Origin: Bacillota bacterium | GTDB lineage: Bacteria; Bacillota; Clostridia; Acetivibrionales; DTU013 | DNA length: 33,599 nucleotides | Direction: 5' to 3' | NCBI GenBank assembly: GCA_029778665.1 | Contig: JAKOPX010000303.1 | Coordinates: forward strand, 1-33,599 | Shown here: positions 1 through 33,599 of the stretch, piece by piece | Position numbering within the stretch: position 1 is the stretch's first letter | Layout of the letters: every line of letters starts with the position of its first letter | Translations under genes and position numbers: made by a program | Notes under the pieces: model-generated | Databases searched by the model: none | What the model was told of the DNA's origin: nothing | The model's input: the letters and a program-made list of their open reading frames with translations, nothing else

Positions 1-14
1 ACGCCTGCTTATTG

Positions 15-61
15 AAAAAAATCCTTCCGCACTGCGTAAATACAGTTGCCGAAAGGATTTT
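15..61 (-). terminator. Rho-independent terminator, copy 1 of a repeated hairpin
   Basis: Read on the minus strand this is an imperfect stem (AAAATCCTT pairing with AAGGATTTT) followed by a T-run, complementary to the A-run at 15-20. It lies about 200 bases downstream of the glycosylase gene ending at 261. Both the stem and the loop resemble the hairpins at 1636-1681 and 27417-27462, so it belongs to a dispersed terminator family. The 61-260 spacer holds weak roughly 20-base repeats of a GGTAT/GCGTTC type and no credible gene. Confidence 0.75.
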
Positions 62-260
62 CGGTATCGGATCTATTGGGCATAGCCGTTCAATATCGGG
101 TATGAGCGTTCTGAAACAGTTGCCTGATTGCAGTGCCCGGTACCCAACTTTTCCATGAGGTATTTTCTCCGGCTTTCCACTGAACGATGGATCACCTTGC
201 CGATGAAACGTCTTAGCAGTTCCTGGATCGCGGGTGCCTGGGAGAAAATCTCACGGCATG

Positions 261-1514
261 TCAGGTGTCATCTCTCAGCAATTCAGCAAGCCAATCGCAT
301 TCTGTGCTGATGTTCCCGCATTCATTGAATGCTGCGAACCGCTTTATGCATTTTCCTATCGCTTTAGCCAGTTTCTTCGTAATCTTCACATTATCCTCGA
401 ACCATATGTTTTTTACTGTCAAAGTGCAGGTCTTTTTATCGGCAGCCGCTTCCAGACGGCCAACAAAAGAATCGCCGTAAATCAGCGGCAGGACATAGTG
501 TCCATATTTCCGCTTTTCCGCGGGAGTGTAGATCTCCCATGTATAGTCAAAGCCGAACAATGCGCGTATAAGTTTTCTGTCCCACATCAGGCAGTCAAGC
601 GGGGCAATAAGCTCACAGCGGGGTTTGAACCTGTCATTCTGCAGAACGGTCTCGATGAGCGGCAAATCATCCGAACGGCAGTACAGAATATCCTTCAGGC
701 CTTCCACCCTGACGGCGATGATTTTTCCTTCCCCGGCAAGTTGCCTGAACGCTTCGTCCCGCTCCCGGGAATCCAGGCCCCAGATGTTCAGCCATGCGTC
801 TGACGGCCGGTTCCACATAAGCCCAACAGCCCCGATGCGCCGCAATATGCGCCATTTTTTATGCCGGAATTCATCGGGGATCGGATCCGGGGCCCTAAGT
901 ATCTCCGGCGGTATATGTCTTTCAGCGAGATCGTAGAATTTCCTTGTACCGTTTTTATGGTGGATCACGAGCTCGCCAGTAGAATAAAGATGCTCCAGCA
1001 CTGACCGCGCCGCTTTCGTAGTTCCGCTCCAGTTGCCGCTCCAGTGGATGGATGAATGCCAACGGATACTGCCTTCTATCGGCAGGTCGTCGGAACTGAC
1101 AGGGCCATGCTCTCTGATATATGCCTTAGCCATCGCTTCCAGTCCGTCAAGCCCGTCAAACCGTTTGCCGCCCTCCCTGGCGGCTTTCCGGTAACGTTCG
1201 AAATACGGCCAGTCTTCAGTCGGGATAATGGAAAGGTTCTTGTCGGGGTAATCCACCAGTTTCCTATCGACATACAGCAGTTCATAGAGCATCCGCTTCG
1301 TGAACCCTCTGACACGGGATTGCAGGGTAAGCTCAGCGTTTTTGCCGCAGACGTCGACAGGGTCGAACTGGATGCATCCCGCCTGCCGCACAAAGTCGAG
1401 GGCACCCTGTTTGCCGGTGAACCTGTATTCGCCCAGCAGTCCATGCCTGAGCAGTATGAATTGCCTTGCCTGTCTGTTGGTTAAAGTGAACCCGGGAACC
1501 GCGTATTCCAGCAT
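261..1514 (-). CDS. Winged-helix DNA glycosylase of the YcaQ/AlkZ (HTH_42) family
   Basis: The 417-residue protein matches the YcaQ/AlkZ family, whose studied members unhook alkylated or crosslinked bases from DNA. Residues 49-51 are Q-F-D, the Q-hydrophobic-D catalytic motif of the YcaQ branch (the AlkZ branch has Q-x-Q). The rest reads as the usual tandem winged-helix fold, including the central region with RWHSSIHWSGNW and WNRPSDAWLNIWG. The ATG at 1514 was chosen because GGAGGG lies about six bases upstream; an in-frame start at 1535 lacks such a site. It seems to be a single-gene unit ending at the terminator at 15-61. Family assignment is good, while activity on crosslinks is inferred from the family. 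Confidence 0.8.
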   Translation of the reverse strand: MLEYAVPGFTLTNRQARQFILLRHGLLGEYRFTGKQGALDFVRQAGCIQFDPVDVCGKNAELTLQSRVRGFTKRMLYELLYVDRKLVDYPDKNLSIIPTEDWPYFERYRKAAREGGKRFDGLDGLEAMAKAYIREHGPVSSDDLPIEGSIRWHSSIHWSGNWSGTTKAARSVLEHLYSTGELVIHHKNGTRKFYDLAERHIPPEILRAPDPIPDEFRHKKWRILRRIGAVGLMWNRPSDAWLNIWGLDSRERDEAFRQLAGEGKIIAVRVEGLKDILYCRSDDLPLIETVLQNDRFKPRCELIAPLDCLMWDRKLIRALFGFDYTWEIYTPAEKRKYGHYVLPLIYGDSFVGRLEAAADKKTCTLTVKNIWFEDNVKITKKLAKAIGKCIKRFAAFNECGNISTECDWLAELLRDDT

Positions 1515-1635
1515 CGTTTTCCCTCCATGGCACACACGCAGATTTTCCTGAGGATACTGATAAAATCATTATAGCATATCATAGACAGTAAAACAGGGTA
1601 CCGGGCGCGTAAGCCGGCCGGCTGGCTGTTTATTG

Positions 1636-1681
1636 AAAAAAATCCTCCCGGCATTGTGTAAACACATAAACCGGAAGGATT
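1636..1681 (-). terminator. Rho-independent terminator, copy 2 of a repeated hairpin
   Basis: The stem AATCCTCCCGG (1641-1651) pairs with CCGGAAGGATT (1671-1681), with one G-U pair. On the minus strand it is followed by seven Ts (plus-strand A-run at 1636-1642). It closes the sigma/anti-sigma operon whose last codon is at 1751. The first 15 bases (TTATTGAAAAAAATC) are identical to the terminator near base 10. Confidence 0.85.
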
Positions 1682-1750
1682 CTCCTGATCGTCACGGTTC
1701 GGCGCCACAGCCCGAAAACAGGTTACTGACCTGCGTGCCCGGCGCCATTT

Positions 1751-2983
1751 TTACCTGGCGCCCTTTTCGTTCAAAAACGCCGCAAATCTTTCATTTACCT
1801 CGTACCTGCTGATAAAGCCGATGTTCCTGTAATATACGGAGTCAAAATAAATGCCGTTTTTGTTGTATATCCTGACGGTTATCGGGTCATCCAGGGCATT
1901 GCCCACCGAGCCTGCGCTGCCCTGCACAGATCCTGCAGCCCCGTCGCCTGAATCCATTATCATGCCGGGCGATGAGCCGGACGATGCCGCATTGCTGGTC
2001 GAAACCGGAGCATCTGCTGAAACCGGCGTGTCTGCCGTAACCTGGTATGCAATGGCCGCATCGTCCGTCTTTATGGGAAGATCAGTTGTAGCGTCCGGCC
2101 CGGCGGCATCCGGCGGGACTGCGGTACCCGTTGCACCCTCGGCCGCCGCCATTCTTTCCCGTTCCGCCATATCGATCTCAACGCCGTAATTGCCGGAGGT
2201 CGCCTTTCCACTGTAGTTGAACAGCCTGTCGAAATACTTGTCGCTGTTGTTTTTCAGTACGGAATAGAACCCATAGAATGCCGCGATAGCTTCCCTGTCG
2301 GTCAGTACACCCCTGATATCGGTGACCCCCTGCAGCTTGCTCTGCTCAGAATGGCCGATAAACAAGACCTTCGCGATATCATCGGCGCTGTTTATCCCAT
2401 ACAGTGCCAGGTATTCCGCGGCATCTTCGTCCTGGTTGTTGTTGTAGCTTTCAAACACAAAGAACCTGAACAGCCTGTAACTGTCATTGCATTTCACTGC
2501 AACGACCGCATCGCAGCCGGCCGGCACATACCTGAACACTTCGCTGCCTATGAGGCTTTCGTCCGGGCTGACCGTGATGTCTGCGATCTTCTCTCCGATA
2601 TCGCTGTCTTTTATCATAGCAGGCAGTCCGAATTCATTTCTCATCTCATCCGTCAGCAGGATGTAATGCCTGTCATCGATCCGGAACTGGTCCAGGAGCG
2701 GGGCAGCCGCATCCTCCCTGCCCATGCCGGCGGCCTGGTCCGTCATTACTCCCGGGACATTTCCGGGGGGCAGTTCGTTATTCTTCCACAGGGTGCCGTG
2801 CATCAGCACGCCTGCCGCCACCACGGCAACCATGGCAAATGCAGGTATGGCTCTCATGTAATAAATCCTGCGGCTTTCATTTTTCTTTCCGGCGTTCTGC
2901 ATTATGTTGTCCAGCATCCTCTTCCTGGCTGTTTCGTCCGGTTTTATCAAATCGAAAGAATTCTTCAGATCTTCCTTCTTCAC
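1751..2983 (-). CDS. Membrane-anchored anti-sigma factor
   Basis: This 410-residue protein has a short charged cytoplasmic N-terminus (1-43), one transmembrane segment (about 44-62) and a long external part. Residues of roughly 270-360 form a low-complexity Ala/Ser/Thr/Asp/Pro-rich stretch before a folded C-terminal tail. Its start overlaps the stop of the upstream ECF sigma gene by four bases (ATGA), the usual arrangement for a co-translated sigma/anti-sigma pair. The role, sequestering the sigma factor at the membrane until a signal arrives, is inferred from this layout and topology; no zinc-binding anti-sigma motif is visible. The stop codon lies inside a GGCGCC palindrome related to the dispersed GTGCC/GGCAC repeats. 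Confidence 0.75.
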   Translation of the reverse strand: MKKEDLKNSFDLIKPDETARKRMLDNIMQNAGKKNESRRIYYMRAIPAFAMVAVVAAGVLMHGTLWKNNELPPGNVPGVMTDQAAGMGREDAAAPLLDQFRIDDRHYILLTDEMRNEFGLPAMIKDSDIGEKIADITVSPDESLIGSEVFRYVPAGCDAVVAVKCNDSYRLFRFFVFESYNNNQDEDAAEYLALYGINSADDIAKVLFIGHSEQSKLQGVTDIRGVLTDREAIAAFYGFYSVLKNNSDKYFDRLFNYSGKATSGNYGVEIDMAERERMAAAEGATGTAVPPDAAGPDATTDLPIKTDDAAIAYQVTADTPVSADAPVSTSNAASSGSSPGMIMDSGDGAAGSVQGSAGSVGNALDDPITVRIYNKNGIYFDSVYYRNIGFISRYEVNERFAAFLNEKGAR

Positions 2984-3468
2984 GTGGAATCACCTTCCAT
3001 TTCCATTTTCAGCAGCTTCCTGCCCGTATGGAGATAGCCTCTGACAGTGGACTCGCTTTTTTTCAGTATCTTTGCTATTTCCACCGTTGAGTAGCCTTCA
3101 TAGTAATACAAATACACGGCAGTTTTTATCCTGGAGGGAAGTGCCAGAACCTTTTCAAGACTGCTGTCTATATTGAAATCCTGGTAAACCGCGGTCTCCC
3201 CGGCCTGATCGATACCCACCGTCTTCGACCACCAGTGCCTGAAGTGGTCCCTGCACAGATTCGAAGCTGTCCTGATAAGCCAGGCCTTTTCGTGTTCAGT
3301 ATCCCGGAAAACCGTCCTGTCCTTCATAAGCCTGATAAACATATTCTGGACCATATCCTCCGTATCAGGCACATTCTTCATGAACATGAAGCAAACACGG
3401 TAAACGGTATCGACATGGCGGTTATAGATTTCCAGCAGCTCTTCATTCGTACGCAACAAAGAACTCAA
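2980..3468 (-). CDS. ECF-type RNA polymerase sigma factor
   Basis: The 162-residue protein has sigma region 2 at about 10-75 (DTVYRVCFMFMKNVPDTEDMVQNMFIRLM and the following AWLIRTASNLCRDHFR) and region 4 at about 105-155 (LPSRIKTAVYLYYYEGYSTVEIAKILKKSESTVRGYLHTGRKLL, a helix-turn-helix). This is a minimal ECF sigma without region 3. The start is TTG at 3468, supported by a strong GGGAGGG site seven bases upstream. It is coupled to the anti-sigma gene by ATGA overlap. Targets are unknown; ECF factors often activate their own operon. Confidence 0.92.
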   Translation of the reverse strand: MSSLLRTNEELLEIYNRHVDTVYRVCFMFMKNVPDTEDMVQNMFIRLMKDRTVFRDTEHEKAWLIRTASNLCRDHFRHWWSKTVGIDQAGETAVYQDFNIDSSLEKVLALPSRIKTAVYLYYYEGYSTVEIAKILKKSESTVRGYLHTGRKLLKMEMEGDST

Positions 3469-3489
3469 TCCACTTCCCTCCCTTCACTA

Positions 3490-3825
3490 CTAACACGATC
3501 GGGAACACAGAAACGTTTGATAATTTCCGTCATTTTCACAGTATACGACATCGATATCCTTCGTCTTTTCCAGTATATCACTCATAACTTCGTAAGCTTT
3601 TGCCCGTGTGAAATCGCCGCATTCCTGCGCGACCAGCTCCCAGTTGGGATGCCTTGCCACAGCCTCCTCCAGCGCACGGGTCCGGCCTATCTGCGGCGTG
3701 GAACCGATCGTTCCCTGGTCAGGGGCATCGCCGGCAAACCGGAAACCATACTGCTCCCAATCGATGTTGTTGCGGATGCCCTCGCGCACCACGATCTCAT
3801 CTTCGACAAGAAAAACCTTGAACAT
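3490..3825 (-). pseudogene. Chimeric remnant: response-regulator N-terminus fused in frame to a sugar-binding-protein fragment
   Basis: This 111-codon open frame joins two unrelated families. Residues 1 to about 36 (FKVFLVEDEIVVREGI and the following NNIDWEQYG) are the start of a YesN-type receiver domain, including the acidic pair but ending before the phosphoacceptor aspartate. From about residue 38 on (GTIGSTPQIGRTRALEEA, then a GDFTRAKAYEVM segment and DIDVVYCENDG) the sequence is the central part of a periplasmic sugar-binding protein (Peripla_BP_4). It breaks off soon after the conserved ND. The start has a GGGGAG site six bases upstream and a TATAAT box lies at 3879-3884. It is best read as the scar of a deletion or recombination that collapsed an older operon. 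The receiver segment differs from that of the intact regulator in this window. Confidence 0.8.
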
Positions 3826-3878
3826 ACCGTCTCCCCTTCCGGCAGGCGCAGCCATAAATTGGTATTAAACAGCAGGTA

Positions 3879-3884
3879 ATTATA
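3879..3884 (-). promoter_or_regulatory. Candidate -10 box upstream of the chimeric remnant
   Basis: TATAAT on the minus strand, about 55 bases upstream of the ATG at 3825. No good -35 was seen. If active it would transcribe the broken gene and possibly read into the sigma gene at 3468. Confidence 0.4.
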
Positions 3885-4030
3885 TAATATCAGGCGCTTA
3901 TTTGGAGTAGGTTAACAGCATAAGCTGACTGAAACTCCTGTCAGCCGGCTGGTAAGAAGCCCGCTTGCAAGATCATGTCGATCCGTTAAATCGCCACGGT
4001 AACTGCATTTACAGTATCCTCACGGATATC

Positions 4031-5314
4031 TCAATTCATAACTGACTGGCTGTCGTTCCTGTCGGTGTATCTGGCGGACGCAAGTATACCCAGCAGCATA
4101 AGGCCGATATTGAGGACAAACGGCAATATCCTTGAAATATCGCTCAGCAGGCCTCCAATATACCCGAAGGGCACACTGGCCAGCATGACTGTTGTCTGAA
4201 GCAGGGCCAGGATCCCGGAACGCTCATCGGGATCGGCATGTATCGCCACCAGAGACTCCCTGAGTGTGCTGAGGACGGATGCGCCCAACGCTTCAAAGAA
4301 TATCGAAAGCGTCAGCATCAGGTATCCCAAAACTCCTGTTCCCGTGATCGAGATCAGCAGGATACAGCTGATCATGTAGCAGATGAACCCTCCGTACATC
4401 GGCCATTTCAGCCTGGTCTGCCTTATCCCGGATATGACCGTGAAGAAAAGAATAATGGACATTATACTCTTTACCATCGGAAAAATGGGCAGTAATGTGT
4501 CCGGAACGCCAATGCGCCTGGATACGATGATCTGCCAGAAAGTCGAACCGAGCATTAATGCTATTTCCACCAGTATGCTGAAAATAATTGCAAAAACAGT
4601 GCCGCGGGAATTCACTATTTTCATGTATGCATTCCTGTACCCGGAAAGCATCTCTCTCCATGACTTGCCACGCGCTGCTTCGCGCCTTGCCCTGCCGACG
4701 GCCGTTTCCGTTGAAAACCTGTACAGGATCAGTATTTTTGCCGTCATGACGACAAAAGCGTTTATATACAATATCCGAATGGCGGGCGCCAGTGTCAGTT
4801 TTGCAACGAGCACCGACGAGATCGGGGCAAACAGCGCAGACATGTTGCCACAGATTATTACCCAGGAATATATATGGGTTATCCTGTCCTTTGGCGCATC
4901 CTCTACCAGCAGGCAATCCCAGGACACCTGCGTGATTTTCATCATCCCGTTAAACAGGGCGGCCACGATGAAATACCAGAAACCCTGGCTGGACGCCCAT
5001 ATAATGCAGGGAAGGCTCCACGCCAGAAAATCGAAAACCGCGGTGCTCTTCCTCCGCCCCATTTTGTCGATGATGGCGCCCGACAGGAATGCGCAGATCA
5101 TCTGGGAAAACATGTACACGGAGGTAACGATCCCTACCTGCACATCGTTCATGCCTAAAGTGAGCATATACACCGTTGCGTAGGGCAGGCACAGATTCAT
5201 CGACAGTCCCCACATAGGTTCAGTAAAAATGCAGGCCCGGGGATTGCCCTTCAGTTCGGTAAGTGTGCGGAACAACCCGTTCCTGCTCAGCAGTTTTTTC
5301 ATTTTGTTCCTCAT
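4031..5314 (-). CDS. Major facilitator superfamily transporter
   Basis: The 427-residue protein has about 12 hydrophobic segments. A motif-A-like loop GAIIDKMGRRKS follows the second one, and a central basic cytoplasmic loop (RARREAARGKSWREML) separates two six-helix halves. The substrate cannot be told from sequence; drug or sugar efflux is typical for this branch. ATG 5314 has GGAGAC upstream, and a second ATG at 5302 has GAGG six bases ahead, so the start is uncertain by four codons. The gene stands alone downstream of two tandem palindromes (5323-5392) that look like an operator. No terminator is evident downstream. Confidence 0.8.
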   Translation of the reverse strand: MRNKMKKLLSRNGLFRTLTELKGNPRACIFTEPMWGLSMNLCLPYATVYMLTLGMNDVQVGIVTSVYMFSQMICAFLSGAIIDKMGRRKSTAVFDFLAWSLPCIIWASSQGFWYFIVAALFNGMMKITQVSWDCLLVEDAPKDRITHIYSWVIICGNMSALFAPISSVLVAKLTLAPAIRILYINAFVVMTAKILILYRFSTETAVGRARREAARGKSWREMLSGYRNAYMKIVNSRGTVFAIIFSILVEIALMLGSTFWQIIVSRRIGVPDTLLPIFPMVKSIMSIILFFTVISGIRQTRLKWPMYGGFICYMISCILLISITGTGVLGYLMLTLSIFFEALGASVLSTLRESLVAIHADPDERSGILALLQTTVMLASVPFGYIGGLLSDISRILPFVLNIGLMLLGILASARYTDRNDSQSVMN

Positions 5315-5322
5315 TTGCTTTG

Positions 5323-5392
5323 TCTCCGGTATCTAGGTAATCTGGTATAAATAATCTTTATCTCCGGTATCCTGGTAACCAGGTATAAATAA
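5323..5392. repeat. Two tandem 38-bp-period repeats containing palindromes
   Basis: TCTCCGGTATC starts at 5323 and again at 5361. Each unit ends in GGTATAAATAA, and about 27 of 32 positions match. The second unit contains a near-perfect dyad, TATCCTGGT-A-ACCAGGTATA (5368-5387); the first is a weaker version. The repeats end eight bases before the MFS start codon, so they are likely in its promoter or leader. Confidence 0.75.
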
Positions 5393-5413
5393 CAATTCTG
5401 CCATACAACAAAA

Positions 5414-5439
5414 CAAACCGCCGGAAGACCGGCGGTTTG
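5414..5439 (-). terminator. Rho-independent terminator of citrate synthase
   Basis: A perfect 11-bp stem (5414-5424 with 5429-5439) has a four-base loop. On the minus strand it is followed by a T-rich tract (TTTTGTTG). It lies 22 bases after the citrate synthase stop. Confidence 0.9.
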
Positions 5440-5460
5440 CATAATGGGTGCTTCACGCCA

Positions 5461-6828
5461 TTACTTCTGCCTCTGGTCCAGCGGTATATACGGACGCCTG
5501 TCTGAAACCGACTTGTAAGCCGGTCTGATGATCTTGCCCGCATTCACTATTTCTTCCATACGGTGGGCCGCCCATCCGGGCAGTCGCGCTATTGCGAACA
5601 GGGGCGTGAACAACTGAAGAGGAAGTCCGAGCATATCGTAGACTAATCCGCTGTAGAAATCCACGTTTGCGCTGACACCCTTGTAGATCTTCCTCTTTTC
5701 CCTGATGATCTCGGGCGCCAGTCTCTCTACCAGCGAATAGAGCCTGAACTCGTCCATGCGTTCCTTTTCCTTCGAGAGGCTTTCAACGAATTTCTTGAGC
5801 ACTGTGGCACGCGGATCGGAAAGTGAATATACGGCATGCCCCATCCCGTATATCAGGCCGGAGCGGTCGAATTCCTTTTTGTCCAGGAGCCGCTCCAGGT
5901 AATCAGCGACCTGGCCTTCGTCGGTCCAGTCGGATACCTTGGCCTTCATATCCTCAAACATCTGCACGACCTTGATATTAGCGCCGCCGTGCCTGGGTCC
6001 CTTCAGCGAGCAGAGTGCAGCCGTGATGGCCGAATATGTGTCTGTTCCCGAAGAAGTCACCACGTGTGTGGTAAAGGTGGAATTGTTTCCACCTCCGTGT
6101 TCGGCGTGCAATACCAGCGCCAGATCGAGTATCTTGGCTTCCAGCGGCGTATATTTGCTGTCCGGCCTCAGTATATACAGTATGTTCTCCGCAGTCGACA
6201 GTTCAGGCTGCGGCCGATGGATAAACATGCTCTTATGGTCATGATAATGACAGTAAGCCTGGTATCCATAGACGGACAGCAGCGGGAACAGAGCGATCAG
6301 CTGCAGCGACTGCCGCAGTACATTGGGTATCGAATTGTCATCTGCATTGTCATCATAGGAATACATGGTCAGGACACTTCTGGCAAGCGTGTTCATCATG
6401 TCCTGACTCGGAGCCTTCATAATAATGTCACGCACGAAGTTCGTAGGCAGCGTGCGGTAATTGGACAGTATCCTGCAGAAATTGTCCAGCTGCTCTGCAT
6501 CAGGCAATTCGCCGAACAACAGCAGATAGGCCACTTCTTCAAAGCCGAAACGGTCCTCTTTTATAAAGCCTTCCACGATCTCTTCAACGTCGATTCCCCT
6601 GTAGTACAGTTTTCCTTCACAGGGAACCTCCTTGCCGTCGACGATCTTTGAAGAAACGATTTCCGATATGACCGTCAGCCCCGTGAGTACGCCCTTTCCG
6701 TTTATATCACGCAAACCTCTTTTAACGTCATATTTGTCGTAGAGGGAAGGATCGATCCTGCTGTTGCTTTCAAACCGGGATGAAAGTTCCATCAACTCGG
6801 GAGTTATCGCGGAGAAAGGGTTAGCCAT
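5461..6828 (-). CDS. gltA: Citrate synthase
   Basis: Citrate synthase condenses acetyl-CoA and oxaloacetate, here probably feeding 2-oxoglutarate and glutamate synthesis in an anaerobe. The 455-residue protein carries the expected catalytic residues: His244 in HAEHGGGNNST, His331 in GMGHAVYSLSDPR and Asp390 in NVDFYSG. The GPRHGGAN oxaloacetate/CoA loop is at 278-284. It is longer than the roughly 370-430 residues of most bacterial enzymes because of an extended N-terminus, as in other clostridial homologues. AGGAG lies about nine bases upstream of the start. It is monocistronic, with a promoter at 6869-6897 and a terminator at 5414-5439. No aconitase or isocitrate dehydrogenase gene is adjacent. 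Confidence 0.95.
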   Translation of the reverse strand: MANPFSAITPELMELSSRFESNSRIDPSLYDKYDVKRGLRDINGKGVLTGLTVISEIVSSKIVDGKEVPCEGKLYYRGIDVEEIVEGFIKEDRFGFEEVAYLLLFGELPDAEQLDNFCRILSNYRTLPTNFVRDIIMKAPSQDMMNTLARSVLTMYSYDDNADDNSIPNVLRQSLQLIALFPLLSVYGYQAYCHYHDHKSMFIHRPQPELSTAENILYILRPDSKYTPLEAKILDLALVLHAEHGGGNNSTFTTHVVTSSGTDTYSAITAALCSLKGPRHGGANIKVVQMFEDMKAKVSDWTDEGQVADYLERLLDKKEFDRSGLIYGMGHAVYSLSDPRATVLKKFVESLSKEKERMDEFRLYSLVERLAPEIIREKRKIYKGVSANVDFYSGLVYDMLGLPLQLFTPLFAIARLPGWAAHRMEEIVNAGKIIRPAYKSVSDRRPYIPLDQRQK

Positions 6829-6868
6829 TACGAAGTCACTCCTTTCGCTTTTCTTAGCCTGTTTTTTT

Positions 6869-6897
6869 ATTATACATCATTAACTGTTCCATGGAAA
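6869..6897 (-). promoter_or_regulatory. Sigma-A-type promoter of citrate synthase
   Basis: On the minus strand TTTCCA (6897-6892) and TATAAT (6874-6869) are separated by 17 bases, about 40 bases upstream of the start codon. Confidence 0.65.
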
Positions 6898-7017
6898 GGC
6901 CGAAAACTCGGCCCTGCCGGAAATGCCGGAAAAATCTGTATCTGCTGCCAGCAATAATAGTTCTGGGAATGCCCGCATGAAAAGTTACCCGTATATAAAT
7001 ACAAGTGAATAACATTT

Positions 7018-7157
7018 CCGGCAATATGGATACTCTGTCGAAGACTAACAAAACATACCGGCAATAAGGCTTCGCTGTCAGCAATATTCAAATGATTGCA
7101 GCTTAAATGTAAATTGGCCGGCATAAAGTGTTCAGGACGGCAAAGCCGGTATGCAGA
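7018..7157. repeat. Degenerate tandem repeat, period 20 bp, upstream of citrate synthase
   Basis: CCGGCAATA-like words recur in register at 7018, 7058, 7078 (TCAGCAATA), 7118 (CCGGCATAA) and 7138 (CGGCAAAG). Weaker units lie at 7038 and 7098. The units at 7018 and 7058 match at 16 of 20 positions. The array fills most of the 356-base spacer between citrate synthase and the kinase-like gene; the rest (6898-7017) is AT-rich with no gene. Confidence 0.6.
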
Positions 7158-7184
7158 CCAACTGGCCGAAGCGGCGGGCAGCCA

Positions 7185-8012
7185 TCATCTTACCCGGAAA
7201 ACAGTACGCGGGCAATTGCCGGAAATGACATCTGAGATCCTGTACCGCGAGCTTGCGATCATGACCGTCGTACCTTGCCGGATAGGCTCCTTGATGAATT
7301 CCAGCTTTGATCTGGCGCCGCCTGCACCTGAGCGGCTCGCCCCTTCGCAGTGTTTCTGCAGTTCATTTATCGCTTCTATCACTTCGTCCGCATTTTTCCC
7401 CTCCACGCATTCGACCAGCGTGGACGGATCTTTCGGATCGGTATAGATCCCATCGACAGATGTAAAGATGAGCAGGTACTTCGGATGCACTAACGTAGCG
7501 ATCACTGCTGCTGTCTCATCATTGTCGATGCACTCGACTATTTCCCGCCGGCCGTTGCTGCGAAGCTGCTCAAGCTCCCAACGGCGGTTTTCCTCGAAAC
7601 TTACTGTATCGTTGTAATTCACTATCGGTATGGCATCCTGTTTCACGCAGCGCATCAGGAACCTGTAGATATGGTCGCGCTTTTCCGGATCGTTGAAATG
7701 CACGTGTTCCACCAACAACTGCCTTACAGAGTATTTCGACGGTATATAACGGCGGTACTCCTCCATCAGTATCGCCTGTCCCTGGGCCGAATAGTCGGTC
7801 ATGATATCCTCTTTCGGGCCGGTCAGTTCATGCCCGGTGCGCTTGATGTAATCCAGGCGCCCGATCTCAACCGCGCCGGAACTGACCCAGATCATTCCCG
7901 GCCGCAGTTCGCTGCCGATACGGCTGAAAACGTTATAATCGATATCATGCTCTTTCTCGCGGATCAATGCCATGGATCCAATCTTCCCGACCAACTCTAC
8001 ATCATACTTCAT
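7185..8012 (-). CDS. Glutamate 5-kinase-like amino acid kinase without PUA domain
   Basis: The 275-residue protein has the amino-acid-kinase fold seen in ProB, which phosphorylates glutamate in proline synthesis. Recognisable blocks are WVSSGAVEIG (about 58-67), SAQGQAILMEEY, a NYNDTVSF block, DNDETAAVIATLV, the nucleotide-binding FTSVDGIYTDPKDPS, and the ARSKLEFIK equivalent of the GGMxTKL loop. A stretch of about 12 extra residues separates NDTV from DNDE. It ends without the C-terminal PUA domain of many bacterial ProB proteins, and no proA is adjacent, so another substrate is possible. The ATG at 8012 has GGGGAC upstream; a longer frame to 8120 would run into the 17-bp repeat array. Confidence 0.7.
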   Translation of the reverse strand: MKYDVELVGKIGSMALIREKEHDIDYNVFSRIGSELRPGMIWVSSGAVEIGRLDYIKRTGHELTGPKEDIMTDYSAQGQAILMEEYRRYIPSKYSVRQLLVEHVHFNDPEKRDHIYRFLMRCVKQDAIPIVNYNDTVSFEENRRWELEQLRSNGRREIVECIDNDETAAVIATLVHPKYLLIFTSVDGIYTDPKDPSTLVECVEGKNADEVIEAINELQKHCEGASRSGAGGARSKLEFIKEPIRQGTTVMIASSRYRISDVISGNCPRTVFRVR

Positions 8013-8055
8013 AACACATTGTCCCCTGTCCAGATGATACAATTCATATAATGCC

Positions 8056-8175
8056 GGATCCTGATATAACGTCAGATACTTTATAATTCCGGATCCTTTA
8101 TGATACCGGTTCCTTTGCAAAATCGGATCCTTTACACTGCCAAAGCCTATACACTAACGGATCCTGATGATTTTA
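8056..8175. repeat. Seven-unit 17-bp tandem repeat upstream of the ProB-like gene
   Basis: CGGATCCT occurs at 8056, 8091, 8125 and 8159, CGGTTCCT at 8108, CAGATACT at 8074 and CAAAGCCT at 8142. Start-to-start spacing is 18, then 17 throughout. The second half of each unit is AT-rich (TTTATAATTC-like). The array ends 44 bases upstream of the start codon at 8012. The remaining spacer (8176-8283) is AT-rich with no gene. Confidence 0.85.
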
Positions 8176-8283
8176 CAATACAAGACTAAATGTTATAGTG
8201 CTTTTTATTATCTTTATATACCAGATTTGCACCTGTAATTTCAACTGTTATCATTTTATTTCGATACGGCGGAAAATTCAAGT

Positions 8284-9174
8284 TCAAACTGTATCTGTGT
8301 CACTGCCGCTCTCCGGCAGTAATTCCCTCAAGGCAGCATGCATTGCACTGAACTTCTCCGTGCGGATATCTATGCGCTTTCCGATATATCTTGCGACATT
8401 GTGGGCAAAATCGCTGCAAGCATCGGTGTCATACAACTGGATAGTGCTCAGGTGCATTACTTCAATACCATGTCTTCTGAGGACCTCCGATCGTATGGCA
8501 TCTCTCCCCTGTTCCTTCGGGCTGCTGTGATGCGTAAAGCTGTCGTATTCGATCGCCAGCCTGGCATTTTCGTAATACAGGTCTGCGAAGCAGCGGCTCA
8601 TCCCGAGACGTTTCTTCAACTCATCCCTCAATTTCACTTCATAGTTAAAAACGGCGCCATCCAGACCATATCCACCAAGGGCATGCGGTAAAGTCAGGAC
8701 CATGTAGGCCAGCGATTCCATAATCGAAGCAGAGCCATTCTCAATATATCTGACTGCTCTCATTGCTTTTCGATGTCCCCGGTGCCCTGGCATTTTGGTA
8801 ACGAATGCCCTTAATTTCTGCTTTGACGTTATTGCCCTGTCAGGCTGCCCCAACGGGTGCGAACACAACTGCAGCCCCAGCAGTATGAGCCGATGGATGC
8901 TCAATTCAGATGCAAGCTGAAGAAACATCAACTCAGGCGATGCAACCACATTACCGCCCATGGCAACTACCGCCTTAGGTGGAAGAGGAAGTTCACACGA
9001 GTGTACCTTTTTCCCATTGATCGAAAATCTCGCATCGTTCCTGGAAACTGTCATTTGGACAGGTTCTGTTTCCGAGATTTTTCTGCCTATAACAGTTTCA
9101 ATACATGGCACTTTCCAGAATAGAGCTGCCGATAAATGGCTTAAATACGTCATCATGCGATAATAATATAACAT
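8284..9174 (-). CDS. Hypothetical protein with C-terminal DUF559/Vsr-like nuclease fold
   Basis: The 296-residue protein reads as two parts. The first 145 residues have a mid-region ELMFLQLASELSIHRLILLG and an RAITSKQKLRAFVTKMPGHRG linker. The C-terminal part resembles the restriction-endonuclease-like DUF559 fold: Glu153 in SIMES, Asp198 in CFADLYYE, and Glu209-x-Asp211 in LAIEYDS, followed by the basic RSEVLRRHGIEV helix. From memory the closest relatives are large paralogous families in Coriobacteriia (Eggerthella, Slackia), where they are annotated hypothetical or as AbiEi-like, which suggests possible transfer. No ribosome binding site is evident before ATG 9174, so a lower start is possible. 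Substrate and partner are unknown. Confidence 0.6.
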   Translation of the reverse strand: MLYYYRMMTYLSHLSAALFWKVPCIETVIGRKISETEPVQMTVSRNDARFSINGKKVHSCELPLPPKAVVAMGGNVVASPELMFLQLASELSIHRLILLGLQLCSHPLGQPDRAITSKQKLRAFVTKMPGHRGHRKAMRAVRYIENGSASIMESLAYMVLTLPHALGGYGLDGAVFNYEVKLRDELKKRLGMSRCFADLYYENARLAIEYDSFTHHSSPKEQGRDAIRSEVLRRHGIEVMHLSTIQLYDTDACSDFAHNVARYIGKRIDIRTEKFSAMHAALRELLPESGSDTDTV

Positions 9175-9246
9175 TTTGTCTTATTTTGCAATTATTTCCA
9201 TGATGTTATCCACGCTATACTTTGCTTAGTATCCAGACTTGCTTTT

Positions 9247-9315
9247 GTCCGGCGTCCGGACCGGCTTATCCTGGAATCAAGACCGACTCTGCCTGGCCCC
9301 TGGACCGGACTTTAC
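9247..9315. repeat. Degenerate repeat, period about 23 bp
   Basis: Three consecutive units share a TCCTGG-like start and a GACCGRCT core (9264, 9286 and 9309 region). Conservation is weak, so this is the least certain of the arrays. Confidence 0.4.
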
Positions 9316-9376
9316 CTGCAATTTTGAGCAGAAGCCTGACTTTGCTGACTAAAGTTGAAATTTTGCTACCCCCGGT

Positions 9377-9515
9377 GCGCAAATTTTCAGTTAAAGTCCG
9401 TATTTCCCGGTATTTTCATTGATATATTTCATTATTTGGTAACATAAAACGCCGATTATAGAATTATGGTAAATGAAAAATTGCATAATCGAAGACTTTA
9501 ACTGAAATTTTGCGC
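9377..9515. repeat. 22-bp inverted repeat flanking 95 bases
   Basis: The arm at 9377-9398 is the reverse complement of 9494-9515 with a single mismatch (core TTTAACTGAAA). The interior is AT-rich and contains a smaller CGATTAT/ATAATCG dyad (about 9453-9491). No transposase is present; it could be a small non-autonomous element or a structured transcript. Confidence 0.75.
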
Positions 9516-9625
9516 AATAAGTCGGTATTTCCTGAATATTTCGGTATTTCCGGTATATACGGTGACCTTAAGCTGTAAAAAACCGACCTGCAATCGTAAA
9601 AGCCGGCCGATTCCAGGCAATAGCA

Positions 9626-9708
9626 GATTTACTCCTGGAAACGAAGGTTTACTTTGAGAAAGGCACGGTTAATTTCACGTGATACCTGGTTTACTGAGCA
9701 TCACAGGC
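9626..9708. repeat. Four-unit degenerate repeat, period 20-21 bp
   Basis: GATTTACT at 9626, GGTTTACT at 9646, GGTTAATT at 9667 and GGTTTACT at 9688 start consecutive units. It lies about 45 bases downstream of the sugar-binding gene that ends at 9753. Confidence 0.55.
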
Positions 9709-9752
9709 ATCACTTCACATGCCTGAATGACCCATTTGCCTGCCTGTTCAGT

Positions 9753-10829
9753 TCACCGCACATTCCTGTAAACCTGCTCGGCGGTGAAAAAACCATCCTT
9801 TATCACCGTATCGTCGATATTTTCCCCTGTGACAAGAATGGGTCTGTATATTTTGCATGGGATTTCATATTCGCCGTTGGATATGATTTCGTGCGGTCCT
9901 GTATCCCTGCCTTCCGCCATTTTTACAGCTATTTCCGCAGCCCCCTCGGCCAGGACGCTTATGGGTTTGTAGACGGTGCATCCCTGCGTGCCCTCCACTA
10001 TCCTCCTGCATGCGCCGAGTTCAGCGTCCTGCCCCGTGACGAACACTTCCCCGGCGAGCCTGTTTTCGCTCAGGGCAGTTATAGCGCCCTCAGCCAGCTG
10101 GTCATTTGCCGCAATGATCGCATCCACCTTCTGTCCGCTGTTCAATATCCTGCTTACGAATTCATATGAACCTTCCGTGCGCCAGTCATCGATCCAGGTC
10201 TCTCCGATGACACTGATGGCGCCCGTCTCGATATACGGCCTGAGTACACTGTAATAACCTTCATTGAGCATAAAGGAATTGTTGTCCCTCTCGGTGCCGT
10301 TAAGGATCAGGTAATTGCCTTCATGGACTTTTTCCACGGCGGCCTTGCCCATCAGGCGGCCTACTTCCGTGCTATCGAAGGATATATAAAAGTCGATGTC
10401 GACATCCCTTATCATGCGGTCATATGCGATTACCCTGACATTACGGTTATGGGCATACCTGACAAGGTCCTTCAGGCTGTCCTTGTCGTAAGCGACGATT
10501 ACGAGGACATCCACCCCCTGGTTTATCATTTCGATCCCGATTTCCCTCTGGCGGTCACTGTCTTCATATGCGTTTTTTACAATGACTTCCGCCCCAAGCT
10601 TCTCCGCTTTCGCGACAAAAATGTCCCTGTCCCGCTGCCACCTCTGGACCGTCATAGTTTCATAAATGAACCCTATTTTCGGAACCTTATTCTCCTCTGT
10701 CCCGGAAGCCCTGTCCTGCCTGCAGCCGGCCAGAAACAGCAGAAATACGGACACGGTCAGCACAACAGGAACTAGTACAGCCAGCCGCTTCCCATTATGC
10801 CCTGGTCTGGATACAATCGCCCTTTTCAT
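9753..10829 (-). CDS. Sugar-binding lipoprotein (Peripla_BP_4, xylose-binding-like)
   Basis: The 358-residue protein has a lipoprotein signal peptide (hydrophobic about 15-35, lipobox LAGC), then a two-lobed periplasmic-binding-protein fold. Diagnostic segments are KIGFIYETMTVQRWQRDRDIF, GVDVLVIVAYDKDSL, VRVIAYDRMIRDVDIDFYISFD, DAIIAANDQLAEGAI and FVTGQDAE. It is a diverged relative of the binding protein at 18723-19817. It lies downstream of the response regulator on the same strand, separated by a 583-base spacer filled with tandem repeats. The start has a GGGAGGG site eight bases upstream. It has no transport partners of its own nearby, so it may feed the permease at 15872-18642 or act as a sugar buffer or sensor. 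Confidence 0.85.
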   Translation of the reverse strand: MKRAIVSRPGHNGKRLAVLVPVVLTVSVFLLFLAGCRQDRASGTEENKVPKIGFIYETMTVQRWQRDRDIFVAKAEKLGAEVIVKNAYEDSDRQREIGIEMINQGVDVLVIVAYDKDSLKDLVRYAHNRNVRVIAYDRMIRDVDIDFYISFDSTEVGRLMGKAAVEKVHEGNYLILNGTERDNNSFMLNEGYYSVLRPYIETGAISVIGETWIDDWRTEGSYEFVSRILNSGQKVDAIIAANDQLAEGAITALSENRLAGEVFVTGQDAELGACRRIVEGTQGCTVYKPISVLAEGAAEIAVKMAEGRDTGPHEIISNGEYEIPCKIYRPILVTGENIDDTVIKDGFFTAEQVYRNVR

Positions 10830-10901
10830 GGCAAATCCCTCCCGGATGGCTTAATGTGCTCCATTGCAAATCTTTTGCCCAGTCAACGTAAAATTCACAA
10901 C

Positions 10902-11245
10902 GGCTGTTATGCGTATTTGCAACAGGCTGCCACACTATATTTGCAACAGTTGCAATGCGAAATAACAACAGGCTGTCACGCAATAATTCAACGGCTGCCG
11001 TGCAGTTTTACACCAAGGCTGCCACACTGTTTTGCAACAGTTGCTATGCGAAATAACAACAGGCTGTCACGCAACAATTTCAACGGCTGCCGTGCAGTTT
11101 TACACCAAGGCTGCCACACTATTTTGCAACAGTTGCAATGCGAAATAACAACAGGCTGTCACGCAATAATTTCAACGGCTGCCGTGCAGTTTTACACCAA
11201 GGCTGCCACACTATTTTGCAACAGAGCTATTCGGATCTGCAACAA
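10902..11245. repeat. 23-bp tandem array with a 92-bp higher-order repeat
   Basis: GGCTGCCACACT occurs at 10925, 11017, 11109 and 11201, exactly 92 bases apart. The copies at 11017 and 11109 differ at only three positions. Each 92-base block consists of four related units of 22-24 bases (GGCTGYCAYGCA-type starts and CAACA/CACCAA ends). One extra unit precedes the block at 10902, and degraded units follow to about 11263. It occupies most of the 583-base spacer between the response regulator and the third binding-protein gene. The identical repeats have no unique spacers, so it is not a CRISPR array. Confidence 0.95.
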
Positions 11246-11291
11246 GGCTTGCATGCAAAATCAGCGTCTGCCTGCCATGCTGTCCGGTTGA

Positions 11292-11390
11292 AAACCGCAT
11301 GTTTTCCCGAACCGTATGTGTTTTCCAAACGACATGTATTGAAAACCGCTGCTTCCCAAACCATATACTTTCCAAACCACATGCATTCCT
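11292..11390. repeat. Six-unit degenerate repeat, period 15-18 bp
   Basis: AAACC-type words followed by rcATGy recur at 11292, 11309, 11327, 11343, 11358 and 11374. The units are unrelated in sequence to the adjacent 23-bp array. The array ends 23 bases after the 3' end of the response regulator gene. Confidence 0.65.
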
Positions 11391-11412
11391 GCCGCGTGCC
11401 CGGGCCGGGCCG

Positions 11413-13080
11413 TCATGCTCCGCCCAGCGCCTGCTTCTGGAAATCCGTCGGAGACAGCCCGACATGCTTCTTGAACAATTTGCTGAAGTAATTCGGGTCG
11501 CTGTATCCGGACATGTAGCAAACTTCCTTTATGGAATACCTGTTTTCCTTCAGCAGTTTCTTGGCATTTTCTATCCGGACCGATGTCAGCCTTTCAATGA
11601 AGTTCTCGCCCGTCTCATTTTTATAAAGCCTGCTCAGGTACTGAGGGCTGATGTGCAGTTCCTTCGAAATGTCCTCCAGGTTCAGGTCCTGGCTGAATCT
11701 CTCGTTTATCAGCCTGTTTGTCATTTCGACCAGCTTCCCTATATTGCTTTTTTTCCTGGCGATAATACGGCAGGCTATCTGCCGAACCTCTTCCGTGCAT
11801 ATCTGCTCGAATTCCTCCCTGGATCTGCAGCACAGTATCCGTTTGAAATAACATCCCGGCTCGGTATTGTCCCTGATGCCGTTTTCCGTGGCTATACGCC
11901 GGATCGCAGCCATCATTTCGATTATCCTGTAGTGGATGCTGTCCTGTTCGAAGAAATTGGGGTGTTTCCGGAAAATATCGGAGAGTATCGTGAGGCACCT
12001 CTGCACATCGCCGTTTTCCAGGGAAATGATGAGCTTCTGTTCCAGCAGCGATATCTCATATCCGATATCGTATATATCTGGGGCAATATCATCTATGTGC
12101 ACTATCCTGCCGTCTTCATCACTGTTGAGCGCTTTCAGCGCCTCCTGGTATGAGATCATGATGTCCTCGTCCCCGTGGATCCTGCCTATCCCGGCTTTGA
12201 ATTCTATGTCATACTTTTTCTCCAGCACATCCATGACTTCCTCTATGCAGGATATCGCCTGCACTCTCTGCTGATACAGGTCGCCGATGCTCTGGGCGAC
12301 ATAAACGACCACCCGGTCCAGCATCACCGGACCCACTATGCATTTGCACCTGTGCTTCAGGTTGTTTTTAAGCAGTGTGTACAACTCCTCATCAGCGAAA
12401 CTGTCTCCCAAACGGGTGTCATAACTGTCTTTCATGACTTTCCATTCATTCCTGCCTTCGCAGTCTTTCCACTCTTTCCTGTCTACCCTGTCATTCCATT
12501 CTTTCCTGTCTTTTTTCCTGAAAGTGAGCACGACAATGAAACCCGTTTCATTGTCGATGTCGAAGAACTCCTTTTTATACCTGCTTATATCGTTTTTCTG
12601 CGCCTGGGCAAAAAGCAGGGAATATATGAAACTGTGCTCTACGGCCGAGAGCATTTTTTCGATCCTTTCCTTCGCCTCAAGCTCCCACCTGTATTTGCGC
12701 CTCTCATCATCCAACTGGTTCACTATCCTCCGGAGGGTGTCCACCAGCCTTTCCTTTTTCACAGGTTTTATCAGGTACTCGCTGACTCCCAGTTCAACAG
12801 CCTGTTTCGCATACTCGAAAAACTCGTATACGGATACTACGACTATTTTTACATCATTATGGACCTTCTTTATTTCCTTGACTGCATCAAGCCCGTTTAT
12901 ACCAGGCATTTTGATATCAGTCAGTATGATATCCGGCTTAATGGTCAGTGTTTTTTCTATTGCTTCCCTTCCGGATCTCGCTGTGGCGATTATCCTGATA
13001 TTGCTGAATTCTTTTTCCACTATATGCCGGACAGATTCGATCATTATCTGCTCATCATCGCATACCATAAGGCTGTACAC
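11413..13080 (-). CDS. Response regulator, YesN/AraC type
   Basis: The 555-residue protein has an N-terminal receiver domain with acidic pair Asp8-Asp9, phosphoacceptor Asp55 (DIILTDIKMPG) and the conserved Lys in YLIKPVKKERL. A long linker domain follows. The C-terminus (about 455-550) is an AraC-type double helix-turn-helix (LNLEDISKELHISPQYLS and IKEVCYMSGYSDPNYFSKLF). The linker holds a short repetitive stretch (RKEWNDRVDRKEWKDCE). The start is GTG at 13080 behind an excellent GGAGGTGA site. It follows the kinase by 30 bases and is clearly its partner. The likely role is activation of the sugar transporter genes and/or the downstream binding protein when phosphorylated. Confidence 0.93.
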   Translation of the reverse strand: MYSLMVCDDEQIMIESVRHIVEKEFSNIRIIATARSGREAIEKTLTIKPDIILTDIKMPGINGLDAVKEIKKVHNDVKIVVVSVYEFFEYAKQAVELGVSEYLIKPVKKERLVDTLRRIVNQLDDERRKYRWELEAKERIEKMLSAVEHSFIYSLLFAQAQKNDISRYKKEFFDIDNETGFIVVLTFRKKDRKEWNDRVDRKEWKDCEGRNEWKVMKDSYDTRLGDSFADEELYTLLKNNLKHRCKCIVGPVMLDRVVVYVAQSIGDLYQQRVQAISCIEEVMDVLEKKYDIEFKAGIGRIHGDEDIMISYQEALKALNSDEDGRIVHIDDIAPDIYDIGYEISLLEQKLIISLENGDVQRCLTILSDIFRKHPNFFEQDSIHYRIIEMMAAIRRIATENGIRDNTEPGCYFKRILCCRSREEFEQICTEEVRQIACRIIARKKSNIGKLVEMTNRLINERFSQDLNLEDISKELHISPQYLSRLYKNETGENFIERLTSVRIENAKKLLKENRYSIKEVCYMSGYSDPNYFSKLFKKHVGLSPTDFQKQALGGA

Positions 13081-13110
13081 TCCGGATCACCTCCAAAGTT
13101 TCCTTTCGGT

Positions 13111-14619
13111 TCAGCCATTGCCCGCACCGCATGGTATCTTAAGAACCACTTTAGTGCCCCGGCCTGGTGCACTCTCAACATCGACGACATCCTCGCATCT
13201 GAAAAACAGCCTCAGCCTCTGTACCACGTTGTATATACCGATTCCTGTCGTATGGCCTGTTTCGTCGCTTTCAACGGACTGGAACTTCAGTATCTTCTGC
13301 CTTGTCTCCTCGTCCATCCCGGCCCCGTTGTCCTCGACGCCGATCATGACACTGTCGCCGCATTTTCCCAGCGATATCCTTATGACTCCACCGTCCTCCA
13401 TGTTGCCTATGCCATGGAGCGTCGCATTTTCCACCAGCGGCTGTATTATCAGCGGCGGCACTTTCATGTCAAGAAGGCCCGGGTCAATGTCGTACTCGAA
13501 CCTGACCGTATCGCCGAAACGGACTATAAACAGGTCTTCGTAAGCCTTTATGGTATCCAGTTCGTCTTTTATCCTTACTGTCCTGTCAAGGCTCTTGACA
13601 TTATACCGCAGTATCTGGGACAGGCTGTCGAGGAAGGCCGACGTCCTGTCCGCACCCTCCATAGTTGCAAGCTGGACGCCCGCGTTGAGAGTGTTGAAAA
13701 GGAAATGGGGGTTTATCTGCATCTGCAGCGCTTTCATCTCAGCATCCGCCAGAAGAGACTGCATCCTCAGGTTCTCGATCTGCTGTTCCAGCAGCTTTGC
13801 TTCAGTATCCGCCTTGTTGTGCAGTTCACTTATATAGTTCCTTATGCTGTGCTTCATCGCATTGAAGGCATTTGCCATGACGCCGAGCTCGTCCTGTGAA
13901 AACACCATGACATCTTCCACGTCAAAATTGCCCCTGGATATTTCCTCAGCCGAATGCGCCAGCTTAATGATCGGCTTCGTCATGTTCCAGGTCAGGTACG
14001 CAATGACAAGTACATTCAGCAGTATAACGGATATGGTGAGGACAAGGTTTGCCGTATGGAGCCTTCCAAGGTTCTCTGACATGCCCAGGTACTGGGTGGT
14101 GTTTTTTTTAAGGATGTTCAGGCTTAGCCTGTCTGCGTATGTACGTATGTAACTGTTTATCCTGTACGCTTCGGCATACCTGGCGATATATTCATCGGCA
14201 TTGTCCATCATTTTGGCATCTACAGCTGCATCAGCCTCATTGAAATAGGATTCCGCCATGTATGCTATATCCTTGTATATGAGGTCATTCTGGTCGTATA
14301 TCCCGTGCAGTTCGGAAAACATGTCCTGTGCCTTTTCAGTGATGATCTCCCTGTACCTGTAGTAATTGATGAGACTGTCGGAGTCTGACGTCACAAGGTA
14401 ATTAACCAGGTGGTTGTCCACAGTGTTCAGATCGTTCAGGAAGTTTTCGATCTCAACATTAGCTGCGAACATCTCGTCCATTTTCCTTATTATATTTCGC
14501 GACAGTCCAAGCACGAAAATGCCCGCAGCACTTGTAAGGGCCATCGTAAGCACAAAAACCGCGATTATCCTTGTCTGCAGGCTGTTAAACATCCTGTCCC
14601 AGAATATCCCCATTGCCAT
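13111..14619 (-). CDS. Sensor histidine kinase, YesM/LytS type
   Basis: The 502-residue protein has transmembrane segments at about 18-38 and 190-210 around a largely helical extracellular domain. HAMP follows at about 211-263, then a coiled linker, then the His-kinase domain with His305 in INPHFLFNTLN. The ATP-binding domain shows the N box QPLVENATLHG (393-403) and the G box VEDNGAGMD (428-436). AGAGGT precedes the start by five bases. Gene order binding protein-kinase-regulator suggests that the anchored binding protein (14646-15659) contacts the extracellular domain and relays sugar occupancy. Confidence 0.93.
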   Translation of the reverse strand: MAMGIFWDRMFNSLQTRIIAVFVLTMALTSAAGIFVLGLSRNIIRKMDEMFAANVEIENFLNDLNTVDNHLVNYLVTSDSDSLINYYRYREIITEKAQDMFSELHGIYDQNDLIYKDIAYMAESYFNEADAAVDAKMMDNADEYIARYAEAYRINSYIRTYADRLSLNILKKNTTQYLGMSENLGRLHTANLVLTISVILLNVLVIAYLTWNMTKPIIKLAHSAEEISRGNFDVEDVMVFSQDELGVMANAFNAMKHSIRNYISELHNKADTEAKLLEQQIENLRMQSLLADAEMKALQMQINPHFLFNTLNAGVQLATMEGADRTSAFLDSLSQILRYNVKSLDRTVRIKDELDTIKAYEDLFIVRFGDTVRFEYDIDPGLLDMKVPPLIIQPLVENATLHGIGNMEDGGVIRISLGKCGDSVMIGVEDNGAGMDEETRQKILKFQSVESDETGHTTGIGIYNVVQRLRLFFRCEDVVDVESAPGRGTKVVLKIPCGAGNG

Positions 14620-14645
14620 TTACCTCTGCCGCAACAGCACCTTTA

Positions 14646-15659
14646 TTATTTCTGATCGATGTTTATTTTTGTGTATATGTCCGTATCGATGTAAATATAG
14701 TCGGACTGGAACGAATCCCCGACATTGCCGCATAAAATCTCCACAGCCTTGTAACCCGCTTCGTATCCGTTCCTGTCCAGGACCCCGAATACTATCCCCT
14801 TTCTGATATAATGCCTGATTTCTTCGGTGAGGCCTGTACCGACTATGGCGACGTCACCTACAAGGTTCCGTTCCACTATGACACGCGCAGCCGCTGCAGT
14901 GTCCTTGGCATTGGTGCAGAAAATGACATCGACCTCGGAATGCTGCGTCAATATGTCCCTCGTCAGGTCTTCGGCACCGAGCAGATCGCTGCTCCTGTAA
15001 AGCGTGCAGAGAAGGTTGATCTTTTTTTCCTTCTCTATTACGCTTTTTATCCCATTCATCATGATATCGCTCTGTGATATCAGTGTCTTGTCGGTGCCGT
15101 TCCGGCCCTCGTCAGAAAGGATAACAGCCAGGTCGACGGGATGCTCCTTGCCGGATGCCTGGGATATCATTTTTGCCGCTTTCTCGCCATAATCGTAGAA
15201 ATTGTTCCCGACATATGAAATCCTGTTGCCGTCCACGGTCTCCGCCGATCCCACCACGATGTGTATCCCGGATTCGGCTGCCCTGTTGAGAGCCCTCGAA
15301 TACTCTTCCGAATTCCTGCCGTTGACAATTATGCCGTCAACCCTGGATTTGCTTGCAATATCCACGTATTCGATTATTTTGTCCGTACCGTCCGGGCCGG
15401 ATATCGGATTGTATTCGATAGCGGCGTTATGGACCTTTCCGGCTTCAAAAACGCCTTCCTTGAAGCTCTGCCAGTATTCTTCGTCATCGCCGGTATGTAT
15501 TATCAGTGAAAAATGGTATTTCGGATTCCCGCTGAATACATCGACAGTATCGTCATTGTAAGCTTCATTCACCCTATTGAGGTAGTATATTGCCAAAACT
15601 GCAGATGTGACCACAGTGGCAAACAGAAGGATCACGGATATCTTGTACAGCCATTTCAT
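14646..15659 (-). CDS. Membrane-anchored sugar-binding protein, likely co-sensor of the kinase
   Basis: The 337-residue protein has one N-terminal transmembrane helix (about 7-26) and no lipobox cysteine, so it is tethered to the membrane. The rest is a Peripla_BP_4 domain: FSLIIHTGDDEEYWQSFKEG, VDGIIVNGRNSEEY, ISYVGNNFYDYGEKAAKMI, EVDVIFCTNAKDTAAAA, VAIVGTG and VFGVLDRNGYEAG. It is first in a three-gene unit with the kinase (26-base gap) and regulator, behind its own extended -10 promoter. GGAGGGGG lies seven bases before the start. Such proteins typically bind a sugar and dock on the kinase; here that is an inference from order and topology. Confidence 0.85.
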   Translation of the reverse strand: MKWLYKISVILLFATVVTSAVLAIYYLNRVNEAYNDDTVDVFSGNPKYHFSLIIHTGDDEEYWQSFKEGVFEAGKVHNAAIEYNPISGPDGTDKIIEYVDIASKSRVDGIIVNGRNSEEYSRALNRAAESGIHIVVGSAETVDGNRISYVGNNFYDYGEKAAKMISQASGKEHPVDLAVILSDEGRNGTDKTLISQSDIMMNGIKSVIEKEKKINLLCTLYRSSDLLGAEDLTRDILTQHSEVDVIFCTNAKDTAAAARVIVERNLVGDVAIVGTGLTEEIRHYIRKGIVFGVLDRNGYEAGYKAVEILCGNVGDSFQSDYIYIDTDIYTKINIDQK

Positions 15660-15705
15660 TACGATGCCCCCTCCGGCACGGAACGGTCTGCAGCAGTTTA
15701 TAATT

Positions 15706-15714
15706 ATTATACCA
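15706..15714 (-). promoter_or_regulatory. Extended -10 promoter of the sensor operon
   Basis: The minus strand reads TGGTATAAT (15714-15706), an extended -10 box, about 47 bases upstream of the anchored binding protein start. No good -35 was seen, as is common with extended -10 promoters. The spacer up to 15871 also holds clustered ACCGG words (15786-15818), but no clear terminator for the permease gene. Confidence 0.6.
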
Positions 15715-15871
15715 TATTTTGGATTTGTGTATCTTGTTTTGTAGCTTCATAAAAGCAAAAGGGCGCTCCGGTCAGACCGTACCGAACCGGACCGGGTTGA
15801 CTGAACCAAACCAAACCGGTTAAAGCGGACGTGACTCCGAAACAGCCCGGTAATGCATCTTTTATTTCCAT

Positions 15872-17095
15872 TCAGCCGAGCCTGGATTTCGATTTCGAGT
15901 ACATGTCGAATGCCACTGCAAGCAGCACCACCATACCTTTAGCCACTGACTGCAGGAACACGTCCAGTCCCATGATCGACATGCCGTTGTTCATGACACC
16001 CATTATGAAAGCTCCAATGACAGCGCCCCATATGGTCCCGACGCCGCCGTATGCAGAAGCGCCGCCTATGAAACACGCACCTATGGCATCCAGTTCGAAG
16101 CTCACACCGACATTCGGCGATGCAGCCATCAGCCTGCCGGCGGTAACTATGCCTGCTACTCCGGCCAAAAGTCCCATGTTAGAATATACGAGGAACATTA
16201 TCTTCCTGGTGTTGACGCCGGAAAGTTCCGCTGCTTTAATGTTTCCGCCCATGGCGTAGATATGCCGTCCAAGCACGGTCCTGTTAGCTATGAAATTATA
16301 GATGCCATACAAAACGACAAGCAGGATGAGCATTATCGGCAGTCCGTCATCCATCGCCAGCCAGTAGGAAAACAGGTTGATGGCGATGAAGAATGCAATG
16401 ACCTTCGCGATGACCAGCCGCAGCGGCTGTACTTCATACCCGAGTCTTTTCTTGCTTTGCCTGCTGAAAATCACGACAATCACATATATGACGGATAATA
16501 TAAGACCGGTTACAAGCATGGTCGCATTCAGATATTCGGGCTTGTTCTGCAGTTGCAGCAGATCACCGATGCGCAGGAAATCAGGCACAGTATTCGGAAT
16601 GATATCAGGGACGGAGCCCGTTCCTACAGTGACATACAACCCTGAAAGCGGCAACGTCTGCCCATCCAGGATGATATTGTTGATGCCGCGGAAAATAAGC
16701 ATGCCGGACAGCGTCGCAATAAACGGAGGAACTTTGACATACGCTATCCAGAAACCCTGCCAGATACCTGACAGAAGGCCTGTCAGCAGGCTGAGTATAA
16801 TCGCCAGCCACGAAGGGAGGCCAAGCCTCGCTAACGTCAATCCCGACATGGCACTGACAAGTGCGACCAGCGAACCGACTGAAAGGTCGACGTTTCCGCC
16901 GGTCAGTATACAGAACATCATCCCTATGGCAAGTATGAGCACATAAGCGTTCTGGCGGATCAGCGCCGAGATGTTCCTCGGCCAGATCAGCCTGCCGCCC
17001 GTCATGAACCCGAAGAATATCATTATGGCAACCAGTGCGATGATCATGCCGTATTGCCGCAAACTGCGATTCAAGAAATCCCTGAACCTGTTCAT
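15872..17095 (-). CDS. Sugar ABC transporter permease (MmsB/GguB/XylH-like)
   Basis: The 407-residue BPD_transp_2 permease has about ten hydrophobic segments. Family blocks are NISALIRQNAYVLILAIGM, ILTGGNVDLSVGSLVAL, the GLLSGIWQGFWIAYVKVPPFIATLSGM region, YAMGGNIKAAELSGVN and GACFIGGASAYGGVGTIWGAVIGA. The extended mid-region (about 125-265) fits the XylH/GguB subgroup rather than RbsC. It starts 11 bases after the ATPase stop with GGGGGG upstream, so the two are co-translated. It would form the membrane channel for sugars delivered by the binding proteins. Confidence 0.93.
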   Translation of the reverse strand: MNRFRDFLNRSLRQYGMIIALVAIMIFFGFMTGGRLIWPRNISALIRQNAYVLILAIGMMFCILTGGNVDLSVGSLVALVSAMSGLTLARLGLPSWLAIILSLLTGLLSGIWQGFWIAYVKVPPFIATLSGMLIFRGINNIILDGQTLPLSGLYVTVGTGSVPDIIPNTVPDFLRIGDLLQLQNKPEYLNATMLVTGLILSVIYVIVVIFSRQSKKRLGYEVQPLRLVIAKVIAFFIAINLFSYWLAMDDGLPIMLILLVVLYGIYNFIANRTVLGRHIYAMGGNIKAAELSGVNTRKIMFLVYSNMGLLAGVAGIVTAGRLMAASPNVGVSFELDAIGACFIGGASAYGGVGTIWGAVIGAFIMGVMNNGMSIMGLDVFLQSVAKGMVVLLAVAFDMYSKSKSRLG

Positions 17096-17106
17096 GTGTT
17101 CCCCCC

Positions 17107-18642
17107 CTATCGTCCGGCTGAACTTCTGATTATTATCGACATGATTTCTTCCTGGGTGGCTTCACTCGTTTTCATCTCACCCACGACGCGTCCTTCATTG
17201 ATTATGTACAGGCGGTCGGTGATCCCGAGTATCTCGGGCAGTTCGGAAGAGATCATGATTATGCACTTCCCGGCGTCGGCCAACTGCAGGATTATCTTGT
17301 ATATCTCATACTTGGCACCGACGTCGATCCCTCTTGTCGGCTCGTCGAGTATCAGCACATCGGGTGCTGCGAATATCCACTTGCTTAATACGACTTTCTG
17401 CTGGTTGCCCCCGGAAAGGTTGCCCACTTTCTGGAACACGCTTGTCGATTTGATATTGAACCGATCCCTGTAATCCTTGCCTATCAGGATCTCCTCATCT
17501 TCGTTTATGACATAGCGGTTCGTTATAGCTTTCAGATTCGCCAGCGTGATGTTCCTTTTGATGTCCTGTATATGTATAAGCCCAGCCGTCTTCCTGTCCT
17601 CAGTTACATAGGCTATGCCGTTTTCTATCGCCTGGCTGATATTGTGCAGCGTGATTTCCTTTCCGTCCTTGATAAGTGTCCCGCTGATTTTTTTGCCGTA
17701 CGCCCTGCCGAATACGCTCATCGCAAGTTCCGTCCTCCCTGCGCCCATGAGGCCGGCAAGGCCGACTATCTCGCCTTTCCTGACATACAGGTTCACATGG
17801 TCTATTATGATCCTCTCTTCATCAAGGGGATCATACACGACCCAGTCCCTTATTTCAAAACCTACATCACCTATTTTCGGCGTACGCTTCGGAAAACGGT
17901 CCGTAAGTTCGCGCCCGACCATTCCCCTGATTATCCGGTTTTCACTGACAGGCACGGAGTTGTCCAGTGTCTCGATGGTCTTTCCGTCCCTGAGAACAGT
18001 TATGCTGTGCGCGATCTTTATTACCTCGTGGAGTTTATGGGAGATCAGTATGCATGTAAGTCCATGCTCCCTGTTGAGCGTCTGCAGGAGTCTGAGTAGA
18101 TGGTCGGAATCATCGTCATTCAGGGCTGCCGTCGGTTCATCCAGTATCAGCAGTTCACAGTTTTTGCCCAGTGCCTTGGCTATCTCGACCAGCTGCTGTT
18201 TGCCTACACCTATGTTCTTTACCTGTGTCGTGTGTTTTTCATTGAGGCCGACCCTCTTCATCAGTCCGGCAGCTTCCCTGTTGGTTTCATCCCAGTTGAT
18301 TACTCCGTTCCGGGCCCGTTCATTCCCAAGGAATATATTCTCCGCGATCGTCATGAACGGGTTGAGCGCAAGCTCCTGGTGTATTATGGCTATGCCTGCC
18401 GCTTCGCTGTCACGTATGTTCCTGAACCTGCACTCGGCACCCTTGAATATGATCTCACCTGAGTATGTACCGTAAGGGTATATCCCGCTGAGAACGTTCA
18501 TCAGCGTAGATTTGCCGGCTCCATTCTCCCCGACCAGTGCATGTATCTCGCCTTTCCTGACCTTGAAGGTGACATCGGAAAGAGCGACCACCCCGGGGAA
18601 CTCCTTGGTGATGTTTTTCATTACAAGGATATATTCCGACAT
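17107..18642 (-). CDS. Sugar ABC transporter ATPase with two nucleotide-binding domains (MmsA/GguA-like)
   Basis: The 511-residue protein is a fused double ATPase typical of monosaccharide importers. Domain 1 has a canonical Walker A (GENGAGKST, 38-46) and [10 protein letters not shown], but a degenerate signature (IGVGKQQ). Domain 2 has a degenerate Walker A ([10 protein letters not shown]) and a good signature and Walker B ([27 protein letters not shown]). This split of good and poor sites is normal for the RbsA/MglA/GguA class. AGAGGGG precedes the start. An 80-base gap with a hairpin separates it from the upstream binding-protein gene. Confidence 0.95.
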
Positions 18643-18684
18643 TTTTAGCCCCTCTTAACGCAGGATTTGGTCCAATTCAATAAA

Positions 18685-18709
18685 ATGGCGGCAGATATGC
18701 TGCCGCCAT
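18685..18709 (-). terminator. Intra-operon hairpin/attenuator between binding protein and ATPase
   Basis: A 10-bp perfect stem (ATGGCGGCAG at 18685-18694 with 18700-18709), loop ATATG, is followed on the minus strand by TTTTATTG. A leaky terminator or 3' stabiliser here would give more binding protein than ATPase and permease. Confidence 0.8.
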
Positions 18710-18722
18710 CACCAAAAAAGCA

Positions 18723-19817
18723 TTATTGTGCTCCCGGAATATCGGACAGCTGGTAATAGCCGCTGTCGACAAGCAGTTCTTTCCAGTTGTTTTTATCAGC
18801 AAACTTGATCTCGCAGTTGAATGAGGGAACGTCTTTTACTCCGTTGTGATATGTCGCATTTGTAGGAACCGTCTTGCCTTCCAGTATTGCCTCGGTCATC
18901 TCGATGACCTTGTTGGCGAGGATCCTGGTGTCTTTAAAAATGGACATCGACTGTTCGCCGCGGATGATCTGGCCTACGTTGATCTTGTCACAGTCCTGTC
19001 CGGTGAGGATCGGGAACAGTTTGGAAGCCGTGCCGTAACCTGCGGACTTGAGCGAAGCGACGATACCCTGTGCAAGGCTGTCGTTCGGCGAAAGTACGAC
19101 GTCGATGTTCTCGTCTGCGTAATATGCGGTCAGAAGGTTATCCATCCTGTCCTGGGCACCCTTGGACTCCCAGTTCGTGATGGCGATCTGGTCTGGGAAT
19201 TTTGTCTGTCCGGACTTGACAATGAGTACACCTTCATCTATATACGGCTGCAGTACGTCCATGGCGCCCTTGTTAAACAGGTAAGCATTGTTGTCTCCCG
19301 GGTCGCCGCCGAAGCATTCCATCGTGAAGGGACCCTTCTCACCCTTGTCAAGGCCGAGAGCCTTTACTATGAACTCGCCCTGCATCTTTCCTACGCCGTA
19401 GTTATCGAATGTCGCATAGTAGTCGACGTTTTCGGTGTTGGTGATAAGCCTGTCATAAGCGATTACGGGAATGTTCTTTTTCTTTGCCTGCTCAAGGACT
19501 CCGCCAAGCGCGCCGCCGTCGATCGAGGCAATGATCAGAACGTCGCAGCCCATGGTGATCTGGTTCTCGATCTGGCTGTTCTGGGTTTCCTGCTTGTTGT
19601 CGGCATACTGGAGATCGACCTTGTAGCCTTTTTCCTCCAGGGCTTTCTTGACATTGGCGCCGTCTTCGTTCCATCTCTGGAGCGATTTCGTAGGCATTGT
19701 GACTCCAACAAGCTTTCCTTTACCCGACCCTGATGTCGATGTTGCCTGACCACAGCCCGTCACGATAGCCGCCAGCATCGCAAGCACCAATGACAACACG
19801 ATTAACCTTTTAGCCAT
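18723..19817 (-). CDS. Sugar-binding lipoprotein of a multiple-monosaccharide ABC importer (ChvE-like)
   Basis: The 364-residue protein has a lipoprotein signal peptide ending in the lipobox VTGC (Cys22). The mature part matches ChvE/XylF-type binding proteins: LVGVTMPTKSLQRWNEDG, CDVLIIASIDGGALGGVLE, IPVIAYDRLI, VDYYATFDNYGVG, MECFGGDPGDNNA, VLSPNDSLAQGIV, ILTGQDCD and MSIFKDTR. These blocks include the usual Trp, Asp, Arg and Asn sugar contacts of the family. It is first in the transporter operon, with GGGAGGA before the ATG. The bound sugar cannot be fixed; ChvE-type proteins take several aldoses. Confidence 0.93.
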   Translation of the reverse strand: MAKRLIVLSLVLAMLAAIVTGCGQATSTSGSGKGKLVGVTMPTKSLQRWNEDGANVKKALEEKGYKVDLQYADNKQETQNSQIENQITMGCDVLIIASIDGGALGGVLEQAKKKNIPVIAYDRLITNTENVDYYATFDNYGVGKMQGEFIVKALGLDKGEKGPFTMECFGGDPGDNNAYLFNKGAMDVLQPYIDEGVLIVKSGQTKFPDQIAITNWESKGAQDRMDNLLTAYYADENIDVVLSPNDSLAQGIVASLKSAGYGTASKLFPILTGQDCDKINVGQIIRGEQSMSIFKDTRILANKVIEMTEAILEGKTVPTNATYHNGVKDVPSFNCEIKFADKNNWKELLVDSGYYQLSDIPGAQ

Positions 19818-20117
19818 AACCCATTCCTCCCATATATTGTATTCAAGTAAATTCTATATTTAGTCATGGGGGCCCTGAATAGAGATAATTATCCAATGAT
19901 GGTAATTTATTATCTGCAAGAAAATACCCGGCCTCCATATCTGGAATTTTTTAAAGTCAAAAAATTACAGATATGGAGGCCGGTAAAACTGCGGGCTGTG
20001 GCGATCATCAGTTTTCAACGCAGACTGACGCGAACCTCTTATGTATGTCCGTGTGCCGGGACCTGCGGATGTACCTTACCGCTGTGCGGTGTTTTTCAGC
20101 TCCGGAATATGCGGACT
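19818..20117. other. 300-bp spacer between the sugar operon and the CapA gene
   Basis: It carries the leader of the sugar operon, where no convincing -35/-10 pair was found, and the long hairpin at 19928-19983. A small GC stem followed by GTTTTT (20078-20095, plus strand) is too weak to call. No gene is seen. Confidence 0.6.
19928..19983 (-). terminator. Long perfect hairpin downstream of the CapA gene
   Basis: The 16-base arms (19928-19943 and 19968-19983) are perfectly complementary. The inner AATTTTTT and AAAAAATT extend the stem to about 25 pairs with one mismatch, leaving a six-base loop. On the minus strand it is followed by GTATTTTCTT, so it can end the CapA transcript. It is unusually long for a terminator and could also be a small palindromic element. 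Confidence 0.65.
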
Positions 20118-21788
20118 TTATTCGGGCCTGCGTTCTGTAATGATCCCTTTGTCGCTTATTTCTGCATTTATGGAGATCCGCTCCAGCAATGAGAAAATGC
20201 GCTTCTTTTCTGTCTGTTCGTTAACTGTCGTGGTCTTCAGGTCTGCCTGGACCGCTGGAACAACTTCGAGTTCGATGTATTCTTCGGTATCGTTGCCAAA
20301 AAAGCGGATTTTCAAAAGCACGGTGTCCACGGTCTCGTCATTGAACCAGAAGTTCCCGAGGCTGTATATGATGGGCTTGCCCTTGTAGAACTCTATGCCC
20401 TGGAGGCGATGGGGATGCGCCCCTATAACTATGTCGGCGCCCGCATCCAGGTATTCCTTTCCCGTGATAAGCTGCACATCTTCCAGTTTGTGGGTAAATT
20501 CAGTGCCCCAGTGGACGTATGCTATGACATAGTCAGCATTTTCCCTTGCTTTTTTTATGGTCTGTTTGAAAAGCGCCGTATCGTAGCAGCGCAGGATACC
20601 CGGCGAATTTTTCGTCGCCTGGGGCGTCATCTTGTATTTCTCGGCCCGTGATGCCGCGACAAATGCCACTGTTTTGCCCTGTACCCCGAAATATACCGGC
20701 TCCATGGCTTCGTCCAGGTCGTGGCCTGCGCCGACATATTTTATGCCGGCCTGTTTCAGTGTGGCCATGGTATCGATCAGCGACTCCTTCCCGTAATCAT
20801 ACACGTGGTTGTTGGCGAGGCTTACGATATCCACTCCCATTTCCTTAAGGATGCCGACATTGGAAGGATGGGCCCTGAATTTATAGGCCTTGTTTTTCAG
20901 CGGCGTGCCTCTGGTGCTGAACGTGAACTCATTGTTTATGCACGTGATGTCCGCTTCCTGCATCATCTGTACCAGTTCAGGGGATATGCAGTCATAGATC
21001 CCGTTTTCGGTCTTGCTGCAGTACTGCATGTTGTCCCAGTTGTCCGCCAGGTTGATGTCTCCGGCGAAAGCCACGACAAAGTCATATGTATAATGTCCGT
21101 TTTCCAGGTCCGATGAATCGACGACTGCCGGGCCGCTGCTGTTGCCCCCGGTATTTACCTTGTTCGGACCATTCCCGGGACCGCCGGCAGATCGGCCTGA
21201 TCCTGACGCATTTACAGCGGTATCGCCCGTATTGGCCGTGTTAGTTGAATCAACGGTGTTGCCGGCGATGGTTCCTGCGCCGTCAACAGCACCGGAAGCG
21301 GTATCGGCAGCCGCGGAATAGCCTGCGTCAATGCCATTGGAAAAAGTATTTGCATGATCAGCAGAATTGCCATCAGAATTTTGGGCGGCATCATCCGCAT
21401 CAGGTAACGAAACATCACCCTGTCCTGTTATCGGGCCCGTCGCCGTACCTGCGTCTGTACCGTCCAGGTCCGATCCCGTATCCGCATCCTGTGCAGCGAT
21501 TGTCCCGACGTCCAGTGTGATACCTGACTGCCGGCCCTGTCCGGCAGCTTCCTCCGTCGATGTATACATGCCGGAAGCATCGGTCCCGTCAAGGCCTCCG
21601 CCCCGGTATCCGCAGCCGCACAGCATTATCATGACTGCTATTACCGAAACGAGGCACAAATACCTGAAAAACGCATCGGAATTTATCTGCACATATCTGT
21701 GCTTCTGTTCATTCCTGCACTTGCACGACTTTATACTGTTGTGCCCGCACAACTCTGTCTGTTTGTCTTTGCGTATCCCCATCAGCAT
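20118..21788 (-). CDS. CapA-family lipoprotein (metallophosphatase-like)
   Basis: The protein has about 556 residues from the chosen start. A lipoprotein signal (YLCLVSVIAVMIMLCGC) leads to a roughly 150-residue low-complexity Gly/Ala/Asp/Thr-rich linker, then the CapA domain: FAGDINLAD, NNEFTFSTRG, SLANNHVYDYG, VHWGTEFTH, GAHPHRLQG and YSLGNFWFN. These blocks carry the metal-binding Asp, Asn and His residues of the calcineurin-like CapA fold, linked in other bacteria to poly-gamma-glutamate or capsule biology; no cap operon is adjacent. The open frame extends to 22094, but the promoter at 21855-21863 excludes that. ATGs at 21788 and 21782 both fit, the latter overlapping the leader-ORF stop. 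Confidence 0.85.
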   Translation of the reverse strand: MLMGIRKDKQTELCGHNSIKSCKCRNEQKHRYVQINSDAFFRYLCLVSVIAVMIMLCGCGYRGGGLDGTDASGMYTSTEEAAGQGRQSGITLDVGTIAAQDADTGSDLDGTDAGTATGPITGQGDVSLPDADDAAQNSDGNSADHANTFSNGIDAGYSAAADTASGAVDGAGTIAGNTVDSTNTANTGDTAVNASGSGRSAGGPGNGPNKVNTGGNSSGPAVVDSSDLENGHYTYDFVVAFAGDINLADNWDNMQYCSKTENGIYDCISPELVQMMQEADITCINNEFTFSTRGTPLKNKAYKFRAHPSNVGILKEMGVDIVSLANNHVYDYGKESLIDTMATLKQAGIKYVGAGHDLDEAMEPVYFGVQGKTVAFVAASRAEKYKMTPQATKNSPGILRCYDTALFKQTIKKARENADYVIAYVHWGTEFTHKLEDVQLITGKEYLDAGADIVIGAHPHRLQGIEFYKGKPIIYSLGNFWFNDETVDTVLLKIRFFGNDTEEYIELEVVPAVQADLKTTTVNEQTEKKRIFSLLERISINAEISDKGIITERRPE

Positions 21789-21827
21789 GTGTCCGCCGTA
21801 TGCCCCCTGACCGTTTTTACTTTCATG
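21783..21827 (-). CDS. Possible 14-codon leader ORF upstream of the CapA gene
   Basis: An ATG at 21827 preceded by GGAAGAG (about eight bases) opens a frame MKVKTVRGHTADTC. Its stop TGA overlaps the ATG at 21782 (TGATG), in a different frame from CapA. This would couple translation of the lipoprotein to the leader. Nothing is known of such a peptide; it may instead be a shifted remnant of the N-terminus. Confidence 0.4.
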
Positions 21828-21854
21828 CTCTCTGTCTCTTCCTTTTTTTATGCT

Positions 21855-21863
21855 ATTATAACA
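21855..21863 (-). promoter_or_regulatory. Extended -10 promoter of the CapA gene
   Basis: The minus strand reads TGTTATAAT, an extended -10 box, 28 bases upstream of the leader ORF and 67 upstream of ATG 21788. Confidence 0.65.
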
Positions 21864-22010
21864 CAGCGGCATCATCTGTGTCCGGCGTCCTGAATTTAGC
21901 CCACGGCTGAAATATTCCGTCTTTCTCCTCAGCGCGTCACATCCCGGGCAGAAAGCCGTCCAACGCATGCCATGTCTCCGGCCGGGAGCGCTGTCAGATC
22001 CGGCCGCATA

Positions 22011-22047
22011 CCGGGCAGACAGTCTATATGATCCATCGTCTGCCCGG
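22011..22047 (+). promoter_or_regulatory. Hairpin in the feoB upstream region
   Basis: CCGGGCAGAC (22011-22020) pairs perfectly with GTCTGCCCGG (22038-22047) around a 17-base loop, about 118 bases upstream of feoB. No T-run follows. It may be a leader structure or part of a repeat. Confidence 0.5.
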
Positions 22048-22097
22048 GCACATGTCCCGTCACCCCTATGTAACATATATCCCAGGCAGTTCATATA

Positions 22098-22112
22098 TTA
22101 GCCGTAGGCGAA
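22098..22112. promoter_or_regulatory. Possible metal-regulator operator upstream of feoB
   Basis: TTAGCC-GTA-GGCGAA is a dyad with one mismatch, 53 bases upstream of feoB. It is loosely like the core of DtxR-type sites. No Fur-like GATAATGAT box is visible. Confidence 0.25.
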
Positions 22113-22164
22113 TCTTTACTGCTGACATATGCAGTCGACATCACTATCAGGGAAGGGATACACA

Positions 22165-24438
22165 GTGGGTCTTACATGCCACTCGACCGGGTTCGGTACA
22201 CTTAAGGAAATGTCCGGATTAAATGTCGTTTCTCCTGACGAAACTGTAATAGCTCTTGCAGGAAATCCCAACACCGGGAAAAGTACTCTGTTCAACAGCC
22301 TTACCGGGCTCAGGCAGCATACGGGGAACTGGCCGGGAAAAACCGTAGTCAACGCACAGGGAAAGTACAGGCATAACGGAAAGAACTTTCACGTGGTCGA
22401 TCTGCCGGGTACATACTCACTGCTCGCCAATTCGGTGGAAGAAGAAACGGCCAGGGATTTCATATGTTTCGGAGATCCTGATGTGACCGTGGTCGTCACG
22501 GATGCAACATGCCTGGAAAGAAACCTGAACCTGGTGCTGCAGATCCGTGAAATCACCGACAGGGTAGTCGTATGCGTCAACCTGATGGATGAGGCGATAA
22601 GGAAAAAAATCAGGATCGATCTGGAGAAGCTGTCGCAAATACTGGGTGTACCGGTCGTAGGCACCAATGCAAGGAACAATGAGGGCCTTAATGAACTGAA
22701 ATGCGCAGTGGAACTGGTCGCCGGCGGAAATTTCAAGGCCGGGCCGCTGAAAATCATATACGATGAAACCGTAGAAAAAGCTATCGCCCATCTGCAGCCT
22801 GCAGTGGAAGAACTGGCAGCCGGGAGGATAAACAGCCGGTGGGCGGCCCTGCGCATGATCGAAGGAGAAGCGGGGATCCTGAACTCTATCTGCCGGCATC
22901 TGGGTCTTGAGGTCCCGGAACATGAAAATATCGCCCGGTGCGGTGAAGATATTGACCGGAGGGGTGAGACATCGGGGAAAAAAGATATCGTCATGCAGGA
23001 AGATGATAACCGGTATGCAAAAGCAGATAATACACGGAATGAAAACCAGGATGCTTTACTGGTTGAGATGCTCGAACGCAAAATCAGTGAAGCGCGGTCA
23101 TTGCTGGCCGAATCCGGCATCAGCACAGAAGCGCTGCGTGACACTGTCGTTTCTGAAATCGTACAGACCGCCGAGAGAATCAGCCGCGAAGTGGTGTCAT
23201 TCGGAACAGAGAATTACAACAGTCTTGACCGCAAAATAGACCGCATCGTGACCTCCAGGACATGGGGGATCCCGATAATGCTCGCGCTGCTTGGACTTGT
23301 GTTCTGGATCACAATCAAAGGAGCGAACTACCCTTCGGAGTTGCTGGCGGAAGGCCTGTTCCGGGTCCAGGAATACCTGTCGGCCCTGCTGATAAGTGCA
23401 GGAGTTCCGGCCTGGCTCCATGACATGCTTATCTTCGGCATGTACCGCACCCTGGCCTGGGTCGTGTCCGTCATGCTGCCCCCTATGGCGATATTCTTCC
23501 CGCTGTTCACGCTGCTGGAGGACCTGGGCTACCTTCCAAGGGTCGCATTCAACCTGGATAACTTTTTCAAGAAAGCATGCGCTCACGGGAAACAGGCGCT
23601 GACAATGTGCATGGGGTTTGGCTGCAACGCCGCCGGTGTTATTGCCTGCCGTATCATCGACTCTCCACGTGAAAGGCTGATTGCTGCGATAACCAACAAC
23701 TTCGTTCCATGCAACGGACGTTTCCCGACACTGATCGCCCTTTCAACCATATTCATAGCGGGGGCAGCCGGAAGGTTCAAATCACTGGCGGCCGCGGCAT
23801 CGGTGCTGGGTGTGATCATACTTGGTGTCGTGATCACCCTGTTTATATCCAGGTTATTGTCCAGGACGATCCTGAAAGGCCTGCCGTCTTCCTTCACGCT
23901 GGAACTCCCGCCATACAGGAAACCCCAGCCTGGAATGATCCTGGTCAGGTCTCTGCTGGACAGGACACTGTTCGTCCTGGGACGCGCCGTCATGGTGGCA
24001 GCGCCTGCCGGTCTGGTGATCTGGCTGATGGCCAATGTATCCGTGAACGGCATCAGCCTGCTGGATCACTGTGCCGGATTCATGGATCCTTTTGCCCGCC
24101 TGATAGGGCTGGACGGTTATATCCTGACGGCTTTCATACTGGGCTTGCCCGCAAACGAGATCGTCATCCCCATTGTACTCATGAGTTACATGTCATCAGG
24201 CACTATGATGGAGCCCCAAAGCCTTGAAGACCTGCGCCAGCTGCTTGTAAACAACGGCTGGACCTGGCTGACAGCCGTCTGTGTAATGCTGTTCTCGCTG
24301 AACCATTTCCCGTGCGCGACAACATTACTGACCATACGCAAGGAGACCGGAAGCTGGAAATGGACCGGCATCGCGTTTCTTATACCTACGATCACAGGCA
24401 TGATCATCTGTTTCATCGTCGCCCGGTTGTTCGGATAG
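22165..24438 (+). CDS. feoB: Ferrous iron transporter FeoB
   Basis: FeoB imports Fe(II) with a cytoplasmic G-protein domain and a membrane domain. The 757-residue protein shows G1 GNPNTGKST (33-41), the GNWPGKTV switch region, G3 DLPGTYS and G4 NLMD. The Gate-containing membrane part has GYLPRVAFNLD, MCMGFGCNAAGV (with the conserved Cys), NNFVPCNGRFPTL and LGLPANEIVIPI. GTG 22165 is chosen because GGAAGGG lies eight bases upstream, and MGLTxxSTGxGTLK is the usual clostridial N-terminus. Between the G domain and the membrane domain is a charged, low-complexity stretch (GEDIDRRGETSGKK and onward). No feoA is present. It converges on the TIGR04076-like gene with a seven-base gap and no terminator between. 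Confidence 0.95.
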   Translation: MGLTCHSTGFGTLKEMSGLNVVSPDETVIALAGNPNTGKSTLFNSLTGLRQHTGNWPGKTVVNAQGKYRHNGKNFHVVDLPGTYSLLANSVEEETARDFICFGDPDVTVVVTDATCLERNLNLVLQIREITDRVVVCVNLMDEAIRKKIRIDLEKLSQILGVPVVGTNARNNEGLNELKCAVELVAGGNFKAGPLKIIYDETVEKAIAHLQPAVEELAAGRINSRWAALRMIEGEAGILNSICRHLGLEVPEHENIARCGEDIDRRGETSGKKDIVMQEDDNRYAKADNTRNENQDALLVEMLERKISEARSLLAESGISTEALRDTVVSEIVQTAERISREVVSFGTENYNSLDRKIDRIVTSRTWGIPIMLALLGLVFWITIKGANYPSELLAEGLFRVQEYLSALLISAGVPAWLHDMLIFGMYRTLAWVVSVMLPPMAIFFPLFTLLEDLGYLPRVAFNLDNFFKKACAHGKQALTMCMGFGCNAAGVIACRIIDSPRERLIAAITNNFVPCNGRFPTLIALSTIFIAGAAGRFKSLAAAASVLGVIILGVVITLFISRLLSRTILKGLPSSFTLELPPYRKPQPGMILVRSLLDRTLFVLGRAVMVAAPAGLVIWLMANVSVNGISLLDHCAGFMDPFARLIGLDGYILTAFILGLPANEIVIPIVLMSYMSSGTMMEPQSLEDLRQLLVNNGWTWLTAVCVMLFSLNHFPCATTLLTIRKETGSWKWTGIAFLIPTITGMIICFIVARLFG

Positions 24439-24445
24439 AGTGCCA

Positions 24446-24763
24446 TCAATATTCAGCTTCCTCATCCAGTGCCTCGATCAGGAAACTAACCGGGCGGAAG
24501 CCGTCATTGCACGAAATCATGGCTGACCTGCTGTTTTTCATCCAGCCGCCGTACAGGTCCTCTGCACCGTGGGCAAGCGCCATCACGAAAGCAGACATGC
24601 TTTCCCACGCGCTCATGCAAAGGCCTTCCGGCTTTTCCCATCCATTGGCGATAAAAACCTGCCCAACTTTCATGTCACAGGCTTGCTCAATAGGATTTTC
24701 ATATTCGTCTATCAGGTCCTGGTAGACCGTTTGCCTCATAACCGTGATCTTAACTTTCCTCAT
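24446..24763 (-). CDS. TIGR04076-like small protein
   Basis: The 105-residue protein begins MRKVKITVMRQTVYQDLIDEYE. It matches, from memory, the TIGR04076 family of unknown function, with the typical pattern GQVFIANGWEKPEGLCMSAW, FVMALAHGAEDLYGGW and CNDGFRPVSF. ATG 24763 is preceded by AAGGGA; the longer frame is not needed. It overlaps the end of the acetyltransferase gene by 14 bases, so the two are translationally coupled. Confidence 0.7.
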   Translation of the reverse strand: MRKVKITVMRQTVYQDLIDEYENPIEQACDMKVGQVFIANGWEKPEGLCMSAWESMSAFVMALAHGAEDLYGGWMKNSRSAMISCNDGFRPVSFLIEALDEEAEY

Positions 24764-25343
24764 ATTTAATAATCCCTTCCGCAGAACTGGTCCGCGCCTC
24801 ACAGGCAATGTTTCTCTCCCAGTCCTCTCTTGTCAGGCAGGTAATGTGAAGTGTGCGGATATCTCCGGTCTGCTGCCAGAAGACATCCTTCTTCGTATGA
24901 TGATATCTGAAACCGCATTTTTCCTGGACACGTTTTGACTTCACATTGCCATCGAAATATCCTGCCCATATCTTCGTCAGCTTCAGGTCCTCAAAGCCGT
25001 GGCGCAGCAATTCCCTGGCGGCCTCGGGGATCAGTCCCCTGCCCCAGAAAGGGACGCCTATCCAGAATCCGATCTCGGCTTCCGTGTCTGGCAGACCGAG
25101 GCTGCTGGCCTTCCCGATCATCAGCCCGATGCTGCCGATGGCCCTGTTGTCCTCTTTCAGACAGACAGCATAGTTTTCATTCACGGCAAGCACGTTCCTG
25201 ATTATCTCGAGGCTGTTCTCCACGCTCGTATGAGGCGGCCATCCTGCCATGGGACCGACCCGCGGATCCTTCGCATATTCGAACAGGCTCTCTGCATCTG
25301 ATTCAAGCCACGGACGCAGTATCAGTCTCTCAGTCCGCAGTTC
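24750..25343 (-). CDS. GNAT acetyltransferase, RimJ/RimL type
   Basis: The 197-residue protein has the N-terminal MELRTERLILRPWLESDAESLFEYA of RimJ/RimL-like GNAT enzymes, then IGSIGLM, AEIGFWIGVPFWGRGLIPEAARELLRHGF (the acetyl-CoA-binding region) and KSKRVQEKCGFRYHH. It acetylates an unknown amine. ATG 25343 with GGGGTG upstream is favoured over the start at 25379, which lies inside a repeat element. It is first in a two-gene unit with the TIGR04076-like gene. Confidence 0.85.
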   Translation of the reverse strand, partial: ELRTERLILRPWLESDAESLFEYAKDPRVGPMAGWPPHTSVENSLEIIRNVLAVNENYAVCLKEDNRAIGSIGLMIGKASSLGLPDTEAEIGFWIGVPFWGRGLIPEAARELLRHGFEDLKLTKIWAGYFDGNVKSKRVQEKCGFRYHHTKKDVFWQQTGDIRTLHITCLTREDWERNIACEARTSSAEGIIKYEES

Positions 25344-25366
25344 CATTACACACACCCCTGTACCGC

Positions 25367-25506
25367 GTGCCCGGCACATAGACAGCTATCTCTTTAAAAG
25401 CGGCATCCAAAATCTGACGATCCCAGAACTCCTTCCCGGAACTCCATTTGCGCAGTACAGGATGGAGTCTTCGCATCGGCAACTGGCTGACTGCCGCGCC
25501 AGGCAC
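25367..25506. repeat. REP/MITE-like element, long form
   Basis: It is bounded by GTGCCCGGCAC (25367-25377) and GCGCCAGGCAC (25496-25506). Internal blocks next to the ends, CTGTCT near one and GCAGTCAG near the other (minus-strand reading), match those of the element at 32942-33026. It sits between the divergent GNAT and AraC genes. A 73-codon frame across it has no recognisable family. Confidence 0.6.
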
Positions 25507-25600
25507 TTTTTTAATATGATTAAAGCAAATTCCGCAATTAATATCAATCATTACTTTTTTCTGTATGGTATTCTATACATGTAGATAACGGAGGGCGGTC

Positions 25601-26455
25601 ATGGATTACAAAACCCACATAAAACGGGCGATCGATTACATAGAGGAGAACCTGAAAGACGAGATCACCATAGCCGACTGTGCAAGGGTTTCCGGTTACT
25701 CTGACTACCACTTTATCCGTGTATTCAGGGAAGCTACAGGCTTCACGCCTGCCGAGTATATACGCAAACGCAGGCTTACGGAGATTATCAAAAACATGCG
25801 CGACGGTGTGCCTGTTTCGGAAATAGCCTTTGAATACGGCTTCAATTCCAGGGAGAACTTTACACGGGCTTTTGCCTCAGAGTACCACATCCTGCCGTCA
25901 GAATACAAGGCTTCACAGAACAGCCTGAAACTGTGCGAGCCGATCACGTTCGATACGCCTCCGTTTGAAGTAAAGCCGGAGTTTGTTGGCCTTGAGCCGT
26001 TCGACCTGGTGGTGTATAAAAGCGACGAAGACTACCCGACCAACTTCTGGAACAAGTACAACGGCCGGAAATGGTCCAGGAAACTGACCGGCGGGAAGGT
26101 TTGCGAGGATTACGGCGTCAGCGTATGGAATGCGGCCGAAAACAGGCTTGATTATTATATCGGTGTCAGGAAAAGAGACGCTCTCGGAGATACGGGAAAT
26201 ACGACCGTGCTTTCGGTCCCGTGTGGCCTGTATGCAGTATTCACAACACCTCCGAGTTCACATTTTGATTTCGTCAACACCATACACCGTACGTGGGACT
26301 ATATAAACAACGAGTGGCTGCCGGGCAGCGGATACGAACGCACAGGCGGCTATGAATTCGAAACGTATATCGAAAGCTCTCATACCTTCAGCGAAAAAAT
26401 CTACATACCATTGAAGCGCAAAAGCATTCCTGGTGCACCAAGGGGTGTTGAATAA
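25601..26455 (+). CDS. AraC-family regulator with GyrI-like effector domain
   Basis: The 284-residue protein begins with an AraC-type DNA-binding domain (about 1-105; ITIADCARVSGYSDYHFIRVFREATGFTPAEYI and VSEIAFEYGFNSRENFTRAF). This is followed by a GyrI/SOUL-like ligand domain (about 110-275; VGLEPFDLVVYK, DYYIGVRK, VPCGLYAVFTTPP and YEFETYIES). The layout is that of Rob/TetD-like regulators sensing small hydrophobic ligands. A good GGAGGG site precedes the ATG. It forms a two-gene unit with the hypothetical gene 20 bases downstream, which it may control. The short palindrome TACATGTA lies 22 bases upstream. Confidence 0.88.
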   Translation: MDYKTHIKRAIDYIEENLKDEITIADCARVSGYSDYHFIRVFREATGFTPAEYIRKRRLTEIIKNMRDGVPVSEIAFEYGFNSRENFTRAFASEYHILPSEYKASQNSLKLCEPITFDTPPFEVKPEFVGLEPFDLVVYKSDEDYPTNFWNKYNGRKWSRKLTGGKVCEDYGVSVWNAAENRLDYYIGVRKRDALGDTGNTTVLSVPCGLYAVFTTPPSSHFDFVNTIHRTWDYINNEWLPGSGYERTGGYEFETYIESSHTFSEKIYIPLKRKSIPGAPRGVE

Positions 26456-26475
26456 ATTGTGCAGGAGGGATTCTT

Positions 26476-27405
26476 ATGAAAAAGCAGCTTAACATTTCCT
26501 GGGACGGTGTCCGTGATTCGACAGGCTACCTGTTTTCCTTCGCAAAATCACTGTCCGCAGCGGTAAAAAACAGCCCGTTTTCAGACAAAGCAGAAGATAT
26601 CGTAGCCACATCGGGGTTTGCATTCAGGATGTGGGTCAGCAGAGACCTTTGCCCGTCGGCGACAAGCATATGGGACTTTGAAAGCCAGAAACCGTGGGTG
26701 GAAAACGGCGGCCTGACCTGCGATTACGTCGGACGCTACTGGGAACAGAATGATATCGAGGAGGAGAAACGGCTCGAAGCGACCAGTATCATCAAAGCAA
26801 GCATCGACAGGGGCATCCCTGCAGTTTCCTGGGACACAGGCATTCCGGAATGGGGCCTGATCACCGGCTACGACGATGATGCACAGATGTTCTCCGTACT
26901 GGCAATCAACAACGCAGCCCCCGACCCTGCGAACCCGGTCCTTATGCCCTATGACATTCTTGGCAAACGCGAGATACCGATCCTTTCGGTCCTGACCGTT
27001 ACAGGCAGAACGGACAAAACGGAGGAGCAGATCCTCAGGGACACGCTCAAACTTGCGGCAAACCACCTCAAAGGCGGGGAATGGTGCGACAACGCAAAAG
27101 GCCTTGAGGCATATCCTGCCCTGATAAGGGTTTTCGATGAGGACCCTGAACTCTCCTCATCCTGGAACGCCGAATATTTCCTCGGCACATATGCTGCTTT
27201 GAAGGAATACGCTTACAGGTATCTTGAAAAATCCGGGGAAACCAGGCTGGCGAAGCTTTACCGGTCCGTTTACGACGCCTGGATGGAAGCATTCAGGATC
27301 AAGACTGGCGAAGACGCTTCACAGCCCGAAGTCAGGGCAAAGATCGCATCCCTGCTTCGGTCTGCATACGAAAGCGAAAAGGAAGCCGTCGCAATAATGG
27401 AATGA
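26476..27405 (+). CDS. Hypothetical protein, possibly with a BtrH/C39-like N-terminal fold
   Basis: The 309-residue protein is soluble with no signal peptide. The segment GIPAVSWDTGIPEWGLITGYDDDAQMFSVL resembles the central strands of BtrH/C39-peptidase-like domains seen in many uncharacterised clostridial proteins, but a catalytic Cys at the expected N-terminal place is not visible. The C-terminal 110 residues look helical (LRDTLKLAANHLKG and onward). AGGAGGG lies six bases before the ATG. It is co-transcribed with the AraC/GyrI regulator and ends at the terminator at 27417-27462. Function is unknown; processing of a small molecule sensed by the regulator is only a guess. Confidence 0.6.
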   Translation: MKKQLNISWDGVRDSTGYLFSFAKSLSAAVKNSPFSDKAEDIVATSGFAFRMWVSRDLCPSATSIWDFESQKPWVENGGLTCDYVGRYWEQNDIEEEKRLEATSIIKASIDRGIPAVSWDTGIPEWGLITGYDDDAQMFSVLAINNAAPDPANPVLMPYDILGKREIPILSVLTVTGRTDKTEEQILRDTLKLAANHLKGGEWCDNAKGLEAYPALIRVFDEDPELSSSWNAEYFLGTYAALKEYAYRYLEKSGETRLAKLYRSVYDAWMEAFRIKTGEDASQPEVRAKIASLLRSAYESEKEAVAIME

Positions 27406-27416
27406 CGAAGATCGTT

Positions 27417-27462
27417 AAATCCTTCCGGCTTTCGCGTTTAAGCAGTGCCGGAAGGATTTTTT
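27417..27462 (+). terminator. Rho-independent terminator, copy 3 of a repeated hairpin
   Basis: The stem AAATCCTTCCGGC (27417-27429) pairs perfectly with 27447-27459 and a T-run follows. Its reverse complement, loop included, resembles the minus-strand terminators at 15-61 and 1636-1681. Confidence 0.93.
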
Positions 27463-27501
27463 CTGCAAATGACCTGTTGATCACTGTACCAGGTACAAAA
27501 A

Positions 27502-28620
27502 CTAACTAAGCAAGTTAATAATAAAATCCCCCGTGTTTTTGGCACTGTGTCTTTTGCCGTAAACTTCCTGGGCCTGCCTCATCTGGTCCAGTTTCTCAGG
27601 CCTCGAGTAAAGCTGCATTATGACGTCGCAGATCCTCGAGTATTTCCCGGCATATACTGCAAGATTGTTGTTTAAGAGGAAATAGGCGTTCCGGTTTTCA
27701 ACTCCGGGGATCGGTTCGGTGATGATAAGCGGCTTTCGTTTCGTCAGGGCTTCAGACACGGTCAGTCCGCCCGGCTTGGTGATGATCACGTCTGCCGCAT
27801 CCATGTAGAGTTCCATGTTGTCAACATAGCCGACAACGACTACCTCCTTGCTGTACGGCGTGCTTGCGATCTTCTTTGCAAGGCGTGCGTTGCGGCCACA
27901 TATAACAACGGTCTGGAAATCCATGGGGACTTTGTCGATGTCCGCCAGGATCTCAGGAATGTTGCCGAACCCGACACTGCTGGAAATCAGCAGCATCGTC
28001 ATTTTATCCTTGATGTTCAGCCTTTCCCGGGCTTCAGACATCGGTATGTCCGTGGAAAACTCCTCCTTGACGGGAATGCCGAAAGGCAGCAGTTTATTGA
28101 CATCCATCCCTTTCCTGCGCGCTTCGTGTATAAGCAGTTCGTTCGCCACAATATAGTAATCCAGCACCGTATCCTCCCAGAAAGGATGCAGCGTGAAGTC
28201 AGTTATGATGCCGAATACGGGTATACGGGCGTCCAGTGCTCCATCCCGCCTCATCTGTGAAATGATGATGGCGGTAAAGATATGGGTGCAGACTATGACA
28301 TTCGGCTTTTTCGATTCTATGTATTTCTGCATCTTGCTCTTTGAAGCTTCTGCTATCGTATATGGCAGGAAAGTCTTTCGCGCTTTTTCCTTTTCGGAAA
28401 CCTTCTCGGCATTGTCATACATCAGCAGGTGCAGTTTGGGAGAATGCCTTGCAATGGATGTATAACCGACGTCTACTATTTCGCCCATCAGCTTGCTCAG
28501 GTATTTATATGTATCGAGTACGGTACATTCAACTCCCCGGGTCTCAAGATACCGTGCCAGGGCAAAACTTGCGGAATTGTGTCCCTGTCCTGCTGTTACC
28601 GTCAAAAACAAAGCTTTCAT
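27502..28620 (-). CDS. MGDG-synthase/UgtP-type glycosyltransferase
   Basis: The 372-residue protein belongs to the GT28 family that adds sugar to diacylglycerol (glycolipid synthesis at the inner membrane face) or acts like MurG. The N-terminal acceptor domain begins MKALFLTVTAGQGHNSASFALA with the GxGH loop (11-14) and has FGIITDFTLHPFW. The C-terminal nucleotide-sugar domain has ISSSVGFGNIPEIL, VVICGRNARL, VVGYVDNM and ITKPGGLTVSEAL. Assignment to glycolipid rather than peptidoglycan synthesis rests on the MGDG_synth-type N-terminus. ATG 28620 has GGGGAG nine bases upstream. It has its own promoter at 28665-28693. Confidence 0.85.
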   Translation of the reverse strand: MKALFLTVTAGQGHNSASFALARYLETRGVECTVLDTYKYLSKLMGEIVDVGYTSIARHSPKLHLLMYDNAEKVSEKEKARKTFLPYTIAEASKSKMQKYIESKKPNVIVCTHIFTAIIISQMRRDGALDARIPVFGIITDFTLHPFWEDTVLDYYIVANELLIHEARRKGMDVNKLLPFGIPVKEEFSTDIPMSEARERLNIKDKMTMLLISSSVGFGNIPEILADIDKVPMDFQTVVICGRNARLAKKIASTPYSKEVVVVGYVDNMELYMDAADVIITKPGGLTVSEALTKRKPLIITEPIPGVENRNAYFLLNNNLAVYAGKYSRICDVIMQLYSRPEKLDQMRQAQEVYGKRHSAKNTGDFIINLLS

Positions 28621-28664
28621 TTCACACAACTCCCCATTGCATGTACTGCATATGATCTACAAAA

Positions 28665-28693
28665 ATTATACTATAATTTTCAGGTATTCACAA
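28665..28693 (-). promoter_or_regulatory. Sigma-A-type promoter of the glycosyltransferase
   Basis: TTGTGA (28693-28688) and TATAAT (28670-28665) are 17 bases apart on the minus strand, 45 bases before the start codon. Confidence 0.75.
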
Positions 28694-28805
28694 AACCTGT
28701 CCGGCAGCAGCCTCACCACATGATTTATTTAGCATACCTGGCACCATTATTAATCTAAAGTTTTCTCAAATATGTAACCCTTTATCTTCACTCCGCCGCC
28801 GGTAA

Positions 28806-28964
28806 TCAATCCACACTGCAATTCCACTGCATCAGTGAAATCTTTTCGGCCAGTTCGATCGTAAGATAATCAGATGTGATTATCGATATAATATCTTCCT
28901 GGTTTTTTTCATTTTCCCCGTATGATAAAATCATATGCCCATGTCCGTTTTCCGGTTTCTCCAT
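28806..28964 (-). CDS. Small hypothetical protein, 52 residues
   Basis: The frame begins MEKPENGHGHMILSYGE and is preceded by AGAGGTG at a good distance. A TATAAT box (29007-29002) lies about 40 bases upstream. The protein is acidic with a predicted helical C-terminal half (SDYLTIELAEKISLMQW) and no membrane segment. It is transcribed divergently from the short AraC regulator at 29096. No family was recognised. Confidence 0.5.
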   Translation of the reverse strand: MEKPENGHGHMILSYGENEKNQEDIISIITSDYLTIELAEKISLMQWNCSVD

Positions 28965-28981
28965 ACAACACCTCTTGCAGG

Positions 28982-29007
28982 TATTGGTAATATATGCCAA
29001 TATTATA
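28982..29007. promoter_or_regulatory. Near-palindrome and -10 box between divergent genes
   Basis: TATTGG (28982-28987) and CCAATA (28997-29002) form a dyad of about 21 bases just downstream of the minus-strand TATAAT (29007-29002). This placement would suit a repressor, perhaps the adjacent AraC-type protein. Confidence 0.45.
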
Positions 29008-29095
29008 CAGTGCCTGGATCATAGCAGTACAGGAAATGTTTTATTATAATTTTTATTGTATACTGAAAGCACCGTACGGTTCAGGAGGAGACACC

Positions 29096-29413
29096 ATGGA
29101 ATGCCCGGAAGCGGTCAGGGCTGCTCTGGAATACATTGAGGAGAACCTGAAGACAGACATAACGGCCGAAGAACTGGCAAAGATGGCAAACTATTCGACA
29201 TACCACTATTACCGCCTTTTTTCGTCCGTCATGGGTTCTTCTGTCGCCGGCTATATCCTGAAACGGCGCCTTGACCACGCGCTCGCAGAGATCGCCTGCG
29301 GCCGCAGGGCAACAGATGTGGTGTATGAGTACGGGTTTGACACTTATGCCGGGTTTTACAAGGCATTCGTAAAGATGTACGGGTGTTCTCCGAAAAAATA
29401 CCTCAGCATTTAA
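29096..29413 (+). CDS. Short AraC-type transcriptional regulator
   Basis: The 105-residue protein is an AraC DNA-binding domain only, with both helix-turn-helix units (ITAEELAKMANYSTYHYYRLFSSVMGSS and ATDVVYEYGFDTYAGFYKAFVKMYG). No ligand domain is attached, unlike the AraC/GyrI protein at 25601. GGAGGAG precedes the ATG; the longer frame from 28994 is not needed. It is followed after 36 bases by the kinase gene, probably in one operon. Confidence 0.85.
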   Translation: MECPEAVRAALEYIEENLKTDITAEELAKMANYSTYHYYRLFSSVMGSSVAGYILKRRLDHALAEIACGRRATDVVYEYGFDTYAGFYKAFVKMYGCSPKKYLSI

Positions 29414-29449
29414 AAGGACCACAAACCTGGAAAACCGGAGGTTCCGATC

Positions 29450-30403
29450 ATGTTTACCGAAAGGGAACTTCGCACTGTCCTGGGGAACTGGGACACGGGC
29501 AAAAATCCCACTATAACTGACATCTATGTCAACGACGGTTCAAAAAAATCCGGCAGCGTCTGGGCTGTCGGCAGCGATTACATACTGAAAGCCGGTGACC
29601 GTGATGCGCTCATGAAAAACATCAGGATAGCCAAAGCCCTTCACAGGCAGGGCTTTTACTCCTCTCTTCCGGTCATGACAAAGGACGGGAAAGAGATCCT
29701 CGATGGTCCCGGCGGGCAGGCATTCATCCTTATCCGCAGCCTGAAAGGGACACCGCTTCCCAGGTCCGAAAAGTTCGGCGACGACCGTGCCAGGTATGCC
29801 GGTAAATACGGCATAAGCATCGCACGGCTCCACAAGGCGCTGAAATCCATACAGAAGGATATTTCACCCGATGAAGTCGACCTTTACAGGAACGTTTCCG
29901 ATTGGGCGCTGCCGAATGTCAGGCAGCAGAATATCCAGTGGAGCATGGGCATCAGCGACGAATTTTTCAGCGATTATGCATCCGGCTTCGGAAAGCTGTA
30001 TGACAAGCTGCCGAAGCAGCTCATCCACAGAGATCCCAACCCGGGCAATATACTGTTTGACGATGGTGAAGTAACGGGATTCATCGATTTCGATCTGAGC
30101 GAATGCAATATACGCCTGTGGGATGTCTGCTACTGCGCGACCGGTATCCTCGCAGAAGACAGTAACGAGGCTTATGAAAAATGGCCGGAGATACTCGGTG
30201 GGATACTGCGTGGCTATGACCTGGAGGGAAAACTGACGACGGAAGAAAAGCAGGCAGTGTTTTACGTGATCTGCTCGATCCAGATGATCTGCGTCGCGTA
30301 TTTCGGCAGCAGCGACAAGTTCAGGGAACTGGCGGAAGCAAACCGCCGGATGCTTAAATATATCATCCGGAACAGGGAGAAAATCGAAGGCATATTCGCC
30401 TGA
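29450..30403 (+). CDS. APH-type phosphotransferase
   Basis: The 317-residue protein has the aminoglycoside/homoserine-type kinase fold. Key blocks are the catalytic loop LIHRDPNPGNILFDD (His193-Arg-Asp195, Asn200) and the metal-binding FIDFDLSE (Asp213, Asp215). The loop has HRD where many APH enzymes have HGD. The N-lobe begins with a GSVWAVGSDYILKAG strand. The substrate is unknown: an antibiotic, choline, homoserine or another alcohol is possible. GGAGG precedes the ATG. It shares an operon with the short AraC regulator and ends at a hairpin at 30414-30442. Confidence 0.8.
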   Translation: MFTERELRTVLGNWDTGKNPTITDIYVNDGSKKSGSVWAVGSDYILKAGDRDALMKNIRIAKALHRQGFYSSLPVMTKDGKEILDGPGGQAFILIRSLKGTPLPRSEKFGDDRARYAGKYGISIARLHKALKSIQKDISPDEVDLYRNVSDWALPNVRQQNIQWSMGISDEFFSDYASGFGKLYDKLPKQLIHRDPNPGNILFDDGEVTGFIDFDLSECNIRLWDVCYCATGILAEDSNEAYEKWPEILGGILRGYDLEGKLTTEEKQAVFYVICSIQMICVAYFGSSDKFRELAEANRRMLKYIIRNREKIEGIFA

Positions 30404-30413
30404 TGCTTCGGCG

Positions 30414-30442
30414 GCGGCCGGTACTTCACAGATACCGGCCGC
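30414..30442 (+). terminator. Probable terminator of the AraC/APH operon
   Basis: A 10-bp perfect stem (GCGGCCGGTA with 30433-30442) and nine-base loop lie 11 bases after the stop; the trailing sequence is TGTTCAATTAATT, with few Ts. The 30443-30610 spacer has two more CCGGCCGG words and no gene. Confidence 0.6.
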
Positions 30443-30613
30443 TGTTCAATTAATTCCGGCCGGTAATGCTGGCAGGTGTTCAATCCATGCAGGCTATATC
30501 CCGATAAGCCGGCCGGCTTGACCATCCTTCCGTAATATACCGTCAGTTGCTTTGTCTTACCTTGTTTTTCTCTGTCAAATCCGTCTCACCCGAAAATCTG
30601 CTTTTACGTTTTT

Positions 30614-30674
30614 GCGTAATTGCATATTGACATGTGGCAAAATTTATTGTGTTATGTAATTGCGTAATTACGTA
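30614..30674 (+). promoter_or_regulatory. Promoter and repeated palindromic operator of the regulator at 30695
   Basis: TTGACA (30627-30632) and TGTTAT (30650-30655) are 17 bases apart. GCGTAATT occurs at 30614 and 30662, TGTAATTG at 30655, and the perfect palindrome CGTAATTACG at 30663-30672. The sites flank the promoter, suggesting autoregulation. Confidence 0.7.
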
Positions 30675-30694
30675 TTTTAAAAGGAGGCATCATC

Positions 30695-31336
30695 ATGGAA
30701 AGGAATTATGGCGCAGAGATCGATATGCTGAATGCAGAAATCAGTTCACTAAGGAAGGAACTGCAGGAACTCGGGGAACTTGTAAGGTCATTTGCCCATG
30801 GTCAGTCAAAACAGCCTGACGCAAAGCCTCTGAAAAGGGTCCACCAGATGAGGAACATGCATCCTGACAAGCGCCTGAGCGAGAAAATGGAAGAGTTGTG
30901 TACACTGACGGATGAGAAAGGCGTTACCGGAATGATAACTTATCTTGGCGTCTACGCCTCCGGCGGCAGTCAATCGAACTGGATAAGGAATGAAGTCTGC
31001 ACGGATGACCTGCTGGCACTGATCGAAAACCGCACCGCGGAAAAGGTCCTGAACTGCATAGGCAGCAACGACAGGCTGAACATACTGCTTGCCCTCCTGA
31101 AAAAACCGATGACCGTGGCTGAAATAGTGAGCGAATGCGGCCTTAATTCAACTGGCCAGGCATACCACCATATGAAGCCGCTGCTTGCCGCAGACCTGAT
31201 CATCGAAGATGCGAACTCCAAGGGTGTCTACGTGGTCCAGCCTCACAAGGTCCAGGGCATAATCATGCTGCTGGCAGGCATTTGCGACATGGTCGATGAA
31301 ACTTACTCAAAAGGTACATGGGACAGCAATGAGTAA
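30695..31336 (+). CDS. ArsR-like winged-helix regulator with N-terminal coiled coil
   Basis: The 213-residue protein starts with a coiled coil (about 5-35, LNAEISSLRKELQELGELV), a linker, and a mid domain containing ITYLGVYASGGSQSNW. Its winged helix is of the ArsR/HTH_5 sort (about 115-185, DRLNILLALLKKPMTVAEIVSECGLNSTGQAYHHMKPLLAADLI). No metal-binding cysteine pair typical of ArsR is seen. GGAGG precedes the ATG, and the promoter region carries repeated palindromes that are likely its own operator. No target gene is evident beside it; the next gene is convergent. Confidence 0.75.
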   Translation: MERNYGAEIDMLNAEISSLRKELQELGELVRSFAHGQSKQPDAKPLKRVHQMRNMHPDKRLSEKMEELCTLTDEKGVTGMITYLGVYASGGSQSNWIRNEVCTDDLLALIENRTAEKVLNCIGSNDRLNILLALLKKPMTVAEIVSECGLNSTGQAYHHMKPLLAADLIIEDANSKGVYVVQPHKVQGIIMLLAGICDMVDETYSKGTWDSNE

Positions 31337-31445
31337 ATTTAAACAATACTGCAGGGGCAGTACGGTGAAAACAGTACAGTAGAGGAAAAACAGTAACTAC
31401 CTTACAGCAGGGACCCTGGCAGACTTCAATGTACGCATGAGATCA

Positions 31446-32378
31446 TCATTTTTCAAATAATGACAGCTGGCCGCTCTTATGCGATCTTGACTCTCTTAAC
31501 GTGATTTTTTCATCATCCCCGACCCGGCCTGTCAGGATCTCTCCCTGCGGGTCATGCTTCCCGGCATTGCTGGCCACGGAAGCGTCGCTGCAGTTTGCGT
31601 AGCAATATACGCAGCCATTACGGCATGTATTATATGCACCTATATCGATGCTTTCACAGCATCCGCAGGAATCGCGCTGATTCCTGTCTCTTTTTATTTC
31701 GAGGCCATATCCGCATATACGCTCTATAAGGGCTTTATCGATGCAGTGTGCCTGCCCGATGCCGTATTCATCCAGGAATGATGCCTCACAGCAGGCCTTT
31801 ACCGTGATTCCGAAGTCTTTTGCGACCGCGGAGATCATTTCTGCAAGCCAGGCCATCTCATCCCTGCCGATCTCCCTTACGGCGTTCGTCCTCAGCCTGG
31901 GATACCTGTCCACAAAGCTAATGATGCACTGGTCCGTATGCCCGGCAAGCCTGCTGCAAAGCCCTGAAAATTGCTCCCTGTGGTATTCCGGGCTATATGC
32001 GTCATTCAGGATGATGGGATCATACCTCCAGACGACCTTCTCTTTCCCTATCCTGTCGCTCAGTTCGCAGAAGGTCCCGATTATCTCATCCTTGTCACGC
32101 AGAGTCCTTTCAACGGACCTGTCGTATGGGGTCAACGTGAACTGGAAATAGTACCTGTATCCCATCCTGTCGATGATATCCAGCCTGTCGAGCATGTTCA
32201 GCGGGTCCTTGGTCCAGAACACGATACAGTCGACGATGTCGGGCGACAGCATGACCTTGCTGACCATGGCATGGTTCATCGGGTTCCGCACCAGGACGTA
32301 ACCGGCACGCAGCCGGTTGATCAGCCACTCGGAATAAAAAGCGGGAATATCCGTCCTGCGGGATGCACTGATAATCAT
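31446..32378 (-). CDS. DUF1848 protein with radical-SAM-like cysteine motif
   Basis: The 310-residue protein begins SASRRTDIPAFYSEWLINRL, the DUF1848 signature, followed by VFWTKDPLNML and FQFTLTPYDR. The C-terminal quarter has a Cys cluster: Cys238, Cys240, Cys241, then Cys252-x3-Cys256-x2-Cys259 followed by Tyr260, the spacing of a radical-SAM [4Fe-4S] site, here at the C-terminus instead of near the N-terminus. Function is unknown; a photoproduct-lyase-like or tRNA/DNA-modification role has been suggested by such similarity. AGAGGA precedes the ATG. It lies downstream of the GNAT gene at 32475 on the same strand, 96 bases away. Confidence 0.85.
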   Translation of the reverse strand: MIISASRRTDIPAFYSEWLINRLRAGYVLVRNPMNHAMVSKVMLSPDIVDCIVFWTKDPLNMLDRLDIIDRMGYRYYFQFTLTPYDRSVERTLRDKDEIIGTFCELSDRIGKEKVVWRYDPIILNDAYSPEYHREQFSGLCSRLAGHTDQCIISFVDRYPRLRTNAVREIGRDEMAWLAEMISAVAKDFGITVKACCEASFLDEYGIGQAHCIDKALIERICGYGLEIKRDRNQRDSCGCCESIDIGAYNTCRNGCVYCYANCSDASVASNAGKHDPQGEILTGRVGDDEKITLRESRSHKSGQLSLFEK

Positions 32379-32474
32379 GATCTCAATCCTCTATCCTCAT
32401 GACTGCATGGATACACGATGGCGCGATGTCGTCAGCCCACTCCCCGTGCCATTGCCGCCCGAAACCTTCCAACA

Positions 32475-32918
32475 TCACGCCCCGATCCACCTGATGAACG
32501 CAGTCTTGTCCCTGCTGTTGAAACCGCATTTTTCATAGAACCTCAACGTATTTTCGTCCTTCGCACCGGTGAGCAGCATGATTTTATAACACCCGCTGTT
32601 TTCGGCGATCTCAGTGGCCTTTTGCATCAGGGCCCGAGCATATCCCCTGCACCTGTAGCCGCTGTGTGTCACCACATTTTCGATCAGCGCATAGGGCCTC
32701 ATGCCGCGCGTCAGGTTCTTTATCACTATGACAGTGACGCTGGACACTATTTTGCTGTCGACTTCGCCGACCAGGATATGATAGTTCCCGTCAGCGATCA
32801 TCTCTTTCCAGAGCGAGATAAGTTCCGGCGTTTCCGGGAGTTTCTCCTTTTCATGCAGGTGCAGGTAAAGCTCCTGTAGCCCGTCAAGGTCCGATTCCCT
32901 TACTTCCCTGATCAGCAA
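32475..32918 (-). CDS. GNAT acetyltransferase
   Basis: The 147-residue single-domain GNAT protein begins MLIREVRESDLDGLQELYLHLHE. It shows the acetyl-CoA-binding VVTHSGYRCRGYARALMQKATEIA segment and the terminal NTLRFYEKCGF. The start is TTG at 32918 behind GGAGG. Its substrate is unknown. A REP-like element lies just upstream (32942-33026). Confidence 0.88.
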   Translation of the reverse strand: MLIREVRESDLDGLQELYLHLHEKEKLPETPELISLWKEMIADGNYHILVGEVDSKIVSSVTVIVIKNLTRGMRPYALIENVVTHSGYRCRGYARALMQKATEIAENSGCYKIMLLTGAKDENTLRFYEKCGFNSRDKTAFIRWIGA

Positions 32919-32941
32919 GGCGCAAACCTCCGAGATAGTGT

Positions 32942-33026
32942 AGTGCCAGGCATGCCAGTCAGGCTATGCACAGTTCCGGGATGACTTCTTTCAACGGACA
33001 ACTGTCTGACCGACGTGCCTGGCACC
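32942..33026. repeat. REP/MITE-like element, short form
   Basis: An 85-base imperfect inverted repeat: AGTGCCAGGCA at the left and TGCCTGGCAC(C) at the right, with further pairing inside (GCCAGTCAG against CTGACCGAC, allowing G-U). The ends and inner blocks match the element at 25367-25506. It fills the spacer between the zinc-ribbon and GNAT genes and could also act as a terminator-like hairpin. Confidence 0.75.
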
Positions 33027-33034
33027 ATTATAAT

Positions 33035-33298
33035 TTATTTCTTCCAGCGCTTCAATCCAGGGAAGAACCCTTTCATCATATCCCTGGCTTCATCCTCGCT
33101 CATGCCGGGATTTGCAGATACCACATGCGGTACGCACTCCTCGATCATTTCTTCCATGGTGATGTCTGACGTAAATGCCCCATTTACATAACAGTATTTG
33201 CAATAGTCCTCGTTCAGGGTCCCGTCCTGGTTCGTCCCGTACAGTTCATCCGTTGCGCCCATCGGCATGCCGCATGATTGACAATACCTGGCTTCCAT
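33035..33298 (-). CDS. Small zinc-ribbon protein
   Basis: The 87-residue protein starts MEARYCQSCGMPMG and has a second pair in DYCKYCYVNG, giving four cysteines (two CxxC) for one zinc ion, as in the putative zinc-ribbon family PF12674. The C-terminal half is acidic and helical (MEEMIEECVPHVVSANPGMSEDEARDMMKGFFPGL), also typical of that family. GGAGG precedes the ATG. It follows the WYL regulator by 74 bases on the same strand, with an AT-rich palindrome between. Confidence 0.85.
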   Translation of the reverse strand: MEARYCQSCGMPMGATDELYGTNQDGTLNEDYCKYCYVNGAFTSDITMEEMIEECVPHVVSANPGMSEDEARDMMKGFFPGLKRWKK

Positions 33299-33346
33299 AG
33301 TAATACCTCCTTACATTACTTTCTCTTTACGGCATTACTATAGAAC

Positions 33347-33378
33347 ATTTAATATGTCATCTGCATGTCATATTAAAT
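33347..33378. promoter_or_regulatory. AT-rich palindrome with internal direct repeat
   Basis: ATTTAATATG (33347-33356) and CATATTAAAT (33369-33378) are perfectly complementary. Inside, ATGTCAT occurs at 33354 and 33365, 11 bases apart. It overlaps the WYL gene stop and precedes the zinc-ribbon gene, so it may be an operator for the latter. Confidence 0.55.
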
Positions 33379-33599
33379 ATATTTTCCATATGTTCTCTCA
33401 AGCTTTTCCCGGATGGTTTCACGGATATGAGGAGGTTCGATCACCTCGGCATACTCGCAGAATGACAGGATATAGCCGTACAGCCACTCGTCCTCGGTGA
33501 ATGCCGCGGAGACAACAAAACTCCCATCAGGCTGCTTCTGGATGTTTCGGGGTTCGAACTCATCATAGACGCGGTAAGCCATTTCCGGCCCTATTTTTA
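33373..33599 (-). CDS. C-terminal part of a WYL-domain transcriptional regulator (cut by window edge)
   Basis: The reading frame stays open to the window edge (an additional K-I-G-P-E precedes the Met at 33582), so only the last 75 or so residues are present. The segment YRVYDEFEPRNIQKQPDGSFVVSAAFTEDEWLYGYILSFCEYAEVIEPPHIRETIREKLERTYGKY is the end of a WYL-domain YafY/DeoR-like regulator. Such proteins usually have an N-terminal helix-turn-helix, outside this window. Confidence 0.75.
   Translation of the reverse strand, partial: KIGPEMAYRVYDEFEPRNIQKQPDGSFVVSAAFTEDEWLYGYILSFCEYAEVIEPPHIRETIREKLERTYGKYI

Follow-up and report, generated by a model that had tools for sequence, protein, structure and literature searches.

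A fused regulator and sugar-binding-protein frame as the probable scar of a deleted sugar sensor and importer operon in a clostridial genome

In Ruminiclostridium cellulolyticum, the CuaD-CuaS-CuaR system comprises a sugar-binding protein, a sensor kinase, and a receiver-AraC regulator, whose phosphorylation site is given as D55 (PMC10384115). A second description pairs the protein XylFII with the sensor domain of LytS (PMC6321045). Regarding gene loss, a study by Kuo and Ochman in 2010 describes the removal of young inactivated genes by deletion in Salmonella (PMC2916853).

Here, we describe a locus at which fragments of a response regulator gene and a sugar-binding-protein gene are fused. 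The analysis covered a stretch of 33,599 nucleotides (hereafter, the window) that makes up contig JAKOPX010000303.1 of a clostridial draft genome (GCA_029778665.1). We consider it very probable that the 111-codon frame at this locus is the nonfunctional scar of a recently deleted sugar sensor and importer operon, left by either two deletions or one complex event. Read in this way, the locus is a clean example of a whole sensor-plus-importer operon vanishing from a bacterial lineage, and it illustrates how readers and annotation pipelines can mistake such a deletion scar for a fusion gene.

The fused frame and its parent genes

On the minus strand, positions 3825 to 3490 translate as one frame of 111 codons without an internal stop, followed by a stop codon. 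Codons 1 to 36 encode the N terminus of an AraC-type response regulator, whereas codons 37 to 100 match residues 174 to 237 of a YtfQ-like sugar-binding protein. The last 11 codons (101 to 111) and the stop belong to neither parent and are, bar a few bases at the join, spacer DNA from upstream of a sigma factor gene. Two joins lie in the frame, one at 3718/3719 and one at approximately 3520 to 3526. A first-pass annotation had read this stretch as an in-frame chimera of receiver residues 1 to 36 and a Peripla_BP_4 protein, a reading borne out by the translation, by identities to the sister genome G001, by Pfam, and by structure matches. It had also assigned everything after the receiver piece to the Peripla_BP_4 core, which is correct up to residue 100 and incorrect for the 11 spacer-derived codons, and it had placed a single junction at about 3715, which corresponds to the first join and misses the second.

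The regulator fragment (3719 to 3825, minus strand) consists of codons 1 to 35 plus two bases of codon 36 and is 94% identical in amino acid sequence to residues 1 to 36 of a 538-residue Response_reg/HTH_18 protein encoded in G001, a genome of the same genus. At the DNA level, homology to G001 spans 3719 to 3845, ribosome-binding region included, with 83.5% identity over 127 nt. Pfam lists no Response_reg match for the 36-residue piece; in the solved-structure search, residues 2 to 36 match the response regulator 6swf (E = 8.6e-5). The translation of residues 1 to 36 contains a readable VEDE motif, which we take to be the acidic pair of the receiver N-terminal strand.

The binding-protein fragment (3526 to 3718, minus strand) corresponds to residues 174 to 237 of the 332 residues of a G001 sugar-binding protein, SBP1, to which it is 90.6% identical in amino acids and 80.8% identical in DNA over 193 nt. 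Its Peripla_BP_4 match covers residues 37 to 103 of the frame (E = 2.6e-8) with a score of 34.2 bits, slightly below the curated cut-off of 35.1, and its best match among solved structures is YtfQ (6hbd; E = 6e-11). Judged from these sequence comparisons, the homology of both pieces to G001 is far beyond chance. The nonhomologous tail (3490 to 3525, minus strand) aligns with DNA upstream of the sigma factor gene in G001 and in G003, another genome of the genus. No family or structure match from the Pfam, NCBIfam, or solved-structure searches spans both; thus, the halves represent different families, and the chimera reading stands.

The coding DNA that remains in the scar amounts to 107 bp from one parent and 193 bp from the other, and the frame lacks most of both folds. 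The receiver piece ends at residue 36, before the phosphoacceptor aspartate (D55 in the G001 protein, by count), and the HTH_18 output domain, found at residues 457 to 534 of the G001 regulator, is absent. The binding-protein piece has no export or lipoprotein signal and represents one fifth of the length of its parent. Because it has no phosphoacceptor, a product of the frame would be unable to act as a receiver, and because it has no export signal and most of both lobes are missing, it would be unable to act as a binding protein. The start codon and the ribosome-binding region upstream of the frame are kept. A scan around the scar for promoters and terminators returned two promoter-like sites, against 1.0 expected, and no terminator.

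In the alignments, regulator codon 36 breaks off after its second base at 3718/3719 and is completed by the third position of an SBP1 codon, which keeps the frame; by chance, one in three first joins would be in frame. Within 25 bases of the breakpoints, the G001 parents share strings of at most 4 nt at one join and 6 nt at the other, against a mean of 5.3 nt for 500 random pairs; because these parents are approximately 82% identical to the window, the comparison could overlook a short microhomology that the true ancestor had. Repeat-mediated deletion was considered and rejected, as the shared sequence at the joins does not exceed chance. The sequence around the joins thus offers no apparent repeat that would explain recombination or an assembler error.

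The intact operon in a sister genome and its distribution

In the window, an MFS transporter gene is followed by approximately 205 bp, the scar, and the sigma factor gene. The MFS gene (4031 to 5314, minus strand; MFS_1), whose ortholog lies upstream of the intact operon in G001, marks the left-hand flank of the presumed deletion. The right-hand flank is the ECF-type sigma factor gene (2980 to 3468, minus strand; Sigma70_r2/r4), whose ortholog follows the operon in G001. A citrate-synthase family gene (5461 to 6828, minus strand; Citrate_synt) is a collinear flank in both G001 and a further genome of the genus, G004. Behind the sigma factor gene lies a gene (1751 to 2983, minus strand) that has no significant Pfam match and has orthologs directly behind the sigma factor gene in G003 (68%) and G001 (59%); its position suggests that the product is an anti-sigma factor.

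Other features of the window deserve mention. Between the scar and the MFS gene (3826 to 4030), clear homology to G001 is limited to approximately 20 bp upstream of the regulator start. At the start of the contig, some 57 bp (13 to 69) match G003 DNA (L092, 2055 to 2112) inside a G003 stretch that itself matches window positions 1487 to 2083, which suggests a short repeat. Also, positions 9753 to 19817 hold a second sugar sensor and importer cluster, with binding proteins, an AraC-type regulator, a histidine kinase, a permease, and an ABC ATPase; parts of it are distantly related to the operon discussed here, and parts are collinear in G001 and G004.

The first-pass annotation had postulated a deletion within a sensor and transport operon and had named sister genomes as the place to look for an intact copy at this locus; G001 supplies one between the same flanks. 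Its gene order is MFS, three other genes, regulator, kinase, SBP1, a second binding protein (SBP2), ABC ATPase, two permeases, chemoreceptor, and sigma factor. Both halves of the fused frame are found on G001 contig C59 in the same order and on the same strand, with the regulator start at 16598, the binding-protein piece at 20223, and the histidine kinase gene between them. To the left, the window and G001 are collinear through genes for a sugar-binding protein, an amino-acid-kinase-like protein, a citrate-synthase-like protein, and the MFS transporter, with DNA that is 77 to 82% identical. To the right, the final 102 bases of C59, located 3' of the chemoreceptor gene, match window positions 3526 to 3428 at 83%, just upstream of and into the sigma factor gene, which resumes in G001 contig C127; the first 24 bases of C127 are the last 24 of C59. 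The G001 operon therefore sits between the MFS and sigma factor genes, the same flanks as those of the scar.

Measured against G001, 3,517 bp are missing from the window between regulator codon 36 and SBP1 residue 174. A further 7,904 bp (about 7,900) are missing between SBP1 residue 237 and the region upstream of the sigma factor gene; this second length is approximate, as the corresponding part of the G001 contig includes two runs of N. Three G001 genes that follow the MFS gene on the opposite strand, coding for DHHW, MBOAT, and 166-residue proteins, are also missing in the window; this third structural difference may be either a loss in the window or a gain in G001.

The G001 operon proteins are 100% identical to those on the public contig DGEE01000065.1 (Hungateiclostridiaceae bacterium UBA3934; L035). 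YtfQ (6hbd) is the best solved-structure match of SBP1 (E = 1.8e-75), and the best NCBIfam matches of the ATPase and the two permeases are YtfR, YtfT, and YjfF. Set against the equivalog cut-offs, the bit scores are 230 of 510 for SBP1, 655 of 850 for the ATPase, and 199 of 535 and 239 of 363 for the permeases; all fall well below, and the matches therefore point to the kind of importer and not to a particular sugar.

The window's own genome is a draft of 562 contigs that is 83.9% complete, so absence of operon DNA from it is not proof of loss. A 14.8-kb query of G001 DNA, running from the end of the MFS gene into the chemoreceptor gene, produced five matches there: the abutting stretches 3526 to 3718 and 3719 to 3845, two short matches to the chemoreceptor, and one short match to the ATPase. 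Protein searches with the G001 kinase, ATPase, and SBP2 returned distant paralogs only (best identities of 36%, 42%, and 25%, respectively), among them members of the sugar system at 9753 to 19817. Other operon-specific DNA was not found in this draft genome, and relocation of the operon was rejected for this draft on the basis of both DNA and protein searches. The annotation had supposed that another related system once existed or still exists elsewhere; the first possibility fits, with the system having stood at this very locus, and the system was not found elsewhere in the draft. It had also held that the receiver piece does not come from the window's own intact regulator (11413 to 13080). 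We rejected that origin too, as tblastn with the 36-residue piece finds no match there at E values up to 10. The full G001 regulator aligns with the 11413 to 13080 gene at 31% over the first 129 residues only.

When the chimera was searched against 60 genomes, the window's own included, matches at E values up to 1e-8 were found in 18, and the fusion was present in none of the other 17 (of 59) with such matches. Each match row covers one half, except for one on contig C13 of G002 (residues 21 to 100, 33%), which lies in a 357-residue frame that also matches SBP2. In 31 public loci taken from a collection scan, gene order was read from tblastn matches at E values up to 1e-20 and at least 40% identity, with overlapping weaker matches removed. 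The order regulator, kinase, SBP1 is kept in 19 of these 31 loci, G001's contig included; contig ends truncate six of the remaining 12, and six are arranged differently or fall below the 40% identity cut. Thermoclostridium caenicola DSM 19027 (L059) is one example of an intact relative. The halves are fused in none of the 31. They are present apart in 22 (spaced by 3,457 to 3,637 bp in 19 and by 2,315 bp in one, and in reversed order in two), with the reservation that in several of the weaker loci the second half is matched at only 31 to 54% and may be another binding protein. The nine remaining loci have the regulator half only, and there the regulator runs past residue 36. The idea of a fusion family was rejected, given that fused halves occur neither in the 31 public loci nor among the matches of the 59 other genomes.

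Within the genus, five genomes were searched: two (G001 and G002) have the regulator, kinase, and SBP1, in another two (G003 and G004) these genes were not found, and approximately 320 bp are left in the window's genome. In G002, the genes are split between contigs: C59 carries SBP1, another binding protein that is nearer to SBP1 than to SBP2, the ATPase, and permeases, and the regulator and kinase lie at one end of C107. G004 keeps SBP2, the ATPase gene, and the first permease; it has no match to SBP1 or to the regulator start and only distant kinases, and its homology to G001 stops approximately 160 bp past the SBP1 stop. G003 has no close match to any of the regulator, kinase, SBP1, SBP2, and ATPase. 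Because both genomes are drafts (89% for G003 and 91% for G004) and one flank gene is unmatched in each (MFS in G003, the sigma factor in G004), these absences may partly reflect missing contigs, and the two losses lend weak support to a deletion in the window.

Two further observations concern decay of related operons. The operon ATPase gene of G004 (L089, contig C241, 1218 to 2744) has one internal TGA, suggestive of ongoing erosion or of a sequencing error. On another public contig (L058, 3537 to 6442), a full-length regulator is followed approximately 300 bp later by SBP2, with the kinase and SBP1 not detected; this is a separate, similar loss that affected the sensor genes of a different clostridial genome.

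Age and origin of the loss

Compared with G001, the regulator piece has a dN of 0.024 and a dS of 1.92 (dN/dS, 0.012), and the SBP1 piece has a dN of 0.052 and a dS of 1.68 (dN/dS, 0.031); five intact neighboring genes give dN/dS values of 0.019 to 0.115. Residues private to the window number 0 in 36 for the regulator and 1 in 64 for SBP1, against none and three for G001, in a comparison of 30 regulator and 19 SBP1 rows at 65% identity or more in which G001 appears twice (L035 and L066). With approximately 234 nonsynonymous sites and a half-dS of roughly 0.5 to 0.9, free drift over much of the time since the split would be expected to yield more than 100 protein changes. Even when every one of the 9.5 nonsynonymous differences is assigned to the window and to the period that followed the loss, the loss is dated to about the final tenth of the interval since divergence from G001; this dating is rough, as it rests on 100 codons with synonymous sites near saturation. 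Because the fragments show no accelerated protein change, the losses appear to be recent relative to the split from G001, unless assembly error made them. The label "older" that had been given to the operon should be used with caution, since the fragments are almost free of window-specific protein changes. The same pattern would also be expected from a mis-join of intact genes or from a frame still under selection, and because the constraint is inherited from the parent genes, dN/dS is uninformative on present function. For relaxed constraint after inactivation, the pieces may be too young or too short to reveal decay.

We propose a source operon that would have comprised an AraC-type regulator, a His_kinase-type sensor kinase, a dedicated SBP1, a YtfQRT/YjfF-like ABC importer, and a chemoreceptor and that would have been taken out by two illegitimate deletions or by a single complex event. 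The first loss, of 3.5 kb, would have begun at regulator codon 36 and extended through SBP1 residue 173; the second, of about 7.9 kb, would have begun at SBP1 residue 238 and ended just upstream of the sigma factor gene. The first join would be in frame by luck, and translation would continue for 11 codons into the spacer.

A pair of closely spaced deletions separated by 193 bp of undecayed sequence is less parsimonious than one deletion. A single replication-slippage or template-switch event in which about 11.6 kb was lost and 193 bp from the interior stayed behind as filler would agree with the retained order and strand and with the lack of decay in the pieces between and beside the joins, which places the joins close in time. 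However, there is no diagnostic microhomology, and two successive deletions give the same structure; we regard this particular mechanism as unlikely. It is quite improbable, in our estimation, that one complex event (about 11.6 kb lost, 193 bp kept) made an open frame with a usable start beside the sigma factor gene, from which a new transcript or a raw-material peptide might arise. A different objection to the scar reading is that undecayed fragments, looking like parts of working genes, are also what an assembler would produce by joining distant pieces of an operon still intact in the organism. The joins are seen in one genome of the species, and that genome is a draft of many contigs and incomplete. 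Moreover, contig ends lie next to the sigma factor gene in both G003 and G001, and one G004 contig ends just past the MFS gene; the region is therefore awkward to assemble. Nevertheless, an artefact needs two separate joins with order and strand kept in each, the shared strings of 4 and 6 nt (random mean, 5.3) are too short to mislead an assembler, and the rest of the operon DNA was not found anywhere else in the draft genome. We judge misassembly to be very unlikely, and the loss is probably real biology.

It is scarcely credible that the frame encodes a new functional small protein, a regulator-sugar-binding fusion kept by selection. Its open frame with a start codon and ribosome-binding region, and a dN/dS that is low relative to the parent genes, are what such a protein would have, but the phosphoacceptor, the export signal, and most of both folds are gone, and fusions are absent from all 31 public loci and from the matches of the 59 other genomes. 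Furthermore, the constraint is the old one of two parent genes, and the tail is spacer DNA. The fused frame is thus best regarded as a dead scar that probably has no function.

Comparison with known systems

The intact G001 operon resembles the clostridial three-component sensors CuaDSR and XylFII-LytS in having a binding protein beside a kinase and, in the case of CuaDSR, in adding a receiver-AraC regulator. It is a relative by layout only, and XylFII was not among the best 60 of 70 solved-structure matches of SBP1. YesN is the partner regulator of XylFII-LytS. Aspartate 55 of the G001 regulator (by count) bears the same number as the phosphorylation site given for CuaR, and by analogy with these systems, SBP1 may serve the kinase. 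Adjacent genes for a regulator, a sensor kinase, and an extracellular sugar-binding protein occur in 19 of the 31 public loci and not in the window's scar, where, unlike in the three-component sensors, this operon's kinase, regulator, and binding protein are gone but for the remnant itself.

The importer part is closest to the galactofuranose-type ABC importer YtfQRT-YjfF, as evidenced by SBP1, the fragment in the window, and the G001 ATPase and permeases, all of which match YtfQ, YtfR, YtfT, or YjfF best. It differs in that the G001 scores lie below the equivalog cut-offs, and the window keeps only 64 residues.

Otherwise, the locus records an ordinary, well-resolved gene-loss event and not a new protein. 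It is like described bacterial pseudogenes and deletion scars in the removal of genes by deletion; it differs from them in that fragments of two genes have ended up in one frame, resembling a fusion gene.
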